Translations under genes and position numbers: made by a program
Part shown: one piece after another, positions 1 to 64,000 of the stretch
Layout of the letters: each line of letters opens with the position of its first letter
Numbering within the stretch: the stretch's first letter is position 1
Assembly: GCF_017795745.1 (NCBI RefSeq)
Contig: NZ_CP059067.1
Span: forward strand, 620,001 to 684,000
From: Rhizobacter sp. AJA081-3
GTDB lineage: Bacteria > Pseudomonadota > Gammaproteobacteria > Burkholderiales > Burkholderiaceae_C
Direction: 5' to 3'
Length of the DNA: 64,000 bases
The notes under the pieces: generated by a model
Seen by the model: only the letters and a program-made list of their open reading frames with translations
The model's database searches: none
Told to the model about the DNA's origin: nothing

Positions 1-1419
1 GCTGGCCTTCACCGAGGCGCGGGCACCGCCCGCCTCGGCCTGTGCGTCACGCAGCGTGATGCGGTCGGCCCCGGCCTCGCGGCGCCAGTCGCCATCGAGC
101 CGCAGGCGAACCGCGCGGGCGGTGCCGCGGTCGAGCACCTTGCCGTTCAGTTCGCCGCGTGCGGCCAGCGTCTGCACGGCCGCGGCGGGCGCGCTGCCGT
201 CGAGCGTGAGCGGCCCGTCGAGCAGCATGGCCGGGGCGCGCGCATCCAGGCGCTGCGGCTGCAGGGCCTTCAACGTGGCCTCGAGTCGCCAGCCCTCGCG
301 AGACCAGTGCCCCTGGCCCTGCAGCCGGCCGGCCGGCTCGCGCGGCGTGCCGAGTTCGGCTTCGAAGGTGCGCACTTCCAGCCGCGTCGGGTCGTCGGGC
401 CGCGCGCGCAGCTCGATCCCCAGGCTCTGCGCGGGCAGCCGGCCCTCGTTCCAGCGGCCTGGAGCGGCGTTGTCCAGCCGTGCCGTCACCTGCGCAGGCT
501 CGCTCGCAGAGCGTGTCTTGGCGACCGCGCTGCCGCTGATCGCCGTCACGGGCGCGGCCGGGTGGAAGGCGGAGAGGTCCAGCCCCTTCGCCTTCGCATC
601 CAGATCGCCCAGCGGCCAGGCCTCGAACGGGCGCAAGGCGGCGCTGAGGTCGAGCGACTGGGCCGGCAGCGGCTTGCCACCCGGCGCGACCGTGGGCTGT
701 GCCCGCACGGTGGCGATCAGTGCCGGCGCCGCCATCGAACCGGCCAACGAAGCCTGGGCCGACCATTGCAACTCTGCCGGGGTACCGTCCTGCGCCAGCG
801 ACAGGGTGGCCTGCAGCGGCAGTGGTGCGGCACTGCCCAGCGTCGCGCTGCCCTGGGCGCGCAGCCGATCGAAGCCGAGCGAGAGGCCGTCGAGACGATG
901 CAGCGAGCCGCCCTCGGCACCGAGGTGGATGCGGGCGCGCAGCTCGCGCAGCGGCGTGGCGCCCAGCGGCACGGCGCGCAGCGTCTGCACTTCGACCGAC
1001 TTCACCTGCAGCTCGAACGGAAGCGCCAGCGACTCGGGCGCCGGGCTCGGCGTCGAGGCCGGGGTGCCGGGCTTCAGGTCGACGGCATCCGCGGCCAGAC
1101 GTTCGATCACGACGTGCGGCCGCCAGCTCCCGTCGAAGCTGATGCGCAGCCCACGCCACGACGCGCCTTCGATCGTCAGCAGGCCGCCACGCGGCAGGCT
1201 GATCGTGAGGCGCTGCACGTCCAGGTCGCCACCGAGCAGCGAACCGCGCACGCCGCTGGCCTGCAGGCCCGGCGCGCGAGCCAGCGACCAGGCGGCACCC
1301 GCCTCGGTGCGCAGCAGCCACAGCGCCGCCGCGACCGCGCAGGAGGCGACCGCCAGCACGATCAAGGCCGACCATCCCCAGCGGGCCCAGGCGGGCGAGC
1401 GAGCTTGTCTCGGCTCCAT
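1..1419 (-). CDS. tamB: TamB-like translocation and assembly protein (N-terminal part, runs off the window)
   Basis: The reading frame begins at an ATG at 1419 and stays open to the window edge, so only the first 473 or so residues are visible. The protein starts with a short basic stretch and one hydrophobic segment (about residues 15-35), a signal anchor. A long run of low-complexity beta-rich sequence follows, typical of TamB/AsmA-like periplasmic proteins. TamB spans the periplasm and works with the outer-membrane barrel TamA in delivering proteins, and probably lipids, to the outer membrane. The start lies 4 nt downstream of the tamA stop, so the two form an operon. The long open frame on the opposite strand here is a GC-bias artefact. 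The diagnostic C-terminal DUF490 domain is outside the window, so the name rests on the tamA context and the anchor. Confidence 0.8.
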   Translation of the reverse strand, partial: MEPRQARSPAWARWGWSALIVLAVASCAVAAALWLLRTEAGAAWSLARAPGLQASGVRGSLLGGDLDVQRLTISLPRGGLLTIEGASWRGLRISFDGSWRPHVVIERLAADAVDLKPGTPASTPSPAPESLALPFELQVKSVEVQTLRAVPLGATPLRELRARIHLGAEGGSLHRLDGLSLGFDRLRAQGSATLGSAAPLPLQATLSLAQDGTPAELQWSAQASLAGSMAAPALIATVRAQPTVAPGGKPLPAQSLDLSAALRPFEAWPLGDLDAKAKGLDLSAFHPAAPVTAISGSAVAKTRSASEPAQVTARLDNAAPGRWNEGRLPAQSLGIELRARPDDPTRLEVRTFEAELGTPREPAGRLQGQGHWSREGWRLEATLKALQPQRLDARAPAMLLDGPLTLDGSAPAAAVQTLAARGELNGKVLDRGTARAVRLRLDGDWRREAGADRITLRDAQAEAGGARASVKAS

Positions 1420-1423
1420 GGGG

Positions 1424-3274
1424 CTAGAACGCAATGCCCACGCTCAGGTGCATGCGCAATGCCTTCGCCTCTTCGCCATAGGCCAGGTCCACGCGCAGCG
1501 GCCCCACCGGGCTGCGCCAGCGCAGGCCCACGCCGTAGCCGTAGACAGGCTTCAGGTCGGTCCAGCGCTGGGCTGCGTTGCCGGCATCGACGAACACTGC
1601 CCACCAGACGGCAGGCATCTTCGACGAGATGGGCCGGGCGATCTCGGCGCTGCCGGTGAACATGGTGCGTCCGCTGGCGACGGCGCCGTCGACCAGCGGG
1701 CCGAGCGTGCGGTAGGCGTAGCCGCGCACCGAGTCGTCGCCGCCCGCACGGAACAGCAGCGTGTCGGGAATGCCGACGGTGTCGCGCGCGAACACCTGGC
1801 CGGCCTCGACGCGCGCGCTGGCGTACCACGACGCGCCGAGCGGCTGGTACAGCGTGTAGCGCGCATAACCGCGGGCGAAAGGCCCGTTCTCCTCGGTCGA
1901 GTTGAGCGCGCGGCCGAGTGCGGTCTGCAGCGACAGCGTGTAGCCGTGGGTCGGCAGCAGTGCGCTGTCCACATCGCGGAACACCCAGTGGTAGTTGGCC
2001 GACAGCGCATCGCTGCTGGTGCGGCTGGCGATGTTGTCGACCCGCGAATGCGTCAGCTCCGCGAAGTACAGACGCTCGATGCGCGGCGTGTCCTGCGTGC
2101 GGCCGATGCGCGCATTCCACGAGGTGCGGATTTCCTCGCCGGAGCGCAGCCGCTCGGCCGTGCCTGCGATCAGGTTGCGGTAGAGGCCTTCGAGCGGGTG
2201 CGAAATCAGCTCGCCCTTCCACGACTTAAGCGAGGAGCCGAGCTCGAACTTGTTGGTGGCGACCCAGTCGATGTCGAACGGCCGGCGGTGGCGGTGTTCC
2301 AGGGTCACGCGCGGCCCGGTGTTGGCGCTGATGCCCACGCCGACGGTGGCCTGCTGCAGCGTCAGCTCGCGCACGCGCACCAGCACCGGCGCGGCCGCGG
2401 CGGCCGCGGGGTCGGCATCGAGCTCGACCGACGCGCTCTCGAACAGGCCGAGCTTCTGCAGCCGCTCCTGGAAGTCGAGCAGCAGCTTCTCGCTGTAGGG
2501 CGTGCCGGGCCCGAAGGTGGCCAGTTGTCGCACCGTGCTCTCGTCGTAGCGCTGCAGCCCCTCGATGCGCAGCGCGCCGAGCCGGTACAGCGCGCCGCTG
2601 TCGAGCTCGAGTGCGAGTTCGACAGCCTGGTCGGTGGCGTCCACCTTCGCGGCCGTGCTTTGCCAGGTCGCGGCCGGATAACCTTCGGCGCGCACGCGCG
2701 CCAGCGTGGTCGTCTTGGCTGCCGTCCAGGCCGGCTGGCGAAACGGCTGGCCGACGGGAAGCGGCCAATCCCGGCGCAGCCGCTCCAGCAGCGACGCGGC
2801 CTCGCTGCCCTCCTGCGCGGCCTGCGTCTGCAATTCGCCGCGCGCCGAGAATTCGACATTGCGGATGACGCTGCGCGGGCCGGGCTTCACGATCACGCGC
2901 ACCACCGGCACGCCGCCAGGGTCGGCAGAGCGCGCGGTCTGCACCTCGGCGGAAAAGTAGCCCTCGGTCTCGAGCAGCGTGCGCGCCTGCGCCGGCGCCG
3001 CGGCGGCCAGGCGGGTCAGTTCTGTCGTGTCGATGGCCTCGGTGTCCGGCGCGTTCTGGAAGCGCGCCAGGTCGAGGTAGTCGGTGAGCAGCTTGCGCAG
3101 TTCGTCGGGGGCCTCGACCTCGACGCGGTACTGCGCCCGCGACGAGGCCGCCGCCGCCTTGTCGTCCGGTGCCGCCTCGCGGCCGAAGGGCAGCGCCGCA
3201 CAGCCGGCCAGCCAGACACAGGCCAGCGCCGCCAGGCCGGCGCGCAGCGCCGGGCGCGGCGCGGCCGGCGTCAT
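1424..3274 (-). CDS. tamA: TamA-like outer-membrane BamA/Omp85-family protein
   Basis: This is a 616-residue protein. POTRA-like segments occupy roughly residues 40-300 and a C-terminal Omp85 beta-barrel follows (about 310-616) with repeated aromatic-ended strands. It ends in the phenylalanine typical of outer-membrane proteins. TamA forms the outer-membrane half of the TAM complex with TamB, which is encoded immediately downstream. The N-terminus contains a lipobox (LAGC, Cys about residue 26) after a hydrophobic stretch, so it looks like a lipoprotein signal, which is unusual for a barrel protein. The start overlaps the stop of the upstream VWA gene as ATGA, which fixes the start and implies translational coupling. 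BamA itself is unlikely because the protein is short and sits beside tamB. Confidence 0.87.
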   Translation of the reverse strand: MTPAAPRPALRAGLAALACVWLAGCAALPFGREAAPDDKAAAASSRAQYRVEVEAPDELRKLLTDYLDLARFQNAPDTEAIDTTELTRLAAAAPAQARTLLETEGYFSAEVQTARSADPGGVPVVRVIVKPGPRSVIRNVEFSARGELQTQAAQEGSEAASLLERLRRDWPLPVGQPFRQPAWTAAKTTTLARVRAEGYPAATWQSTAAKVDATDQAVELALELDSGALYRLGALRIEGLQRYDESTVRQLATFGPGTPYSEKLLLDFQERLQKLGLFESASVELDADPAAAAAAPVLVRVRELTLQQATVGVGISANTGPRVTLEHRHRRPFDIDWVATNKFELGSSLKSWKGELISHPLEGLYRNLIAGTAERLRSGEEIRTSWNARIGRTQDTPRIERLYFAELTHSRVDNIASRTSSDALSANYHWVFRDVDSALLPTHGYTLSLQTALGRALNSTEENGPFARGYARYTLYQPLGASWYASARVEAGQVFARDTVGIPDTLLFRAGGDDSVRGYAYRTLGPLVDGAVASGRTMFTGSAEIARPISSKMPAVWWAVFVDAGNAAQRWTDLKPVYGYGVGLRWRSPVGPLRVDLAYGEEAKALRMHLSVGIAF

Positions 3275-4443
3275 TTGCTCAGCAGTCGCATGGCCCCTTC
3301 CAGCCCCTGCAGCGTGAGCGGGAACATGCGCTGGTTCATCAGCTGCTGGACGATGGAGATGCTCTGCCGGTAGCCCCACACGCCCTGCGGCTCGGGGTTG
3401 ATCCAGGCGAACTTCGGGAAGGCGCCGGTCAGCCGCTGCAACCACTCGGCGCCCGGCTCCTCGTTGTTGTATTCGACGCTGCCACCGGGCTGCAGGATCT
3501 CGTAGGGGCTCATCGTCGCGTCGCCCACGAAGATCAGCTTGTAGTCCTTGTTGTACTTGCGGATGATGTCCCAGGTCGGGAACTTCTCGCTGTAGCGGCG
3601 CCGGTTGTTCTTCCACATGAAGTCGTAGACGCAGTTGTGGAAGTAATAGAACTCGAGGTGCTTGAACTCGCTCTTGGCGGCGCTGAAGATCTCCTCGACG
3701 CGGTGGATGTGCTCGTCCATCGTGCCGCCCACGTCCATCAGCAGCAGCACCTTCACCTTGTTGTGCCGCTCGGGCACCATCTTGATGTCCAGCCAGCCGG
3801 CGTTGGCCGCGGTGCTGCGGATGGTGTCGTCGAGGTCGAGCTCTTCCTGCGAGCCTTCCCGCGCGAAGCGCCGCAGCCGGCGCAGCGCCACCTTGATGTT
3901 GCGCGTGCCGAGCTCCAGCTGGTCGTCGTAGTCCTTGTACTGCCGCTGGTCCCAGACCTTCACCGCGCTCTTGTTGCGGCCCTTGTCCTGGCCGATGCGG
4001 ATGCCCTGCGGGTTGTAGCCGTACGCGCCGAACGGGCTGGTGCCGCCGGTGCCGATCATGCGGTTGCCGCCCTCGTGGCGCTCCTTCTGCTCCTCGAAGC
4101 GCTTCTTCAGCGTCTCCATCAGCTCGTCCCAGCCCATTTTCTCGATGGCGGCCTTGTCTTCCGGGCTGAGTTCGAGTTCCAGGTGCTTCTGCAGCCACTC
4201 GAGCGGAATCTCCTGGCTGAAGTCGGTGAGCATCTCCACGCCCTTGAAGTAGGCGGCGAAGGCGCGGTCGAACTTGTCGAACTGGGCCTCGTCCTTCACC
4301 AGCGTGGTGCGCGCGAGGTAGTAGAACTGGTCGACGGAGTTGTCGATCACGCCCTCTTTCAGGCCCTCGAGCAGCATCAGGTACTCCTTGACCGAGACCT
4401 TCAGCTTGGCCGCGCGCAGCGTGTAGAAGAAGTTGATCAGCAT
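3271..4443 (-). CDS. CoxE-like von Willebrand factor A domain protein
   Basis: The 390-residue protein has a C-terminal half resembling CoxE/VWA proteins. A beta strand ending LLLMDVGGTMDEH (near residue 240) corresponds to a MIDAS region, but the usual DxSxS is replaced by DVGGT. The N-terminal half is helical and charged. VWA proteins of this family normally act with a MoxR AAA+ ATPase as a chaperone or metal-insertion pair. A MoxR gene lies 4.9 kb upstream on the same strand (9307-10149) with other genes between. The start at 4443 was chosen because the conserved N-terminus begins there; the frame stays open further upstream without similarity. The stop overlaps the tamA start. Confidence 0.8.
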   Translation of the reverse strand: MLINFFYTLRAAKLKVSVKEYLMLLEGLKEGVIDNSVDQFYYLARTTLVKDEAQFDKFDRAFAAYFKGVEMLTDFSQEIPLEWLQKHLELELSPEDKAAIEKMGWDELMETLKKRFEEQKERHEGGNRMIGTGGTSPFGAYGYNPQGIRIGQDKGRNKSAVKVWDQRQYKDYDDQLELGTRNIKVALRRLRRFAREGSQEELDLDDTIRSTAANAGWLDIKMVPERHNKVKVLLLMDVGGTMDEHIHRVEEIFSAAKSEFKHLEFYYFHNCVYDFMWKNNRRRYSEKFPTWDIIRKYNKDYKLIFVGDATMSPYEILQPGGSVEYNNEEPGAEWLQRLTGAFPKFAWINPEPQGVWGYRQSISIVQQLMNQRMFPLTLQGLEGAMRLLSK

Positions 4444-4554
4444 CGGGAAACCGGCGTTCGGGCAGGGTGTTTCGAGGAGGATACACGCCCGGGCGGGGCG
4501 GCGTGGCGACCTGGGTGTTTCGCTTCGTCGCAGCTGACCCGACAATGCCGGCCG

Positions 4555-5763
4555 ATGCCCAGCTTCAGCGCCACCGAGATCGCCTTCCTGATGGTGGCCT
4601 GCCAGCAGGTCGTGCTGGCCTTCGGCTGGCTGGCCGGTGCCGCGCTGATGGCCGAGTCGCGCCGCGCGGCGCTGCACTGGGCGCTGTACGCGGCGCTCAG
4701 CGCCGTCTCGCTGGTGCTCTTCGTGGTCTCCGTCAAGCCGGGCATCGAGCCCCTGCGCGCCATGGCCAACCTGTGCATCGTGGCCTCGCTGGTGGTGCTG
4801 CAACGAGGCGTGTGGGCCTTCTTCGCCTGCCCGCGGCCGTGGCTGTGGCACGGCGTGGTGCTGGCCGCCGCCGGGGCGGCCACCTGGTTCGGGCTGGACC
4901 CGGCCAACGGCGCCTGGCGCGTGGCCATTGTCTCGGGTGCCTTGTCGGCGCTGTGCCTGTCAGTCGGCTGGGACATGCAGCGCGAGGCGCGTGCGCGCAT
5001 GGAACTGCGCTGGGGCGCCGTGCTGGCCGTGCCGCTGCTGCTGGGCGGGCTGGTGTTCGGCCTGCGTGCCGGCCGGGCGATGGTCTCGCCGGGCACCATC
5101 GTCGCCGAGGTGACGGCCGACAGCGCGCTGAACGTCAGCGCCGCCTTCAGCTACCTCGTCATTGCGCTGGTGTTCCAGCTCACGCTGGTGGCGCTGGTGG
5201 TCACCCGCGGCGTGGTGGAACTGCGCCGCGCCTCCCGCTACGACGCGCTGACCGGCCTGCTCAACCGCCGCGCCGCCCAGGAGGCGCTCGAGGACGAGCT
5301 GCAGCGCTCGCGGCGACTGGGCGAGCCGTTCTCGGTGCTGATGATCGACGCCGACCACTTCAAGTCGATCAACGACGTGCAGGGCCACGCGGCGGGCGAC
5401 CGGGCGCTGCAGCACCTGGGCACCTTGCTGTCGGCGCAGATGCGCGACATCGACCGTGTCGGCCGCTGGGGCGGCGAGGAATTCATCGTCGTGCTGCCCG
5501 GCACCCCGCTGGCGCAGGCGCAGGAAGTCGCCGAGCGGCTGCGCGAGCGCACTCAGGCATTGCCGCCTCGCTGGCAGGAGCGTGCCGTGCCGCTGACCGT
5601 GTCGCTCGGGGTCTCGCAATGGGCCGGCGCCGCCGACGAGCTGGCAGCCCTGATGTCCCGCGCCGATGCGGCGCTGTACCGCGCCAAGGCCAACGGGCGC
5701 AACCGCGTGGAGGTCGAGCCGCCGGCCTCGCCGGCCAACCTCAGGGTGCTGCCGACGCGTTGA
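4555..5763 (+). CDS. Membrane-bound diguanylate cyclase (GGDEF)
   Basis: The 402-residue protein has a membrane sensor region of about six or seven hydrophobic segments (residues about 5-215), then a GGDEF domain (about 225-390). The active-site motif is GGEEF at 306-310, within the family's allowed GG(D/E)EF. An RxxD inhibitory site (RDID, 297-300) sits five residues upstream, so product feedback by c-di-GMP is expected. It makes c-di-GMP from two GTP at the inner membrane. The signal it senses is not evident. The start at 4555 gives the first hydrophobic segment its normal N-terminus; upstream in-frame sequence belongs to the opposite-strand VWA gene. The 3' end overlaps the convergent secreted-protein gene by 23 nt. 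Confidence 0.9.
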   Translation: MPSFSATEIAFLMVACQQVVLAFGWLAGAALMAESRRAALHWALYAALSAVSLVLFVVSVKPGIEPLRAMANLCIVASLVVLQRGVWAFFACPRPWLWHGVVLAAAGAATWFGLDPANGAWRVAIVSGALSALCLSVGWDMQREARARMELRWGAVLAVPLLLGGLVFGLRAGRAMVSPGTIVAEVTADSALNVSAAFSYLVIALVFQLTLVALVVTRGVVELRRASRYDALTGLLNRRAAQEALEDELQRSRRLGEPFSVLMIDADHFKSINDVQGHAAGDRALQHLGTLLSAQMRDIDRVGRWGGEEFIVVLPGTPLAQAQEVAERLRERTQALPPRWQERAVPLTVSLGVSQWAGAADELAALMSRADAALYRAKANGRNRVEVEPPASPANLRVLPTR

Positions 5764-6547
5764 CTGCGACGTTGTCGAAGCGTGCGTCGACCATGCCGGC
5801 CACCCGCGGGCCGCTGAGGCACGAGGGCAGGTCCAGCCGTGTCGACAGCTGCTTGAAGGGCACGCCCGGCGGGCTGCTGTCTGGCAGCGCGTAGCCGACC
5901 GAACCGGCGTAGACCCCCTGGTCCCGCGAGAAGAAGAAACTCTTGCCACCCTGATCCCAGCGCATCTGCACCACCGTCGGCGTGCCGACATTCGTGGTGC
6001 CGAGGTCGACGATGTTGCCGATGGTGGCCGCCTGGTTGCATTCCACCGAGGTGCACTGCGAGACGATGCCCTGCACGCGCAGCACGCCGGCAGGATCGGT
6101 CGAATTCGAGACACGCGTCAAACGCACTTGCGCGATCACGTCCCCGACCTGCGAGCCGGGTACCGGCGTGCCGACGTTGAAGAAGCCGCCGACGATTCGT
6201 GCACGCGACTGGCCGATCACCGTGCTGGCCGGGCAGGCCCCGACCTCGAGTGCGGTGACATTGATGCGGGCGCGCATCGCCGTGATCGCGCCAGGATTCG
6301 GGAAGGCCTGGTTCCAGTTCGAGAAGCTGACTGCGCCATCGACGTTGCCGAGCCCCCAGGTGCGCTGCATGATGTTCAGCGCGCCGCCGCGAATCGCCAG
6401 CACGCGCTCGCTGTTGCTCCAGCGGGCCGGGTCGAGCGGCGCTGCGCCGAAGTTGTCGTACAGCTTGAAGGCCTCCTGCGCCTGTACCGGCTCGCCGATC
6501 AGCGCGGCGGTGGCGAGGATGGTCATGAGGGGCAGTGGCAAGCGCAT
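5741..6547 (-). CDS. Secreted protein of unknown function
   Basis: The 268-residue protein has a clear Sec signal peptide (hydrophobic core about residues 5-20, cleavage near VQA/QEA). The mature part is rich in beta-strand-like sequence, Gly and Asn, with at least four cysteines that could pair in the periplasm. The overall texture recalls concanavalin-like or LamG-like beta-sandwich proteins, but no catalytic motif was recognised. The ATG at 6547 is preceded by a strong ribosome-binding site (GGAGGAG), which decides it over an in-frame GTG at 6661. It stands alone on its strand: the S9 peptidase gene ends 125 nt upstream. I do not assign a function. Confidence 0.7.
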   Translation of the reverse strand: MRLPLPLMTILATAALIGEPVQAQEAFKLYDNFGAAPLDPARWSNSERVLAIRGGALNIMQRTWGLGNVDGAVSFSNWNQAFPNPGAITAMRARINVTALEVGACPASTVIGQSRARIVGGFFNVGTPVPGSQVGDVIAQVRLTRVSNSTDPAGVLRVQGIVSQCTSVECNQAATIGNIVDLGTTNVGTPTVVQMRWDQGGKSFFFSRDQGVYAGSVGYALPDSSPPGVPFKQLSTRLDLPSCLSGPRVAGMVDARFDNVAVNASAAP

Positions 6548-6672
6548 GGGGACTCCTCCTGAGTTGTCGTGATGGCGGATGCGGCCTCTTCGGGCCGTCC
6601 CGATGCTGGCTCGGCGCGGCGGGCCGCTGCATCCCGTGTGCAGGGGATGGGCGGCCGGCACCGCCCTGTGCT

Positions 6673-8685
6673 TCAGCGCCGCCGTGAGCGCGGTGCGTGC
6701 GGGTCGTGCCGGCGCAGCCAGTCGAAATACTCGGCGTACCAGAGCTTCGAGTTGCGCGGCTTGAGGATCCAGTGGTTCTCGTCCGGGTACCAGAGCAGCC
6801 GGGCGTCCACGCCGCGCGCCTTCAGCGTGTTGTAGTAGGCCAGGCCCTGACCGTCGGGCACGCGGTAGTCGAGCGCGCCGTGGATCACCAGCGTGGGCGT
6901 CTTCATCTTTCCGGCGAAGGCATGCGGGCTCTGCGCATGCACCTTGGCCATGTCGTCCCAGTACGAGGCGCCGAGTTCACGCGGGAACCAGGTGTAGGCG
7001 TCCTCGGCGAACATCGACACCCAGTCGAAGCAGCCGGCGTGGCACACGTAGGCCTGGTAGCGGCCGGGTTTCACGTGGCCGTTCATCCACGCCACCATGT
7101 AGCCGCCGTAGCTGCCGCCGGTGGCGAACACGCGCTTGCGGTCGGCCCAGGGCTTCTTCAGCAGCCAGTCGGTGGCGGCTTCCACGTCCTGCAGCTCCAG
7201 CTCGCCCCAACGGTGCGTGATGCTGTCGAGGAAGGCGTAGCCGAAGCCGCTCGAGCCGTGGTAGTTGACGCAGGCGACCACGTAGCCCTGCGCGGCGAAC
7301 ACATGGTTGTTCCAGCGGTAGTGGAAGGTGTCGCCGCTGGCCGCGTGCGGGCCGCCGTGGATCGAGTGCAGCACCGGGTACTTCTTGCGCGCGTCGAAAC
7401 CCGGCGGGTAGACCACCCACATCTGCACCTCGTCGCCCTGCGCACCCTTGAAGCGCACGTCCTCGTGGGTGCTCAGGCGCAGCTTCGCGAGCAGATCGTC
7501 GTTGAAGCGCTCCAGTCGGCGCGGCGGTTCGCCGTCGCGGTGCGCGTGCACGCGCGCCGGGTGGTCCATCGCATCGGCCGCGCAGACGACCACGCCGGCC
7601 GCCACGTCGAAGGACTGCACCCAGCCGCCGGCTGCCACGCGCGTGGCGCTGCGGCTGCGCAACTCGAAGCGCCACAGGTGGTTGCGTGCCTCGGCCTCCG
7701 CGGTGAAGTGGACGCTCTGGCCATCGTCGGCCCAGCGCAGCGGGCCGTGCACGGCGTGGTCCCAGTCGCCGCTGAGCACGCGCCAGCGCTCGCCGCGTTC
7801 GAGCAGCGCAAGCTGCGCCGGCATCGTGTGCTTCTTGCCCTGGTGGCTGGCGACGAAGGCGATGCGCTTTCCGTCGGGGCTGTAGCGCGGGTGCTCCAGG
7901 TCCCAGCCCTTGTCGTGCACCAGCGTCTCGGTGCGGCGCGCGCGCAGGTTCAGCTCGGACAGCACCTTGCAGTTGTCCATGCGCTTCTCGGCCGCCGCGT
8001 CGTGCACGAAGGCGATCCGCTTGCCGTCGGGCGCGATGTCGAAGGTGTTCGCGTCGGGTTCGGCGCGCGAGAGTTCCAGGCCGGTGCCTTCGAACAGGTC
8101 GGTGATGCGGCCGCTGGCGACGTCGAGCACGTGCAGGTGGGCGACACGGCCCATCGGCACGTTGTGGTCCCAGTAGCGGTACTGCGCCTCGCTGGTGGCG
8201 TAGCCGCTTTCCTTGCGCTCCTTGAACGCCTTGTGGCGCTTCGCCTGCGCGTGGCTGCCCCTGAGCTCGGGCCACACCCAGGAGACGAATGCGATGCGCC
8301 GACCGTCCGGGAACCACTTGAAGGCCTCGATGCCGGGCGCGTAGTCGCTGATACGGCGCGCCTCGCCGCCGTCGGGCGCGATCACGTAGAGCTGCGGCGT
8401 CTCGTCCTTCTTGCCCTGCTGCTCGCGCTTGGCGACGAAGGCGATGCGCTCGCCGCTGGGCGACCAGGCGGCCTGGCCGTCCTTCTCGCCGCACTGCGTG
8501 AGCCGCCGCGGGCCGCCGCCAAACGTGGACAGCAGCCACAGCGCCGACTCGCCCTTGTTCTCCTCCATCGAGAAGGTCTGCAGCGAGCACACCGCCTGCG
8601 CGCCGTCGGGCGCCAGCGAGATGCCGCCGGCGCGCTCGAACTTCCACAGGTCTTCGGCCGTGATGGCCTTCCTGGCGATCGCCAT
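6673..8685 (-). CDS. S9-family prolyl oligopeptidase / acylaminoacyl peptidase
   Basis: The 670-residue protein has an N-terminal beta-propeller (about 1-400) with repeated WD40-like PD40 motifs (xSPDGKRIAF type) and a C-terminal alpha/beta-hydrolase domain (about 410-660). The nucleophile is Ser525 in GGSYGG. The likely triad partners are Asp606 (GALDYRVP) and His638 (DENHW). Members cleave short peptides or acyl-amino acids from N-termini. No signal peptide is visible, so it is probably cytoplasmic. A GAGGAGGAGG Shine-Dalgarno sequence precedes the ATG at 8685. The GNAT gene ends 28 nt upstream, so the three genes 9307-10149, 8714-9307 and this one may be co-transcribed. The exact peptidase class is uncertain. 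Confidence 0.9.
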   Translation of the reverse strand: MAIARKAITAEDLWKFERAGGISLAPDGAQAVCSLQTFSMEENKGESALWLLSTFGGGPRRLTQCGEKDGQAAWSPSGERIAFVAKREQQGKKDETPQLYVIAPDGGEARRISDYAPGIEAFKWFPDGRRIAFVSWVWPELRGSHAQAKRHKAFKERKESGYATSEAQYRYWDHNVPMGRVAHLHVLDVASGRITDLFEGTGLELSRAEPDANTFDIAPDGKRIAFVHDAAAEKRMDNCKVLSELNLRARRTETLVHDKGWDLEHPRYSPDGKRIAFVASHQGKKHTMPAQLALLERGERWRVLSGDWDHAVHGPLRWADDGQSVHFTAEAEARNHLWRFELRSRSATRVAAGGWVQSFDVAAGVVVCAADAMDHPARVHAHRDGEPPRRLERFNDDLLAKLRLSTHEDVRFKGAQGDEVQMWVVYPPGFDARKKYPVLHSIHGGPHAASGDTFHYRWNNHVFAAQGYVVACVNYHGSSGFGYAFLDSITHRWGELELQDVEAATDWLLKKPWADRKRVFATGGSYGGYMVAWMNGHVKPGRYQAYVCHAGCFDWVSMFAEDAYTWFPRELGASYWDDMAKVHAQSPHAFAGKMKTPTLVIHGALDYRVPDGQGLAYYNTLKARGVDARLLWYPDENHWILKPRNSKLWYAEYFDWLRRHDPHAPRSRRR

Positions 8686-8713
8686 GTCTGCCTCCTCCTC
8701 GAACGAGATCTGC

Positions 8714-9307
8714 TCAGCGCGGCCGGGTCAGCTGCCAGAGCAGGTGCGCCTTGACTTCCGGCCATTCGCCGGCAGCCAGGCTGTACATCACGGTGTCGCG
8801 CACCGTGCCGTCGCGGCGCAATGCGTGGTGACGCAACACGCCGTCCTTGCGCGCACCCAGGCGCTCGATGGCGCGCTGGCTGGCGAAGTTGTAGTTGTCG
8901 GTGCGCCAGCCGACGAGTTGCGCGCCCAGCGTCTCGAAGGCGTGCTGCATCAGCAGCAGCTTGGCGGTGGTGTTGACGGCACTGCGTTGGCGGCTCGCGG
9001 CGTACCAGGTCCAGCCGATCTCCAGGCGCTCGACCGCCGGCACGATGTCGTGGTAGCTGGTGCAGCCGATCACCTCGCCGCCGGCGGCGTCGAGTACCGC
9101 GAAGGCGAAGCGGTGGCCCTGGGCGCGGCCTTGCAGCGCGGTCTCGATGTAGGCGCGCGTGTGCTGCGGCTCGGGTACGGAGGTGAAGCGCAGGTTCCAG
9201 AGCGCGCCGTCGGCGGCGGCGTGTCGCAGGCCGTCCTCGTGCTCCAGGCCCAGCGGCACCAGCCGCACCGGCGCGCGCTCCAGCGTGACCGGGCCGACGG
9301 GTTCCAT
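8714..9307 (-). CDS. GNAT-family N-acetyltransferase (RimJ/RimL type)
   Basis: The 197-residue protein has the RimJ/RimL-like GNAT fold: an N-terminal substrate region (LERAPVRLVPL), a central strand followed by EIGWTWYA, and a C-terminal motif TDNYNFASQRAIERLGA typical of the acetyl-CoA-binding/helix region in this subfamily. Such enzymes transfer acetyl from acetyl-CoA to protein N-termini or small amines. The substrate cannot be read from sequence. The start ATG overlaps the stop of the upstream MoxR gene (TGATG), suggesting translational coupling. Confidence 0.85.
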   Translation of the reverse strand: MEPVGPVTLERAPVRLVPLGLEHEDGLRHAAADGALWNLRFTSVPEPQHTRAYIETALQGRAQGHRFAFAVLDAAGGEVIGCTSYHDIVPAVERLEIGWTWYAASRQRSAVNTTAKLLLMQHAFETLGAQLVGWRTDNYNFASQRAIERLGARKDGVLRHHALRRDGTVRDTVMYSLAAGEWPEVKAHLLWQLTRPR

Positions 9308-10149
9308 CAGCGGTTGTGACGCTGCATGAACACGAGCTTCTCGAACAGCGACACGTCCTGCTCGTTCTTCAGCAGCGCGCCCACCAGCGGCGGCACGGCG
9401 ACCTTCTCGTCCTTGCTCTGCAGCGCCTCGAGCGGGATGTCCTCGGCCACCAGCAGCTTGAGCCAGTCGAGCAGCTCGGAGGTGCTGGGCTTCTTCTTCA
9501 GGCCCGGCAGGTTGCGCACGTCGTAGAAGTTCTTCAGTGCGGCGGCGAGCAGTTCCTTCTTCAGCTTCGGGAAGTGCACGTCGACGATGCTCTGCATCGT
9601 GTCGGCGTCGGGGAACTTGATGTAGTGGAAGAAGCAGCGGCGCAGGAATGCGTCGGGCAGTTCCTTTTCGTTGTTCGAGGTGATGAACACCAGCGGCCGA
9701 TGCCGCGCCTTGACGAGCTCGCGCGTCTCGTAGACGTAGAACTCCATGCGGTCGAGTTCGCGCAGCAGGTCGTTGGGGAACTCGATGTCGGCCTTGTCGA
9801 TCTCGTCGATCAGCAGCGCCACCGGCTGTTCGGCGCTGAAGGCCTGCCAGAGCACGCCCTTGACGATGTAGTTGTGGATGTCCTTGACGCGCTCGTCGCC
9901 GAGCTGGCTGTCGCGCAAGCGGCTGACGGCGTCGTACTCGTACAGGCCCTGCTGCGCCTTGGTGGTGCTTTTCACGTGCCACTGCAACAGCGGCAGCTTC
10001 AGCGCGCTGGCCACTTCCTCGGCCAGCATCGTCTTTCCGGTTCCGGGCTCGCCCTTGACGAGCAGGGGCCGCTTGAGCGTGATCGCCGCGTTGACCGCCA
10101 GCATCAGGTCCGGGGTGGCGACGTAGGTGTCGGAGCCTTGGAACTTCAT
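9307..10149 (-). CDS. MoxR-family AAA+ ATPase
   Basis: The 280-residue protein has Walker A GEPGTGKT at 33-40, Walker B LLIDEIDKAD near 115, and sensor-1 VFITSNNEKELPDAFLRR around 155-172. These are the hallmarks of MoxR-type AAA+ ATPases. The family uses ATP-driven remodelling, usually with a VWA partner, to assemble or activate metalloenzymes and other complexes. The most likely partner here is the CoxE-like protein at 3271-4443. In many relatives the two genes are adjacent, but here they are separated by the peptidase, GNAT, secreted-protein and cyclase genes. The ATG at 10149 is followed by the conserved N-terminal sequence. Confidence 0.92.
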   Translation of the reverse strand: MKFQGSDTYVATPDLMLAVNAAITLKRPLLVKGEPGTGKTMLAEEVASALKLPLLQWHVKSTTKAQQGLYEYDAVSRLRDSQLGDERVKDIHNYIVKGVLWQAFSAEQPVALLIDEIDKADIEFPNDLLRELDRMEFYVYETRELVKARHRPLVFITSNNEKELPDAFLRRCFFHYIKFPDADTMQSIVDVHFPKLKKELLAAALKNFYDVRNLPGLKKKPSTSELLDWLKLLVAEDIPLEALQSKDEKVAVPPLVGALLKNEQDVSLFEKLVFMQRHNR

Positions 10150-10170
10150 CGTTGGCGGTCTTGATTCATG

Positions 10171-10199
10171 TTCAGGCCAGTATAAGGTCCCCCTATAAT
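10171..10199 (+). promoter_or_regulatory. Sigma-70-type promoter for the cytochrome c4 gene
   Basis: A perfect -10 hexamer TATAAT lies at 10194-10199, with a weak -35 TTCAGG at 10171-10176 and a 17-nt spacer. It sits in the short divergent gap between the MoxR gene and the cytochrome gene and points to the cytochrome, whose ATG is 36 nt downstream. Confidence 0.6.
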
Positions 10200-10235
10200 C
10201 GCGCGCTGTCACGCCAACCTGCCTGCCACGACACC

Positions 10236-10886
10236 ATGAAGAACGTGCTCTCCGCCCTGATCTCGCTGGCCGCTGCCGCCGGTTTCGTCACCGCCGCGCA
10301 GGCACAGGATGCCCAGGCCGGCGCGAAGAAGGCCGCCATGTGCATCGGCTGCCACGGTATCCCCGGCTACCAGGCCAGCTTCCCCGAGATCCACAAGGTG
10401 CCGATGATCTCCGGGCAAGGCGCGAAGTACATCGCCAGTGCGCTGACGGCGTACAAGAAGGGCGAGCGCAAGCATCCGAGCATGAAGGCCATCGCCGCCT
10501 CGCTGACCGAGCAGGACATGGCCGATCTGGGCGCCTTCTATTCCACCCAGGCCGGCCCTGCGACCGCCGAGTCGGCCCCCGCGCCCACGCCGCCGGCCAC
10601 CGTGGCCGAGCTGCTCAAGAAGGGCAACTGCGCGTCCTGCCACGGGGAGAACCTCAACAAGCCGATCGACCCGAGCTACCCGAAGCTGGCCGGCCAGCAC
10701 GCCGACTATCTGTTCGTGGCGCTGAAGGCCTATCAGACCGAAGGCAACCCGCAAGTCGGCCGCGGCAACGCGATCATGGCCGGCATGGCCAAGCCCTTCA
10801 GCCACGCCGAACTGAAGCAGATGGCCAGCTACATCGCCTCGCTGCCCACCGACCTGAAGACGGTGCCGGAGTCGCGCTTCCGCTGA
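10236..10886 (+). CDS. Cytochrome c4-type dihaem cytochrome c
   Basis: The 216-residue protein has a Sec signal peptide (cleavage near AQA/QDA, residue 23) and two class I cytochrome c domains, each with a haem-attachment motif: CIGCH (36-40) and CASCH (132-136). Candidate axial methionines lie in VPMISG and IMAGMA. Cytochrome c4 is a periplasmic, membrane-associated electron carrier that feeds terminal oxidases. An Ala/Pro-rich linker (about 107-122) separates the domains. The gene is monocistronic, with its own promoter upstream and an intrinsic terminator 16 nt after the stop. Confidence 0.93.
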   Translation: MKNVLSALISLAAAAGFVTAAQAQDAQAGAKKAAMCIGCHGIPGYQASFPEIHKVPMISGQGAKYIASALTAYKKGERKHPSMKAIAASLTEQDMADLGAFYSTQAGPATAESAPAPTPPATVAELLKKGNCASCHGENLNKPIDPSYPKLAGQHADYLFVALKAYQTEGNPQVGRGNAIMAGMAKPFSHAELKQMASYIASLPTDLKTVPESRFR

Positions 10887-10902
10887 ATCGCTTTCCTGCC
10901 GT

Positions 10903-10940
10903 GCACAAAGCCGCTGGTTTCCAGCGGCTTTGTGCGTTTT
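10903..10940 (+). terminator. Rho-independent terminator after the cytochrome c4 gene
   Basis: A 15-bp perfect inverted repeat (10903-10917 pairs with 10921-10935) encloses a TTT loop and is followed by GTTTT. It cleanly separates the cytochrome transcript from the FliA-type promoter beginning 13 nt after the stem. Confidence 0.9.
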
Positions 10941-10947
10941 GGGGTGC

Positions 10948-10974
10948 TCAAGTCACCCCGATGCGGGCCGATAC
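10948..10974 (+). promoter_or_regulatory. Predicted FliA (sigma-28) promoter for the HD-GYP gene
   Basis: TCAAGTC (10948-10954), a 12-nt gap, and GCCGATAC (10967-10974) match the sigma-28 consensus (TAAAGTTT-N11-GCCGATAA) in sequence and spacing. The predicted start near 10981 gives a leader of about 30 nt before the ATG at 11010. The same element occurs in this window before fliD, fliS and motA, which supports it. Confidence 0.8.
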
Positions 10975-11009
10975 TCAGAGATGACGGCACCGATGGCCGA
11001 AGCCTTTCC

Positions 11010-12275
11010 ATGCTGAAGAAGATTCCCGTCGAAGAACTGCGCCTGGGCATGCACCTGCATGCCATGTGCGGCGCGTGGCTCGACCATCCCTTCTGGCGGA
11101 CCAAGTTCATCCTGCGCGACCCGGCGGATCTGGAGAAGCTGCGCGCCAGCTCCGTGACCGAGGTCTGGATCGACGTCGTGAAGGGGTGTGACGTGGAGCC
11201 TGCCTCGACTGGCGTGGCACCGCGCCGCGACGCGGCTGCGCGTTCGGCACGCAGCGAGCGGCCGATGCCCTCCGAACCCGCCCCGCCAGCCGCCGAGCCG
11301 AAACCGACCGCATCGATGGCGGCCGAAATGCAGCGCGCCTCGGCGCTGGTCAACCAGTCGCGCGAGGCCGTGACCTCGCTGTTCGCCGAAGCCCGCATGG
11401 GCCGCGCACTGGACACCGAGAAGTGCCTGCCGCTGGTCGACGAGATCGCCTCGTCGGTGTGGCGCAACCCGGGGGCCATCGTCAGCCTGGCGCGGCTGAA
11501 GACGCACGACGACTACACCTACATGCATTCGATGGCGGTGTGTGCCCTCATGGTGTCGCTCGGCCGGCAGCTTGGCATGGACGAGAACAGTGCGCGCGAG
11601 ATCGGCCTGGCCGGCATGCTGCACGACATGGGCAAGGCGATGATGCCGCTGGAGGTGCTGAACAAGCCCGCCAAGCTCACCGACGCCGAGTACGCGATCA
11701 TGAAGACGCACCCGCAGCATGGCTACGAGCTGCTGCTCGAGGGCAAGGGCGTCAGCGAGGTCGCGCTCGATGTCACGCTGCACCACCACGAGCGGCCCGA
11801 TGGCAAGGGATATCCGCACGGCTTGTCGGGCGACGCGCTGACGCGCGTGGCGCGCATGGGCGCGGTGTGCGACGTCTATGACGCCATCACCTCGAACCGG
11901 CCCTACAAGAGCGGCTGGGACCCTGCCGAGTCGATCGCCAGGATGGCCTCCTGGGCCGGGCAGTTCGACAACGACGTCTTCCAGGCCTTCGTGAAGAGCC
12001 TGGGCATCTACCCGATCGGCTCGCTGGTGCGCATGCGCTCGGGCAGGCTCGGTGTGGTGGTGGAGCAGAGCGAAGGCTCGCTGGTGGCGCCGAAGGTGAA
12101 GCTGTTCTTCTCGACCAAGTCGAACATGCCGATCACCATCGAACTGCTCGACTTGTCGTCTCCGGCCTGCACCGACGGCATCGCCGCGCGCGAGAGCAAC
12201 GCGCAGTGGCAGTTCCCGCACCTGGACGAGCTGTGGGCCGGTCCCGAGGTGCTGCGCAAGCTCGGCAAAGGCTGA
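11010..12275 (+). CDS. HD-GYP c-di-GMP phosphodiesterase with N-terminal DUF3391
   Basis: The 421-residue protein has an N-terminal DUF3391-like region (about 1-130) with an Ala/Pro-rich linker, and an HD-GYP domain (about 165-340). The metal-binding HD pair is HDMGK (205-209). The extended signature HHHERPDGKGYP (258-269) is intact, so hydrolysis of c-di-GMP is expected. The C-terminal tail (345-421) is beta-rich. The predicted FliA promoter directly upstream places the gene in the late flagellar regulon, suggesting it lowers c-di-GMP once the motor is built. The ATG at 11010 is the first after the predicted transcription start. Its stop abuts that of the convergent cueR with no gap. Confidence 0.92.
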   Translation: MLKKIPVEELRLGMHLHAMCGAWLDHPFWRTKFILRDPADLEKLRASSVTEVWIDVVKGCDVEPASTGVAPRRDAAARSARSERPMPSEPAPPAAEPKPTASMAAEMQRASALVNQSREAVTSLFAEARMGRALDTEKCLPLVDEIASSVWRNPGAIVSLARLKTHDDYTYMHSMAVCALMVSLGRQLGMDENSAREIGLAGMLHDMGKAMMPLEVLNKPAKLTDAEYAIMKTHPQHGYELLLEGKGVSEVALDVTLHHHERPDGKGYPHGLSGDALTRVARMGAVCDVYDAITSNRPYKSGWDPAESIARMASWAGQFDNDVFQAFVKSLGIYPIGSLVRMRSGRLGVVVEQSEGSLVAPKVKLFFSTKSNMPITIELLDLSSPACTDGIAARESNAQWQFPHLDELWAGPEVLRKLGKG

Positions 12276-12676
12276 TCAGTCGGTCGTGGCCCGTCCGCCG
12301 GCGAGGTCGTCGAGGATCGGGCAGTCCGGCCGCTCGTCGCCGTGGCAGCCATGCGCCAGATGCTGCAGCGTGCGCTGCATGGCGCGCATCTCCTCGATGC
12401 GGCGCTGCAGGTCGGCGGCATGTTCCAGCGCGATTCGCTTGACGTCCTTGCTGCTGCGCCGGCGGTTGTGCCACAGGCCGAGCAGCGTCTCGATCTCCGG
12501 CAGGCCGAAGCCGAGGTCGCGCGCGCGGCGGATGAAGCGCAGCGTGTGCACCGTGGCCTCGTCGTACTGCCGGTAGCCCGAATCGGTGCGCGGCACCTTG
12601 GGCAAGAGGCCGAGTTCCTCGTAGTGGCGGATCATCTTGGCCGAGACGGCCGACTGTTTCGCGGCCTCGCCGATGT

Positions 12677-12680
<4 letters not shown>
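12276..12680 (-). CDS. cueR: CueR-like MerR-family copper-responsive activator
   Basis: The 134-residue protein has an N-terminal MerR winged helix ([20 protein letters not shown]), a central dimerisation helix, and a C-terminal metal-binding loop with two cysteines spaced as in CueR ([14 protein letters not shown], about 110-124). CueR binds Cu(I) and activates promoters with overlong 19-bp spacers. Two such promoters lie in the copA/copZ gap. The start overlaps the copA stop by four bases (ATGA), so the sensor is co-translated with the pump it controls. Ag(I) or Au(I) responsiveness is also possible for this subfamily. Confidence 0.93.
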
Positions 12681-15079
<2,399 letters not shown>

Positions 15080-15092
15080 GGAGGCAGTCTGG

Positions 15093-15113
15093 ACCTTGAC
15101 ATGATGTCAGGGT
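15093..15113 (-). promoter_or_regulatory. CueR operator/promoter for copA
   Basis: Read on the minus strand, ACCCTGACATCATGTCAAGGT is a near-perfect dyad. It lies between a -35 TTGACC and a -10-like CAGACT with a 19-bp spacer, the length that MerR-family activators correct by DNA distortion. It sits about 15 nt before the copA start. Confidence 0.8.
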
Positions 15114-15140
15114 CAAGCGCTTTCGCACTTGATCCATCGC

Positions 15141-15171
15141 TTGACCTTGCCACGGTGTCAAGGTCTATCGT
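15141..15171 (+). promoter_or_regulatory. CueR operator/promoter for copZ
   Basis: TTGACC (15141-15146) and TATCGT (15166-15171) are separated by 19 bp. The spacer overlaps the imperfect dyad ACCTTG...CAAGGT (15144-15164). The arrangement mirrors the copA operator, so one CueR protein should drive both divergent transcripts when copper rises. Confidence 0.8.
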
Positions 15172-15202
15172 TGCAGCATCGTCCATCCCGAAGGAGCCCC
15201 GA

Positions 15203-15394
15203 ATGATTGAACTGACCCTGCCCGACATGACCTGCGGCCATTGCGTGAAGACCGTCACCGGCACGGTGATGAAGCTCGACGCGCAAGCCCAGGTGCAGTG
15301 CGACCTGCCCAGCCACACGGTGCGCATCGAGACCACGCAGCCGGCCGATGCGGTGAGGCAGGCGCTGGCCGACGAGGGATACCCCGCCCGCTGA
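15203..15394 (+). CDS. copZ: CopZ-like copper chaperone (HMA domain)
   Basis: The 63-residue single-domain protein has the HMA copper site MTCGHC (residues 9-14). Such chaperones carry cytosolic Cu(I) and hand it to the N-terminal HMA domains of CopA. A good Shine-Dalgarno (AAGGAG) precedes the ATG. It is divergent from copA under its own CueR-type promoter. Confidence 0.93.
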   Translation: MIELTLPDMTCGHCVKTVTGTVMKLDAQAQVQCDLPSHTVRIETTQPADAVRQALADEGYPAR

Positions 15395-15470
15395 GTCGGT
15401 ATTCCCCCGCTGCCGCGCCCGCGCGGCTTGCCTACACTGCGGCCACATTCCAATCACGGGAGCTGGCCGC

Positions 15471-17051
15471 ATGTTCAAGTTCATCACCTCGAGCGCACTC
15501 GTCGCTGCGCTCGCATTCGCCCCGCAGGCCTTTGCGCAGACGCTGCGCTGGGCCAGCCAGGGCGACCCTCAGACCATGGACCCGCACTCGCAGAACGAGT
15601 CCATGACCAACATGATGAACGGGCAGGTGTACGAGAAGCTCGTCACCCGCGACAAGACCCTGGCGATCGTGCCGGCGCTGGCCACCGAGTGGCAGCAGGT
15701 CTCGCCCACGCTGTGGCGCTTCAAGCTGCGGCCGAACGTGAAGTTCCACGACGGCACGCCCTTCACCGCCGACGACGTGGTGTTCTCCATCGAGCGCTCG
15801 GTGGCGCCCACCTCGACGATCAACCAGTACGGCGCCGCGGTGGGCAAGCCGCGCAAGGTCGACGACTTGACGGTGGAGTTCCAGCTCGCCGCGCCCAACC
15901 CGATCTTCCTGCAGCACCTCGAGACGCTGTGGATCATGAGCAAGGTGTGGAGCGAGAAGAACAAGGTCACCAAGCCGCTCGACTTCAAGAACAAGGAAGA
16001 GAGTTATGCCGGCCTGAACGCCAACGGCACCGGCCCCTACATGCTGGTCAGCCGCGCGCCGGGCATCAAGACGGTCTACAAGCGTTACCCGGCCTGGTGG
16101 GGCAAGTACGAGGGCAACGTGCAGGAGATCGTCTACACGCCGATCGGCAACGACGCCACGCGGCTGGCCGCGCTGGTCTCCGGCGAGATCGACTTCGTGC
16201 TCGACCCGGCGCCGCGCGACCTGGCACGACTGCGCAACACCGCCGGCGTGAAGATCATCGACGGGCCGGAGAACCGCATCGTCTTCATCGGCCTGGACCA
16301 GTCCCGCGACAAGCTGCTCTACGGCAACGTGCCCGGCGACAAGAACCCCTTCAAGGACGTGCGCGTGCGCACCGCCATGTACCAGGCCGTCGACATCGAG
16401 ACGATCAAGACCAAGCTGATGAACGGCCAGAGCTACCCGACCGGTGGCCTGACGCCGTCGCCGCTGGGCTCCTACAACGACCCCGAGATCGAGAAGCGCC
16501 TGCCCTACGACCTGGCCGCCGCGCGCAAGCTGATGGCCGACGCGGGGTATGCCGACGGTTTCGAGGTGACGCTCGATTGCCCGAACAACCGCTACATCAA
16601 CGACGAGGAACTCTGCATCGCGCTGGCCGGCATGTGGGCGCAGCTGAAGATCAAGGTGAAGGTCAGCGCGCAGCCGCGTGCCACCTACTTCCCGAAGATC
16701 GAGAAGCAGGACACCAGCCTGTACATGCTCGGCTGGGGCGGCGCCATCACCGACGCCGAGACCACCTTCACGCCGGTGCTGCGCAACCGCGGCGAGAAGG
16801 GCCAGGGCTACTGGAACTTCGGCGGCGTGAAGAACGACAAGTTCGACGCGCTGGCCGCGCAGTCGAGCGTCGAGCCCGACGCGAAGAAGCGCGAGGCGCT
16901 GATCAAGGCGGCAATGCGCGAGTACAAGGAGCAGGTGCACGTGATCCCGCTGCACCGGCAGGTGATCCCCTGGGCGGCACGCAGCAACGTGAGCGCCGTG
17001 CACCGGGCCGACAACTGGCTCGAGGTGCAGTGGGTCACGATCGCCAAGTGA
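15471..17051 (+). CDS. ABC-transporter periplasmic peptide-binding protein (SBP family 5)
   Basis: The 526-residue protein has a Sec signal peptide (cleavage about residue 22, AFA/QTL) and the family 5 (DppA/OppA) fold. Typical signatures are WRFKLRPNVKFHDGTPFTAD near 80-100 and GTGPY near 188. The family binds di- or oligopeptides, or sometimes nickel, haem or glutathione; the ligand cannot be read here. No permease or ATPase genes lie beside it, so it is an orphan binding protein. It is followed 8 nt later by the convergent argO. Confidence 0.92.
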   Translation: MFKFITSSALVAALAFAPQAFAQTLRWASQGDPQTMDPHSQNESMTNMMNGQVYEKLVTRDKTLAIVPALATEWQQVSPTLWRFKLRPNVKFHDGTPFTADDVVFSIERSVAPTSTINQYGAAVGKPRKVDDLTVEFQLAAPNPIFLQHLETLWIMSKVWSEKNKVTKPLDFKNKEESYAGLNANGTGPYMLVSRAPGIKTVYKRYPAWWGKYEGNVQEIVYTPIGNDATRLAALVSGEIDFVLDPAPRDLARLRNTAGVKIIDGPENRIVFIGLDQSRDKLLYGNVPGDKNPFKDVRVRTAMYQAVDIETIKTKLMNGQSYPTGGLTPSPLGSYNDPEIEKRLPYDLAAARKLMADAGYADGFEVTLDCPNNRYINDEELCIALAGMWAQLKIKVKVSAQPRATYFPKIEKQDTSLYMLGWGGAITDAETTFTPVLRNRGEKGQGYWNFGGVKNDKFDALAAQSSVEPDAKKREALIKAAMREYKEQVHVIPLHRQVIPWAARSNVSAVHRADNWLEVQWVTIAK

Positions 17052-17059
17052 TCGACAGC

Positions 17060-17665
17060 TCAGGCGCCGCGTAGCAGCGCCGCCGCGATCGCCCACATCA
17101 CCAGGGCGATCGCGCCGTCGAGCACCCGCCAGGCGGCGGGGCGCTCGAACAGCGGCGCCAGCACCCGCGCGCCGTAGCCCAGCGCGAAGAACCACACGGC
17201 GCTGGCCGAGGCAGCGCCGGCGCCGAACACGGCGCGTGCGCCCTCGGGCTCCTGCGAGGCGATCGAGCCGAGCAGCACCACCGTGTCGAGCCAGCAGTGC
17301 GGGTTCAGGTAGGTGAAGGCCAGGCAGGCCGCGAGCGCGCTGCGCAAGTCGGCCACCGCCGGGCCCTGCACCGCCAGTGCGTGCGGCCTGAGCGCTCGGC
17401 GGGCGGCGAGCAATCCGTAGACGATCAGGAAGGACGCGCCGCCCCAGCGCGTGAGCGCCAGCAGCGCGGGATGCTCCTGCACCCAGCGGCCCAGGCCAGC
17501 CACGCCCAGCGTGATCAGCAGCATGTCGGACAGCGCGCACACCAGCACCACCGGCAGCACGTGGGCACGCTGCAGGCCCTGGCGCAGCACGAACGCGTTC
17601 TGTGCGCCGATGGCCACGATCAGCGCGGCCGAGGTCGCGAAGCCGCGGAGGAAGACGGTTTCCAT
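17060..17665 (-). CDS. argO: LysE/ArgO-family amino-acid exporter
   Basis: The 201-residue protein has six predicted transmembrane helices and the LysE-family signature GAQNAFVLRQGLQ near the N-terminus (about 20-32), plus NPHCWLDT near 120. It exports basic amino acids such as arginine or lysine. It is divergent from a LysG/ArgP-type regulator (17734-18675), the standard partner in this system, which supports the assignment over RhtB-type exporters. Confidence 0.92.
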   Translation of the reverse strand: METVFLRGFATSAALIVAIGAQNAFVLRQGLQRAHVLPVVLVCALSDMLLITLGVAGLGRWVQEHPALLALTRWGGASFLIVYGLLAARRALRPHALAVQGPAVADLRSALAACLAFTYLNPHCWLDTVVLLGSIASQEPEGARAVFGAGAASASAVWFFALGYGARVLAPLFERPAAWRVLDGAIALVMWAIAAALLRGA

Positions 17666-17733
17666 GCCGGCATCATCCGGGGACCGGTGACATCGAACCA
17701 GCTAAACTTTCTGATCTTCCATTAGCAAAACTG
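17666..17733. promoter_or_regulatory. Divergent argO/lysG control region
   Basis: This 68-nt gap contains the only AT-rich stretch nearby (about 17700-17732). It carries a partly symmetrical element (CTAAACTTT and ATTAGC) that could be the LysR-type operator. Precise -35/-10 boxes are not clear by eye. Confidence 0.4.
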
Positions 17734-18675
17734 ATGCAGATCGACTCCCGCCAACTCGCCGCCTTCGCCGCGGTGCTGCGCGAAGGCAGCTTCGACGCGG
17801 CGGCGCGGGCGCTGCACGTCACGCCCTCGGCGGTGAGCCAGCGCATCAAGGGCCTGGAGGAGCGCCTGGGCCGCGTGCTGATCCGCCGCGGCAGCCCCTG
17901 CCTGGCCACCGAGGCCGGTGAGTCGCTGCAGCGCCACGCTCAGCAGCTGCAGCTGCTCGAGGCGCAGGCGCTGGCGCCCTTCGGCCTGGCCGACTCGGCC
18001 CCGAGCGCTCGCGGCACGCAGGCGCCGGCCCCGCTGCCGCTGGCCGTGGCGGTGAACGCCGATTCGCTGGCCACCGGTTCGTGGCCGGCCCTGGCCGCGC
18101 TGCGCGAGAGCCACGACGTCTGCCTGGACCTGCATGTGGAAGACCAGGACCATTCCAGCGAGTTGCTGCGCCAGGGCCGCGTGCTCGCCGCCGTGAGCGC
18201 CGAGCCCGTGCCGGTTCAGGGTTGCCGCGTGCGCCCGCTGGGCTTCATGCGCTACCTCGCGGTGGCCAGCCCGGCCTTCGTGCGCCGCCACTTCGCCGAG
18301 GGCCTCACGGACGAGGCACTGGCACAGGCCCCGTGCAACGTGTTCAACCAGAAGGATCAGCTGCAGGCGCGCTTCCTGCGTCGGCTGTCGCGCCGGCGGC
18401 TGGCCCCGCCGCAGCACCGCGTGCCCGGCACCCACGGCTTCATCCATGCCGCCGTGCAGGGCCTGGGCTGGGGAATGAACCCGGACGTGCTCGTCGCGCC
18501 GCTGCTCGAGCGCGGCGAGCTCGTCGAGCTGCTGCCTGGGCAGGCCCTAGATGTCGCGCTGTACTGGCAGCACTGGAGCCTGGAGGCCGAGGTGCTGCGC
18601 GCGCTCACCGCGGCGGTGGTCGAGGCTGCAGCCGGCGCCCTGCGGCCGCTGCCCTCACCTCCATCCAGGGGGTGA
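17734..18675 (+). CDS. lysG: LysG/ArgP-type LysR-family regulator
   Basis: The 313-residue LysR-type regulator has an N-terminal helix-turn-helix with the ArgP/LysG wording (DAAARALHVTPSAVSQRIKGLEERLGRVL, about 21-49). A C-terminal effector-binding domain contains FNQKDQLQARFL, typical of ArgP/LysG. The family binds lysine or arginine and activates the divergent exporter argO. The start at 17734 puts the helix-turn-helix at the normal distance from the N-terminus. Confidence 0.92.
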   Translation: MQIDSRQLAAFAAVLREGSFDAAARALHVTPSAVSQRIKGLEERLGRVLIRRGSPCLATEAGESLQRHAQQLQLLEAQALAPFGLADSAPSARGTQAPAPLPLAVAVNADSLATGSWPALAALRESHDVCLDLHVEDQDHSSELLRQGRVLAAVSAEPVPVQGCRVRPLGFMRYLAVASPAFVRRHFAEGLTDEALAQAPCNVFNQKDQLQARFLRRLSRRRLAPPQHRVPGTHGFIHAAVQGLGWGMNPDVLVAPLLERGELVELLPGQALDVALYWQHWSLEAEVLRALTAAVVEAAAGALRPLPSPPSRG

Positions 18676-18762
18676 AGCGTTGATCCCGCAGCGCCCACCG
18701 CGTAAATTGTCACGATTCGAGGCGCGACGACGGGAGTCGCGCCCATGCCTGGAGAGTCGCTC

Positions 18763-18978
18763 ATGGTCACTGCACTCGTGCTCGTCGTCGGCGGGGTCAT
18801 CGTCTGGCTGATCGCCGACCACGGCCTGATGTGGTGGCGCGAACGCCGCCACGAGGGGCCATCGAACTGGCACGGTCAGGGGCCGGGCACGAACTTCCAC
18901 TCTTCGGGATTCGAGGACACGGTGCCGCCGCACGAGGCCATCGAGCCCCCCCGCGCCGTGCCTGCCGGCCGGCGCTGA
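18763..18978 (+). CDS. Small single-pass membrane protein, unknown
   Basis: The 71-residue protein has one N-terminal transmembrane helix (about residues 2-24) followed by a basic stretch (WWRERR) and a hydrophilic tail, so the C-terminus should be cytoplasmic. The ATG at 18763 is preceded at good distance by GGAGAG; an in-frame ATG at 18745 would add six residues. No family was recognised. It lies alone between lysG and the convergent META-domain gene. Confidence 0.6.
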   Translation: MVTALVLVVGGVIVWLIADHGLMWWRERRHEGPSNWHGQGPGTNFHSSGFEDTVPPHEAIEPPRAVPAGRR

Positions 18979-19000
18979 GCCGGAGCCTCGTTTCGGCGGC

Positions 19001-19462
19001 TCAGGGCTGCGCGGGCGCCCGCGTCGCACGCAGCACGCCGCGGCCGTCGGCATCGCGCAGTTCCAGCAGCCCGTCGGGCCGCACGCGCGCCGTGGCGGCG
19101 AGCTCCAGTGCGGTGAGGATGCGGTCTTCCTGCTCGAGCAGCAGCGGGCCGCAGGCCATGCGCGTGGTGGCGATGGCGCCGATCTTGATCGTGTCGCCGC
19201 TGAGCGAGTAGGGGCCGTTCATCGCATTGCAGCTGGTGTGGCCCGACAGGCGGCCGTCTGCGCCGAGCACCAGGCGGGCGCGCCGCTTGTCGAGGATGGG
19301 CTCGGTGCGCGCCTGCTCGATGACCCAGGTGCCGTGCACTTCGCGCGAGACGGGCGGCGCGGGCGGCTCCGCACCGGGTGCCGCCGCGCAGGCGGCCAGT
19401 CCGCTCAGGGCCAGGGTGCAGAGGATCAGGCGCATGGGCACGGCAGCGGCAGTCGACATCAT
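19001..19462 (-). CDS. META-domain (HslJ-like) lipoprotein
   Basis: The 153-residue protein has a lipoprotein signal (lipobox LAAC) and one META domain. The domain signature is SGHTSCNAMNGPY (about 72-84), followed by ATTRMACGP, the heat-shock HslJ pattern. It should be anchored to the outer or inner membrane facing the periplasm. The role is unclear; HslJ in E. coli affects novobiocin resistance. An internal in-frame ATG at 19435 gives a more canonical signal peptide and could be the true start. Confidence 0.82.
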   Translation of the reverse strand: MMSTAAAVPMRLILCTLALSGLAACAAAPGAEPPAPPVSREVHGTWVIEQARTEPILDKRRARLVLGADGRLSGHTSCNAMNGPYSLSGDTIKIGAIATTRMACGPLLLEQEDRILTALELAATARVRPDGLLELRDADGRGVLRATRAPAQP

Positions 19463-19491
19463 CCCAGTCTAGCCCGCCTCGCGGGCCTGCC

Positions 19492-21033
19492 TCAGTCGCC
19501 CAGCAGCCGGCGCTTCAAGCGGATCTTCGTCATGTCCTCGACGTTGGCGCGCTGCGGGGCGCCGAAGCGGCGCTCGACCAGCGCCAGGTAGTCGGGGTTG
19601 GTGAAGTAGGTCTGGAAGGCCTCGTCGCGGAAGCGCAGCACCTCGGCGGCGCTGGCGTGCTTGGTGGCCAGCGGCTCGCAGTCGTAGGACAGGAAGGCGT
19701 AGCCGGCGTAGCTGTCGGGCAACTTCCAGCCGTTGCGGATGGCCTGGCGGTAGATCGGGCTGCCGGGCAGCGCCTGGCAGGGGTACATGTTGGCCATCTC
19801 GGTGTTCAGCTCGAGCGCCAGGTCCAGCGTCTGCTGCATCGTCGCCAGCGTGTCGTCGGGGAAGCCGAAGATGTAGTTGCTGATGACGTTGATGTCGGCG
19901 TCGCGCACCGTCTTGCAGATCTCGCGGATGTTCACTTCCTGGAAGGAGCCTTTGGAGACCTCCTTGCGCACCAGTTGGCTGCCCGCCTCGATGCCCAGCG
20001 CCAGCCAGCCGATACCGGCCTTCCGGAACAGCTCGAGCGCCGAGGGCCGCACCGTGTCCACGCGCGAGTAGGCCCACATGCGCAGCTTCAGGTCGCGCTC
20101 GACGATGTTGTTGAGCAGCGGCTCGTAGTAGCGCCGGTTGAGGAAGAACATCTCGTCGCTGATGCGCACCGTCTCGACGCCCATCTTCGCCAGCTTCTCC
20201 AGCTCGGCGGTGATGAGCGCGGTGCTCCAGAACCGCATGCCGCGCGAGTGGGCGGCATGCACCTCCTCGCCGTTGTCGTTGCGGTTGACGATGTTGATCA
20301 TGCAGAAGTCGCAACCGAAGTTGCAGCCCAGCGAGGTGTAGATCGCGGCGAAGGGCGTGCGCTTCGAATGGTCGAAGCCGGCATGCCAGAAATGCGCGCG
20401 GTACAGGTCCAGCGGGCGCTCCTTGTAGGGCAGCAGGTCCCAGGCGTAGCCGGGCAGGTCCTCGTCCATCTTCTCCTGCGGCACCACGGCCTGCGGCGGG
20501 TTCAGCCACAGCACCGGCTTGCCCTCGCGGTCGCGCTTCTTGTAGCCGATGCCGGCCACCTTGGCGATGTCGTCCTTCAGGTTGCCGCGCAGCAGGTTGT
20601 GCAGCGCGTACACGCCTTCGTTGAGGAACACGATGTCGGTGCAGGGCAGCGCCAGCACCTCGCGCGGCAATGCGCTGGTGTGCGAGCCGACGAAGGCCAC
20701 CGGCAGGCCGGGCAGCTCGTCCTTGATCTGCTGGGCCAGGCGCGTCGCGCCGATCATGCTGGTCGTGCCCGAGTTCGGGTTCTGGCCGTAGACGACGAAG
20801 ACGACGAGGCGCGGCTTCAGATCGCGCGTGCGCTGCACGGCGGCCTCGAGCGAGAGCTTCTCGGCATCGCAGTCCATGATCGCCGCGCCGAAGCCCTTGG
20901 CCCGGCACGATTGCGCCAGCAGCAGCGACCAGGTCGGCGGCTCGATCGCCGAATAGGTAGCCGCCAGGCCCTGGTAGGCGGTGGCCGACGAATCCGGGTT
21001 GATCAGCAGGACGTCGAGCGCTCGTTCGTTCAT
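19492..21033 (-). CDS. B12-binding-domain radical SAM enzyme of the glycan operon
   Basis: The 513-residue protein has an N-terminal cobalamin-binding-like Rossmann domain (about 1-150) and a radical SAM domain with the [4Fe-4S] motif C237-NFG-C241-DF-C244, then SDEMFFLNRR and GIEAGSQ typical of the family. Members methylate unreactive carbon or phosphorus centres or catalyse ring rearrangements. It is the last gene of a ten-gene leftward operon for a sugar nucleotide and its transfer, with a gap of only 2 nt from the upstream glycosyltransferase. A role in C-methylation or deoxygenation of the sugar is therefore an inference. The canonical DxHxxG cobalamin motif was not seen, as in several subfamilies. 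Confidence 0.88.
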   Translation of the reverse strand: MNERALDVLLINPDSSATAYQGLAATYSAIEPPTWSLLLAQSCRAKGFGAAIMDCDAEKLSLEAAVQRTRDLKPRLVVFVVYGQNPNSGTTSMIGATRLAQQIKDELPGLPVAFVGSHTSALPREVLALPCTDIVFLNEGVYALHNLLRGNLKDDIAKVAGIGYKKRDREGKPVLWLNPPQAVVPQEKMDEDLPGYAWDLLPYKERPLDLYRAHFWHAGFDHSKRTPFAAIYTSLGCNFGCDFCMINIVNRNDNGEEVHAAHSRGMRFWSTALITAELEKLAKMGVETVRISDEMFFLNRRYYEPLLNNIVERDLKLRMWAYSRVDTVRPSALELFRKAGIGWLALGIEAGSQLVRKEVSKGSFQEVNIREICKTVRDADINVISNYIFGFPDDTLATMQQTLDLALELNTEMANMYPCQALPGSPIYRQAIRNGWKLPDSYAGYAFLSYDCEPLATKHASAAEVLRFRDEAFQTYFTNPDYLALVERRFGAPQRANVEDMTKIRLKRRLLGD

Positions 21034-21035
21034 GT

Positions 21036-22160
21036 TCAGTCCCAGAAGCGGGGGGCGATGCCGGTGCGCGTCCATTCGAGGATTTGCGCGACGCGGTGCT
21101 CCGACGTGTGGTGGCTCTTCGCGTTGGCGAGGCAACGCTCGCCGATGCGCTCGGCCAGGCCCGGCTCGCGCTTCAGGCGCTCCAGCGTGTCGGCCAGCGA
21201 CTCGGGATCGTCGTTTTCGAAGAAGAGGATGTGCTCGTCCTCGCGGAACAAGCGCGCCGTCTGCGGATGGGACGGAATGCGCCAGGAGACTACTGGCTGG
21301 CCGATCGCCATGCTCTCGACCACGCGGCCCGCGTAGGTCTTCACGAAGGAGGTCAGGTTCACCGTCGCCAGGCTGTCGGACAGCCCGTCGAGGAACAGGT
21401 CGAAGAGCTTGGCGCGCACCTGCTGCAACGTGTCGACGAAGCGCTCCATGTCGGCCTGCCGGCAGGGCTGCTCGAGCATCGCCTGGCGCACCGGATTGTT
21501 GAGCTGATCGAACATCTTCGGCAGCTCGGTGGCGTGTTCGCCCGAGGCGCGGAACTCGAGCAGGCCTTGCTTCAGCCGGTCGTTGTGCTGGTACTTGGCA
21601 CGCCGCTGGTAGGCGCTGCCGATGAAGACGGCCGGGCGCGACGTGTTCGGCGCGCTGCGGCGGAAGAAGCGGCGCGGCACGTGGCAGGGGGTCCACACCG
21701 CCTGCGCGCCCATGTTCTCGATGTGGCGCACGTCGTTCTCGTCGACGACGCCGAAATGCGTCACGTAGGGCAGCACGGCGCGCTGCATCAGCGGCACGCG
21801 GCGGCCGAGCTCGGGCACCTCGGCGTAGTCGGCGGCGTCGTAGTGCAGCGTCTCCATGACGATGCCCACGCGCACCGGGGCCAGTGTGGCCAGCCAGGCG
21901 AAGTCAACTTCTGCCAGCGGTGGCGGCGCCTCCCAGGCCGGGCGCTGCCCGAGCACGTGGGTGACGTCGTTGATCCAGACCTGGTCGAAGCGGTGGTCGC
22001 CCACCAGCTTGCGCGACCCCGCCCAGCAGCTCGTGAACAGCACCAGCACCTCATGCCCCGCCGCGCGCAGGCCTTCGACATAGGCCATGTGCGTGGTGTA
22101 CGACCACTGCCGGGCCGAGGCCCAGACCAGCATGTCGTGCTGGACGTAGAGGATCTTCAT
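21036..22160 (-). CDS. Glycosyltransferase, CgeB-like (GT-B fold)
   Basis: The 374-residue protein has a GT-B-like layout. The N-terminal domain begins MKILYVQHDMLVW, and the C-terminal half carries VFIGSAYQRR (about 195-204) and AGRVVESMAIGQPVVSW (about 288-304). These resemble the CgeB-like glycosyltransferase family, which acts on surface or spore polysaccharides. Donor and acceptor are unknown; given the operon, a GDP-linked modified heptose is a reasonable guess. It overlaps nothing but sits 19 nt after the SDR gene and 2 nt before the radical SAM gene. Confidence 0.8.
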   Translation of the reverse strand: MKILYVQHDMLVWASARQWSYTTHMAYVEGLRAAGHEVLVLFTSCWAGSRKLVGDHRFDQVWINDVTHVLGQRPAWEAPPPLAEVDFAWLATLAPVRVGIVMETLHYDAADYAEVPELGRRVPLMQRAVLPYVTHFGVVDENDVRHIENMGAQAVWTPCHVPRRFFRRSAPNTSRPAVFIGSAYQRRAKYQHNDRLKQGLLEFRASGEHATELPKMFDQLNNPVRQAMLEQPCRQADMERFVDTLQQVRAKLFDLFLDGLSDSLATVNLTSFVKTYAGRVVESMAIGQPVVSWRIPSHPQTARLFREDEHILFFENDDPESLADTLERLKREPGLAERIGERCLANAKSHHTSEHRVAQILEWTRTGIAPRFWD

Positions 22161-22179
22161 GCCGGCGCCTGTGCGGCGA

Positions 22180-23118
22180 TCAGACGTTGCCGTGCACGGT
22201 GTTCTTTACCATCGTGAAGCCCTTGATCAGCTCGGCGATGCCGGCGTCCAGGGTCACGGCGGTCTTGAAGCCGGTGCGCTCCAGCTTGGCGTTGGAGACG
22301 ACGTAGTTGCGCTGGTCCGGGTCCTTGCCCACCGGGGCGTCGAGGAAGACGAAATCCGGCAGCTGCTTCTGGATGTGCTGGCACAGCTCGCGCTTGGAGA
22401 CGTTGGCCTCGCTCAGCCCGACGTTGTAGATCTGGCCGCGCATCGCCTCGAAGTTCTCGATGCCGTGCTGGAACACGCGCGCCACGTCGCGCACGTGGAT
22501 GTAGTTGCGCTTGAAGTCGCCCTCGAACAGCACGACGAAGCGGTCGTGCACGGCGCGGTGCACGAAGTCGTTGACGAGCAGGTCGATGCGCATGCGCGGC
22601 GACATGCCGAACACCGTGGCCAGGCGGAAGCTGATGGCGTTCTCGCGCTGCATCAGCTCGCCCTCGATGGCGACCTTCTCCTTCGCGTAGATGGAGATCG
22701 GGCGCAGCGGCGACTCTTCGGTGCAGAAGTTGTTGGCGTCGCCGGTGCCGTAGGCGCTGTTCGTCGTCGGCATCAGGATGCGCTGGTTGCGCGAGGCCAG
22801 GCGCAGCATCAGCAGGATGGCGTCGTGGTTGATCGTCTTGGCGCCGATCGGGTCGGCGTTGCACATCGGCGCGCCCACCAGCGCGGCCAGCGGGATCACG
22901 ATGTCGGCTTTCTTCAGCAGCGGCGCGAGCGTGCCCTCGACGCGGATGTCGCCCTTGACGACGTTGAACTTCGGGTCGCTGCAGACGTGGTTCAGGCTGA
23001 TCTGGCGGAACATGAAGCTGTCCAGCACGGTGACGCGGTGGCCCGCGGCCAGCAGCGAGGGCACCAGCGTGGAACCGAGGTAGCCGGCGCCGCCGGTGAC
23101 GAGGATGTCGTAGGCCAT
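22180..23118 (-). CDS. Extended-SDR sugar-nucleotide dehydrogenase/epimerase
   Basis: The 312-residue protein has the Rossmann motif GGAGYLG (9-15), a Ser/Thr-rich active-site strand ending SAYG (121-124), and the catalytic YxxxK at Y144-K148 (YAKEK). It belongs to the NAD-dependent epimerase/dehydratase superfamily. Next to gmhA, hddC and hddA its substrate is probably GDP-D-glycero-D-manno-heptose. In Campylobacter heptose loci, an SDR in this position (Cj1427-type) oxidises C4 of that sugar. C4 oxidation would create the 4-keto group needed by the ColD-like enzyme of the same operon. Simple epimerase or 4,6-dehydratase activity remains possible. Confidence 0.85.
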   Translation of the reverse strand: MAYDILVTGGAGYLGSTLVPSLLAAGHRVTVLDSFMFRQISLNHVCSDPKFNVVKGDIRVEGTLAPLLKKADIVIPLAALVGAPMCNADPIGAKTINHDAILLMLRLASRNQRILMPTTNSAYGTGDANNFCTEESPLRPISIYAKEKVAIEGELMQRENAISFRLATVFGMSPRMRIDLLVNDFVHRAVHDRFVVLFEGDFKRNYIHVRDVARVFQHGIENFEAMRGQIYNVGLSEANVSKRELCQHIQKQLPDFVFLDAPVGKDPDQRNYVVSNAKLERTGFKTAVTLDAGIAELIKGFTMVKNTVHGNV

Positions 23119-23146
23119 GAATCGTTCTCCGTGGGTCTTGTCGGGG

Positions 23147-23737
23147 TCAGGCGGGCGCGAACAGCGCCGCCTCGACGCATTCGCACAGCGTGTGCGCCAT
23201 CACGATGTGCAGTTCCTGGATGGTGCTGGTGGCGCTGCCCGGGGCGACGAGGCAGAAATCCGCAAGCTCGCGCGCACGGCCGCCGCTGCGGCCGGTGAAG
23301 ACGATGCTGGGGATGTCCATGCGACGGCATTGCTCCAGGGCTTGGAGGATGTTCGGCGATTCGCCGGAGGTGGTAATTCCGAGAAAGACGTCCTTTCCCG
23401 TGGCTTTACCGGCCAGCTGGCGGGCGAACACCTGGTCGAAGCCGTAGTCGTTGCCGATGGCGGTGAGGATGGAGGTGTCGGTGGTCAGCGATTCGGCCGG
23501 CAGCGGCGCCCGGTCGCGCGCCAGCTTGCTGACGAATTCGGCGGCCAGGTGCTGCGCATCGGCCGCCGAGCCGCCGTTGCCGGCGATGTACAGGCGGCCG
23601 CCGGCGCGGTATCGGGCGATCACGGTGTCGACGGCACGCGCGAACACGGCCAGCGTGGCCGTGTCGGCGGCCAGCGCCTGCTTGGCGCTGATGGAGGCGT
23701 CGATGTTGCGGCGGATGCGGTCAACCGGCGAGGTCAT
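23147..23737 (-). CDS. gmhA: Sedoheptulose-7-phosphate isomerase (SIS domain)
   Basis: The 196-residue SIS-domain protein has the sugar-phosphate loop GNGGSAAD (53-60) and TTSGESPNIL near 125, as in GmhA/LpcA. It converts sedoheptulose 7-phosphate to D-glycero-D-manno-heptose 7-phosphate, the first step of both ADP- and GDP-heptose synthesis. Its start overlaps the end of hddC by 17 nt. Because it lies between hddC and the SDR with hddA in the same operon, it is probably the dedicated copy for the GDP route, not the lipopolysaccharide core copy. Confidence 0.9.
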   Translation of the reverse strand: MTSPVDRIRRNIDASISAKQALAADTATLAVFARAVDTVIARYRAGGRLYIAGNGGSAADAQHLAAEFVSKLARDRAPLPAESLTTDTSILTAIGNDYGFDQVFARQLAGKATGKDVFLGITTSGESPNILQALEQCRRMDIPSIVFTGRSGGRARELADFCLVAPGSATSTIQELHIVMAHTLCECVEAALFAPA

Positions 23738-24452
23738 GGGCGGGCTCCGTGGATCGTGCGGTCGGCAGGACCGAGGCGGCGCGGTGGTAATCGGCCGGTA
23801 CGCCGATGTCGATGAAGGCGCCATGGCTCTCGACGCCGGCAAAACGCTGGCCGTCGGCGAGCAGTTGCGGGAACAGGTTGTTCTCCAGCGACGCGGCCTG
23901 TCCCGGGGCGAGACTGACGGCGTCGAGCGCGCCGGGGCGGAACAGGTAGACGCCGCCGTTGGCCAGCGGTGCGGTGGGCGCGCGCAGCGCGGTGATCAGG
24001 CCGTCCTGGGACAGGCCCACGCCCATGTAGCGCGCCGGGTCGGTGTTGCGGAACAGCGAGAAGCACCAATCGGCGTCGTGGCGGCGCGCGCGTGCCGTGA
24101 GTTCGCGCAGCGGCACGTCGAAGTACGTGTCGCCGTTGAGCAGCAGCGTGTACTCGTCGCGCGGCAGGTTCGCGGCGGCGAGCATCACGGCGCCGCCGGT
24201 GCCCAGCGGCGCGGTCTCGACCACGTAGTCGATCGCGGCGCCGTGGTAGCGGCGGCCGAAGTGGCTGCTGATCGCCTCGTGGCGGTAGCCGACGGAGAGC
24301 ACGAAGCGGCCGACGCCCTGCGCGATCCAGTGGTCCATCTGGTGGGCCAGGAAGGGCCGCCCGGCGATCGGGGCCATGGGCTTGGGCAGGTCGGGGACGG
24401 CGCTGCGCAGGCGAGTGCCGAGGCCGCCGGCGAGGATGATGGCGGTGGTCAT
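23721..24452 (-). CDS. hddC: D-glycero-D-manno-heptose 1-phosphate guanylyltransferase-like nucleotidyltransferase
   Basis: The 243-residue nucleotidyltransferase has the signature GGLGTRL (9-15) and KPMAPI, plus LLNGDTYFD (about 108-116) for the metal/sugar site. HddC activates D-glycero-alpha-D-manno-heptose 1-phosphate with GTP to give GDP-heptose. The specific call depends on the neighbouring gmhA and hddA; by sequence alone it could be another hexose-1-phosphate nucleotidyltransferase. The start at 24452 aligns the conserved N-terminus and lies 16 nt after the upstream aminotransferase-fold gene. Confidence 0.85.
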   Translation of the reverse strand: MTTAIILAGGLGTRLRSAVPDLPKPMAPIAGRPFLAHQMDHWIAQGVGRFVLSVGYRHEAISSHFGRRYHGAAIDYVVETAPLGTGGAVMLAAANLPRDEYTLLLNGDTYFDVPLRELTARARRHDADWCFSLFRNTDPARYMGVGLSQDGLITALRAPTAPLANGGVYLFRPGALDAVSLAPGQAASLENNLFPQLLADGQRFAGVESHGAFIDIGVPADYHRAASVLPTARSTEPAHDLAG

Positions 24453-24468
24453 GCGATCGGCCCGTGCA

Positions 24469-25644
24469 CTAGACCGCGTTGACGATGCGGCAGATCGCAT
24501 CGATCTCGTCGTCGCGCAGGTCCGGAAAGTTGCCGATGTAGAAGCCGTAGAAGTGCACGTGCTCGGTGTGCGGGAAGGCCAGGTGATGGTCCTTCGGCAC
24601 GATGCCGCGCAGGTAGGGCTGGCGCAGCTGGTTGCCGCCGCCGGCGCTGCCGCGGCGGAACTCGATGCCGGTCTCGCGCATCGTCGCCATCAGGCGCTGC
24701 ACGTACTCCGGGTCGGCCGCCTTCATGATCAGGTTGAAGGCGTAGTTGCTGCTGCCTTCGAGCTTGAAGTCGGTCTGGTAGCGCTTGTCGTCGATGCGCT
24801 CGAGGAAGCGCTGCAGGTTCTGCGTGCGGCGCAGCACGTTGGCGTCCAGCCGCTTGAGCTGGCTGCGGCCCATGATGGCGCCGATCTCGGTGTTGCGCAC
24901 GTTGTAGGCGGGGTAGGCGAAGATGAAGTCCGGGTTCAGCTCCGGGTTCGCCTCGCGCCACGCCGTCCGGTAGTCCGCATCGTTGCTCTCGCGCACCATC
25001 CCGTGCGAACGCAGCATGCGGATCTGCTGGTAGACCTCGGCATCGTCGGTGCACACCATGCCACCCTCGATGGTGCTCATGTGGTGCGCGTAGTAGAAGC
25101 TGAAGTTCGACATCCAGCCGATGCTGCCCAGGCGCCGCCCGTTGTGCGTGGCGCCATGCGATTCGCACACGTCCTCGATCAGCGGGATGCCTCGGCGGTC
25201 GAGCTCGGCGATCAGGCCGTCGGTCAGGCCGTCGAAGCCTTGCACGTGGGTGAGGAACACGGCGCGCGTCTTGTCGGTGATCTTCGCGAGGATCTGATCC
25301 GGCGCCATCGCCAGCGTGCGCGGGTCGATGTCGGCGAACACCGGCGTGAAGCCGTTCTGCAGCACCGTGGCCACGTCGGAGATCCAGGTCAGCGGCGGCA
25401 CGATCACCTCGCCGCCCTCGGGGTGGCGGATCTTCAGCAGCGCCATCGACAGCAGATTGGCCGAGGCGCCGGAGTTCACGAACACGCTGTACTTCACGCC
25501 CAGCCACTTCGACCATTCCTGCTCGAAGGCCACGCACTGCGGGCCGTTGGTCAGGATGGGGTCGTCCTGCTGCAGGTGGGCGATCACCGCGTCGAGGTCC
25601 TCGCGCGCGATGTTGTTGCGCATCAGGGGGTACTTGGCTGCCAT
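24469..25644 (-). CDS. ColD/RfbH-type PLP-dependent sugar 3-dehydratase (DegT/DnrJ/EryC1 fold)
   Basis: The 391-residue DegT-family protein has the usual fold (GPQCVAFEQEW, NSGASANLL, IEDVCESHGA). The active-site lysine that binds PLP in aminotransferases is replaced: the motif reads SFYYAHHMSTIEGGM, with His187-His188. This same Lys-to-His change defines ColD (GDP-4-keto-6-deoxymannose 3-dehydratase) and RfbH, which remove the C3 hydroxyl rather than transaminate. The length matches ColD (388) better than the iron-sulphur RfbH. In the operon the likely substrate is a GDP-4-keto-heptose. It is tightly packed between the ThDP enzyme genes and hddC. Confidence 0.88.
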   Translation of the reverse strand: MAAKYPLMRNNIAREDLDAVIAHLQQDDPILTNGPQCVAFEQEWSKWLGVKYSVFVNSGASANLLSMALLKIRHPEGGEVIVPPLTWISDVATVLQNGFTPVFADIDPRTLAMAPDQILAKITDKTRAVFLTHVQGFDGLTDGLIAELDRRGIPLIEDVCESHGATHNGRRLGSIGWMSNFSFYYAHHMSTIEGGMVCTDDAEVYQQIRMLRSHGMVRESNDADYRTAWREANPELNPDFIFAYPAYNVRNTEIGAIMGRSQLKRLDANVLRRTQNLQRFLERIDDKRYQTDFKLEGSSNYAFNLIMKAADPEYVQRLMATMRETGIEFRRGSAGGGNQLRQPYLRGIVPKDHHLAFPHTEHVHFYGFYIGNFPDLRDDEIDAICRIVNAV

Positions 25645-25652
25645 CGCTGCGC

Positions 25653-26189
25653 TCACTTCTCGGAGTAGTAGTCGCCGTACTCGACAATCAGCGTGCTGCG
25701 ACCGTCGTCGCGCAGCAGCGCGCGCTCGTAGGCGGGGAAGATGTCTTCCGGCTCGTCCAGGCGGATCACCTCGATGCTCTTGCACATCAGGCGCAGCGCC
25801 TCGGTGTAGTCGCCCACGTGCTGGTGCTGCGGGTGCAGCGGCCGCTCCGAGCCGATACCGGTGCGCACGATAGCTTTCGCCTTGTAGCCGCCGTTGCTCA
25901 TCACCGCGAGCTTGTCGAGGTGGTTGACGAGCTGGCTGAGGCCGCACATCAGGAAGTTCCAGCGCGGGAAGATGCTCACCGGCACCTGGCCGGCCAGCGC
26001 GAGGCCGGTGGTCATGCCCATCTGCAGCTCTTCCGCGACGGGCAGCTCGATCAGCCGGCCCGGCGCCACGTCCTTGAGCGTGTTGCTCATTGCCGTGCCC
26101 GGCACCGCCACCGCCTGGCCCATGAAGACCACGCGCGGGTCGGCGGCGAGGAATTCCATCGAGCGCTTGAGTTCGTCGAAGTACTTCAT
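25653..26189 (-). CDS. Minimal E1-beta-like (PYR-domain) subunit of a thiamine-diphosphate enzyme
   Basis: The 178-residue protein matches only the N-terminal pyrimidine-binding half of 2-oxoacid dehydrogenase E1-beta/transketolase proteins. It includes the ELPVAEELQMGMTTGLALAG segment, where Glu of the EE pair is the cofactor-activating glutamate. The C-terminal transketolase domain of normal E1-beta subunits (about 325 residues) is absent. The stop is followed 8 nt later by the ColD-like gene, and it lies 10 nt after its E1-alpha-like partner, so the pair should form one active site. A carboligase acting on a keto-sugar nucleotide is inferred from context. Confidence 0.82.
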   Translation of the reverse strand: MKYFDELKRSMEFLAADPRVVFMGQAVAVPGTAMSNTLKDVAPGRLIELPVAEELQMGMTTGLALAGQVPVSIFPRWNFLMCGLSQLVNHLDKLAVMSNGGYKAKAIVRTGIGSERPLHPQHQHVGDYTEALRLMCKSIEVIRLDEPEDIFPAYERALLRDDGRSTLIVEYGDYYSEK

Positions 26190-26199
26190 CGTGTGCTCC

Positions 26200-26802
26200 T
26201 CAGAACTGCACGCGCTGGCCGGCGCCCGCGTGCGGGTAGCGGGTCTGGTAGCGGTAGTAGTGGATGTACTCGTCGCGCTGGTTCTCGAAGCTGAGCTTGC
26301 TCTGGTTCCAGGCGGCGCGGGTGTCGGTGCAGACCGATTTCTCGTTGTCCTCGACGACGAAGCGGATCGGCAGGCGGTGATTGCGGCTGTACTTGATGCT
26401 CTCGTGCGCGATGCCGGTCTCGGCCGTCATCTCGCCCATGAAGCAGTGCACGCGGGCATCCTCGCCGCTGCGTGCGATCGCCAGCGCCGTGCCCACGGCG
26501 ATCGGCAGCACGCCGCCGACGATGGCCGAGGAGTAGATGCGCTGTTCGGGAAAACACAGCGAGATCGAGCGCCCGGCCATGATCTCGTCCATCACCGCCG
26601 CGGGAGGCACGCCCTTGAGCAGGCACTGGTAGTGCGAGCGCCAGGAGCAGAACACCCAGTCGTTCTTGCCGATGCCCTTGAACACCTCGATCATCTGGGC
26701 CTCGTTGCCCGAGTACAGGTGCACCGGGGCGCGGATCTTGCCGGCGTTGAAGCGCGCGGCCACCTCGTCCTCGAAGGCGATCAGGTCTTGTGCGGTCATC
26801 AT
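26200..26802 (-). CDS. Minimal E1-alpha-like (PP-domain) subunit of a thiamine-diphosphate enzyme
   Basis: The 200-residue protein aligns with the diphosphate-binding domain of E1-alpha subunits: HLYSGNEAQ near 28, RSHYQCLLKG near 55, then the cofactor motif starting at GEM (123-125) and ending at Asn153. This follows the canonical GDG-x(about 27)-N spacing but with GEM for GDG. It lacks the last 100 or more residues of ordinary E1-alpha. ATGATG gives two possible starts (26802 or 26799). With the adjacent PYR subunit it would form a compact split ThDP enzyme, with no lipoyl partner (E2/E3) nearby. Confidence 0.82.
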   Translation of the reverse strand: MMTAQDLIAFEDEVAARFNAGKIRAPVHLYSGNEAQMIEVFKGIGKNDWVFCSWRSHYQCLLKGVPPAAVMDEIMAGRSISLCFPEQRIYSSAIVGGVLPIAVGTALAIARSGEDARVHCFMGEMTAETGIAHESIKYSRNHRLPIRFVVEDNEKSVCTDTRAAWNQSKLSFENQRDEYIHYYRYQTRYPHAGAGQRVQF

Positions 26803-26815
26803 GGCGGGGGGCTCC

Positions 26816-27814
26816 TCAGCACAGGCCGTTGGGCTGGTAGAGCACCACCCGGCTGCCGGACTCGTCGAAGTTGAAGGGCACGTGGATCAGGTGCTTGAGC
26901 GCCTCGCGCACCTTGGGCTGGTTCTCGGGCTTGACGAACAGCAGCAGGAAGCCGCCGCCGCCGGCACCGAGGATCTTTCCGCCGATCGCGCCAGCGTCGC
27001 GCGCGGTCTGGTAGATCTGGTCGATCTCGCCGGTCGAGACCTTGTCGGACAGCTGCTTCTTGGTCTGCCAGGCCTCGTGCAGCAGGTCGCCGAACTCCTC
27101 GATCGGGCGGTTGCAGCTGTGCAGGATCTGCACCGCTTCCTCGACCATCTCGCGCATGCGCATCAGCTCGGTCTCGCGCTGCTTGAGGTTGGCGATCTTC
27201 GACTGCGCCACCTCGGCGGCGATGCGCGAGAAGCCGGTGAAGCACAGCATCAGGTGCTTCTGCAGCTCGTTCAGGCGCTTCTTCTTGACGATCACCGGCG
27301 AGACCTGGAAGGCGCCGCTGCGCAGGAACTCGATGCGGTTGAAGCCGCCAAAGGCCGCGGCCACCTGGTCCTGGCTGCCCACGCTCTCGCCGATCACGTT
27401 CTGCTCGATGTGGATGGCGTCGCGTGCCAGCTGCTCCTTGCTGACCATGTTGCCCTTCAGCGCGGCCAGCGCGTGCACCAGGCCGACGGTGAAGGACGAG
27501 CTCGAGCCCAGGCCCGAACGCGCCGGCAGGTCGCCGTCGTGGTGGATCTCCAGGCCCTTGTTGCAGTTGGCCCAGCTCAGCACGCCGCGCACCGCGGGGT
27601 GCTTGATCTCGTCCCAGTGGCGCACGTTCTCGATCGCCGAGTAGACGATACGGTGCTTGTAGTCGAAGAAGGGCGGCAGGTGCCGGCAGGTGATGTAGCA
27701 GTACTTGTCGATCGAGGTGGAGAGCACCTCGCCGCCATGCTTCTGGAACCAGGCCGGGTAGTCGGTGCCGCCGCCGAAGAAGGAGATGCGGAACGGCGTA
27801 CGCGTGATGATCAT
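26816..27814 (-). CDS. hddA: D-glycero-D-manno-heptose 7-phosphate kinase (GHMP family)
   Basis: The 332-residue GHMP kinase has an N-terminal substrate motif TPFRISFFGGGTDYP (6-20), the ATP loop PARSGLGSSSS (97-107), and a C-terminal GGKILGAGGGGFLLLF motif. HddA phosphorylates C1 of heptose 7-phosphate in the alpha configuration, committing it to GDP-heptose. Together with gmhA and hddC the operon covers the GDP-heptose route except the GmhB-type phosphatase, which is not in this window and may be shared with the lipopolysaccharide pathway. Confidence 0.92.
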   Translation of the reverse strand: MIITRTPFRISFFGGGTDYPAWFQKHGGEVLSTSIDKYCYITCRHLPPFFDYKHRIVYSAIENVRHWDEIKHPAVRGVLSWANCNKGLEIHHDGDLPARSGLGSSSSFTVGLVHALAALKGNMVSKEQLARDAIHIEQNVIGESVGSQDQVAAAFGGFNRIEFLRSGAFQVSPVIVKKKRLNELQKHLMLCFTGFSRIAAEVAQSKIANLKQRETELMRMREMVEEAVQILHSCNRPIEEFGDLLHEAWQTKKQLSDKVSTGEIDQIYQTARDAGAIGGKILGAGGGGFLLLFVKPENQPKVREALKHLIHVPFNFDESGSRVVLYQPNGLC

Positions 27815-27827
27815 CGCCGGCGCTCCT

Positions 27828-29360
27828 TCAGGCGGCGATCGCGTTCAGCGCGCCGGGCTGGGTCGGCGCGGCCAGGTGGTAGACGTGGTCCGCGTCGACC
27901 GCGTCGTCGGGCAGCAGCAGCTCGGCCTGCAGCGTGCGCGCGGTGGTGCGCTCCTGCAGCGTTGTCTCGGTCTTGGTCAGCACCAGCTTCATGAAGGCGG
28001 CCTGCTCGCGGGCGCATTCCTTCAGCGTCGCGTCGAGGTAGGTCGAGGTGGTGACAACGAAGCGGTGCTCGAACCAGCCGAGGTACCAGAACCACTCGGT
28101 GTAGTAGAGCCACGAGTTCTCGTTCATCGCGCGCACGTGCGTCGGGTCCTGCCAGGCCGTGGGTGCGTGTTCGTAGGGCACCTCGATGTGGAACTCGCCG
28201 CCTTCGGCCAGCAGCGAAAGGCAGTTGCCCATCAGCGTGGGCAGGTCGCCGACGTGCTCGAGCACGTTGTTGGCATTGATGGCCTGCACGCTGCCGGCTT
28301 CCAGGCGCACGGCACCGGCGGTCGGCGAGGCAGTCTCGAAGGGCAGGGCCAGCGGCTTCGACAGGTCGAGCAGCAGGTCGGGTGCGGCACGCTCCAGCAC
28401 GTCGAGATTCAGCCAGCCGGCCTTGTAGTCGCGGCCGGAACCGAGGTTGATGCGCTCGGGCTGCCAGGCCGCGGTGGGCCGGCGCTCGTGGTGGGCACCG
28501 GCGAAGCCGGCGGCGAAGGCCAGCAGGTCGGCGTAGGCCTCGATCGGGTCGGCGGCCTCGAAGCGCTGCAGCGCGGCACGCGCCACCTCGTAAAAGTCGG
28601 CGGTGCCGAAGTCCTCGGCGAAGAACTGCTCGAGCTGCTCGCCTTCGAGCCAGAACACGCTGTCTTCGAAGGCGGCGTGCGGGCGCGTCTGCGCGGTGCG
28701 CTCTGAGATCACCGGCGTACCCAGCGACAGGCAGTGCGCCACGCGCGCCTGCTCGAAGCGGCTGCTCTCGTAGAAGTGGCAGTTCACCACCGCCTTGGCC
28801 TGCAGGATGAACTGGTCGCGCTCGGGGCCGTACAGCGCCGAGTCGAACACGGCCACGGTCAGGCCGAAGGCCTCGATGCGGTCCAGCCAGGCGCGGCGGC
28901 GCTCGTTCATGCTGCCGATGAACAGCAGGTCGATCGGGCGCTCCTCCAGCGGCAGGGCCGCGGGGTTGGCGAGGTAAGGGGCGTGCAGCAGCGGCACCAC
29001 GGGCACGGCGTCGGGCTGGTCGGTGTAGGCGGCCACGTTGTCGGCGTCGTAGTCGACCACGGCCGACTGGCGCAGCAGCTGGCGGTAGGCGTCGGAGACG
29101 GTCGCGCCGCCCTCGCCGAGCTGCTCGAGGTTGACGAACACGCAGGCGTTGCGCTGGCACTGCGTGGCATCGAAGCCCAGGTGCGCGCCGAACACGAAGT
29201 TCACCGCGTCGTGGCGCAGCCGGTTCTTCGCCAGGCTCACGTTCGCGCCTAGGCGGCGGAACTGGTAGCGGAAGTAGCGCGCCTGGTCGACCAGACCCAG
29301 GGAGTGCACGTACCCGGCGGGTTGCACGATGCACAGGTGGATCTCGGGCAGCTTGCTCAT
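27828..29360 (-). CDS. Two-domain CgeB-like glycosyltransferase / SAM methyltransferase
   Basis: The 510-residue protein has an N-terminal glycosyltransferase-like domain with FIGSMNERR (147-155) and VAHCLSLGTPVISE (about 207-220), the same pattern as the proteins at 21036-22160 and 55825-56766. From about residue 300 a Rossmann methyltransferase follows: LGSGRDYKAGWLNLDV (306-321), then ANNVLEHVGDL and a GGEFHIEVPY strand. It could both transfer and O-methylate a sugar. It is the first gene of the ten-gene operon; the spacing to hddA is 13 nt. The gap upstream contains a large inverted repeat. Confidence 0.78.
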   Translation of the reverse strand: MSKLPEIHLCIVQPAGYVHSLGLVDQARYFRYQFRRLGANVSLAKNRLRHDAVNFVFGAHLGFDATQCQRNACVFVNLEQLGEGGATVSDAYRQLLRQSAVVDYDADNVAAYTDQPDAVPVVPLLHAPYLANPAALPLEERPIDLLFIGSMNERRRAWLDRIEAFGLTVAVFDSALYGPERDQFILQAKAVVNCHFYESSRFEQARVAHCLSLGTPVISERTAQTRPHAAFEDSVFWLEGEQLEQFFAEDFGTADFYEVARAALQRFEAADPIEAYADLLAFAAGFAGAHHERRPTAAWQPERINLGSGRDYKAGWLNLDVLERAAPDLLLDLSKPLALPFETASPTAGAVRLEAGSVQAINANNVLEHVGDLPTLMGNCLSLLAEGGEFHIEVPYEHAPTAWQDPTHVRAMNENSWLYYTEWFWYLGWFEHRFVVTTSTYLDATLKECAREQAAFMKLVLTKTETTLQERTTARTLQAELLLPDDAVDADHVYHLAAPTQPGALNAIAA

Positions 29361-29919
29361 TCTTGGCCTTTCCAGACGACGGCGCGGGCGCAACAAGGCC
29401 CGGTGAAGTGAGGTTAGGCGGCGCTCGCTCGCGCTAAAGCCCGATGAAAGGCGGCAATGCCCGCCAAATCGGATGGGCGCCCGGGTGGCATGTCGCGCGC
29501 GGGCAGGCGGTCCGGGTATGCGCTCTCCGGCCCACGCTCGCGGGCGACCACCGTGGACCGCAGCGCGCTGCCTCGTCAACACCGCCTTCGGCCTGCTCCC
29601 GCCTGGGCGACCGCGAATGGGGCCTGCGATCGCACACCCGAACCACCTGCCCCAAGACCACCGAGGACTTCGTGACGGCAGGCCACCGTTGATGCCGGCA
29701 GGGCGGCGGTGGTGCCCGCGGGCGCAGGCCCCATTCGCGGTCGCCCAGGCGTGGGCAGGCCGGACACGGTGTTGACGCGGTGAGGATGGCATGCCGCGGT
29801 GGCCGCCCGCGAGCGTGGGCCGGAGCACGCGGGTACCGCCGGCGACCTGCGACCATGCCTGTCGCACGAAAGCAGACCAGCGAAGACCGCAACGGGCCGC
29901 AAGACGTCTGGTTCGGGCC
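29361..29919. other. 559-nt intergenic region before the ten-gene glycan operon
   Basis: No coding gene is supported here; the short open frames are GC-bias artefacts. The region must hold the promoter of the leftward operon starting at 29360 and the 3' end of the GT41 transcript unit. Its main feature is the long inverted repeat at 29525-29825. No confident sigma-70, sigma-54 or sigma-28 promoter was found for the operon. Confidence 0.6.
29525..29825. repeat. Large imperfect inverted repeat, arms of about 104 nt
   Basis: The left arm (29525-29628) and right arm (29723-29825) are reverse complements at their outer ends (CTCCGGCCCACGCTCGCGGG) and inner ends (TGGGCGACCGCGAATGGGGC), with a diverged middle. 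The loop is about 94 nt. The RNA or single-stranded DNA could fold into a very long hairpin. It resembles a dispersed intergenic repeat or a MITE-like relic, but no target-site duplication or transposase was identified. Confidence 0.75.
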
Positions 29920-31530
29920 TCAGGCCGGCAGGTGCTCGGGCGGCAGCCCGTCGCAGGCACGGTCCCACAGGCGCTGATAGAGCGCCTCGATGTCGCGGGC
30001 GAAACGCTGGCCGTCGAACAGCGATCCCGTGTTGCACGCCGTGCGCAATCGGTCACGGATGGCTGCGCGCCTGGCCTCGTCTTGGGCCAGTGCGGCCACG
30101 GTCGCGACGTAGCCGGCTTCGTCGCCGCAGACCAGTTCGTCCAGGCCGACCTGGTGCAGCAGGCTGGCGGCCACGCGCTGGGCGAAGGTCTGGCCGATCA
30201 CGGTGACCACCGGCACGCCGACCCACAGCGCCTCGCCAGCGGTGGTGTGGGCGTTGCACGGCCAGGTGTCGAGGAAGACGTCGGCGCAGGCCAGGCGCGC
30301 CAGGTGCTCGTCCAGCGGCAGCAGCGGTGCGAACAGCAGCCGTTCGGGGCCGATGCCTCGCGCGGCGGCGGCGGCGAGCAGCGAGTCGCGCACGTTGGCA
30401 TTCCATTGGAGCAGCCACAGTACGGCGTCGGGCAGGCGCTGCAGCAACTCGCACCAGCGGTCGAACACCGCGGCCGAGATCTTGTAGGACTGGTGGAAGC
30501 CGCACAGCAGCGTCTTGTCCAGTGGCAGGCCGAAGGCGGCGCGGTCGGCGCTCACTGGGCGCGCGCGACGCGCATCGTTCGGCTGGTAGCAGCCGGGCAG
30601 TTGCGCGATCCTCTCGGTGAAGTGCGCGGCATGGGCCAGCGGCGTGACGATCGGGTCGCCGACGATGTAGTCGATGTAGCCGGCGCCGCTGGTGCCGGGA
30701 AAGGCCAGCCAGTTCAGCTGCAGCGGCGCCGGCCGCGCGGCCAGCACCGGCAGCAGCGTGCCGTCGGTCGCGCCCTTCACGTCGACGAGGATGTCGATGT
30801 TCAGCTCGCGGATGCGCCGCGCCATCGCGTCGTGGCTGCGGCCGCGAACGTCCTCGAAACGATGGCAGGCGGCGCGCAGGCGCCGGCGCATCGGGCTGCC
30901 GTCGTCGGGGCCGGCCGAGACCAGCGTGACCTCGAAACGCTCGCGGTCGTGGCTCTCCAGCATCTGCACCATCAGCTGCGCGGTGGCGTGCTGGTAGAAG
31001 TCGCCCGACAGGTAGGCGATGCGCAGCCGCCCGCCATGGCGCTGTGCGCGGCGCGGCGGCAATGGCTTGACGAAGGTGCCGAAGAAGCGCGCGTAATGCT
31101 CGGCGACGCGGCGGATCGCGAGCGGATCGTCGCTCAGCACCGCGTGCACGAAGGGGTTGACCTGCAGCGGCGCGCCTTCGGGCAACGCGCGGATCGCCGC
31201 TTCGAGCGCCGCCCACTCGGCGTCGGCCGCTGCCCAGCGGCAGCCTTCACGCTCCATGTAGACGAGCAGGCCGCGTGCGAACAGGGCCTCGTCGAAGCCG
31301 AGCAGCAGCGCGGTGCGGATGCACTCGGCAGCCTCCAGCTTCATGCCGCAGTCGCGGAACGAGACGCCCAGGCGGTAGTGCGTGAAGGCGTCGTCCACCT
31401 TCAGCGCCAGCGACTGCAGGAAGCACTGGATCGCATCGGCGTGCAGCTGCCGGCCCTGCAGCTCGAGGCCGCGCGCGGTGAGCGCACGCGAGTCGAGCGC
31501 TGAGGCGGGGCGCGAGGCGACGATCGCCAT
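29920..31530 (-). CDS. GT41 (SPINDLY/OGT-like) glycosyltransferase with short TPR region, copy 1
   Basis: The 536-residue protein has one or two N-terminal TPR-like repeats (about 20-95) followed by the OGT catalytic region. Features are LRIAYLSGDFYQHATAQLM (about 149-167), a CGFHQSYKISAAVFD motif and AHTTAGEALWVGVPVVT (nucleotide-sugar site). GT41 enzymes add GlcNAc or related sugars to Ser/Thr of cytosolic proteins. TPR-GT41-like enzymes such as Caulobacter FlmG glycosylate flagellin. It is the downstream member of a tandem pair, its start overlapping the stop of copy 2, and it lies 3.5 kb from the flagellin genes, so flagellin is the prime candidate acceptor. Confidence 0.87.
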   Translation of the reverse strand: MAIVASRPASALDSRALTARGLELQGRQLHADAIQCFLQSLALKVDDAFTHYRLGVSFRDCGMKLEAAECIRTALLLGFDEALFARGLLVYMEREGCRWAAADAEWAALEAAIRALPEGAPLQVNPFVHAVLSDDPLAIRRVAEHYARFFGTFVKPLPPRRAQRHGGRLRIAYLSGDFYQHATAQLMVQMLESHDRERFEVTLVSAGPDDGSPMRRRLRAACHRFEDVRGRSHDAMARRIRELNIDILVDVKGATDGTLLPVLAARPAPLQLNWLAFPGTSGAGYIDYIVGDPIVTPLAHAAHFTERIAQLPGCYQPNDARRARPVSADRAAFGLPLDKTLLCGFHQSYKISAAVFDRWCELLQRLPDAVLWLLQWNANVRDSLLAAAAARGIGPERLLFAPLLPLDEHLARLACADVFLDTWPCNAHTTAGEALWVGVPVVTVIGQTFAQRVAASLLHQVGLDELVCGDEAGYVATVAALAQDEARRAAIRDRLRTACNTGSLFDGQRFARDIEALYQRLWDRACDGLPPEHLPA

Positions 31531-33470
31531 CAGACCGCCGCCAGGTGCTCGGGTGCGAGCCCGGCCACGGCACGCGCCCACATGCGCTCGTACAGCGCCT
31601 CGATGTCGCGGGCGAAGCGCGCGCCGTCGAACAGCGCGCTGGCCCTTCGCTGTGCCGCCAGATGCTCGCGCAAGCCGGCGCGCCGGGCGGCATCGCCGGC
31701 CAGCGAGATCACGCGCGCTTCGTAGTCGGTCACTGTGGTGCAAGTGAGTTCATCCAGCCCCACCGCATGCAGCAGGCTGGGCGCCACGCGCTGCGCGAAG
31801 GTCTCGCCGATCACGGTGACCACCGGCACGCCCACCCACAGCGCCTCGCCGGCGGTGGTGTGCGCGTTGCACGGCCAGGCGTCGAGGTAGAGGTCGGCAC
31901 AGGCCAGGCGGCTGAGGTGCTGGTCCAGCGGCAGCATGGGTGCGAAGCACAGACGCTCGGGGCCGATGCCTCTGGCGCGCGCCGCCGCTTCGAGCGCCGA
32001 CTGCACGTTGGTGTTCCAGCGCATCAGCCACAGCACCGCGCCGGGCACGGCGTGCAGCACACGGCACCAGCTGTCGAACACCGCCTCGGAGATCTTGTAC
32101 GACTGGTGGAAGGCACACAGCAGCGGCACGCCCTCGGGCGCGCCCCAGTCGCTGCGCTTCGATGGCGCGGGCAGCGCGCGCTGCGCGTCGTTGGGTTGGT
32201 AGCAGACCGGCATCTGCGCGAGCTTCTCGCTGAAGTGCGCGGCATGCGCCAGCGGCGTGGTGAGCGGGTCGCCGATGAAGTAGTCGACGTACGCTGCCCC
32301 TGTCGTGCCCGGGAAGCCGAGCCAGCTGACCTGCAGCGGCGCGGCGCGGTGGGCCGTCACCGGCATCAGCGTGCCGTGGGTCGCGCCCTTCACGTCGACG
32401 AGGATGTCGATGCCGAGCTCGCGGACGCGCCGGGCCATCGCCTCGTGCGACTGGCCGCGCAGGTGCTCGAAGTGCTCGGCGCTGGCCACGATGCGTGCGC
32501 GCAGCGGGCTGGCGTCGTCGGGGCCGGCGGAGAACAACGTCACCTCGAAGCGCTCGCGGTCGTGCCGTTCGAGCATCTGCACCATCAGCTGGCTGGTGGC
32601 GTGGGTGTGGAAGTCGGCCGACAGGTAGCCGATGCGCAAGCGGCCCTCGTGGGCCTTGGCCTTGCGCAGCGGCAGCGGGCTCACGCGGCTGGCCACGTGC
32701 TGCGCATACAGGCGCGCCACCTTCAATTGCTCCAGCGGGTCGTCGACGAACACCGCGTGCGGGAAGGGACCGGTCTCGCCCGGGCGGTCGGCCGGCGCGG
32801 TCTGCACGGCGCGGCGCAGCCTGGCGAGCTCGTCGGCAGCGGGGGCCCAGCGGCAGGCCTCGCGCTCCAGGAAGACGAGCTGCGCGCGGGCTGCGAGCTC
32901 GCTGCTGTCGAGGCCGAGCAGCAGGGCGGTGCGCACACATTCGGCGGCCTCGGCCTTCATGCCCTTGTCCTTGAACGACATGCCCAGGCGGAAGTGCACC
33001 ACGGGTTCGTCGATCTTCAGGGCCAGCGCCTGCATGAAGGCGGGGATGGCGTCATCGTGGCGATGGCAGCGCTGCAGCGAAACGGCCAGCGACACCCAGA
33101 AGGCGTGGTCTCGCGGCGCGTCGGCAGGCAGCGCCTGCAGGCAGGCCACGGCCTCGGCATTGCGGCCGCGCTCCATCAGGGCGTGCGACTCCAGCGTGTA
33201 GGCCAACGTCAGAGACGGTCGCCGCTGGCGCAGCGACAGCGCCCGCTGCGCCGCCACGTCGGCGCGGCCCGCCTTGATGAGGGCGTGCGCGGCGGCCAGG
33301 CCGTAGGCCGACTCGTCGTGCATCGCGAAGGCCTGCTCGAACTCCAGCGCTGCCTGGCCCCAGTGCTCGCGCTGCGCACAGGATTGCGCTGCGCTCCACT
33401 TGCGGTAGGCGCGCTGCTGCGCCGGCGAGGCAGGCGAGGGCGGGGACGGCTGGGGCAATGACAAGGCCAT
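31530..33470 (-). CDS. GT41 (SPINDLY/OGT-like) glycosyltransferase with TPR array, copy 2
   Basis: The 646-residue protein is a close paralogue of the gene just downstream, with a longer N-terminal helical TPR array (about 20-210; alternating small residues typical of about five TPRs). The OGT catalytic motifs are intact: LRIGYLSADFHTHATSQLM, CAFHQSYKISEAVFD and AHTTAGEALWVGVPVVT. The extra TPRs suggest a different acceptor or a scaffold role. Its stop overlaps the start of copy 1. It follows the GT2-TPR gene by 63 nt, making a three-gene leftward unit that diverges from fliC1. Confidence 0.87.
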   Translation of the reverse strand: MALSLPQPSPPSPASPAQQRAYRKWSAAQSCAQREHWGQAALEFEQAFAMHDESAYGLAAAHALIKAGRADVAAQRALSLRQRRPSLTLAYTLESHALMERGRNAEAVACLQALPADAPRDHAFWVSLAVSLQRCHRHDDAIPAFMQALALKIDEPVVHFRLGMSFKDKGMKAEAAECVRTALLLGLDSSELAARAQLVFLEREACRWAPAADELARLRRAVQTAPADRPGETGPFPHAVFVDDPLEQLKVARLYAQHVASRVSPLPLRKAKAHEGRLRIGYLSADFHTHATSQLMVQMLERHDRERFEVTLFSAGPDDASPLRARIVASAEHFEHLRGQSHEAMARRVRELGIDILVDVKGATHGTLMPVTAHRAAPLQVSWLGFPGTTGAAYVDYFIGDPLTTPLAHAAHFSEKLAQMPVCYQPNDAQRALPAPSKRSDWGAPEGVPLLCAFHQSYKISEAVFDSWCRVLHAVPGAVLWLMRWNTNVQSALEAAARARGIGPERLCFAPMLPLDQHLSRLACADLYLDAWPCNAHTTAGEALWVGVPVVTVIGETFAQRVAPSLLHAVGLDELTCTTVTDYEARVISLAGDAARRAGLREHLAAQRRASALFDGARFARDIEALYERMWARAVAGLAPEHLAAV

Positions 33471-33533
33471 GGTCGGGCGAGGTTACGCGCCGCATCCCGC
33501 TCGCCAGCGCCGGAAAAGGCAGGCCCGAGCCGG

Positions 33534-34607
33534 CTATTTCACGCCGGTCATTGCGGCCGCGGCGCGCCACTGCGCCGCGCGTTCGCGCCAGGTGCGTGCT
33601 TGCGCCTCCTGGCCCAGGCTCTGGTGGAAGGCCGCGAGGTTGTGCGCGGCGAGGAAGCTGCCGCGCCCTCGCACGCTGTCAGGCAAGTCGGGCCGCTCGC
33701 CGATGGCCACGGCGCGCTGCCAGGCGGCCTCGATGCGCGGCAGCAGGGCGGCGGCCTGCGCGGGCTGCGCCAGCGCGGTGTCGAGCAGCAGGTCGCCGAG
33801 CGTGAAGAAGAAGTCGGGCGAGTCCTGCCAGCGCGCCTGCTCGGCCTGTGCCAGGGCCAGCGCAGCCTCGAACCGGTGCGTCTTCTTCAGCGTGAAGAGC
33901 AGGCGCACCACCAGGTCGTGCCGCCACGCGGCGCTGGGCTCGCCGCGGCGGTGCGCCTCTTCATAGAAAGGCAGGGCTTCGGCGAAGCGCGAGCGCACCT
34001 CGAGGTCCTTGCCGAGCTGGTAGTGAAGATAGGCATCGTGCGGCTGCTCGGCCAGCGCCAGGCGCAGCAGGCGCTCGTTGCGCCCGGCCTTGGCCTGCTG
34101 CGATGCGGCCAGGTAGCCGTCGTGGCCCAAGAGCAGCGGCAGGCGGCGCCGCGGCAGCGGGCTCACCGGCTGTTCGTGGATGCGCCCCTCGTAGCGCACG
34201 CCGGCCGGCAGCACGCGCGGCAGCCAGCTGGGTGCCTCCTGCAGCAGACCGCCCTCGGCCTCGACCTGGCTGCTCACCGTGATCAGGCCGACGAAGGCCG
34301 GCGGCTCCCCGCGCAGCGCGGCCAGTGCGGCCTGCCCGCCGGCGATCCATTCGTCGGCGTCGAGGACGAGCCGCCACGGTGCCTCGGTGGCCGCGAGCGC
34401 GCGGTTGCGCGCGGCACTGAAGTCGTCGGCCCAGTCTGCCGATAAGACCCTGGCACCGCAGGCTGCGGCGAGATCGCGCGTGGCGTCGGTGGAGCCGGTG
34501 TCGAGCACGATCATCTCGTCGACCCAGGGCTTCGCGCTGTGCAGGCAGCGCTCGATGCAACGGGCTTCGTTGCGGACGATCATCACCAGCGCGATGGCTT
34601 CAGACAT
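33534..34607 (-). CDS. GT2-family glycosyltransferase with C-terminal TPR-like repeats
   Basis: The 357-residue protein has an N-terminal GT-A domain: VMIVRNEARCIERCL (8-22), LDTGSTDAT, and the metal-binding LDADEW near 80-85. Helical TPR-like repeats (about 190-340) follow. Proteins with this layout transfer sugars to proteins or peptides. It is the first gene of the unit with the two GT41 genes, divergent from fliC1 across 399 nt, which favours a role in flagellin glycosylation. A perfect FliA -10 element lies antisense inside its 5' part. Confidence 0.82.
   Translation of the reverse strand: MSEAIALVMIVRNEARCIERCLHSAKPWVDEMIVLDTGSTDATRDLAAACGARVLSADWADDFSAARNRALAATEAPWRLVLDADEWIAGGQAALAALRGEPPAFVGLITVSSQVEAEGGLLQEAPSWLPRVLPAGVRYEGRIHEQPVSPLPRRRLPLLLGHDGYLAASQQAKAGRNERLLRLALAEQPHDAYLHYQLGKDLEVRSRFAEALPFYEEAHRRGEPSAAWRHDLVVRLLFTLKKTHRFEAALALAQAEQARWQDSPDFFFTLGDLLLDTALAQPAQAAALLPRIEAAWQRAVAIGERPDLPDSVRGRGSFLAAHNLAAFHQSLGQEAQARTWRERAAQWRAAAAMTGVK
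34418..34445 (+). promoter_or_regulatory. Possible antisense FliA promoter inside the GT2 gene
   Basis: TGAAGTC (34418-34424), 13 nt, then the perfect sigma-28 -10 GCCGATAA (34438-34445), oriented toward fliC1. The spacer is one longer than in most sites of this window but equals that of the fliC1 site. It could give an antisense transcript over the GT2 5' end or an upstream fliC1 start. It may also be chance. Confidence 0.35.
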
Positions 34608-35006
34608 GGCCCTGGCATTGTCGCGCAGCACGCAGTCGCAACCGGATGTTGCCGTGCGGTCGATGTGAAGGTGGAAGGCCGTGCTATTTCCACGATCGAC
34701 CGCTTGACGAATGGCTCGGACCGGGGGGTGGGATGCGCAAGCCCCCTCAAGTTCTGCAAAGCGCGCTCCGATAACCCTCGCAACGGTCCTGGCAACGGGG
34801 TCGTGTCCGGTTAGCCGGCCAATGGTTGAGCAGGGAGTTGAACTGCACGACACAACGGACGACTGGCGCGGGCGGTGCCGGTGGACGGGGCGACTCGTCA
34901 CGTGCACTGGTATAGGCAAGGGTCGAAGCGGGGCACGCCCCACCAGGCCTGAGTTCAACGCCGGCAGCTAGGCCGGGAGTGTTATCAACTGACAGGAGTC
35001 TTCATC
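34608..35006. other. 399-nt divergent region between the GT2 gene and fliC1
   Basis: No gene is supported here. The region contains the predicted fliC1 FliA promoter at 34747-34774, so the fliC1 leader would be about 225 nt, long for flagellin. Several short GC-rich inverted repeats lie in this leader. The promoter for the leftward GT genes was not identified. Confidence 0.6.
34747..34774 (+). promoter_or_regulatory. Predicted FliA promoter for fliC1
   Basis: TCAAGTT (34747-34753), a 13-nt gap and TCCGATAA (34767-34774) match the sigma-28 consensus at all but one -10 position. Transcription toward fliC1 would start near 34782. Flagellin genes are classic sigma-28 targets. Confidence 0.7.
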
Positions 35007-35810
35007 ATGCCCATGACCATCAACACCAACGTGTCGTCGTTGAATGCGCAGCGCAACAGCCTCACCTCGAGCGCGTCGCTGGCCACCTCGCTGCAGCGCC
35101 TGTCCTCGGGTCTGCGCGTCAACTCGGCCAAGGACGACGCCGCCGGCCTCGCCATCGCCGACCGCATGAATGCCCAGATCAAGGGCATCAACGTCGCGAT
35201 CCGCAACGCCAACGACGGCATCTCGCTCGCGCAGACCGCTGAAGGCGCGCTGGCCACCGTGACCGACGTGCTGCAACGCATGCGTGAACTGGCGGTGCAA
35301 GCCCAGAACGGCACCAACGGCACCAGCGACCGCGCCAACCTGAACACGGAATACCAGCAGCTGTCGGCGGAAATCACCCGCATCGCCGGCCAGACCAAGT
35401 TCAACGGCACGGCCATCGTCGGCTCGGGCGCCGGTTCCAACACCTTCCAGGTGGGCGCCAACAACGGCGACACGCTGACGATCACGACCTCGCAGGTCTC
35501 GACCGTCGCCGGCGACCTGACCACGGCGGCCAACGCCTCGACCGCGGTCGACGCGCTGGACACGGCACTGAACACGGTCACCACCAGCCGCGCCACCTAC
35601 GGTGCCGCGATGAGCCGCTTCGAGTTCGCGATCAGCAACCTGCAGATCACGGGCGAGAACCAGCAAGCTGCCCGCGGCCGCATCATGGACGCCGACTTCG
35701 CTTCGGAAACGGCGAACCTGTCGCGTGCCCAGATCCTGCAGCAGGCCGGCTCGGCGATGGTCGCGCAAGCGAACCAGCTGCCGCAGAACGTGCTGTCGCT
35801 GCTGCGCTGA
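35007..35810 (+). CDS. fliC: Flagellin 1
   Basis: The 267-residue flagellin has conserved N-terminal (INTNVSSLNAQRN...LSSGLRVNSAKDDAAGLAIA) and C-terminal (QITGENQQAARGRIMDADFA...QANQLPQNVLSLLR) D0/D1 helices. The central part (about 130-195) is short and rich in Ser/Thr/Gly/Asn, a likely O-glycosylation region. It is exported by the flagellar type III system and forms the filament. AGGAG precedes the ATG. It is followed by a strong terminator and a second flagellin about 85% identical in the conserved parts. Confidence 0.97.
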   Translation: MPMTINTNVSSLNAQRNSLTSSASLATSLQRLSSGLRVNSAKDDAAGLAIADRMNAQIKGINVAIRNANDGISLAQTAEGALATVTDVLQRMRELAVQAQNGTNGTSDRANLNTEYQQLSAEITRIAGQTKFNGTAIVGSGAGSNTFQVGANNGDTLTITTSQVSTVAGDLTTAANASTAVDALDTALNTVTTSRATYGAAMSRFEFAISNLQITGENQQAARGRIMDADFASETANLSRAQILQQAGSAMVAQANQLPQNVLSLLR

Positions 35811-35845
35811 TCGACCACGCCGCGGGCTCGTCCCGCGCGTTGGCA

Positions 35846-35870
35846 GGCCGCCCCCCGGGGCGGCCTTTTC
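35846..35870 (+). terminator. Rho-independent terminator after fliC1
   Basis: A 9-bp G/C stem (GGCCGCCCC with GGGGCGGCC, 35846-35865) is followed by TTTTC. It lies 35 nt after the stop and should make fliC1 largely monocistronic. Confidence 0.88.
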
Positions 35871-36036
35871 GTTTGCGGGCCGCCCCGGCATCGAACTGGC
35901 CGGCCATTCCGGCGCTTTTCGCCGGACTGCCGGGATGGCAACTGCCGAAGAATCCGTTTGACAGGCCACACCTCCGAACGAGGCCTGAAGTCGCCGGTCG
36001 CAAGCCCGGCAGGAATCGGATCCTTCAGGAGCTTTC

Positions 36037-36843
36037 ATGCCGCAGACCATCAACACCAACGTTTCGTCGCTGAACGCGCAACGAAACCTGAACACCTCGC
36101 AGAGTTCCCTGGCCACCTCGATGCAGCGCCTGTCCTCGGGCCTGCGCGTCAACTCGGCCAAGGACGACGCCGCCGGCCTGGCCATCGCCGACCGCATGAA
36201 CGCGCAGATCCGCGGCATCAACGTCGCGATCCGCAATGCCAACGACGGCATCTCGCTCGCGCAGACCGCTGAAGGCGCGCTGGCCACCGTGACCGACGTG
36301 CTGCAACGCATGCGTGAACTGGCGGTGCAGGCGCAGAACGGCAGCAACGGCACCAGCGACCGCGCCAACCTGGACACTGAATATCAGCAGCTTTCGGCGG
36401 AAATCACCCGCATCGCCACGCAGACCAAGTTCAACGGCACGGCCATCGTCGGCTCGGGCGCCGGTGCGCAGACCTTCCAGGTGGGCGCGAACAACGGCGA
36501 CACGATGACCATCACCACGTCGACCGTGACCACGGTGACGGGCGACATCCTGACGGCCGGCACGGCCTCGACGGCGATGAGCGGCATCGACGCTGCGCTG
36601 GACGCCATCACCACCAGTCGCGCCACCTACGGTGCCGCGATGAGCCGCTTCCAGTTCGCCATCAGCAACCTGCAGATCACCGGCGAGAACCAGAGCGCCG
36701 CGCGCGGCCGCATCATGGACGCCGACTTCGCCGCAGAAACGGCGAACCTGTCGCGCGCCCAGATCCTGCAGCAGGCCGGCACGGCGATGGTCGCGCAAGC
36801 GAACCAGCTGCCGCAGCAGGTGCTGCAGCTGTTGCAGGGCTGA
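36037..36843 (+). CDS. fliC: Flagellin 2
   Basis: The 268-residue flagellin is nearly the same as fliC1 in both terminal domains and differs mainly in the central segment (about 140-195) and the last residues. A CAGGAG ribosome-binding site precedes the ATG. Because a terminator separates it from fliC1, it needs its own promoter, yet no good FliA site was found in the 193-nt gap (a TGAAGTC with a degenerate -10 at 35986-36012 is the best). It may be expressed differently from fliC1 or form a distinct part of the filament. Confidence 0.96.
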   Translation: MPQTINTNVSSLNAQRNLNTSQSSLATSMQRLSSGLRVNSAKDDAAGLAIADRMNAQIRGINVAIRNANDGISLAQTAEGALATVTDVLQRMRELAVQAQNGSNGTSDRANLDTEYQQLSAEITRIATQTKFNGTAIVGSGAGAQTFQVGANNGDTMTITTSTVTTVTGDILTAGTASTAMSGIDAALDAITTSRATYGAAMSRFQFAISNLQITGENQSAARGRIMDADFAAETANLSRAQILQQAGTAMVAQANQLPQQVLQLLQG

Positions 36844-36865
36844 GCCAGGCCCGTCGCGGCGCGGC

Positions 36866-36892
36866 TCAAGTTCGCGCCGCCGCGGCCGACAA
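36866..36892 (+). promoter_or_regulatory. Predicted FliA promoter for fliD
   Basis: TCAAGTT (36866-36872), 12 nt, GCCGACAA (36885-36892): one mismatch in the -10. It lies 23 nt after the fliC2 stop and about 100 nt before fliD. Confidence 0.75.
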
Positions 36893-36994
36893 CCCGGTAT
36901 CCGCACAGGCGGAGTCACGGGTTCGTTCCAGGCGCCGAGCGGACCCGAGCGGTTTCGCGCCGGCGCCGTTCGTCTTTGAAGAAGGGGCAGCACC

Positions 36995-38365
36995 ATGGCC
37001 ACCATCAGCTCACCGGGCATCGGCAGCGGGCTGGACGTCAGCTCGATCATCACGCAGCTGATGGCCATCGAGCGGCAGCCACTCAAGCAGCTCGAGACCG
37101 CCGAGACGAAGATCCAGTCGCAGATCTCCGAGGTCGGCAAGATCAAGAGCGCGCTGTCCAAGTTCCGCGACGTGGCAGCCAAGCTCGCCTCCACCGACTT
37201 CTGGCGCACCACCACCGGCAAGTCGAACAGCACGGCGGTGGGCGTGACCACCAGCAGCACCGCAAGCCCGGCGAGCTTCGCGGTCGAGGTGACGTCGCTG
37301 GCCAAGGCGCAGACCATCGCCGCGCCGGCCGTGGCCACGAGCAGCACGACGCTGGGCACGGGCACGCTGACGATCCAGCGCACCGGCGGCGGCGACCCGT
37401 TCGACGTCGCGATCGAGGCCACCGACACGCTGGCGGGCATCCGCGACAAGATCAACGCGGCCGGTGCCGGCGTCACGGCCAGCATCCTCACCGATGCCAG
37501 CGGCGCGCGGCTGGTGATGCGCGCCAACGCCACCGGCACCGACAACGCCTTCAACACCACGGTCAGCGGTACCGGCCTGGACGGCCTCACCTTCAACGCG
37601 GCCACGCAGACGGGCGGCGCCACGCCCGCGCAGCCGGCCGCCAACCTCGTGGCCACGGTGAACAACCTGCCGGTGAGTTCGGCCAGCAACACGCTGACCG
37701 ACGTGTTCGACGGCGTGACGCTGACGATGACGGCCGAGACGGCCGGCCCGGTGACGATCGACGTCGCCGCCGACACCGAGACACTGAAGAAGACGCTCAC
37801 CGAGTTCGCCACTGCCTACACCGAACTCTCCAAACTGATCGTCACCGACACCAAGTACGACGCGACCGCCAAGAAGGCCGGGGCACTGCAGGGTGACAGT
37901 GCCATCGTCGGCCTGCAGAACCGCCTGCGCTCGATGCTCGGCGCGAGCAGCGGCGCCTCGACGGCCTATGCGCGGCTGTCCGATGTCGGCTTCGAGATGC
38001 AGCAGGACGGCAGCCTGACGGTCAACAGCACCAAGCTCGACAAGGCGATCGCCAACCTGTCCGAGCTGAAGGCACTGTTCTCCAACTCCAGCCTCACCGA
38101 CGCGAACCTCGACGGCTTCGGCAAGCGCTTTCGCGTGGTGGCCAGCGACATCCTGGGCATCGACGGTGCGCTGACCTCGCGCACCACTGGCCTGAGCGAC
38201 AAGCTCAAGCGCAACCAGACCTCGCAGGACCGCATGGAAGAGCGCCTGGCGCAGACGCAGAAGCGGCTGGAGAAGCAGTACAGCATGCTCGATGCGAAGC
38301 TGGGCACGCTCAACGGCCTGAGCACCTACGTGACCAATCAGGTCGCGCAGTGGAACAAGGCCTGA
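36995..38365 (+). CDS. fliD: Flagellar filament cap protein FliD
   Basis: The 456-residue protein has the FliD N-terminus (SSPGIGSGLDVSSIITQLMAIE) and a C-terminal coiled-coil domain (about 385-456, LKRNQTSQDRMEERLAQTQKRLEKQYSMLDAKLG). It caps the growing filament and helps insert flagellin. The middle is Thr/Ala/Ser-rich. It is preceded by a predicted FliA promoter and followed 110 nt later by fliS, which has its own FliA site. Confidence 0.97.
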   Translation: MATISSPGIGSGLDVSSIITQLMAIERQPLKQLETAETKIQSQISEVGKIKSALSKFRDVAAKLASTDFWRTTTGKSNSTAVGVTTSSTASPASFAVEVTSLAKAQTIAAPAVATSSTTLGTGTLTIQRTGGGDPFDVAIEATDTLAGIRDKINAAGAGVTASILTDASGARLVMRANATGTDNAFNTTVSGTGLDGLTFNAATQTGGATPAQPAANLVATVNNLPVSSASNTLTDVFDGVTLTMTAETAGPVTIDVAADTETLKKTLTEFATAYTELSKLIVTDTKYDATAKKAGALQGDSAIVGLQNRLRSMLGASSGASTAYARLSDVGFEMQQDGSLTVNSTKLDKAIANLSELKALFSNSSLTDANLDGFGKRFRVVASDILGIDGALTSRTTGLSDKLKRNQTSQDRMEERLAQTQKRLEKQYSMLDAKLGTLNGLSTYVTNQVAQWNKA

Positions 38366-38417
38366 TGCGGCAGCGCTGAAGGCCGGATCAGCCCGGGATT
38401 AACGGGCGTCCGGCGAC

Positions 38418-38444
38418 TCAAGTCGCACGGTGGTGGGCCGATAT
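38418..38444 (+). promoter_or_regulatory. Predicted FliA promoter for fliS
   Basis: TCAAGTC (38418-38424), 12 nt, GCCGATAT (38437-38444). It lies 32 nt before the fliS ATG and should also serve fliT and the pilZ gene downstream. Confidence 0.8.
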
Positions 38445-38475
38445 TCATCGCAAGTCAACCAGCAAGAGGCCTTCG

Positions 38476-38907
38476 ATGTTCGCAGCCACCTTCTCCAAGC
38501 CGCGCGCCATGCATTCGCTGGCCAGCGCGTACCAGCAGGTCGGGCTCGAGACCGCCACCTCGAACGCGACGCCGCACAAGCTGATCGAGATGTTGTTCGA
38601 CGGCTTCCAGGACGCGATCGCGCGGGCCCGCGGCGCGATGCTCGCCCGGCAGATAGAGGCCAAGGGCCGTGCGATCAGCCATGCCGCGCGCATCGTCGAG
38701 GAAGGCCTGAAGGCGGGCCTCAACCTGGCCGACGGCGGCAAGCTGGCCGCCGACCTGGACGCGCTGTATGCCTATGTGGGCATGCGGCTGACCCACGCGA
38801 ACCTGCACAACGATGCCCAGGCCCTGGACGAATGCGCCAGCCTCATCGAGCCGGTGCGCAGCGCCTGGGCCGAGATCGGCCCGCGCGTCTCCAAAGCGGC
38901 GCAGTGA
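38476..38907 (+). CDS. fliS: Flagellin export chaperone FliS
   Basis: The 143-residue all-helical protein has the FliS signature: an N-terminal AYQQVGLETATSNATPHKLIEMLFDGF segment and a C-terminal helix. It binds the flagellin C-terminus in the cytosol, prevents premature polymerisation and delivers it to the export gate. It is the first gene of the fliS-fliT-pilZ unit. Confidence 0.95.
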   Translation: MFAATFSKPRAMHSLASAYQQVGLETATSNATPHKLIEMLFDGFQDAIARARGAMLARQIEAKGRAISHAARIVEEGLKAGLNLADGGKLAADLDALYAYVGMRLTHANLHNDAQALDECASLIEPVRSAWAEIGPRVSKAAQ

Positions 38908-38944
38908 CGGCCGATCCCCCATGACCTTCTGCGGAACGCCTGCC

Positions 38945-39244
38945 ATGCCGTCGCAACTGCTCAACTACTACGAAGCCATCGAACAAGCCAGCCAGGACAT
39001 GCTGGAAGCCGCACGCAGCGGCAACTGGGACCAGGTGGTCAAGCTCGAAGGCGCCTGTGCGCTGCTCATCTCGCAGCTCAAGCATGCGGCTTCGGCGCAA
39101 CCGCTGCCCACCGAAGAGGCGCAGCTGAAGTCGCGCATCATGCAGCGCATCCTCGTCAATGACGCCGAGGTGCGCCAGCTCGCCGAGCCCTGGCTCGAGC
39201 AGCTCGACGAGCTGCTCGCCGGCCGCACCAAGACCCTGCACTGA
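38945..39244 (+). CDS. fliT: FliT-like flagellar chaperone
   Basis: The 99-residue helical protein sits in the usual fliT position after fliS. It begins MPSQLLNYYEAIEQASQDML and is Leu/Glu/Ala-rich. FliT chaperones FliD, and in enterobacteria it also inhibits FlhDC. Family members diverge strongly, so position and size carry much of the call. An in-frame ATG at 38921 is less likely because it has no ribosome-binding site. Confidence 0.85.
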   Translation: MPSQLLNYYEAIEQASQDMLEAARSGNWDQVVKLEGACALLISQLKHAASAQPLPTEEAQLKSRIMQRILVNDAEVRQLAEPWLEQLDELLAGRTKTLH

Positions 39245-39267
39245 ACCCCTTTCTTCTGCGCAGCGAC

Positions 39268-40026
39268 ATGGAAACATTGCCGATGCCGCTGGACTCGCTG
39301 GCCGCCCAGAACGGCGGGCTGGACGAGTTCCGCATCACCGCGCCGCGAGAGATCACGGCCATGCTCAAGCAGTTTCAGGACGGCAACGTGCTGCTGAACC
39401 TGAACGGCAGCAACGGCGCGATGCTGTCGACCACGCTGTGGTCGCTGGACCCGAATCGCGGGCAGCTCAGCTTCAGTGCCGACGCCAACATGCCGGTGAC
39501 CCAGCGTCTGATCGAATGCGACGAGGCCGTCGCGGTGGGTTACCTCGACAGCATCAAGATCCAGTTCGACGTGCAGGGCCTGGTGCTGGTGCGCGGCATC
39601 GGCGGCAGCGCCATCAGCGCGCGCTTGCCGCGCGAACTGTTCCGCTTCCAGCGGCGCAACTCCTTCCGCGTCCGGCCGCTGCTGCGCAGCTCGCCGCTGG
39701 CGCGCGTGCGCCACCCGGCGATCGCCGAGATGCAGCTCGCGCTGCGCGTCATCGACGTGAGCATCGGCGGCTGCGCGCTGTTCCTGCCCGACGACGTGCC
39801 GGCCATCCAGGCGGGCATGGTGATGAACCAGGTGCAGATCGATCTCGATGCCGACACGCGGCTGGTGGCCAACCTGCGCATGCAGCACGCCACCGTGCTC
39901 AACCCGGAGGCCCGGGGCGCGCGGCTGGGTTGCGAGTTCGTCAACCTGGCCAACGACGCGGAGCGTATCCTGCAGCGTTTCATCGACCAGACGCAGAAGC
40001 GGCGCCGGCTGATGTCCCTGGACTAG
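39268..40026 (+). CDS. ycgR: YcgR-like PilZ-domain flagellar brake protein
   Basis: The 252-residue protein has an N-terminal YcgR (PilZN) domain (about 15-115) and a C-terminal PilZ domain. The c-di-GMP-binding motifs are intact: RxxxR at 130-134 (RNSFR) and DxSxxG at 163-168 (DVSIGG). When bound to c-di-GMP, YcgR acts on the motor to slow swimming. Its place behind fliS-fliT makes it part of the flagellar regulon. Confidence 0.92.
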   Translation: METLPMPLDSLAAQNGGLDEFRITAPREITAMLKQFQDGNVLLNLNGSNGAMLSTTLWSLDPNRGQLSFSADANMPVTQRLIECDEAVAVGYLDSIKIQFDVQGLVLVRGIGGSAISARLPRELFRFQRRNSFRVRPLLRSSPLARVRHPAIAEMQLALRVIDVSIGGCALFLPDDVPAIQAGMVMNQVQIDLDADTRLVANLRMQHATVLNPEARGARLGCEFVNLANDAERILQRFIDQTQKRRRLMSLD

Positions 40027-40089
40027 CGCCGGGACCGACCGCACACGCGGTCAAAGTCACACTCCGTTACGACTTTGGGGATTCACCCC

Positions 40090-40116
40090 TCAAGTCCGGC
40101 GATGGCGTGCCGATTC
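40090..40116 (+). promoter_or_regulatory. Predicted FliA promoter for the small unknown gene
   Basis: TCAAGTC (40090-40096), 12 nt, GCCGATTC (40109-40116), one mismatch in the core -10. Its start near 40123 gives a leader of about 33 nt to the ATG at 40156. Confidence 0.7.
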
Positions 40117-40155
40117 TCATGCCATAGCGACTTTCGCCCCTTCAAGGAGCGCAAC

Positions 40156-40419
40156 ATGAGCGTCAACCACGTCTCAGGCGTCGGACGCGTCGTGCTGCCG
40201 GCGACGCCGAGCCGACCAGCCGACACCCCGACCTCGGGCACCCCGCCCAAGGGCGCGGCGTCCTCGCTCGTCCAGCTGGACGAGTCCACGCAGCAGCCGA
40301 TCCCGCCGCGGTTTCCGTGGCTGAGCCGGCTGGCGCGCGAGCTGGAGCCGGCGTCCAAGCAGCCCTCGCCCTATGGCACGGTGCCGATCCTCGGCGAGAA
40401 GCTCGACAAGCAGGCCTGA
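40156..40419 (+). CDS. Small Pro/Ser-rich protein of unknown function, likely FliA-regulated
   Basis: The 87-residue soluble protein has no signal peptide or membrane helix. The N-terminal two thirds are Pro/Thr/Ser-rich and probably disordered. A short amphipathic stretch (WLSRLARELE, about 55-64) and a conserved-looking end (YGTVPILGEKLDKQA) follow. An AAGGAG ribosome-binding site is well placed. It lies between the pilZ gene and convergent fliE and has its own predicted FliA promoter. No family was recognised; a regulator, export chaperone or secreted flagellar peptide are all possible. FlgM was considered but the sequence does not fit. A 7-bp hairpin without a U-tract (40435-40451) follows. 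Confidence 0.65.
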   Translation: MSVNHVSGVGRVVLPATPSRPADTPTSGTPPKGAASSLVQLDESTQQPIPPRFPWLSRLARELEPASKQPSPYGTVPILGEKLDKQA

Positions 40420-40447
40420 GCAGAACATCCGGGCCTGAGCGAGCCGC

Positions 40448-40771
40448 TCAGACTTGCATGTTCATGATCTCGCTGTAGGCGGACACGAGGCGGTTGCGCA
40501 CCGTCACCGTGGCCTGGAAACCGATCTGCGCCTTCTGCATCGCAACCATGGTTTCCTCCAGGCTCACCGAGGGGTTGTCCATCTGCAACTCGCGCTGCAG
40601 GCGGCTCGCCTGGTTCTGGCTGTTGCTCACCGAGCCGAGCGCCTGGGTCAGCGCCTGCTGGAAGCCGGTGCCCTCGACGGCGCGGCCTGCCTTCAGCGGC
40701 TGTCCGTTGGTGGCCAGGCCCGCTCTTGCAGCGGCCTGGGCGAAATCGAAAGGTTTCAGCGTGACGTTCAT
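40448..40771 (-). CDS. fliE: Flagellar hook-basal body adaptor FliE
   Basis: The 107-residue protein has the FliE C-terminal signature MVAMQKAQIGFQATVTVRNRLVSAYSEIMNM. FliE connects the MS ring to the rod and is the first axial protein exported. It is encoded opposite to fliF, an arrangement common in beta-proteobacteria, so the 171-nt gap holds back-to-back early flagellar promoters. Confidence 0.95.
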   Translation of the reverse strand: MNVTLKPFDFAQAAARAGLATNGQPLKAGRAVEGTGFQQALTQALGSVSNSQNQASRLQRELQMDNPSVSLEETMVAMQKAQIGFQATVTVRNRLVSAYSEIMNMQV

Positions 40772-40942
40772 GGCATGCCCTCACCATGGGGGGATGGCGT
40801 GACTGTAGTCACTGCCGGTCAGCGCGGTGGCGCGAACTGGCCGCGGTTTGACGGGCTGTTCGCGGCATTCGCGGGGCTCAAGTTCTCGAACAATCGGTTT
40901 CGATCCGGGCGCATTTCCGCCCCGGGCCACTACCGATCGCCC

Positions 40943-42619
40943 ATGGACAACGCCGTCGTCGCCAGAACCAACGCCAACGCACTGCCCCTGGTCGAACCCG
41001 CCGGGTTCGGCGCCCGTGTGGCTGCCGTGCCGCTGAAGGCCAAGCTGAGTTTCGCCCTCGGCATCGCCGCGCTCGGCGCGGTGGTGCTGGCGATGACGAT
41101 GTGGAGCAGCCAGGGCGACTACAAGGTGCTCTACGCCAACCTGTCCGACAAGGACGGCGGTGCCATCATCGCGCAGCTTTCGCAGATGAACGTGCCCTAC
41201 CGGCATGCCGATGGCGGTGCAGCCATCCTGGTGCCGGCGGCCAAGGTGCACGACGTGCGCCTGAAGCTCGCCGCTGCCGGCCTGCCCAAGGGCTCGGTGG
41301 TCGGCTACGAGCTGATGGACGGCGCGCGCTTCGGCCAGACGCAGTTCCAGGAGCGGCTGACCTTCCAGCGTGGCCTCGAAGGCGAACTGACCCGCTCGAT
41401 CACCGCGCTGGCCGCGGTGCAGAACGCCCGCGTGCACCTGGCGCTGCCGAACCAGAACGGCTTCTTCCGCGAGCAGCAGAAGCCCACCGCCTCGGTGATG
41501 CTGACGCTGTACCCGGGCCGCACGCTGGAGCGCGCGCAAATCGCCGGCATCGTGCACCTGGTGTCGTCCAGCGTGCCCGAGATGAACCCGAAGGCCGTCA
41601 GCGTGCTCGACCAGACCGGCGCGCTGCTCACCGCCAGCGCGGAGAACCCGCAGGCCGGCCTCGACGCGCAGCAACTGCAGTACGTCAACCAGGTCGAGGC
41701 GGGCTACCAGAAGCGCATCTTCGAACTGCTCGAGCCGCTGGTCGGCCGCGACAACCTGCGCGCCACGGTGACCGCCGACGTCGACTTCTCGCAGACCGAG
41801 GCCACCGCCGAGGAATTCGCGCCCAACCAGGGCGACAAGGCCAGCATCGCGATCCGCAGCCAGCAGGTCAGCGAGAGCAGCGGCAGCAACGGCGCCGCGC
41901 CCAGCGGCGTGCCGGGCGCCGCCTCCAACCAGCCGCCGGTGCCGGCCACCGCGCCGGTGACGGGCACGCCGCAGGCGCTGCAGGCGGCACAGGGCGGCGG
42001 CGCCAACGCCAACACGCGCCGCGACGCAGTGACCAACTACGAGGTCGACAAGACGGTGCGCGTGACGCGCAACGCCACCGGCACCGTCAAGCGCCTGAAC
42101 GCCGCCGTGGTGGTGAACCACCGCAGCGTGACCGACGCGAAGGGCAAGACCACCACCACGCCGCTGTCGGCCGAGGAGGTCGAGAAGCTGACCGCGCTGG
42201 TGCGCGAGAGCATCGGCTTCAAGCAGGACCGCGGTGACTCGGTGAAGGTGATCAACGCGCCGTTCAAGGTCGACCCGTCGGCCAAGGTCGATCCGCTGCC
42301 GCTGTGGAAGCAGCCGGAAGTCATCGACATGCTGCGCGCCGCCGCGGTGCCTGCCGGCCTTGCTCTGGTGGCGCTGATCGTGTTCTTCGGGATGATCCGC
42401 CCGGCGATGAAGGCCGCGCTCGCGCCGCCCCCGCCGCCTGCGCCGGGTGCGCAGCTCAACGCCGTGGTCGACGACGACAACGCGCTGCCCGAGAGCGCGA
42501 TCCCCGCCCTGCCGGCACCGAAGACGAACGAACACCTGGACGCCGCGCGCGCGCTGGCCAAGGAAAACCCCGCGGCGGTGGCGAACATCGTGCGCGGCTG
42601 GGTAAGCGGCGAGGCGTGA
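40943..42619 (+). CDS. fliF: Flagellar MS-ring protein FliF
   Basis: The 558-residue protein has an N-terminal transmembrane helix (about 35-53), the YscJ/FliF ring-building motifs (YKVLYANLSDKDGGAII), a long Ala/Pro/Asn-rich loop (about 310-365), a second transmembrane helix (about 468-490) and a cytoplasmic FliG-binding tail. It forms the inner-membrane ring on which the flagellum is built. It heads the fliFGHIJK run; fliG starts 7 nt after its stop. Confidence 0.97.
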   Translation: MDNAVVARTNANALPLVEPAGFGARVAAVPLKAKLSFALGIAALGAVVLAMTMWSSQGDYKVLYANLSDKDGGAIIAQLSQMNVPYRHADGGAAILVPAAKVHDVRLKLAAAGLPKGSVVGYELMDGARFGQTQFQERLTFQRGLEGELTRSITALAAVQNARVHLALPNQNGFFREQQKPTASVMLTLYPGRTLERAQIAGIVHLVSSSVPEMNPKAVSVLDQTGALLTASAENPQAGLDAQQLQYVNQVEAGYQKRIFELLEPLVGRDNLRATVTADVDFSQTEATAEEFAPNQGDKASIAIRSQQVSESSGSNGAAPSGVPGAASNQPPVPATAPVTGTPQALQAAQGGGANANTRRDAVTNYEVDKTVRVTRNATGTVKRLNAAVVVNHRSVTDAKGKTTTTPLSAEEVEKLTALVRESIGFKQDRGDSVKVINAPFKVDPSAKVDPLPLWKQPEVIDMLRAAAVPAGLALVALIVFFGMIRPAMKAALAPPPPPAPGAQLNAVVDDDNALPESAIPALPAPKTNEHLDAARALAKENPAAVANIVRGWVSGEA

Positions 42620-42626
42620 CAGGACC

Positions 42627-43628
42627 ATGAGCATGGACGACGAAGGCACCGAAAACGCAGCGATCCTGTTGATGTCGCTCGGCGAGGAAGAGGCCTCCGA
42701 GGTCTTCAAGCACCTCGCACCGAAAGAGGTGCAGCGACTGGGCGAGACGATCGCACGCATGAAGTCGATCCCGCGCGAGCGCGTCGAGGGCGTGCTGGTC
42801 AAGTTCTCCGAAGTGGCCGGCGAGCAGAGCATGCTCGTCACCGACACCGACGAGTACGTGAAGACCGTGCTGCGCCGGGCGCTCGGCGACGACAAGGCCA
42901 ACCTGCTGATCGACCGCATCCTGCAGGGCGCCGACGTCACCGGCATCGAGAGCCTGAAGTGGATGGATCCGGGCTCGGTGGGCGAACTGCTGCGCAACGA
43001 ACACCCGCAGATCGTCGCGGCGATCCTGGTGCACCTGGACTTCGACCAGGCCGGCGCCGTGCTGAAGACCTTTCCGGAGCGGCAGCGCAACGAGGTGATG
43101 GTGCGCATCGCCACGCTCGACGGCATCCAGCCCTCGGCGCTGAAGGACCTCAACGAGGTGATGAGCAAGGTGCTGGCCGGCGGCGACCGCCTGAAGAAGG
43201 CCTCGCTGGGCGGCGTGAAGACGGCCGCCGAGATGATCAACCTGATGGGCAGCAGCGTCGAGACGGCGGTGCTCGACTACATCCGCGAGGTCGACAACGA
43301 CCTGGCCCAGAAGATCATGGACAACATGTTCACCTTCGACGATCTGGAGAAGATCGACGACAAGGGCATCCAGTCGCTGCTCAAGGAAGTGCAGAGCGAA
43401 TCGCTGGTCATCGCGCTCAAGGGCGCGACGCCGGAGATGCGCGAGAAGGTGTTCAAGAACATGTCCACCCGCGCCGCCGAGACGCTGCGCGAGGACCTCG
43501 AGTCGCGCGGCCCGGTTCGCGTCTCCGAGGTCGAGGCCGAGCAGAAGGAAATGCTCAAGATCGTGCGCCGCCTGGCCGACGAGGGCCAGATCGTCCTGGG
43601 TGGCGGTAGCGACGACGAGTTCCTGTGA
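42627..43628 (+). CDS. fliG: Flagellar motor switch protein FliG
   Basis: The 333-residue protein has the three helical FliG domains. The central part contains [14 protein letters not shown] (EHPQ motif), and the C-terminal torque domain holds [22 protein letters not shown] with the charged residues that contact MotA. It couples stator movement to rotor rotation. It overlaps the fliH start by one base. Confidence 0.97.
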
Positions 43629-44353
43629 TGAGCAACCCGAAGGAGCGCATCCGCCAGGTGCCGCCGCCCGCCGGGGGCGGCAAGGGCGCCAGCATGTACG
43701 CGCGCTTCATCCCGCGCGAGGAACTGTCGTCCTTCGCGGCCTGGTCGCCGGGCTCGCTGTCGGGCGAGGAGGAGGCCGCCGCGGCCGCTGCCGCCGAGCC
43801 GCAGCTCAGCCCCGAGGAACAGCAGGCCGAGGCGCTGCGCGCCGCGCGCCAGGGCGGTTACCACGACGGCTACCGCGACGGCATCGCCGCGCTGGAGAGC
43901 TTCAAGCAGAGCTTCGCCTCGCAGGCCACGGCGCAGGTCGGCGCGCTGATGAAGTCCTACGGCGACCAGATGGACATGCTGCAGCAGGCCATGGCCAGCG
44001 CGCTGGCCGACGCCGCCACGGCGCTGGCGCGGCAGGTGGTTCGCGGCGAGCTGGCTGCCAATCCGCAGCAGATCGCGACGGTGGCGCAGGAAGCGCTGGA
44101 GACGCTGCTGCTGTCGGCCCGCCACGTGACCGTGCGTGTGCATCCCGACGACCAGCCGCTGGTCGCGCAGGGCGCCGAAGAGGTGCTCGCCGCACGCGGC
44201 GCGCGGCTGCTCGCCGACGCCGGCGTGACGCGCGGCGGCTGCATCGTCGAATCCGACATCGGCATCATCGACGCGAGCATCGAGTCGCGCTGGCGGCGCG
44301 CTGCCGCGGCGCTGGGCTCCGAAGCGCCGTGGACGCCGGAGGCCGCCGAATGA
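43628..44353 (+). CDS. fliH: Flagellar export stator protein FliH
   Basis: The 241-residue protein has an N-terminal extension, an acidic/Ala-rich stretch (about 50-75), a GxxxG-like helix ([13 protein letters not shown], about 79-91) and a C-terminal FliH/V-ATPase E-like domain. It binds and regulates the FliI ATPase and tethers it to the export gate. ATG is at 43628; an in-frame GTG 3 nt upstream is also possible. Its stop overlaps the fliI start. Confidence 0.92.
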
Positions 44354-45774
44354 TCACCACGCCGATCGAAACACGTGCGCTGGCGACGACCGAGCACTGG
44401 AACCGCTTCCTCGCGGACCTGCGCAATTTCTCGGCCGAACCGGTGCCGCTGGAGACCGTGGGCCGCCTCGTGCGCGTGGCCGGCCTGGTGCTCGAGGCCA
44501 CCGGCATCCGCCTGCCCGTGGGCTCGGTGTGCGAGGTGCGCATGGACGGCGCCCCGCCGGTGACCGCCGAGGTGGTGGGCTTCAACGGCGACCGGGCCTA
44601 CCTGATGCCCACCGGCGACGTGCATGGCCTGGCCAGCGGCGCGCGGGTCATTCCGCGGCCGACGCCGGTGGTTCCTCTCAAGCTCGGCGCGGCGCGCCAC
44701 CCCTGGCGCCGCGGCGAGGACCGCACGTTGCACCTGCCGGTGGGCGACGGCCTGCTCGGCCGCGTGGTCGATTCGCACGGCCACCCGATGGACCGCAAGG
44801 GGCCGCTGGACCACGTGCACAACGAGCCGCTGATCCGCCGCCCGATCAATGCGATGGACCGCGAGCCGGTGCGCCGGCCGCTGGACACCGGCGTGCGCGC
44901 GATCAACGCCATGCTCACCGTCGGACGCGGCCAGCGCATCGGCCTGTTCGCCGGCACCGGCGTGGGCAAGTCGGTGCTGCTGGGCATGATGGCGCGCTAC
45001 ACCGAGGCCGACGTGATCGTCGTCGGGCTGATCGGCGAACGCGGACGCGAAGTGAAGGAATTCATCGAGGACATCCTCGGCGAAGAGGGGCTGGCGCGCG
45101 CCGTGGTCGTGGCGGCGCCCGCCGACGCGCCGCCGCTGGTGCGCATGCAGGGCGCCAACTACGCCACCGCGATCGCCGAGCACTTCCGCGACCGCGGGCT
45201 GAACGTGCTGCTGCTGATGGACTCGCTGACCCGCTATGCGATGGCGCAACGCGAGATCGCGCTGGCCATCGGCGAGCCGCCGGCCACCAAGGGCTACCCG
45301 CCGAGCTGCTTCGCCAAGCTGCCGCAGCTGGTGGAGCGCAGCGGCAACGGCATCGCTGGCGGCGGCTCGATCACCGCCTTCTACACCGTGCTCAGCGAGG
45401 GCGACGATCCGAACGACCCGATCGCCGACGCCGCGCGCGGCATCCTCGACGGCCACATCGTGCTGTCGCGCGAGCTCGCCGAAGCCGGCCACTACCCGGC
45501 CATCGACATCGAGAAATCGGTCTCGCGGGTGATGACCAACGTGGCACCGCAGCCGCACGTCGAGGCGGCTCGCCGCCTGCGCCAGCTGCTGGCCAAGCAC
45601 AACAAGGCGCGCGACCTGATCCAGCTCGGCGCCTACGCACCCGGGCACGACGCCGAGCTCGACACCGCCGTGCGCCTGTTCCCCGCGATGCGCGGCCTGC
45701 TGCAGCAGGACATGCGCGAGAGCGCTCCGCTCGAAGCCAGCGTGCGCCAGCTGCGCGCCGTGGTGGCGGGCTGA
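44350..45774 (+). CDS. fliI: Flagellum-specific export ATPase FliI
   Basis: The 474-residue protein is related to F1-ATPase beta. Walker A is GTGVGKS (202-208) and Walker B is [21 protein letters not shown] and the C-terminal [13 protein letters not shown] region are typical of FliI. It energises unfolding and delivery of export substrates with FliH and FliJ. The ATG overlaps the fliH stop (ATGA). Confidence 0.97.
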
Positions 45775-45808
45775 GCGCGATGAACCGAATCGACGCATTC
45801 ACTGACCG

Positions 45809-46270
45809 ATGAAGAACCTGCAACCGCTGATGGCCCTGCTGTCGCACGCCGAGCGCGAACGCGACGACGCGCTGGCGCACCGGCAGCGCATGCAGGAAGC
45901 GCTGGACGCGGCGCGTGCGCAATCTCGGCAGCTCGCCGACTACCGCCGCGAGTACGAGCAGCGCTGGGCCGAACGTTTCGCGCAGCCCGGCCAGATGGAC
46001 CTGCTGCGCTGCTACCACGGCTTCGTGACCCGCCTGACCCAGGCCATCGAGCACCAGGCGCGCGTGGCCACGCAGGCCGAGCACCAGCTCGAGCGTGCGC
46101 AGGAAGCGCTGCAACAGCAGGAGCTGCGGGTGGCCTCGGTGCAGAAGCTGATCGAACGCCGCGTCACCGAGATCCAGCGCAAGGGCGAGCGCCACGAGCA
46201 GAGCCAGCTCGACGAGATGGCCTCGCGCGCCGCCTGGAACCGCCTGGCCGCCGCCACCACCCGCTACTGA
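45809..46270 (+). CDS. fliJ: Flagellar export chaperone FliJ
   Basis: The 153-residue protein is almost entirely coiled coil, with the FliJ-family heptads (QQQELRVASVQKLIERRVTEI region). It sits in the centre of the FliI hexamer like the gamma subunit of F1 and links it to FlhA. Assigned from its helical pattern and position between fliI and fliK. Confidence 0.92.
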   Translation: MKNLQPLMALLSHAERERDDALAHRQRMQEALDAARAQSRQLADYRREYEQRWAERFAQPGQMDLLRCYHGFVTRLTQAIEHQARVATQAEHQLERAQEALQQQELRVASVQKLIERRVTEIQRKGERHEQSQLDEMASRAAWNRLAAATTRY

Positions 46271-46281
46271 GAACGCGCCCC

Positions 46282-47508
46282 ATGCAGATCCAGCCTCCGT
46301 TCGCGTTGCAGCCCTCCGCCTTGCCGCAGACCGCCGAGTCCGCCGGCACGCCGGGCGCGCCCGGAGGCGGCTTCGCGCAGCTGATGGCGAACACGCGCAG
46401 CGAACGCGAGTCCGTGCAGTCGCGCGACGCCGCGGCCGACCATGATTCCGCCGACGCGGTCGAAGGCGAAGACGCCGCCGAGCCGTCGACACGCCCCGAC
46501 GAGGGCCGCGCAGCGCGACTGCGCCATGCCGGTCGCACGCCGCAGGCGCCCCACGCCGAAGCCCGGCCCGCAGCGAAGCCGCCGGAGCCCGCCGACGAGA
46601 CGGCGCGCACCCCCGACGCGCCGGCCACGGTGAAGGACGCTGCTGCGATGGACCCGGCGCTGGCGCAGTGGCTGGCGCAACTGCATCTGCCGCCGGCCGA
46701 TGCGGCCGCGCCGAAGATCGCATCCAACGACAGCCCGGTCTCGCCCGGCGACGACGCCGTCCCGACCCCGTCCGGTGGCCGCGCCGCCGAGGTGCCCACG
46801 GCAGACAACAGCCTCCCCGGCACACGCCCCGGCGATCGCACTGGCGCCGGGCTGGCCGAACGCACCGGTCGCGAGTCGCCGGCCGTCGCGCTGCAAGCGG
46901 CCGCGCAGGCCGCAGAGGAATCGAAGGCGGCCTCGGCGCCGGCCGAGCGCGAGACGGCTGCCGTTGCCGCACCGCAGGGCTTCTCGCTGCCGGCTGGCTT
47001 CGAGCCGGCCCAGGCGGCCGCGGCGCTGCGTGCCGAGGCCGCGAGCCCGACCGTGGCAGAAGCCGCTGCCGCCGTGGCGGTTCCCGTGCCGCTCGATTCG
47101 CCTGACTTCGCGCAGGCCTTCGGCGTGCAGGTCAGCGTGCTCGCGCGCGACGGCGTGCACGAGGCGCGGCTGCACCTGAACCCGGCCGAGATGGGCCCGG
47201 TGTCGGTGCAGATCGCCATGGACGGCGAGCGTGCCCACATCGATTTCGGCGCGCAGGCGGCCGCCACCCGCGCCGCCATCGAGGCGAGCCTGCCCGAGCT
47301 GGCTGCCGCACTGCGCGATGCCGGGCTCACGCTCAGTGGCGGTGGCGTGTCGCAGCACACGCCGGGCCGTGGCGACGCCGGGCGCGACGGCCCGCCCGAT
47401 GGCGCGGCGAGCACGACGCGCGAGCGGGAGGCCTCCGCCACCGGTACGACTTCACGGCCCGCGTGGCGGGGCCGGGTCACGGCCGGCGGCGTCGATCTCT
47501 ACGCCTGA
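46282..47508 (+). CDS. fliK: Flagellar hook-length control protein FliK
   Basis: The 408-residue protein has a long low-complexity Ala/Pro/Glu-rich N-terminal ruler region (about 1-265) and a conserved C-terminal domain (about 275-355) with EARLHLNPAEMGPVSVQIAMD, the FliK signature. It measures the hook and switches export specificity. Strong Ala/Pro bias makes the N-terminal part poorly alignable. A terminator-like hairpin follows 38 nt after the stop. Confidence 0.94.
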   Translation: MQIQPPFALQPSALPQTAESAGTPGAPGGGFAQLMANTRSERESVQSRDAAADHDSADAVEGEDAAEPSTRPDEGRAARLRHAGRTPQAPHAEARPAAKPPEPADETARTPDAPATVKDAAAMDPALAQWLAQLHLPPADAAAPKIASNDSPVSPGDDAVPTPSGGRAAEVPTADNSLPGTRPGDRTGAGLAERTGRESPAVALQAAAQAAEESKAASAPAERETAAVAAPQGFSLPAGFEPAQAAAALRAEAASPTVAEAAAAVAVPVPLDSPDFAQAFGVQVSVLARDGVHEARLHLNPAEMGPVSVQIAMDGERAHIDFGAQAAATRAAIEASLPELAAALRDAGLTLSGGGVSQHTPGRGDAGRDGPPDGAASTTREREASATGTTSRPAWRGRVTAGGVDLYA

Positions 47509-47546
47509 TCCACGCCAGCCGCCCCGGCCGCGGACTGGCGGTCAAT

Positions 47547-47586
47547 CCGCCCCCTTTTCGCCGCATCGGTGCAGGGGGCGGTTTTC
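47547..47586 (+). terminator. Probable intrinsic terminator between fliK and fliL
   Basis: CCGCCCCC (47547-47554) pairs with GGGGGCGG (47574-47581) around a 19-nt loop, followed by TTTTC. It suggests that fliFGHIJK and fliLMNOPQR are partly separate transcripts. A CATAAT element at 47586-47591 could be a -10 for fliL, but no good -35 accompanies it. Confidence 0.65.
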
Positions 47587-47641
47587 ATAATCCACTGCAA
47601 TGCCCGGCCATGGTGCCGTGCCTGCCCACGAAGGAGAGCCG

Positions 47642-48307
47642 ATGTCTGCCGCTGCCGCTCCAGGCGCCGAAGTCGCTGCCGCTGCGCCGCCCGCCAAGGG
47701 CAAGAAGAAGCTGATCATCATCATCGCGGCGGTGCTGCTGCTGGCCATCGCCGGCGGCGGCGGCGCGGTCTTCTACATGAAGAAGAAGGCGGCCGAGGCC
47801 GCTGCGGCCGCCGAGGCCGAAGGCGACGGCGAAGATGCCGGTGCCCACGGCAAGAAGAAGGACGCCAAGCACGACGCCGCGCACGTGCCGACCTTCCTGC
47901 CGCTGGAACCCTTCGTCGTCAACCTGGCCGACAAGGAGACCGACCGCTACGCGCAGATCGGCATCACCCTGGAGATCGCGGACGCCAAGGTCGCCGACCA
48001 GCTCAAGGCCTACATGCCTGCCATCCGCAACGGCATCCTGATGGTGCTGGCGCACAAGTCCTCGGCCGAACTGCTCGAGCGCAAGGGCAAGGAGTCGCTG
48101 GCCGCCGAGATCATGCGCGAGACGGTGCGCCCGCTGGGCATCGAGATCGACGCGCCCGAGCCTGAGCCGGAAGCCGCCGCTGCGGACGACGCGGCCGCAG
48201 ACGACGCCGACGCGCCCAAGCCGAAGAAGAAAAAGAAGAAGGCCGCCAAGCCGGCTGTCGAGAACCCCGTGAAGCACGTGCACTTCTCGAATTTCATCAT
48301 CCAATGA
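47642..48307 (+). CDS. fliL: Flagellar basal-body-associated protein FliL
   Basis: The 221-residue protein has a basic start, one transmembrane helix (about 24-44), a periplasmic linker and a FliL domain (FLPLEPFVVNLADKE onward). It supports stator function. It carries an unusual acidic then Lys-rich insertion (about 180-205) just before the C-terminal HFSNFIIQ, so the tail is longer than usual. GAAGGAGAG precedes the ATG. The stop overlaps the fliM start. Confidence 0.93.
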   Translation: MSAAAAPGAEVAAAAPPAKGKKKLIIIIAAVLLLAIAGGGGAVFYMKKKAAEAAAAAEAEGDGEDAGAHGKKKDAKHDAAHVPTFLPLEPFVVNLADKETDRYAQIGITLEIADAKVADQLKAYMPAIRNGILMVLAHKSSAELLERKGKESLAAEIMRETVRPLGIEIDAPEPEPEAAAADDAAADDADAPKPKKKKKKAAKPAVENPVKHVHFSNFIIQ

Positions 48308-49308
48308 ACCAGCAGATCCTTTCGCAGGACGAAGTCGACGCGCTGCTGCAGGGCATCACTGGCGAGAGCCAGAAGCTCGAGCAGGAAGAGGCGCCGAGCG
48401 GGGGCATCCGCTCCTACGACCTGTCGAGCCAGGAACGCATCGTTCGTGGGCGCATGCCCACGATGGAGATCATCAACGAGCGCTTTGCGCGCAACATCCG
48501 CATCGGGCTGTTCAACTTCATCCGCAAGAGCCCGGAAATCGCCATCGGCGGCATCAAGGTGCAGAAGTACAGCGCCTTCCTGCGCGAGATCGTGGTGCCG
48601 ACGAACTTCAACATCGTCAGCGTCAAGCCGCTGCGCGGCAGCGGATTGATCGTGTGCGACCCGACACTGGTGTTCGCCGTCATCGACGCGCTGTTCGGCG
48701 GCGCCGGCAAGTTCCACACGCGCATCGAGGGGCGCGACTTCTCGCCCACCGAGACGCGCATCATCACCCGCCTGGTCGAGGTGGTGATCGCGGAGTACAA
48801 GAAGGCCTGGCAGGGCATCTACCCGCTCGAGCTGGAGTACCAGCGCTCGGAGATGCAGCCGCAGTTCGCCAACATCGCCACGCCCAGCGAGATCGTCGTG
48901 GCCACCTCCTTCACGCTGGAGATCGGGGACACCAGCGGCACCATCCACTTCTGCATCCCGTACTCGACGCTGGAGCCGATCCGCGACGTCCTGTACTCGA
49001 CGATGCAGGGTGACTCCAACGAGCCCGACCGCCGCTGGGTGAACCTGCTGAAGAACCAGATCCAGTCCGCCGAGGTGGAGCTGGTTGCCGAGCTCGCGCA
49101 TGCCGACGCCACCGTCGAGCAGCTGCTGTCGTTCAAGCCGGGCGACTTCATCGAGCTCGACCTGAACAAGTCCATCGAGGCCAAGGTGGTGGGCGTGCCG
49201 GTGTTCGCGTGCCAGTACGGCACCAGCGCCGGCAAGTACGCATTGAAGATCGATCGAACGTTGACCGGGTCGAACATGTCCTGGTTGGGAGACCACAATG
49301 TCAGCTGA
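48304..49308 (+). CDS. fliM: Flagellar motor switch protein FliM
   Basis: The 334-residue protein has the N-terminal CheY-binding peptide (ILSQDEVDALLQGI, residues 5-18), the central CheC-like domain with FALFGG-type loop and GGAGK, and the C-terminal FliN-like (SpoA) domain. It receives phospho-CheY and sets rotation direction. It overlaps fliN by 11 nt. Confidence 0.97.
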   Translation: MNQQILSQDEVDALLQGITGESQKLEQEEAPSGGIRSYDLSSQERIVRGRMPTMEIINERFARNIRIGLFNFIRKSPEIAIGGIKVQKYSAFLREIVVPTNFNIVSVKPLRGSGLIVCDPTLVFAVIDALFGGAGKFHTRIEGRDFSPTETRIITRLVEVVIAEYKKAWQGIYPLELEYQRSEMQPQFANIATPSEIVVATSFTLEIGDTSGTIHFCIPYSTLEPIRDVLYSTMQGDSNEPDRRWVNLLKNQIQSAEVELVAELAHADATVEQLLSFKPGDFIELDLNKSIEAKVVGVPVFACQYGTSAGKYALKIDRTLTGSNMSWLGDHNVS

Positions 49309-49729
49309 AACCCCCGCCGCCGAAGAACAGGACGCGATGGCCGCCGAGTGGGCCGCTGCGCTCGCGGAGGCCAAGCCCAACGAGACGGCCTCCGAGGTGC
49401 AGCCCGAGCAGGTGGCGCCGGCGTCGTTCACCAACTTCTCGCCGACCACGGCGACGAACGCGGGCAACGACATCAACATGATCCTGGACATCCCGGTGCA
49501 GCTCACCGTGGAGCTGGGCCGCACGCGCATCCCGATCAAGCACATCCTGCAACTCGCCCAGGGCTCGGTGGTCGAGCTCGACGCGATGGCCGGCGAGCCG
49601 ATGGACGTGCTCGTCAACGGCTACCTGATCGCGCAGGGCGAGGTGGTGGTGGTGAACGACAAGTTCGGCATCCGGCTGACCGACATCGTCACGCCCAGCG
49701 AGCGCATGCGCCGCCTCAGCAAGGGTTGA
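49298..49729 (+). CDS. fliN: Flagellar motor switch protein FliN
   Basis: The 143-residue protein has an acidic/Ala-rich N-terminal extension (about 1-55) and the SpoA domain: NMILDIPVQLTVELGRTRIP and VLVNGYLIAQGEVVVVND. It builds the lower C-ring with FliM and binds FliH. Confidence 0.97.
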   Translation: MSAETPAAEEQDAMAAEWAAALAEAKPNETASEVQPEQVAPASFTNFSPTTATNAGNDINMILDIPVQLTVELGRTRIPIKHILQLAQGSVVELDAMAGEPMDVLVNGYLIAQGEVVVVNDKFGIRLTDIVTPSERMRRLSKG

Positions 49730-49730
49730 G

Positions 49731-50081
49731 ATGACATCGAGCGGATTGACCTCGCTGCTGTGGTTCATCGCGATCCTCGCGCTGATCCCGGCGGCACTCT
49801 GGCTGCTCAAGCGCACCCCGGTGGGTGGGGCGGGCAGCGCGAACCTGATGAAGAGCGTGGCGGCGTTGCCGCTGTCGGCCAGCCAGCGCATCGTCACCAT
49901 CGAGGTGGGGCAGGGCGACTCGCGACGCTGGCTGGTGCTGGGCGTCACGCCCTCGAGCATCACCACGCTGCACACGATGGAGCCCGTCGAAGGCGCCGCG
50001 CCGGCCGCGCCAACCGGCCCGGCGTTTGCCGGCCTGCTGGCGAAACTTCAGCGTCCTGCGGGTGATGCCGATGCGCGCTAA
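49731..50081 (+). CDS. fliO: Flagellar export assembly protein FliO
   Basis: The 116-residue protein has one N-terminal transmembrane helix (about 7-26) followed by a cytoplasmic beta-rich domain ([21 protein letters not shown]). FliO helps assemble FliP into the export gate. It lies between fliN (1-nt gap) and fliP (17-nt overlap), the standard order. Confidence 0.92.
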
Positions 50082-50823
50082 GGCCTGGTCGCTCCTGGCC
50101 TTGACGGCACTATCGGCCGTTCCTGCAGCGGCTTTAGCGCAGGGCGCCGGCCCGGGCCTGCCACTGGTCATCGGCCAGGGCGCCGGCGGCACCAGTTACT
50201 CGGTGCCGGTGCAGACGCTGCTGTTCTTCACCGCACTGAGCTTCCTGCCCGCAGTGCTGCTGATGATGACCGGCTTCACGCGCATCGTCATCGTGCTGAG
50301 CCTGCTGCGCCAGGCCATGGGCACGCAGGCCGCGCCGCCCAACCAGGTGGTGGTGGGGCTGAGCCTGTTCCTGACCTTCTTCGTGATGGGGCCGACGATC
50401 GACCGCGTCTACGCCGACGCCTACCAGCCCTACGCGGAGAACAAGATCGCCTTCGACGAGGCGCTCAAGCGCGGCGAGGTGCCGATGCGCGAGTTCATGC
50501 TCAAGCAGACGCGCCAGTCCGACGTGATGCTGTTCGCCCGCCTGGCCAAGCTCGACCCGGCGGTGAAGACGGCCGAGGTGCCCTTCAAGGTGCTGGTGCC
50601 GGCCTTCGTGACCAGCGAGCTCAAGAGCGCGTTCCAGATCGGCTTCCTGATCTTCATCCCGTTCCTGATCATCGACATGGTGGTCGCCAGCGTGCTGATG
50701 AGCCTGGGCATGATGATGCTCAGCCCGGTGCTGGTGGCGCTGCCCTTCAAGCTGATGCTGTTCGTCCTGGCCGACGGCTGGAACCTGCTGCTGGGTTCGC
50801 TGGCGGCAAGTTTTGCGACTTAG
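50065..50823 (+). CDS. fliP: Flagellar export gate protein FliP
   Basis: The 252-residue protein has a cleavable signal peptide, as is normal for FliP, and four membrane helices. Family motifs are [20 protein letters not shown] and the C-terminal [20 protein letters not shown]. It forms the core of the type III export channel with FliQ and FliR. ATGs at 50065 and 50071 are both possible starts. Confidence 0.96.
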
Positions 50824-50830
50824 GAAACCC

Positions 50831-51100
50831 ATGAATCCGCAACAGGTGTTCACCTACGGCCAGGAAGGCCTCTACACGCTGCTGATGGTGGCCGCGCCGA
50901 TGCTGCTCACCGTGCTGGCCGTCGGCCTGCTGGTCAGCATCTTCCAGGCCGCCACGCAGATCAACGAGGCCACGCTGACCTTCGTGCCGAAGATCCTCGC
51001 CGCGGTGGCGGTGCTCGCCGTCGCGGGGCCGTGGATGCTGACCACGCTGGTGGAGTACCTGCAGCGCACGCTGCAGGCGATCCCCACCGTCGTCGGTTGA
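50831..51100 (+). CDS. fliQ: Flagellar export gate protein FliQ
   Basis: The 89-residue protein has two transmembrane helices and the FliQ motif QAATQINEATLTFVPKI. It is part of the export gate. It starts 7 nt after fliP. Confidence 0.96.
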   Translation: MNPQQVFTYGQEGLYTLLMVAAPMLLTVLAVGLLVSIFQAATQINEATLTFVPKILAAVAVLAVAGPWMLTTLVEYLQRTLQAIPTVVG

Positions 51101-51127
51101 TCACCGGCTGAATACCCGGCCCGAATC

Positions 51128-51889
51128 GTGCTGACCTTCACCGAGGCGCAGATCCTCGCCTGGGTCACGCCGATCCTGTGGGCCTTCCTGCGCGTGCTGG
51201 CGCTGTTCGGCACGCTGCCGGTGATCGGCCAGCGCGCCGTGCCCATGCGCGTGCGGGTGGCGCTGGCCTTCCTGATCGCGCTGTGCGCGCAGGCCACGCT
51301 GCCGCCGGTCGCACCGATCCCGCTGGACTCGGCACTCACCTTCCTCGTCGTGCTGCAGCAGATCGTCATCGGCGTGTCGATCGGTTTCGCGGTGCGCATC
51401 GTGTTCGCCGCGGTGGAGTTCGCCGGTGAACTGGTCGGCCTGCAGATGGGCCTGAACTTCGCTGGCTTCTTCGACCCCGCCACCGGCGGCCAGACCACCG
51501 CGGTGAGCCGCTTCTTCGGCGTCACGGTGAGCTGGCTGTTCATCGTCACCGGCGGTCACCTGCTGGTGATCGCAGGCGTCATGCAGAGCTTCCAGTCGTT
51601 CCCGGTCGGTCCCGAGCCCTTCGCCTTCGTGAAGGCCGCGCAGCCGCACCGCTGGGGCGCGGAGGTGTTCGCCATCGGGCTGTGGATCGCGCTGCCGATG
51701 GTGGCGATGCTGCTGTTCGTCAACCTTGTGATGGGCATCGCCGCGCGCGTGGCGCAGCAGCTCAACCTGTTCGCGATCGGTTTCCCGATCACGCTGGGCG
51801 TGGGGCTGGTCGGCGTGCTGCTGACGCTGCCGATGATGCAGGCGCCGTTCACGTTGGCGCTGGAGCGCATGCTCCAGCACTTCCAGTAG
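51128..51889 (+). CDS. fliR: Flagellar export gate protein FliR
   Basis: The 253-residue protein has about six transmembrane helices, with RVLALFGTLPVIGQRAVP and ELVGLQMGLNFAGFFDP typical of FliR. It starts with GTG at 51128. It is the last gene of the rightward run; flhB/flhA are not adjacent. The convergent hydrolase gene ends 9 nt away, with no obvious terminator between. Confidence 0.95.
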   Translation: MLTFTEAQILAWVTPILWAFLRVLALFGTLPVIGQRAVPMRVRVALAFLIALCAQATLPPVAPIPLDSALTFLVVLQQIVIGVSIGFAVRIVFAAVEFAGELVGLQMGLNFAGFFDPATGGQTTAVSRFFGVTVSWLFIVTGGHLLVIAGVMQSFQSFPVGPEPFAFVKAAQPHRWGAEVFAIGLWIALPMVAMLLFVNLVMGIAARVAQQLNLFAIGFPITLGVGLVGVLLTLPMMQAPFTLALERMLQHFQ

Positions 51890-51898
51890 CCGCGCGGT

Positions 51899-52810
51899 TC
51901 AGGCGGAGGCGAGGATGGCGTCGTAGCGCCGCATGAAATCGGTCGGCAGCTCGAAGTAGGGCAGCGCACCGGCCTCGAACACGTCGAAGCGCCAGTTCGG
52001 CCGCGAGGTATAGGCGGCCTTGCCGCGGTAGTCGACGAAGTCGCCGCGCGTGCCGTGCGACATCCAAACCGGCATGGCCAGCGCGTCGTACAGCGCATTC
52101 ACGTCGCCGGAGAACAGGCCGCCGCCGAGGAAGTGCAGCGGCGCATGGTGCGCGCCGGGCTGCCGCGTGATCAAGGTGTCGTAGTGCCAGAGGTCCTCGT
52201 CGATCGCCTTCGACCCCCAGGTCTTCTCGAGGAAGAAGCGGATCACGCCCGGATGCGTCAGCGCGCGGAACAGTCCTGCGCCCCACAGCGGTGCCGACAG
52301 CACCGCGTGCAGCCCCGGCACCTTGCGCGTGCTGCCCGGCGGGCCGAGCCGCCGCGTCGTGCCGCTGAAGCCGGTCGGGCTGACCAGTGCGACGCTGCGA
52401 AACGACGCGGGTGATTCGACCGCGGCGCGCGCGAGGAACTCGCAGCCCAGCGACACCGCCAGCGCGTCGATCGGCACCGGCCCGTGCAGGCGCCGCACTT
52501 CCTGCACGACGGCCAGCACCGCGTCGGTCATCAGGCGCGGGCTGTAGGGACGGTCGCCGTGTTCGGACAGGCCGAAGCCCGGCAGGTCGAAGGCGATCAC
52601 CGGGCGATGCTGGCGGTAGTGCTCGTACAGCGGGCGCACCTCGCGCGCCGAGCCGGCGGCGTTGACGCTGTGCACCAGCAGCAGCGGCAGGGTGGTGGCG
52701 GCCTGGCTGGGCACGCTGCGGTAGACGCGCAGCCGGCCCGCGGCGCTGTCGAGGTCGTAGCACTCGCCTGCGAGGGCGGGTGGCAGGGCGGGCGACAGCG
52801 TGGGGCTCAT
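51899..52810 (-). CDS. Alpha/beta-fold hydrolase
   Basis: The 303-residue protein has the alpha/beta-hydrolase pattern. The oxyanion region is LLVHSVNAAGS (about 45-55), followed by IAFDLPGFGLSE and a nucleophile elbow AVSLG (Ser in the middle), an AxSxG variant of GxSxG. A late SHGTRGDFVDY segment could carry the acid. Substrate unknown. It diverges from nothing here: the TetR gene on the same strand ends 22 nt upstream, so the two may be co-transcribed. Confidence 0.85.
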   Translation of the reverse strand: MSPTLSPALPPALAGECYDLDSAAGRLRVYRSVPSQAATTLPLLLVHSVNAAGSAREVRPLYEHYRQHRPVIAFDLPGFGLSEHGDRPYSPRLMTDAVLAVVQEVRRLHGPVPIDALAVSLGCEFLARAAVESPASFRSVALVSPTGFSGTTRRLGPPGSTRKVPGLHAVLSAPLWGAGLFRALTHPGVIRFFLEKTWGSKAIDEDLWHYDTLITRQPGAHHAPLHFLGGGLFSGDVNALYDALAMPVWMSHGTRGDFVDYRGKAAYTSRPNWRFDVFEAGALPYFELPTDFMRRYDAILASA

Positions 52811-52832
52811 GGGTCGGGGTGGCGGCGGCCCA

Positions 52833-53486
52833 CTATAGCCGCGCGCCGCGACGCGGCGCCGGCGCGCTCGCCAGCAGCTCGGCGAACTGCTTCAGGGTCT
52901 GCGTCATGCAGGCGCGGCGTTCACGCAGGCTGCCGCGCTCCTGACCGAGCGGTCCGTCGACCAGCAGGCAGGCCAGGCCGTGCACCTGCGACCAGTGCAG
53001 ATTCGCCCAGACCTCGACGGCCTGGCCCTCGTGCAGCAGCTGGACCAGGCGGCGCAGTTCGGCATGGGCCCGCTCGCCCGCGGCCTGCACCCCGGGGAAT
53101 CGCGCCGGGTCGCACACGTCGGGCCTGAACATGATGCGAAACACGCCCGGATGTTCGAGCGCGAAGCCGACGTAGGCCTGGCCCGAGGCGATCAGGGCCT
53201 CGCGCCTGCCGGCCACGGCGACGCGGTCGTTGGCCTGCGCGAGCCGGCGCGACAGCTCGTCGAAGCCCTGCGTGACCAGTTCGGCCAGGATGGCTTCGCG
53301 GTCGGCGAAGTGGTGGTAGGGCGCCTGATGCGTGACGCCGGCGCGGCGCGCCACCTCGCGCAGGCTCAGCGCCGCCACGCCCTGTTCCTCGAGCAGTTGC
53401 TCGCTGGTGAGCAGGATCCGCTGGCGCAGGTCCGGCGGGGCGGGCGGTGCGCTGGCGAGAGGCGGCTTGAGGCGGCGATCAACCAT
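52833..53486 (-). CDS. TetR-family transcriptional regulator
   Basis: The 217-residue protein has an N-terminal TetR helix-turn-helix (VAALSLREVARRAGVTHQAPYHHFADREAILAEL, about 36-69) and a WHG-type C-terminal ligand domain. It lies divergent from the membrane-protein genes at 53567-54864. Two copies of a palindromic element in the gap suggest it represses both directions. The ligand is unknown. Confidence 0.92.
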   Translation of the reverse strand: MVDRRLKPPLASAPPAPPDLRQRILLTSEQLLEEQGVAALSLREVARRAGVTHQAPYHHFADREAILAELVTQGFDELSRRLAQANDRVAVAGRREALIASGQAYVGFALEHPGVFRIMFRPDVCDPARFPGVQAAGERAHAELRRLVQLLHEGQAVEVWANLHWSQVHGLACLLVDGPLGQERGSLRERRACMTQTLKQFAELLASAPAPRRGARL

Positions 53487-53503
53487 GGCGGAGCGGGTGC
53501 GAC

Positions 53504-53559
53504 TTGACAGTGTCCAGTGTAGTGCCTAGGATTCGCGTCACTCACTTGACACTGTCTAG
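53504..53559. promoter_or_regulatory. Divergent promoter with two palindromic TetR-type operator elements
   Basis: A strong rightward promoter is visible: TTGACA (53504-53509), 17 nt, TAGGAT (53527-53532). The 10-mer core TTGACAGTGT and its near mirror TTGACACTGT (53547-53556) contain GACAGTGTC/GACACTGTC in opposite orientation, one overlapping the -35 and one downstream of the -10. This fits repression by the adjacent TetR protein. Confidence 0.65.
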
Positions 53560-53566
53560 CCGCCTC

Positions 53567-54025
53567 ATGGAATCGACCCCCGACCTGGTCTTTCGACTGG
53601 CCAACGGCGCCGCCTTGCTGGGCTGGGTCGCGCTGCTGGCCTTGCCGCCGTCGGCGCGCTGGAGCGCCAGCGTGCGGCGTGTCGCCGGGCGGGTGATGCC
53701 CTTCCTGTTCAGCATTGTCTACGTGGCGATGCTGGCCACCCACTGGAATGGCGAAGGCGGTTTCGGTTCGCTGGCGCAGGTGCGCGCGCTGTTCGACGTG
53801 CCCGGGGCCCTGGTCGCCGGCTGGCTGCACTACCTGGCCTTCGATCTCTTCGTCGGCAGCTGGATCGCCGAACGCGCCGCCGCGCTCGGGCTGCCGCACT
53901 GGCAGGTAGTGCCGGTTCTTCTGCTGACCTTCCTGTTCGGTCCGGCCGGCCTGCTCGCCTTCGTGCTGTTGCGCGCGCTGCGCCGGCCTCAGTCTCTCAG
54001 GCTGCGGACTGGAGCGGCGTCATGA
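53567..54025 (+). CDS. DUF4281 (ABA4-like) integral membrane protein
   Basis: The 152-residue protein has four predicted transmembrane helices and the DUF4281/ABA4-like motif LVAGWLHYLAFDLFVGSWIAERA with HWQVVPVLLLTFLFGPAGLL. Plant ABA4 acts in neoxanthin formation; the bacterial role is unknown. ATG at 53567 follows the TetR-controlled promoter. It overlaps the next gene by 4 nt. Confidence 0.85.
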   Translation: MESTPDLVFRLANGAALLGWVALLALPPSARWSASVRRVAGRVMPFLFSIVYVAMLATHWNGEGGFGSLAQVRALFDVPGALVAGWLHYLAFDLFVGSWIAERAAALGLPHWQVVPVLLLTFLFGPAGLLAFVLLRALRRPQSLRLRTGAAS

Positions 54026-54864
54026 ACGGCGGCAAGCCGCTGCTGGCACCGTGCGCCCCTGAAGGTGTCGGCGGCCCGCGCGCATGGTGGCGCGAGGCGA
54101 TGGCGCGCCAGCCCGAGCTGACCGTGTTTGCGCTGCTGCTGTGGGCCGCCATGCTGCCGCTGCTCGCGCTGCACGGCCTGGATGACCGCAGCCTGCGCGG
54201 CGTCGGCGTGTGGGTGAAGCCGTTGAAGTTCCTCGCCTCCACCGGGCTCTTCGCGCTGACCACGGCCTGGTTCGTCGGCCTGCTGCCGGCTGGGCGGCGG
54301 CGCGACGGCAACGTGCTCGTGGTCGTCTGGACCGTCATCGTCGCCAGCCTGCTGGAGAACGGCTACATCGGCTGGCAGGCCGCCCGCGGCGAGGCCTCGC
54401 ACTACAACTTCAGCGATGCCTGGCACATCGCGGCCTATTCTGCGATGGGCGCCGTCGCGATGGCGCTGGCGGCCACGCAGTTGCTGCTGGCCTGGCAGAT
54501 CCTGCGCCACGGCCGCGACGACGTCGATCCTTTCTGGCGCCGTGCGGTGCTTACGGCGTTGATTCTTACCTTCGTGCTCGGCGCCGGCGCCGGCGGGACG
54601 CTCGGATCGATGCAGCCGCCGGCCAACGCAGGCCTGCCGCTGTTCGGCTGGCACCTCGCTGGTGGCGACCTGCGCCCGGCGCATTTCATCGGGCTGCACG
54701 CGCAGCAGCTGGTGCCGCTCGCTGCGCTCGCGATGGCCGCCTGGCCCCGGCGGCAGCGTGCGATGACGCTGTTCGTGGCAGCCTACGTGCTGCTGTGGGC
54801 GGCGGCGATGGCGCTCGGCCTGCACGGTGCCCGGCTGACCGTGCCCTACGGGCCAGCGGCCTGA
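54022..54864 (+). CDS. Polytopic membrane protein, unknown
   Basis: The 280-residue protein has about seven hydrophobic segments from residue 33 to 270. Conserved-looking charged positions in and near membrane segments (KPLKF, HIAAYSAMG, RPAHFIGLHAQQ) hint at a functional core, but no family was recognised. Its start overlaps the DUF4281 stop, so the two form a TetR-controlled operon. A lipid, pigment or stress role is possible but not shown. Confidence 0.75.
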   Translation: MNGGKPLLAPCAPEGVGGPRAWWREAMARQPELTVFALLLWAAMLPLLALHGLDDRSLRGVGVWVKPLKFLASTGLFALTTAWFVGLLPAGRRRDGNVLVVVWTVIVASLLENGYIGWQAARGEASHYNFSDAWHIAAYSAMGAVAMALAATQLLLAWQILRHGRDDVDPFWRRAVLTALILTFVLGAGAGGTLGSMQPPANAGLPLFGWHLAGGDLRPAHFIGLHAQQLVPLAALAMAAWPRRQRAMTLFVAAYVLLWAAAMALGLHGARLTVPYGPAA

Positions 54865-54877
54865 AGCCGGCCGGGAT

Positions 54878-55810
54878 TCAGCGGTCGCGCCAGGGCGCCG
54901 CCGCGTAGGCACGACGCAAGCCCTCGGCCAGCGGCACCGTGGGCCGCCAGCCCAGCGCGCCGATGCGCGAGGAGTCGAGCAGCTTGCGTGGCATGCCGTC
55001 GGGCTTGCTCGTGTCGAACACGAGCCGGCCACGGAAGCCCACCGTGGCGCACACCGCTTCGGCGAGCTCGCGGATCGACAGGTCGTCGCCGCAGCCGATG
55101 TTGAGCGGGGCGCCGTCGTAGCCGGTCTCGGCCAGCATCACACAAGCCTCGGCCAGGTCATCGACGTAGAGGAACTCGCGCCGCGGTGTGCCGCTGCCCC
55201 ACACGACCAGCTCCGCATCGCCGCGCCGCATCGCCTCGTGCGCGCGGCGCAGCAAGGCCGGCAGCACGTGGCTCTGGCCGGGCGTGTAGTTGTCGTTCGG
55301 GCCGTACAGGCTGGCTGGCATCACGCTGACGTAGTGGCGGCCGTGCTGGCGCTGGTGGCTCTCGCACAGCTTGAGGCCGGCGATCTTGGCGATCGCGTAG
55401 GGCTCGTTGGTCGGCTCCAGCGGCCCGGTGAGCAACGCGCTCTCGGGCATCGGCTGCACGCACTCGCGCGGGTAGATGCAGTTGGAGGCGAGGAACAGCA
55501 GGTGCTGGATGCCTGCCAGGTGCGCGCCCTGGATCAGGTTGGCGGCGATCTGCAGGTTCTCGTAGAGGAAGTCGGCGCGTTGCTCGTTGTTCGCCTGGAT
55601 GCCGCCCACGCGCGCGGCGGCGACGAACACCTGGCGCGGTTTGTGTTCGGCGAGGAAGCCGTGCACGGCACGCTGGTCGAGCAGGTCGAGCTCGTCGCGC
55701 GTGCGCGTGAGCACGCGGCCGTAGCCGCGCGAGCGCAGGCAGCGCAACAGCGCGGAGCCGACCATGCCGCGGTGGCCGGCGACGTAGACGAGGTCGTTCT
55801 GGTCGATCAT
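54878..55810 (-). CDS. fcl: GDP-L-fucose synthase-like SDR
   Basis: The 310-residue SDR has the N-terminal motif VYVAGHRGMVGSAL (9-22), YPRECVQPMPES near 115 and catalytic YxxxK (YAIAK, about 137-141), all as in WcaG/Fcl. That enzyme epimerises and reduces GDP-4-keto-6-deoxymannose to GDP-L-fucose. The gmd dehydratase that makes its substrate is absent from this window. It is the last gene of a four-gene leftward glycan operon; a related substrate (for example a GDP-heptose derivative) cannot be excluded. Confidence 0.9.
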   Translation of the reverse strand: MIDQNDLVYVAGHRGMVGSALLRCLRSRGYGRVLTRTRDELDLLDQRAVHGFLAEHKPRQVFVAAARVGGIQANNEQRADFLYENLQIAANLIQGAHLAGIQHLLFLASNCIYPRECVQPMPESALLTGPLEPTNEPYAIAKIAGLKLCESHQRQHGRHYVSVMPASLYGPNDNYTPGQSHVLPALLRRAHEAMRRGDAELVVWGSGTPRREFLYVDDLAEACVMLAETGYDGAPLNIGCGDDLSIRELAEAVCATVGFRGRLVFDTSKPDGMPRKLLDSSRIGALGWRPTVPLAEGLRRAYAAAPWRDR

Positions 55811-55824
55811 GGCGCGCGCCGTGC

Positions 55825-56766
55825 TCAGGCCGCGTGCGCCAGCGGCTCCGGCGCGCGGCGGGACAGCATTTCTTCGAGCAACGGTGGCAGCAGGCGGCTC
55901 ATTGGCAGGGCGGCCTTGAACTTCTCGTGCATGCTGTCGGCGATCTCGCGCCGGTTGGGCAGCTCGAGCGCGCCCAGCGCCCAGGGGATCAGGTCATTTG
56001 ACGGGGCGCTCAGCACGAAGGGGTCCAGCGGGCTCGGCAGCTCGTAGGCCTCGTGCAGCAGGAAGCTGCGGTTCTGCAGGTGGAAGTGCATGCGCGACAC
56101 CGAAGGAATGCGGTTCTGCGGCGACAGCCGCAGCGACAGGCAGACCTTGGCCCGCGAGAGGTGGTCCTGGCGAAGGTATTCGGGTGTCGTCTGGTCGTTC
56201 ACCACCACGACATGCTGCCGCGCGAGCTCCGACAGGATCCGCCGACGGTGCTCGGTCATCGAGCCGGAGAAGTAGAAGTCGATGTCGCGCTCCGACTCGG
56301 GCCGCTGTCGCACCGTGGCCAGGTCGTCGACGTGTCCGTGCGGCAGGAAGCGCACCGGCATGCCCGGGAACAACTCTGCGTAGGCGGGCAGCATGCTCTC
56401 GGCGAGCACCCAGATCTCCTCGGCCATGCGCGCGGCGACCTTGAAGGCGTCGAAGCGCAGCTTCCAGTAGTCGGTGTTGCCGTAGTGCCAGTGGCGGTTC
56501 TCGATGCCGCCGTTGAACACGCCATCGACGATCGGCTCCGTGGCGATCAGCACGAAGCGCGCGCCGTTGCGCCGCCCGTCCAGCAGGTCGCGCAGCGGCT
56601 TCTCGTCGACGAAGTGCTCGAGCAGGATGTTCACAGCGCGCGGCTCGATGCCGCTGTTGATGTCCGCGCGATGCCCGCATGCCTGCAGTGCGCGCTGCAG
56701 CCAGGTCACCGTGTCGGTGATGCTGGTGGAATTGCCGTGGTTGCCGCTGCAGATCGAGAACCTCAT
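55825..56766 (-). CDS. CgeB-like glycosyltransferase family protein
   Basis: The 313-residue protein has GDGVFNGG-like and FLPHGHVDDLA segments and FSGSMTEHRR (about 169-178), the same core motif seen at 21036-22160 and 27828-29360. The C-terminal half includes LSLRLSPQNRIPSVSRMHFHLQN, so the GT-B second domain is shortened. It probably transfers a sugar in the fcl operon. The ATG at 56766 was chosen over an upstream in-frame codon because the conserved N-terminus starts there. Confidence 0.7.
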   Translation of the reverse strand: MRFSICSGNHGNSTSITDTVTWLQRALQACGHRADINSGIEPRAVNILLEHFVDEKPLRDLLDGRRNGARFVLIATEPIVDGVFNGGIENRHWHYGNTDYWKLRFDAFKVAARMAEEIWVLAESMLPAYAELFPGMPVRFLPHGHVDDLATVRQRPESERDIDFYFSGSMTEHRRRILSELARQHVVVVNDQTTPEYLRQDHLSRAKVCLSLRLSPQNRIPSVSRMHFHLQNRSFLLHEAYELPSPLDPFVLSAPSNDLIPWALGALELPNRREIADSMHEKFKAALPMSRLLPPLLEEMLSRRAPEPLAHAA

Positions 56767-56811
56767 GGGCGGACTCCTTTGCGTGTGGGTCGGTGTTGGC
56801 ACGGCATTCGC

Positions 56812-58050
56812 TCAGCGGCCCTGCAGCATGCGGTTGAAGCCGTCGTGCGACGCCGTCACGGCATGCCGGCGGCGGCAGTGATCGAGGTTGTGCAGCGCCA
56901 TCTCGCGCAACTGGCCGGGCTGCGCGCGCTCGGCGATGCGGTCGTGGATCTGCTGCGCGAAACCTGCCGAGGGCGCCAGGTACGGTTCGTAGCGATCGCT
57001 GACCCAGCCCTCGGGCTCGTCGCGATAGACCATGTCGCGCACGCCGCGCAACACCATCACGCTGTCCTCGATGCCGGCGGTGTATTCCTCGTAGCCGAGC
57101 GCGTCCGAGACGATCGGCACGCAGCCGTGGGCCATCGCCCGCAGCAAACTGTGCGAGTGCAGGCCGGCGGCCGGCAGCGCGAACAGCTGGTGGCCGAGGA
57201 AGAGCTGGTCCAGCGTGGCGTCGTCCACCCGCGAGTTGATCCAGTTCACGCCGATGAAATGCGAAGACGGGAAGCGCGTCGTCAGGTCGGCGGGCACGGC
57301 CGACAGGACGGTGAGCTCGGCATCGGGCCGCTGCTTGCGCAGCAAGGCGAAGGCATCGAGCAGGTGGTGGCCGCCGCGCAGGTAGAAGGAGCTCGGGTGG
57401 CCGTGCAGCGAGTTGGTGAAGAGGATGCGCAGGCGGCCGCCCGGCTCGAACTTCGGCAGCAGCTCGGCCGTCTCGCGCAAGGCGATGCCCAGCGGCACGT
57501 GGTGGCACTTGGCCGCGATGTCGGCGTCGTCGAACACGCGCGTCAGGATCTCCAGGCTGCTGCGCATGTGGCTGAAGATGCGTTTGCAGTCGGGGGCGGC
57601 CAGGCGCTCGCGCACCTGCCGGAACCAGCCTTGCGAGCGCAAATCGATGCCGCGCGTCTGGCCGGTGAACATGAACGGCATGAAGAGGCTGGGAAAGCTC
57701 TCGAAGTGGAAGATCCACGGCGCCGAGGCCGCATGCAGCGGGGCGGTGTGCAGGAACAGCGCGTCGCAGGTGGACGCCTGGCTCTCGATGGCCACCTGGT
57801 CGGGCAGGCTGAGCCAGTCGATGAAGGTCGGCAGCAGTTCGTCGGGCAACGGATTCGTCTGTCGGGCCATGCGCGCGAGCACCCGGGTCTGCATCTCGCG
57901 CGGCACCGTGGCAGCCACCGGTGTGATCGCCACCGGCTCGACGGCGCCGTTGCCTTCGAGGAAGGACAGCACCAGCGGGTGGGCCCCGTTCAGCGGCTTG
58001 TAGTGCTGCAGCGACCAGGGCAGGCCGAGTCGGATGGGCCGCTGCGTCAT
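56812..58050 (-). CDS. Group 1 glycosyltransferase (GT-B fold)
   Basis: The 412-residue protein has a GT4-like C-terminal half: ILFTNSLHGHPSSFYLRGGHHLLDAFALLRK, then AMAHGCVPIVSDALGYEEYTAGIEDSV with the Glu that binds the nucleotide sugar. The N-terminal acceptor domain is less conserved. Donor and acceptor are unknown. Its start overlaps the stop of the GT2-methyltransferase gene (ATGA), so the proteins are made together. Confidence 0.82.
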   Translation of the reverse strand: MTQRPIRLGLPWSLQHYKPLNGAHPLVLSFLEGNGAVEPVAITPVAATVPREMQTRVLARMARQTNPLPDELLPTFIDWLSLPDQVAIESQASTCDALFLHTAPLHAASAPWIFHFESFPSLFMPFMFTGQTRGIDLRSQGWFRQVRERLAAPDCKRIFSHMRSSLEILTRVFDDADIAAKCHHVPLGIALRETAELLPKFEPGGRLRILFTNSLHGHPSSFYLRGGHHLLDAFALLRKQRPDAELTVLSAVPADLTTRFPSSHFIGVNWINSRVDDATLDQLFLGHQLFALPAAGLHSHSLLRAMAHGCVPIVSDALGYEEYTAGIEDSVMVLRGVRDMVYRDEPEGWVSDRYEPYLAPSAGFAQQIHDRIAERAQPGQLREMALHNLDHCRRRHAVTASHDGFNRMLQGR

Positions 58051-60086
58051 GCGGCGGCCCGCGCCAGCACGCCGAAGCGCGGATCGATGCGCCCGTCGGT
58101 CACCACCGTGGGCCGCACTTGCGCCGCAGGGTGTTGACCGCGCGCGGCCCGCGCCGGCTTCACGGCGCGCAGCTCGACGACCATCTCGCGCACCCGATTG
58201 CGGCCGGCGATCACTTCGTCGATCGGCGCCGCGCCGGCATCGGCAACCAGCCGTACCGATTCGAGTGCCCAGTCGCCGCGGTAGGCCGTGCCCTCGGGCA
58301 GCACCGGCTGCGCGAAGTGTGCGAACGAGCCTTCGGTCCAGACGCGCTGCTGCGCGGCGTCCTGCCAGGCATCGTCGCGCGCGCCGTGGGCGACGCGCAC
58401 GAACAGCTTCGCGTCCGGCTTCGCCACGCGGTACAGCTCCTCGAACAGCGCCTGCGCATCGCGCACGCCTTCGAGCACGTGGCTGAGGTGGATGCCGTCC
58501 AGCGTGCTGTCGGCCAGCGGCAGCTTCTGCGCGCGGCAGGCCTGCAGGTCGAAGGCGATGTCGAAGCGGCCGGCGCCGTGGCCGGCGTTGATCCAGCCCG
58601 GGATGTACTCGCGGCCGCCGTCGACGTGCAGCACCTTCGCGCGCAGCTCGAACGCGGCGACTCGCTCGCTCTTCTTCACCCACGAATCCTTCTTCGCCAC
58701 GCTCCAGTTGGAGAAGGTGGCGCTGGTGTGCTCGCGGTAGTGGCGCTCTTCGGCGGACAGCGCGGCCTCGTCCACGTACCAGGGCGTGTGCTCGGTCAGG
58801 TAGGGCGCGCCCAGGCGCAGGTTGCAGGCCTCGTTGGAGAACTCGCCGCGCGCCGGGTAGAGCGCGAAGGTGGTGTCGATCGGCGCGGCGAAGACGCCGG
58901 GCGCCACCGGGTGCTCCCAGAACTGCGACTCCCACTTGCGCACCGTGTCGGCCTCGGCGTAGCTGTCGGGCAGGTTGTCGATGCGCAGGCCCGGGCCGAC
59001 CTTCTTCGCGTCGGGGTGGCGCTGCAGCACCTCGAGCAGCCGACCGATCAGGTCGCCCGGGCAGGCGGCATCGGGCACCACGTCGGAATCGGTCAGCACG
59101 TAGGGCGTGTCCAGCACCTGGTGCACGCCCTGCTGCCACAGCACGTAGGGGCCGTGGTTCTGCTCCAGGCGCATCAGCTTGGCGCCCTCGGGCAGCTGCT
59201 CGTACCAGGCCAGCAGCGGCGGGTAGTCGGAGGCGTTGTCCATGATGACCACACGGCGCGTGCCGGCGGCCAGCAGCCAGCCGACCAGCCGGCGCAGGGC
59301 GTCGAGGCGGTTGCGGTTGACGATGAAGACGGGGATGTCGCGCCAGTCGAGGCCGTCGGCCTGCGGCGTCGCGGTGGACGCCGAAGCCGCAGCGGCGACT
59401 GGCACGACAGTCGGTTCGTGCGTGACCGCGCCGGCCAGCCGCGATTCCGTCTCGCTGCCGGGGCGGCGCTGCGCCAGCCGGGCGGCATGCACGGCGGGGT
59501 TCTCCTGCAGCGGCAGCAGCCGGCCGCTGCTCAGGGCGCCTTGTGCGGCGGCCAGCGCGGCTTCGCGGCGCGGCACCGGCCGGGCCTGGTCCAGCGTGAC
59601 GCGCGGGTGCCAGCCGGCCTCGATGCCGGCGTTGATCAGCCGCCAGCCGAGTTCGAAGGGCGCGCCGGCATCGGCGAAGTCCGCGTGTTCATCGAGCCCG
59701 CCCAGGCGCAGCGCGTCCACGCGGCGCATCGACAGGCAGGCGCCGCGCCGCGGGTCGGGCTCGTGGCCGGCCAGCCGGTGCTGCAGCAGCAGCGGGCGGC
59801 TCAGCGCACCCTGGCCATCGTCGAAGCTCGCCACGATGCTCTCGCCGAAGTGCGCCGGCAGCACCAGCGTGCCATCGCACAAGGTGATCACCTCGCCGCG
59901 GGCGCGCAGCAGCGCGGCATTGGCGTCGGCATGCGTCGTCGCGGTGAGCCACTCGAGCTGATCCGCAGGCAGCGTCTGCCCGGCCAGCGTATCGCGTGCA
60001 GCGGCGATGTCAGGGCCGAGCAGCAGCACCGACAGGCGCGGCGCGGCGCTCGCGGTGGCAGCTGGCGGGAGGCTCGTGGCGGGCAT
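58047..60086 (-). CDS. Large GT2-like glycosyltransferase fused to a methyltransferase-like domain
   Basis: The 679-residue protein has three parts: an N-terminal degenerate GT-A-like region (about 15-190), a central GT2-like domain (about 245-490; IPVFIVNRNRLDALRRLVGWLL, VVIMDNASDYPP and TDSDVVPD as the DxD), and a C-terminal methyltransferase-like Rossmann domain (about 500-645; VLHVDGGREYIPGWINAGHG, DGIHLSHVLEGV). The methyltransferase glycine motif is altered, so activity is uncertain. It is the first gene of the four-gene operon and is divergent from flhD. Confidence 0.8.
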   Translation of the reverse strand: MPATSLPPAATASAAPRLSVLLLGPDIAAARDTLAGQTLPADQLEWLTATTHADANAALLRARGEVITLCDGTLVLPAHFGESIVASFDDGQGALSRPLLLQHRLAGHEPDPRRGACLSMRRVDALRLGGLDEHADFADAGAPFELGWRLINAGIEAGWHPRVTLDQARPVPRREAALAAAQGALSSGRLLPLQENPAVHAARLAQRRPGSETESRLAGAVTHEPTVVPVAAAASASTATPQADGLDWRDIPVFIVNRNRLDALRRLVGWLLAAGTRRVVIMDNASDYPPLLAWYEQLPEGAKLMRLEQNHGPYVLWQQGVHQVLDTPYVLTDSDVVPDAACPGDLIGRLLEVLQRHPDAKKVGPGLRIDNLPDSYAEADTVRKWESQFWEHPVAPGVFAAPIDTTFALYPARGEFSNEACNLRLGAPYLTEHTPWYVDEAALSAEERHYREHTSATFSNWSVAKKDSWVKKSERVAAFELRAKVLHVDGGREYIPGWINAGHGAGRFDIAFDLQACRAQKLPLADSTLDGIHLSHVLEGVRDAQALFEELYRVAKPDAKLFVRVAHGARDDAWQDAAQQRVWTEGSFAHFAQPVLPEGTAYRGDWALESVRLVADAGAAPIDEVIAGRNRVREMVVELRAVKPARAARGQHPAAQVRPTVVTDGRIDPRFGVLARAAA

Positions 60087-60415
60087 GGGCAGGCTTTCGC
60101 GGAACAGGGCTCGAAGCAGTCTAGGGAGAAGCCCTGCGAAGCAATCGCCGCGTCAGCCGGGCAATTGCGGCGCATTTGCCCGCCGGGTGTCCGCCTGCGT
60201 CCGTTTGTGACCGGCTGCACGAACCGAGCCCCTGCGGATACGTCTTGTAGGAAGTTGCCTGACACGCTTCGTGGATGAATCTGGACTCAAGCCACAGAGA
60301 TGGGCTGATGTTCCAGTCCAGTTGCCTTGCTCAGAATTCCCTCCATGCCGTCATCGACCAACGGCCGCTGAACCCGAGTGACAACCAACACCTCATACGA
60401 ACCCGGAGCACCGCA
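60087..60415. other. 329-nt divergent region between the second glycan operon and flhD
   Basis: No gene is supported here. It should hold the flhDC master promoter and the promoter of the leftward glycan operon. A hairpin-forming repeat GGGCAA/TTGCCC (60159-60164 with 60176-60181) is visible. I could not place convincing -35/-10 pairs. A TCAAGCC at about 60289 is not followed by a proper sigma-28 -10. Confidence 0.6.
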
Positions 60416-60739
60416 ATGAACGCCGACCAGATCCTCACCGAAATCCGCGAAGCCAACCTCTCTTACCTGATGCTGGCGCAGAGCCTGATCCGCTCGGACC
60501 GCGAGCAGGCGCTGTACCGCCTGGGCATCAGCGAAGACACGGCCGCCATGATCTCGCTGCTGACCCCCGCGCAGATGATGAAGATCGCCGCCGGCAACAC
60601 GCTGCTCTGCAAGTTCCGCATGGACGACGAGCTGGTCTGGGGCCTGCTCACCAGCCACGGCAAGTCGGCCTCCAACGACACCACGACCCGCCTGCACGCC
60701 TCCATCCTGATGGCCGGCCGTCACCAGGAAGCCGCCTGA
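60416..60739 (+). CDS. flhD: Flagellar master regulator subunit FlhD
   Basis: The 107-residue helical protein carries the FlhD signature (IREANLSYLMLAQSLIRSDREQALYRLGISED and FRMDDELVWGLL). With FlhC it forms the FlhD4C2 activator of class II flagellar genes, usually through sigma-70. The start at 60416 matches the family N-terminus. flhC begins 2 nt after its stop. Confidence 0.97.
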   Translation: MNADQILTEIREANLSYLMLAQSLIRSDREQALYRLGISEDTAAMISLLTPAQMMKIAAGNTLLCKFRMDDELVWGLLTSHGKSASNDTTTRLHASILMAGRHQEAA

Positions 60740-60741
60740 TC

Positions 60742-61311
60742 ATGGCCCGCACCAAGAGCATCCTCACCGAGGCCCGCCAGATCGAGCGTGCCGTCACGCT
60801 GATCAACCTGGGCGCGCGCCTGCAGGTGCTGGAGTCGGAGACCGACCTGTCCTATGAGCGCCTGCTGCGCCTGTACAAGGAAGTCTCCGGCAAGTCGCCG
60901 AGCAAGGGCCAGCTGCCCTTCTCGACCGACTGGTTCATGACCTGGCAGCCGAACATCCACGCCAGCCTGTTCCTGAACATCCACGAGTACCTGAACAAGG
61001 TCGCCGAGATGGACGAGATCGACACCGTCATCAAGGCGTACCAGCTCTACCAGGAGCAGACCACCGCCCAGGGCCTCGAGGCCCTGCTGTCGGTGACGCG
61101 CGCCTGGAGACTGGTCAAGTTCATCGACAACGGCATGCTCAGCATGACGAAATGCTCGAAATGCGGGGGCCACTTCGTGACCCATCCGCACGAGATTGCG
61201 AAACACTACGTCTGTGGCCTGTGCAACCCGCCGGCCCGCGCTGGCAAGGGCCATGCGGCCGGCTCCATCCGGATGGATGCCGCCAAGTCAGCCCACGTGA
61301 CAGCGCACTGA
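60742..61311 (+). CDS. flhC: Flagellar master regulator subunit FlhC
   Basis: The 189-residue protein has the FlhC zinc site of four cysteines (C138, C141, C158, C161). FlhC is the main DNA-binding subunit of FlhD4C2. Its TGA stop lies inside the -35 element of a predicted FliA promoter (61309-61334), an arrangement also seen around flhC/motA in E. coli. Confidence 0.97.
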   Translation: MARTKSILTEARQIERAVTLINLGARLQVLESETDLSYERLLRLYKEVSGKSPSKGQLPFSTDWFMTWQPNIHASLFLNIHEYLNKVAEMDEIDTVIKAYQLYQEQTTAQGLEALLSVTRAWRLVKFIDNGMLSMTKCSKCGGHFVTHPHEIAKHYVCGLCNPPARAGKGHAAGSIRMDAAKSAHVTAH

Positions 61312-61334
61312 AGTTTTCCGGTGGCCCGCCGATA
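61309..61334 (+). promoter_or_regulatory. Predicted FliA promoter P1 (flhC-motA gap), likely for a small RNA
   Basis: TGAAGTT (61309-61315), 12 nt, GCCGATA (61328-61334). Spacing is the same as at six other sites in the window or within one nucleotide. The expected start is near 61341. A strong terminator lies about 80 nt downstream, before the motA gene. Confidence 0.75.
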
Positions 61335-61340
61335 CAGGGC

Positions 61341-61423
61341 ATGTGAAACGGTTTCTTGCTTGTCTCCTCCTGGCACGTCCCTAGTGCCTTCGAAGCGGGT
61401 CCCTCGGGACCCGCTCTTTTCTT
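61341..61423 (+). ncRNA. Candidate sigma-28-dependent small RNA between flhC and motA
   Basis: The unit is bounded by a FliA-type promoter and an intrinsic terminator, giving an RNA of about 83 nt. It contains a pyrimidine tract CTCCTCCT (61364-61371) complementary to Shine-Dalgarno sequences, a small hairpin (GGCAC 61372-61376 with GTGCC 61384-61388), and a terminator stem with a U-rich tail (61395-61423). This is the organisation of Hfq-type trans-acting sRNAs. In E. coli the sigma-28-dependent sRNA MotR arises from the same place, the motA leader. No open frame with a ribosome-binding site is present. Homology to MotR by sequence is not claimed. Confidence 0.6.
61395..61423 (+). terminator. 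Rho-independent terminator in the flhC-motA gap
   Basis: GCGGGTCC (61395-61402) pairs with GGACCCGC (61407-61414) over a CTCG loop, followed by TCTTTTCTT. It would end flhDC transcripts and the candidate small RNA, leaving motA to its own promoter P2. Confidence 0.88.
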
Positions 61424-61493
61424 GGGGCCGCCGGTTTTGCACCGGATTCGCCGCCCTGATGCGCGCACCGGCCCGGTGACGCCGCACCCACAC

Positions 61494-61520
61494 TCAAGCC
61501 AGACCGCCCCCTGCCGATAA
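61494..61520 (+). promoter_or_regulatory. Predicted FliA promoter P2 for motAB-cheYZ
   Basis: TCAAGCC (61494-61500), 12 nt, perfect -10 GCCGATAA (61513-61520). It lies after the terminator and 53 nt before the motA ATG, so it is the likely main promoter for the stator and downstream chemotaxis genes. Confidence 0.85.
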
Positions 61521-61573
61521 GGAGTGCAAACCTCCTGCCACCGGGTGGCCATCAGGTACCGCAGAACCCCACC

Positions 61574-62434
61574 ATGTTCGTACTCATCGGATACGCCGTC
61601 GCACTGGGCTGCATCTTCGGCGCCTACATCATCCATGGCGGCAACATCAGCGTCATCATCAAGGCATTGCCCACGGAGATGATGGCCATCCTGGGCGGTG
61701 CACTGGGTGCCTTCGTGGTGAACAACCAGCCCAAGGTGCTGAAGGCCACGCTGGGTGCGCTGCCCGGCCTGCTCAAGGGCTCCAAGTATTCGAAGGCGCG
61801 CTACATGGAGCTGATGGCGCTGCTCTACGACATCCTGCAGAAGGCGCGCAAGGAAGGCCTGATGTCCATCGAGAAGGACGTCGAGGAACCGCACAGCTCG
61901 CCGCTGTTCCAGAAATACGCGACCGTCGGCAGCGACCACCACGTGGTGGAGTTCATCACCGACTACCTGCGCATGATGGTCTCGGGCAACCTGAACGCGC
62001 ACGAGATCGAGAGTCTGATGGACAGCGAGATCGAGACGCACCACCACGAGGCGCATGCGCCGGTGGCGGCGATCGCCCGCCTGGCCGGTGCGCTGCCGGC
62101 CTTCGGCATCGTGGCCGCGGTGCTCGGCGTGGTCAACACCATGGGCTCGGTCGGCCAGCCGCCGGCGGTGCTGGGCGGCATGATCGGCTCGGCACTGGTC
62201 GGCACCTTCCTGGGCATCCTGCTCGCCTACGGCGTGGTCGAGCCCCTGGGCGGCCTGCTCGAGCAGAAGATCGACGAGAACGGCAAGGAACTGCAGTGCA
62301 TCAAGACCACGCTGCTGGCCAGCATGCAGGGCTATGCGCCGCAAGTGGCGGTGGAGTTCGGCCGCAAGGTGCTGTACTCCGGTGACCGCCCGACCTTCGC
62401 CGAGCTCGAAGGCCACGTCAAAGGAAAGAAGTAA
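61574..62434 (+). CDS. motA: Flagellar stator protein MotA
   Basis: The 286-residue protein has four transmembrane helices and a large cytoplasmic loop, beginning MFVLIGYAVALGCIFGAYI. The C-terminal part has the MotA signature (ALPAFGIVAAVLGVVNTMG) and ends EGHVKGKK. It forms the proton channel with MotB and contacts FliG. motB follows with no gap. Confidence 0.97.
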   Translation: MFVLIGYAVALGCIFGAYIIHGGNISVIIKALPTEMMAILGGALGAFVVNNQPKVLKATLGALPGLLKGSKYSKARYMELMALLYDILQKARKEGLMSIEKDVEEPHSSPLFQKYATVGSDHHVVEFITDYLRMMVSGNLNAHEIESLMDSEIETHHHEAHAPVAAIARLAGALPAFGIVAAVLGVVNTMGSVGQPPAVLGGMIGSALVGTFLGILLAYGVVEPLGGLLEQKIDENGKELQCIKTTLLASMQGYAPQVAVEFGRKVLYSGDRPTFAELEGHVKGKK

Positions 62435-63397
62435 ATGGCCGGCGACTCCAAGAAGCTCCAGCCGATCATCGTCAAGAAGATCAAAAAGGGTGGCCATGGC
62501 CACCACGGCGGCGCGTGGAAGATCGCCTATGCCGACTTCGTGACGGCCATGATGGCGTTCTTCCTGCTGATGTGGCTGCTCGGCTCCACCACCGAGGGCG
62601 ACAAGAAGGGCATCGCCGACTACTTCAACTCGCCCTTGAAGATCTCGATGATGGGCGGCAGCGGCTCGGGCGACTCCTCGTCGATCATCAAGGGCGGCGG
62701 CTCCGACCTGTCGCGCAGCGGCGGCCAGGTCAAGAACGGCGAGGTCGAGGCCAAGAAGCGCAGCATCAACCTGCAGGCCCTGAAGGCCGAGCAGAAGCGC
62801 GCCGAACTGGCCAAGCTGCAGGCCATCAAGGAGAAGGTCGAGGACGTGCTCGCCTCCAACCCCAAGCTGGCGGCGATGAAGTCGCAGATCCAGCTGGACA
62901 TGACGGCCGACGGTCTGCGCATCCAGATCGTCGACGAGCTCAACCGCGCCATGTTCGACAGCGGCAGCGCCTACGTGAAACCCTACATGCGCGACCTGCT
63001 TCGCGAGATCGGCCTGGTGCTCGCCGAGGTGCCCAACCGGCTCACGCTGGAAGGCCACACCGACGCACAGGCGTTTGCCGGCGGCGACCGCGGCTACAGC
63101 AACTGGGAGCTGTCCAGCGACCGGGCGAACTCCTCGCGGCGCGAGCTGGTGGCCGGTGGCCTGCCCGACGAGCATGTTCTGCGCGTGCAGGGGCTGGCCT
63201 CCAGCCAGCTCTTCGATCCTGCCGACCCGGCCAGCCCGGCCAACCGCCGCATCAGCATCATCGTGATGAACCGCGAGGCCGAGGAGCGCGTGTTGCGCCC
63301 GGCCGCAACCGAAGAGCCCGAGAAGGCCGAGCCGCCCGAGAAGCACGCCACGCCGGTGATCGAGCCGATCTCAACTTTCGTGCCGCCCGCCCGATAA
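62435..63397 (+). CDS. motB: Flagellar stator protein MotB
   Basis: The 320-residue protein has an N-terminal membrane helix with the proton-binding Asp34 ([19 protein letters not shown]), a plug/linker region rich in Lys/Glu, and an OmpA-like peptidoglycan-binding domain ([10 protein letters not shown], then NRRISIIV). It anchors the stator to the cell wall. The Asp-type channel and lack of PomB features indicate a proton-driven motor. Confidence 0.97.
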
Positions 63398-63428
63398 ACA
63401 CACGAACCTGGCCCCCACGAGGACCGAC

Positions 63429-63827
63429 ATGAGCACCCCCAGCGACCTGAAATTCCTGATCGTCGACGACTTCTCCACCATGCGGCGCATCGTGCGCGGC
63501 CTGCTCAAGGAGATGGGCTGCAACAACGCCGAGGAGGCCGAGGACGGCGCCGTGGCCTTGAACATGCTGAAGAGCTCGAAGTTCGACTTCGTCGTCAGCG
63601 ACATCAACATGCCCAACATGAACGGCTTCGAGCTGCTCGGCGCCATCAAGAAGGACGAGTCGCTCAAGCACCTGCCGGTGCTGATGGTCACCGCCGAGGC
63701 GCGCAAGGAAGACATCGTGCGCGCCGCCCAGGACGGTGCCGCCGGCTACATCGTGAAGCCTTTCACGAAGGCCACGCTGGAAGAGAAGGTGCAGAAGATC
63801 ATGCAGAAGCTCGCTGCCACCGCCTGA
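63429..63827 (+). CDS. cheY: Chemotaxis response regulator CheY
   Basis: The 132-residue single receiver domain has acidic pocket Asp13/Asp14, phospho-acceptor Asp58 ([12 protein letters not shown]), Thr88 and Lys110 (VKPF). Phospho-CheY binds FliM to change motor direction. It lies 31 nt after motB and 23 nt before cheZ, so it is probably read from the motA promoter. Confidence 0.97.
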
Positions 63828-63850
63828 ACCGGCGCACAAGGGACAAGAAC

Positions 63851-64000
63851 ATGAAAATGGACGACCTTTCCACCCTGGCGCCGCAGATGGCGGCGGGCGC
63901 CTCGCCCGAAGTGTTCCACCAGCTCGGGCTGATCACGCGGCAACTGCACGACACGCTGACGCAGCTCGGCGTGATGCCCAAGCTGCAGGTGGCCGCCGAC
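63851..64000 (+). CDS. cheZ: CheZ, phospho-CheY phosphatase (N-terminal fragment, cut by window end)
   Basis: The first 50 codons are visible and the frame is open to the window edge. It begins MKMDDLSTLAP and contains VFHQLGLITRQLHDTLTQLG, typical of the N-terminal helices of CheZ. Position after cheY supports it. CheZ dephosphorylates CheY-P; the catalytic region is outside the window. Confidence 0.88.
   Translation, partial: MKMDDLSTLAPQMAAGASPEVFHQLGLITRQLHDTLTQLGVMPKLQVAAD

Follow-up and report, generated by a model that had tools for sequence, protein, structure and literature searches.

A predicted route to 3-deoxy, C4-branched higher sugars in a Rhizobacter operon pairing a short E1-like ThDP enzyme with a B12/radical-SAM enzyme

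An operon in Rhizobacter sp. AJA081-3 probably converts sedoheptulose 7-phosphate into an activated higher sugar, 3-deoxy and branched at C4, for a surface glycan, here probably that of flagellin, a reading to which we give a probability of about 0.6. In the proposed pathway, an SDR would oxidize C4 of GDP-heptose while alpha-ketoglutarate takes the electrons, a ColD-type enzyme would strip O3 to give GDP-D-glycero-3-deoxy-4-keto-heptose, and a short E1-alpha/beta pair would decarboxylate pyruvate and place the acetyl carbanion onto the C4 ketone, yielding a 4-C-acetyl tertiary alcohol. A B12-binding radical-SAM enzyme would then work on the branched product, ring closure being the boldest option, and glycosyltransferases would transfer the finished sugar. 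We analyzed a window of 64,000 nt (NZ_CP059067.1, 620,001-684,000, forward strand) and compared it with 33 genome loci found through E1-alpha, 33 loci found through the radical-SAM gene and 83 viral loci.

The operon and its surroundings

The transcription order is hddA, E1-alpha, E1-beta, degT/colD, hddC, gmhA, the SDR gene, a glycosyltransferase gene and the B12/radical-SAM gene, all on the minus strand. Because the gaps are 2 to 28 bases and hddC and gmhA overlap by 17, the nine genes likely form one operon. Every gene named in the earlier note is present in this tight minus-strand arrangement; the radical-SAM gene lies outside the coordinates it gave, yet is part of the set. Its gene names agree with Pfam and NCBIfam at the family level, with none of the proteins reaching an NCBIfam cut-off.

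The GDP-heptose supply proteins have GmhA, HddA and HddC as best or near-best NCBIfam models, each under the equivalog cut-off. The HddA-like GHMP kinase, a predicted D-glycero-D-manno-heptose 7-phosphate 1-kinase (332 aa, 26816..27814, Pfam GHMP kinase domains), scores 164 of 600 bits with its best model, HddA NF049969. The HddC-like sugar-1-phosphate guanylyltransferase (243 aa, start inferred, 23721..24452, PF00483) scores 149 bits against a cut-off of 300 and 150.8 bits with the mannose-1-phosphate guanylyltransferase model, likewise under cut-off, and the GmhA-like sedoheptulose 7-phosphate isomerase (196 aa, start inferred, 23147..23737, PF13580) scores 165.5 bits with TIGR00441 versus a cut-off of 209.45. 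The glycosyltransferase of the operon (374 aa, 21036..22160) belongs to Glyco_trans_1_2 (PF13524).

Window annotation places the operon near two flagellin genes (35007-35810 and 36037-36843, plus strand, PF00669/PF00700), which are followed by fliD (36995-38365, FliD domains). A tandem pair of GT41 (O-GlcNAc-transferase-like) proteins in which TPR motifs were also matched (33470-31530 and 31530-29920, together 29920..33470, minus strand; PF13844, E 1.3e-84 and 2.6e-81) are candidate flagellin glycosyltransferases. A 510-aa protein (27828..29360, minus strand) has a weak methyltransferase-like match (PF13489, 24.7 bits, under the cut-off of 27) and relatives in 6 of the 33 genome loci (L040, L041, L047, L048, L049 and L051).

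Enzymes predicted to oxidize, deoxygenate and branch the sugar

The SDR (312 aa, 22180..23118) matches PDB entry 6vo6 at E 5e-105 over residues 2-306, and the next PDB sequence reaches only E 5.5e-21, a specific relation beyond general SDR similarity. We take 6vo6, labeled a putative sugar-nucleotide epimerase/dehydratase in the structure-database match, to be Cj1427, the alpha-ketoglutarate-dependent GDP-heptose C4-dehydrogenase. Genes resembling L-2-hydroxyglutarate oxidase are found in 7 of the 33 E1-alpha loci, 7 of the 33 radical-SAM loci and 4 of the 83 viral loci, and two examples from the cassettes score 491.1 and 327.7 bits, both over the NCBIfam cut-off of 299; no such gene lies within the window. 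As Cj1427 turns alpha-ketoglutarate into L-2-hydroxyglutarate (PMC10680097), the oxidase would recycle the by-product of a Cj1427-type SDR. Homology to 6vo6 and, indirectly, these oxidases support the C4-oxidizing role that the earlier note had assigned, with GDP-heptose as the strongly predicted substrate and alpha-ketoglutarate as the strongly predicted acceptor.

ColD supplies the best PDB matches (2gms/3b8x/2r0t/3gr9) of the DegT protein, a predicted PLP/PMP-dependent 3-dehydratase (391 aa, 24469..25644). Its PLP-binding Lys is replaced by His: H187, presumably equivalent to ColD His188, aligns with a ColD position occupied by N in 3b8x and by K in 2r0t. Both H187 and H188 are near-invariant in 31 aligned DegT rows, and 12 of 13 further DegT proteins have the equivalent His, six of the 12 coming from full-length-E1 cassettes. 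NCBIfam gives RfbH 177.6 of 423 bits and PseC 172.3 of 423.5, with no ColD-specific model among those listed. The top PDB match and the retained His uphold the ColD/RfbH-type assignment made earlier and argue strongly that the enzyme would remove O3 to leave the 3-deoxy-4-keto-heptose. This GDP-sugar has been obtained in vitro from Cj1427 and a C3-dehydratase, both Campylobacter enzymes (PMC10680097).

Campylobacter jejuni shares with the window the GDP-heptose supply genes, Cj1427-type C4 oxidation and ColD-type 3-dehydration, the last through the HS:5 C3-dehydratase (PMC10680097). There, however, the ketone is epimerized and reduced, whereas here it is expected to meet ThDP and B12/radical-SAM enzymes, and natural 3-deoxygenation in C. 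jejuni comes after a 4,6-dehydratase, according to the text available from PMC10440746.

The ThDP enzyme is a pair of short chains, a 200-aa E1-alpha-like subunit comprising the PP domain alone (26200..26802; PF00676, E 4e-18) and a 178-aa E1-beta-like subunit comprising the PYR domain alone (25653..26189; PF02779, E 2.9e-12). The AF2 model of E1-alpha (pLDDT 88.3) has human PDH E1-alpha 3exe as its best fold match, and G123, M125 and N153, within a conserved G-E/D-M...N pattern, are invariant in 26 sequences; E1-beta matches PDH E1-beta 1ik6 in the PDB (E 4e-12), with E53 near-invariant in 33 rows. We take the pattern and E53 to be ThDP cofactor residues, and Pfam, the E1-alpha fold and these residues together identify a two-subunit E1-like ThDP enzyme. 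We rejected the idea that E1-alpha is a truncated pseudogene because its length and C-terminus are retained across 26 aligned sequences. Phage family phrog_34187 matches E1-alpha with its first half and E1-beta with its second, and therefore the pair is likely one enzyme. E1-beta usually has a C-terminal (transketolase C) domain, which Pfam did not find in the 178-aa protein; hence the pair may work like classical alphaKADH2 but is not filed with it. Full-length E1 subunits are encoded in sister cassettes, L090-L095 and L100 among them, and the window pair is only about 30% identical to the full-length E1 of one related cassette.

The earlier note had compared this step to YerE of yersiniose A synthesis, and the logic is indeed the same, a ThDP enzyme giving a two-carbon unit to a 3-deoxy-4-keto sugar nucleotide. 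The enzyme type is not: YerE is a decarboxylase-superfamily enzyme acting on CDP-3,6-dideoxy-4-keto-glucose (PMC12247030) and a single flavoprotein (PMC4753412), whereas the window combines a minimal E1-like two-subunit enzyme with a heptose. A single-chain acetolactate-synthase-type enzyme was rejected on sequence, as the two chains match E1_dh and Transket_pyr. Nearest in kind is alphaKADH2, the two-subunit PDH-E1-like ThDP enzyme of aldgamycin and kibdelomycin (KbDH-alpha/beta) biosynthesis, also proposed for AviB1/AviB2 and EvdU5/EvdS3 (PMC12247030, PMC10338323, PMC4753412). Such enzymes put a C2 branch on keto sugars with pyruvate as donor (PMC12247030); they are known from antibiotics, the available portions of these three papers describe no radical-SAM partner, and the window subunits are shorter. 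By analogy, we infer that the short pair would add two carbons at C4 of the keto sugar; homology favors the C4-branch idea itself.

A recurring cassette and its radical-SAM enzyme

The gene set recurs in loci labeled Burkholderiales, Pelagibacteraceae, Planctomycetaceae and Verrucomicrobia and in viral contigs, and recurrence in such unrelated groups argues against chance. Around E1-alpha, E1-beta is found in 32 of the 33 genome loci (in the exception, L056, a fragment is visible where the contig stops), the kinase in 31, the ColD-like gene in 30, the SDR in 28 and the radical-SAM gene in 24. The 83 viral loci contain E1-beta in 80, the radical-SAM gene in 78, the SDR in 66, the ColD-like gene in 50 and the kinase in 44; at 19 of them the SDR, radical-SAM gene and ThDP pair are present, with the ColD-like gene and kinase absent from the stretch seen. 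Around the radical-SAM gene, the kinase is found in 29 of 33 loci, a ThDP alpha- or N-subunit in 27 and the SDR in 24. The ThDP enzymes at these 27 loci are of three kinds, with the partner subunit also seen. A DegT protein matching that of the window at 45% or more occurs at only 16 of the 33, and six more loci have a His-type DegT near 30%. Counting against the pathway are this limited number of close DegT proteins, the 19 viral loci just described, the nine genome loci without a radical-SAM gene, the scores under cut-off of the kinase, nucleotidyltransferase and isomerase, and, in the ThDP pair, the missing E1-beta C-terminal domain and the low identity to full-length E1. Plasmid records yielded no E1-alpha match at E 1e-20 and four radical-SAM matches, none from Trinickia caryophylli, presumably the present name of the caryose producer, and named phage records gave no match to the radical-SAM protein at E 1e-40.

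Far from merely completing the operon, as had been suggested, the radical-SAM enzyme is by these counts a steady companion of ThDP genes; contig ends do not explain all nine genome loci that lack it (L048 and L066 extend about 10 kb on each side). The protein (513 aa, 19492..21033) joins a B12-binding domain (PF02310) to a CxxxCxxC radical-SAM domain (PF04055), as in HpnJ and BchE, with C237, C241 and C244 (C237xxxC241xxC244) invariant in 23 radical-SAM sequences and an AF2 pLDDT of 85.6. Because it is linked to ThDP genes of three kinds, we suggest the branched sugar as its substrate.

What it would do there is where the readings part. It may simply decorate a 3-deoxy-4-C-acetyl or 4-C-(1-hydroxyethyl) heptose as a C-methyltransferase, or as a radical dehydratase or epimerase, forming no ring, which we consider possible but not probable. 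Most cobalamin radical-SAM enzymes are associated with methylation (PMC13142503), all 23 family members are also matched by models of methylases, PhpK among them (76.8 bits for the window protein, far under cut-off), and the Foldseek neighbors of the AF2 model are AprD4, a diol dehydratase, followed by the methylases TsrM, MgmA, CysS and TokK, and OxsB. Against this, the two top NCBIfam models, HpnJ (106.9 of 577.6 bits) and BchE (84.2 of 481.35), are both non-methylating, although these enzymes act on other substrates and the scores are far under the cut-offs.

The ThDP enzyme could alternatively extend or build the sugar chain by ketol transfer to an aldehyde, with no C4 branch, leaving the C4-keto 3-deoxy intermediate to be reduced or otherwise used. 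Ordinary transketolases act on aldehydes, and split transketolase-like proteins occupy the ThDP slot in 16 of the 33 radical-SAM loci, where they could donate a ketol instead of an acetyl unit. A GDP-L-fucose synthase-like protein, found in 17 of the 33 radical-SAM loci, 10 of the 33 genome loci and 9 of the 83 viral loci, could reduce the keto group, and a simple reduced product is thus possible at those loci. We nevertheless regard chain extension as unlikely, since Pfam identified neither a second SDR-type gene that could reduce the ketone nor an E2/lipoyl gene among the nine operon genes, and a role in branching keto sugars has been suggested for split transketolases as well (PMC12247030). 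A pathway to a sugar already described, for instance a plain 3-deoxy heptose or a 3,6-dideoxy heptose of the kind that Campylobacter makes with a ColD-kind C3-dehydratase (PMC10440746), in which the ThDP and radical-SAM genes would contribute to other parts of the glycan, is very improbable given that these two genes keep together over cellular and viral loci and that the one SDR gene of the operon is of the C4-dehydrogenase type.

Possible ring closure and the wider meaning of the cassette

Within the C4-branching pathway, a more specific and doubtful proposal is that the product is a bicyclic sugar of the caryose type, C4 acetyl addition being followed by a radical-SAM C7-C8 join that would fuse a cyclopentane to the sugar ring. 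Forming a bond between C7 and C8, the carbonyl carbon of the acetyl group, would be a redox-neutral isomerization, as 3-deoxy-4-C-acetyl-heptose and caryose, a carbocyclic LPS sugar, are by calculation isomers (C9H16O7). Reading its name (PMC9671505), caryose is likewise 3-deoxy, with C1-C7 and a C8-C9 unit bonded to C4, but its C5 configuration is opposite to that of D-manno-heptose, so that a C5 epimerase, which the operon lacks, would be needed. A literature search turned up no paper on caryose biosynthesis. Counting against the proposal, a reductase-like gene is present in addition in many related cassettes, and photosynthetic, probably Bradyrhizobium, genomes mostly lack this radical-SAM family.

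The idea that the same enzyme also yields bradyrhizose was rejected as stated, 19 of 20 of these photosynthetic genomes being without the family. In the genus concerned (that of G434, probably Bradyrhizobium), the radical-SAM gene occurs in 4 of 195 genomes (E 1e-50) and photosynthetic reaction-centre genes in 20 of 195, the two sets overlapping in G791 only. Around the best SDR match of genome G938 lie an HldE-like protein, a nucleotidyltransferase, a SIS isomerase, a split transketolase and a zinc alcohol dehydrogenase, and a search of three stretches gave no radical-SAM match; we infer that this group is the published gdh cluster (PMC4743980).

In the text available from PMC12247030, E1-like ThDP enzymes catalyze C-branching in antibiotics, and the branching of LPS sugars is ascribed to YerE-like enzymes. 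The present loci, by contrast, place an E1-like enzyme among surface-glycan genes of several phyla, linked with GDP-heptose genes and with a cobalamin radical-SAM enzyme. If the pathway is correct, glycans not yet known should occur on abundant organisms, Pelagibacteraceae among them, and in phages, and the radical-SAM enzyme, with a likely new reaction, would join the few non-methylating members of its class. It would also open carbocyclic sugars of bacteria to genetic study, and, should the caryose-type proposal hold, reveal a carbocyclic surface-sugar route in Burkholderiales, Pelagibacteraceae, Planctomycetes, Verrucomicrobia, other proteobacteria and uncultivated phages.

The operon and the predicted route to a 3-deoxy-4-keto heptose

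Nine genes run along the minus strand of the window from 27814 to 19492, with spacings of 2-28 bases and one overlap, in the order hddA-like kinase, E1-alpha, E1-beta, ColD-like DegT, hddC-like nucleotidyltransferase, gmhA-like isomerase, SDR, glycosyltransferase and B12/radical-SAM. This run confirms the genes named by the earlier note, which had proposed that a GDP-heptose is oxidized at C4, deoxygenated at C3 and branched at C4; the main line of that pathway agrees with homology, whereas the kind of ThDP enzyme was wrong and the role given to the radical-SAM gene too modest. The nearest named relative found, L047 from a Piscinibacter metagenome assembly, shows 93-100% protein identity across the cassette. 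We compared the cassette with 33 genome loci found by E1-alpha, 33 loci found by the radical-SAM gene (14 of the 17 matching genomes of the order, 3 of 4 plasmid matches, 13 places outside the window's genome and 3 of 4 genomes of the genus of genome G434) and 83 viral loci from IMG/VR, whose counts are not independent because many contigs look like near-duplicates.

GmhA, HddA and HddC assignments rest on best or near-best NCBIfam models that all score under their cut-offs, and the nucleotidyltransferase scores slightly higher with a model of mannose-1-phosphate guanylyltransferase (150.8 bits) than with HddC (149 bits). We therefore infer GDP-heptose as the probable sugar nucleotide from sequence with the aid of the C4-oxidation step. 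At L063:16299-17477, a HAD phosphatase-like domain is fused to the nucleotidyltransferase, a single chain that could cover the HddC step as well as that of GmhB.

The SDR matches PDB entry 6vo6, which we take to be Cj1427, across residues 2-306 with an E-value of 5e-105, the next PDB sequence reaching 5.5e-21. Some related cassettes contain an FAD oxidase identified as L-2-hydroxyglutarate oxidase, as both examples tested (L061 and L100) passed the curated cut-off (491.1 and 327.7 against 299). Cj1427 is described as holding NADH tightly and being reset by reduction of alpha-ketoglutarate to L-2-hydroxyglutarate (available passages of PMC10680097), and we regard this oxidase as a natural partner of Cj1427-type dehydrogenases. 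Its presence in the neighbourhoods of related cassettes supports C4 oxidation, with such genes in a minority of loci (7/33 genome, 7/33 radical-SAM and 4/83 viral), including heptose cassettes L100 (NC_012797, Solidesulfovibrio magneticus plasmid pDMC1), L084, L090, L091, L093, L094 and L061. The window has no such gene, and the best match elsewhere in its genome scores 197.7 of 299, under the cut-off.

For 3-dehydration, homology likewise agrees with a ColD-type enzyme: the best PDB matches of the DegT protein are ColD entries, and its His187 occupies the position of the ColD His that is changed to N in entry 3b8x and to K in 2r0t. This residue is near-invariant in an alignment of 31 rows, and in a separate comparison 13 of 14 DegT proteins carried His, the sole Lys coming from the Bradyrhizobium-like stretch L165. 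Six cassettes with full-length E1 subunits (L090, L091, L093, L094, L095 and L100) encode DegT proteins of another subfamily, which share about 30% identity with the window's protein and keep the His. In vitro, Cj1427 and the HS:5 C3-dehydratase were combined to yield GDP-D-glycero-3-deoxy-4-keto-heptose, under a heading that labels these 3-deoxy heptoses novel (passages of PMC10680097); in the window, both activities are predicted from one operon.

A two-subunit ThDP enzyme as the probable source of the C4 branch

The ThDP enzyme had been likened to YerE, which proved wrong: it consists of two short E1-like subunits resembling those of alphaKADH2, with E1-alpha (200 aa) comprising the PP domain alone and E1-beta (178 aa) the PYR domain alone. 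The predicted E1-alpha structure (pLDDT 88.3) matches the fold of PDH E1-alpha, and cofactor residues are conserved in both subunits. Only one other E1-alpha-like match occurs in the window's own genome, and it is distant (34%). The two parts are joined in a single chain in the phage family phrog_34187; cyanophages S-SM2 and P-TIM68 carry such a gene, its E1-alpha part 36% identical, in a neighbourhood that contains heptose genes along with a zinc alcohol dehydrogenase.

Two-subunit, E1-like alphaKADH2 enzymes are described as adding pyruvate-derived C2 branches to keto sugars, for some with support from knock-out, feeding and in vitro data (available text of PMC12247030). By this analogy, our best reading is that the short E1 pair would transfer acetyl to the C4 ketone.

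The joined genes of Synechococcus phage S-SM2 (L247) and Prochlorococcus phage P-TIM68 (L248) are annotated 'transketolase central region', and the gene composition there resembles a cluster in genome G938. That cluster (L164:14472 to L165:4665) encodes an HldE-like protein, nucleotidyltransferase, SDR, SIS isomerase, split transketolase, zinc alcohol dehydrogenase and methyltransferase, with no radical-SAM match found in it; if G938 is ORS278, it is possibly the bradyrhizose locus.

The radical-SAM enzyme and a possible ring closure

The B12/radical-SAM gene lies outside the interval delimited by the earlier note (22180-27814), and its description as merely completing the operon was too modest. 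It is present in 24/33 genome loci (of the nine without it, some end at contig ends, though not L048 or L066) and directly precedes E1-alpha in 78/83 viral loci, a set made up of the best 80 of at least 581 viral relatives plus 3 others. Conversely, 27/33 radical-SAM loci contain a ThDP alpha- or N-subunit (split transketolase in 16, full-length E1 in 8, short E1 in 3), each with its partner subunit beside it, and two of the other six, L086 and L087, have a more distant E1-alpha (27%) under the threshold used. That the gene accompanies ThDP genes of three kinds suggests that its enzyme uses their product.

Most cobalamin radical-SAM enzymes are methylases, but passages of preprint PMC13142503 credit each of the non-methylating ones named there (BchE, OxsB, HpnJ, PbsB and ladderane synthase) with ring formation or rearrangement. 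HpnJ and BchE are the top two NCBIfam models for our protein and match 23/23 family members, far under cut-off; several methylase models likewise match 23/23, with weaker best E-values. Foldseek ranked AprD4 first, followed by methylases and OxsB, and the window's own genome encodes BchE.

From its chemical name, we read caryose, a carbocyclic LPS sugar, as 3-deoxy-4-C-acetyl-heptose in which one additional bond links C7 to C8, the acetyl carbon. Addition of a C7 radical to the C8 ketone could form this bond with net redox unchanged. The radical-SAM enzyme may close this ring, a much bolder and testable version of the pathway. Counting against closure to caryose itself, its C5 configuration, as read from the name, is opposite to that of D-manno-heptose, and the operon's nine genes include no RmlC-like epimerase; at most, the sugar of the window would therefore resemble caryose. 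RmlC-like epimerases occur in 4/33 genome loci (all labelled Pelagibacteraceae), 4/33 radical-SAM loci and 19/83 viral loci. Inside Pelagibacteraceae cassettes (L059:13331-13816, also L063, L067 and L070), the RmlC-like 3,5-epimerase is a candidate C5 epimerase for the 4-keto heptose. A GDP-L-fucose-synthase-like protein (10/33, 17/33 and 9/83 loci, in the same order) is a possible ketone reductase, and its presence in part of the loci argues against one uniform product.

The pathway is described nowhere in the literature found in a non-exhaustive search on caryose and bradyrhizose, YerE, Cj1427, ring-forming radical-SAM enzymes, flagellin heptose and phage E1.

Distribution and possible destination of the sugar

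Within the order, 4/399 genomes, including the window's, encode a short E1-alpha with at least 78% identity, and 17/399 have the radical-SAM gene at an E-value of 1e-40. By label, the 33 genome loci comprise 11 Burkholderiales/Betaproteobacteria, 11 Pelagibacteraceae, 5 Planctomycetaceae or Kuenenia, 4 Verrucomicrobia-type, 1 other Alphaproteobacteria and L045, an uncultured bacterium whose cassette is closely similar to the Burkholderiales/Betaproteobacteria ones. L043, from a metagenome assembly titled Bordetella parapertussis, has a cassette of 63-85% identity similar to neighbouring Burkholderiales loci, and its label looks doubtful.

Phage carriage is directly visible at L074, where the cassette is flanked by genes for a major head protein, a protease, a helicase and a late sigma factor, and L184 also has phage head genes. 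Among seven proteins tested, no structural phage gene was found for L216 and L223, whose phage status, like that of the other viral loci, follows the IMG/VR classing. In L074 (8497-14219) and L184, contigs with T4-like genes, radical-SAM, E1-alpha, E1-beta, kinase, ColD-like and SDR genes lie between head/helicase genes and the late sigma factor; downstream in L074 is a beta-glucosyl-HMC-alpha-glucosyltransferase-like protein. Cassettes reported from pelagimyophages are related to radical SAM proteins and to genes of LPS, without a branched-heptose reading in the available passages (PMC7029224).

Upstream of the window's operon are genes for a 510-aa protein that weakly matches a methyltransferase, for two GT41 proteins and for one GT2 protein, beyond which two flagellin genes and then fliD lie on the plus strand. 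Both GT41 proteins, which are encoded in tandem and show TPR matches, adjoin the flagellin genes together with the GT2 protein; this region (29920-36843) is likely a cytoplasmic flagellin O-glycosylation island. Flagellin-like genes lie near the cassette in 6/69 loci searched (L042, L047, L048 and L051, plus partial matches in L086 and L087). To our knowledge, Pelagibacteraceae lack flagella, so there the sugar must go to another place.
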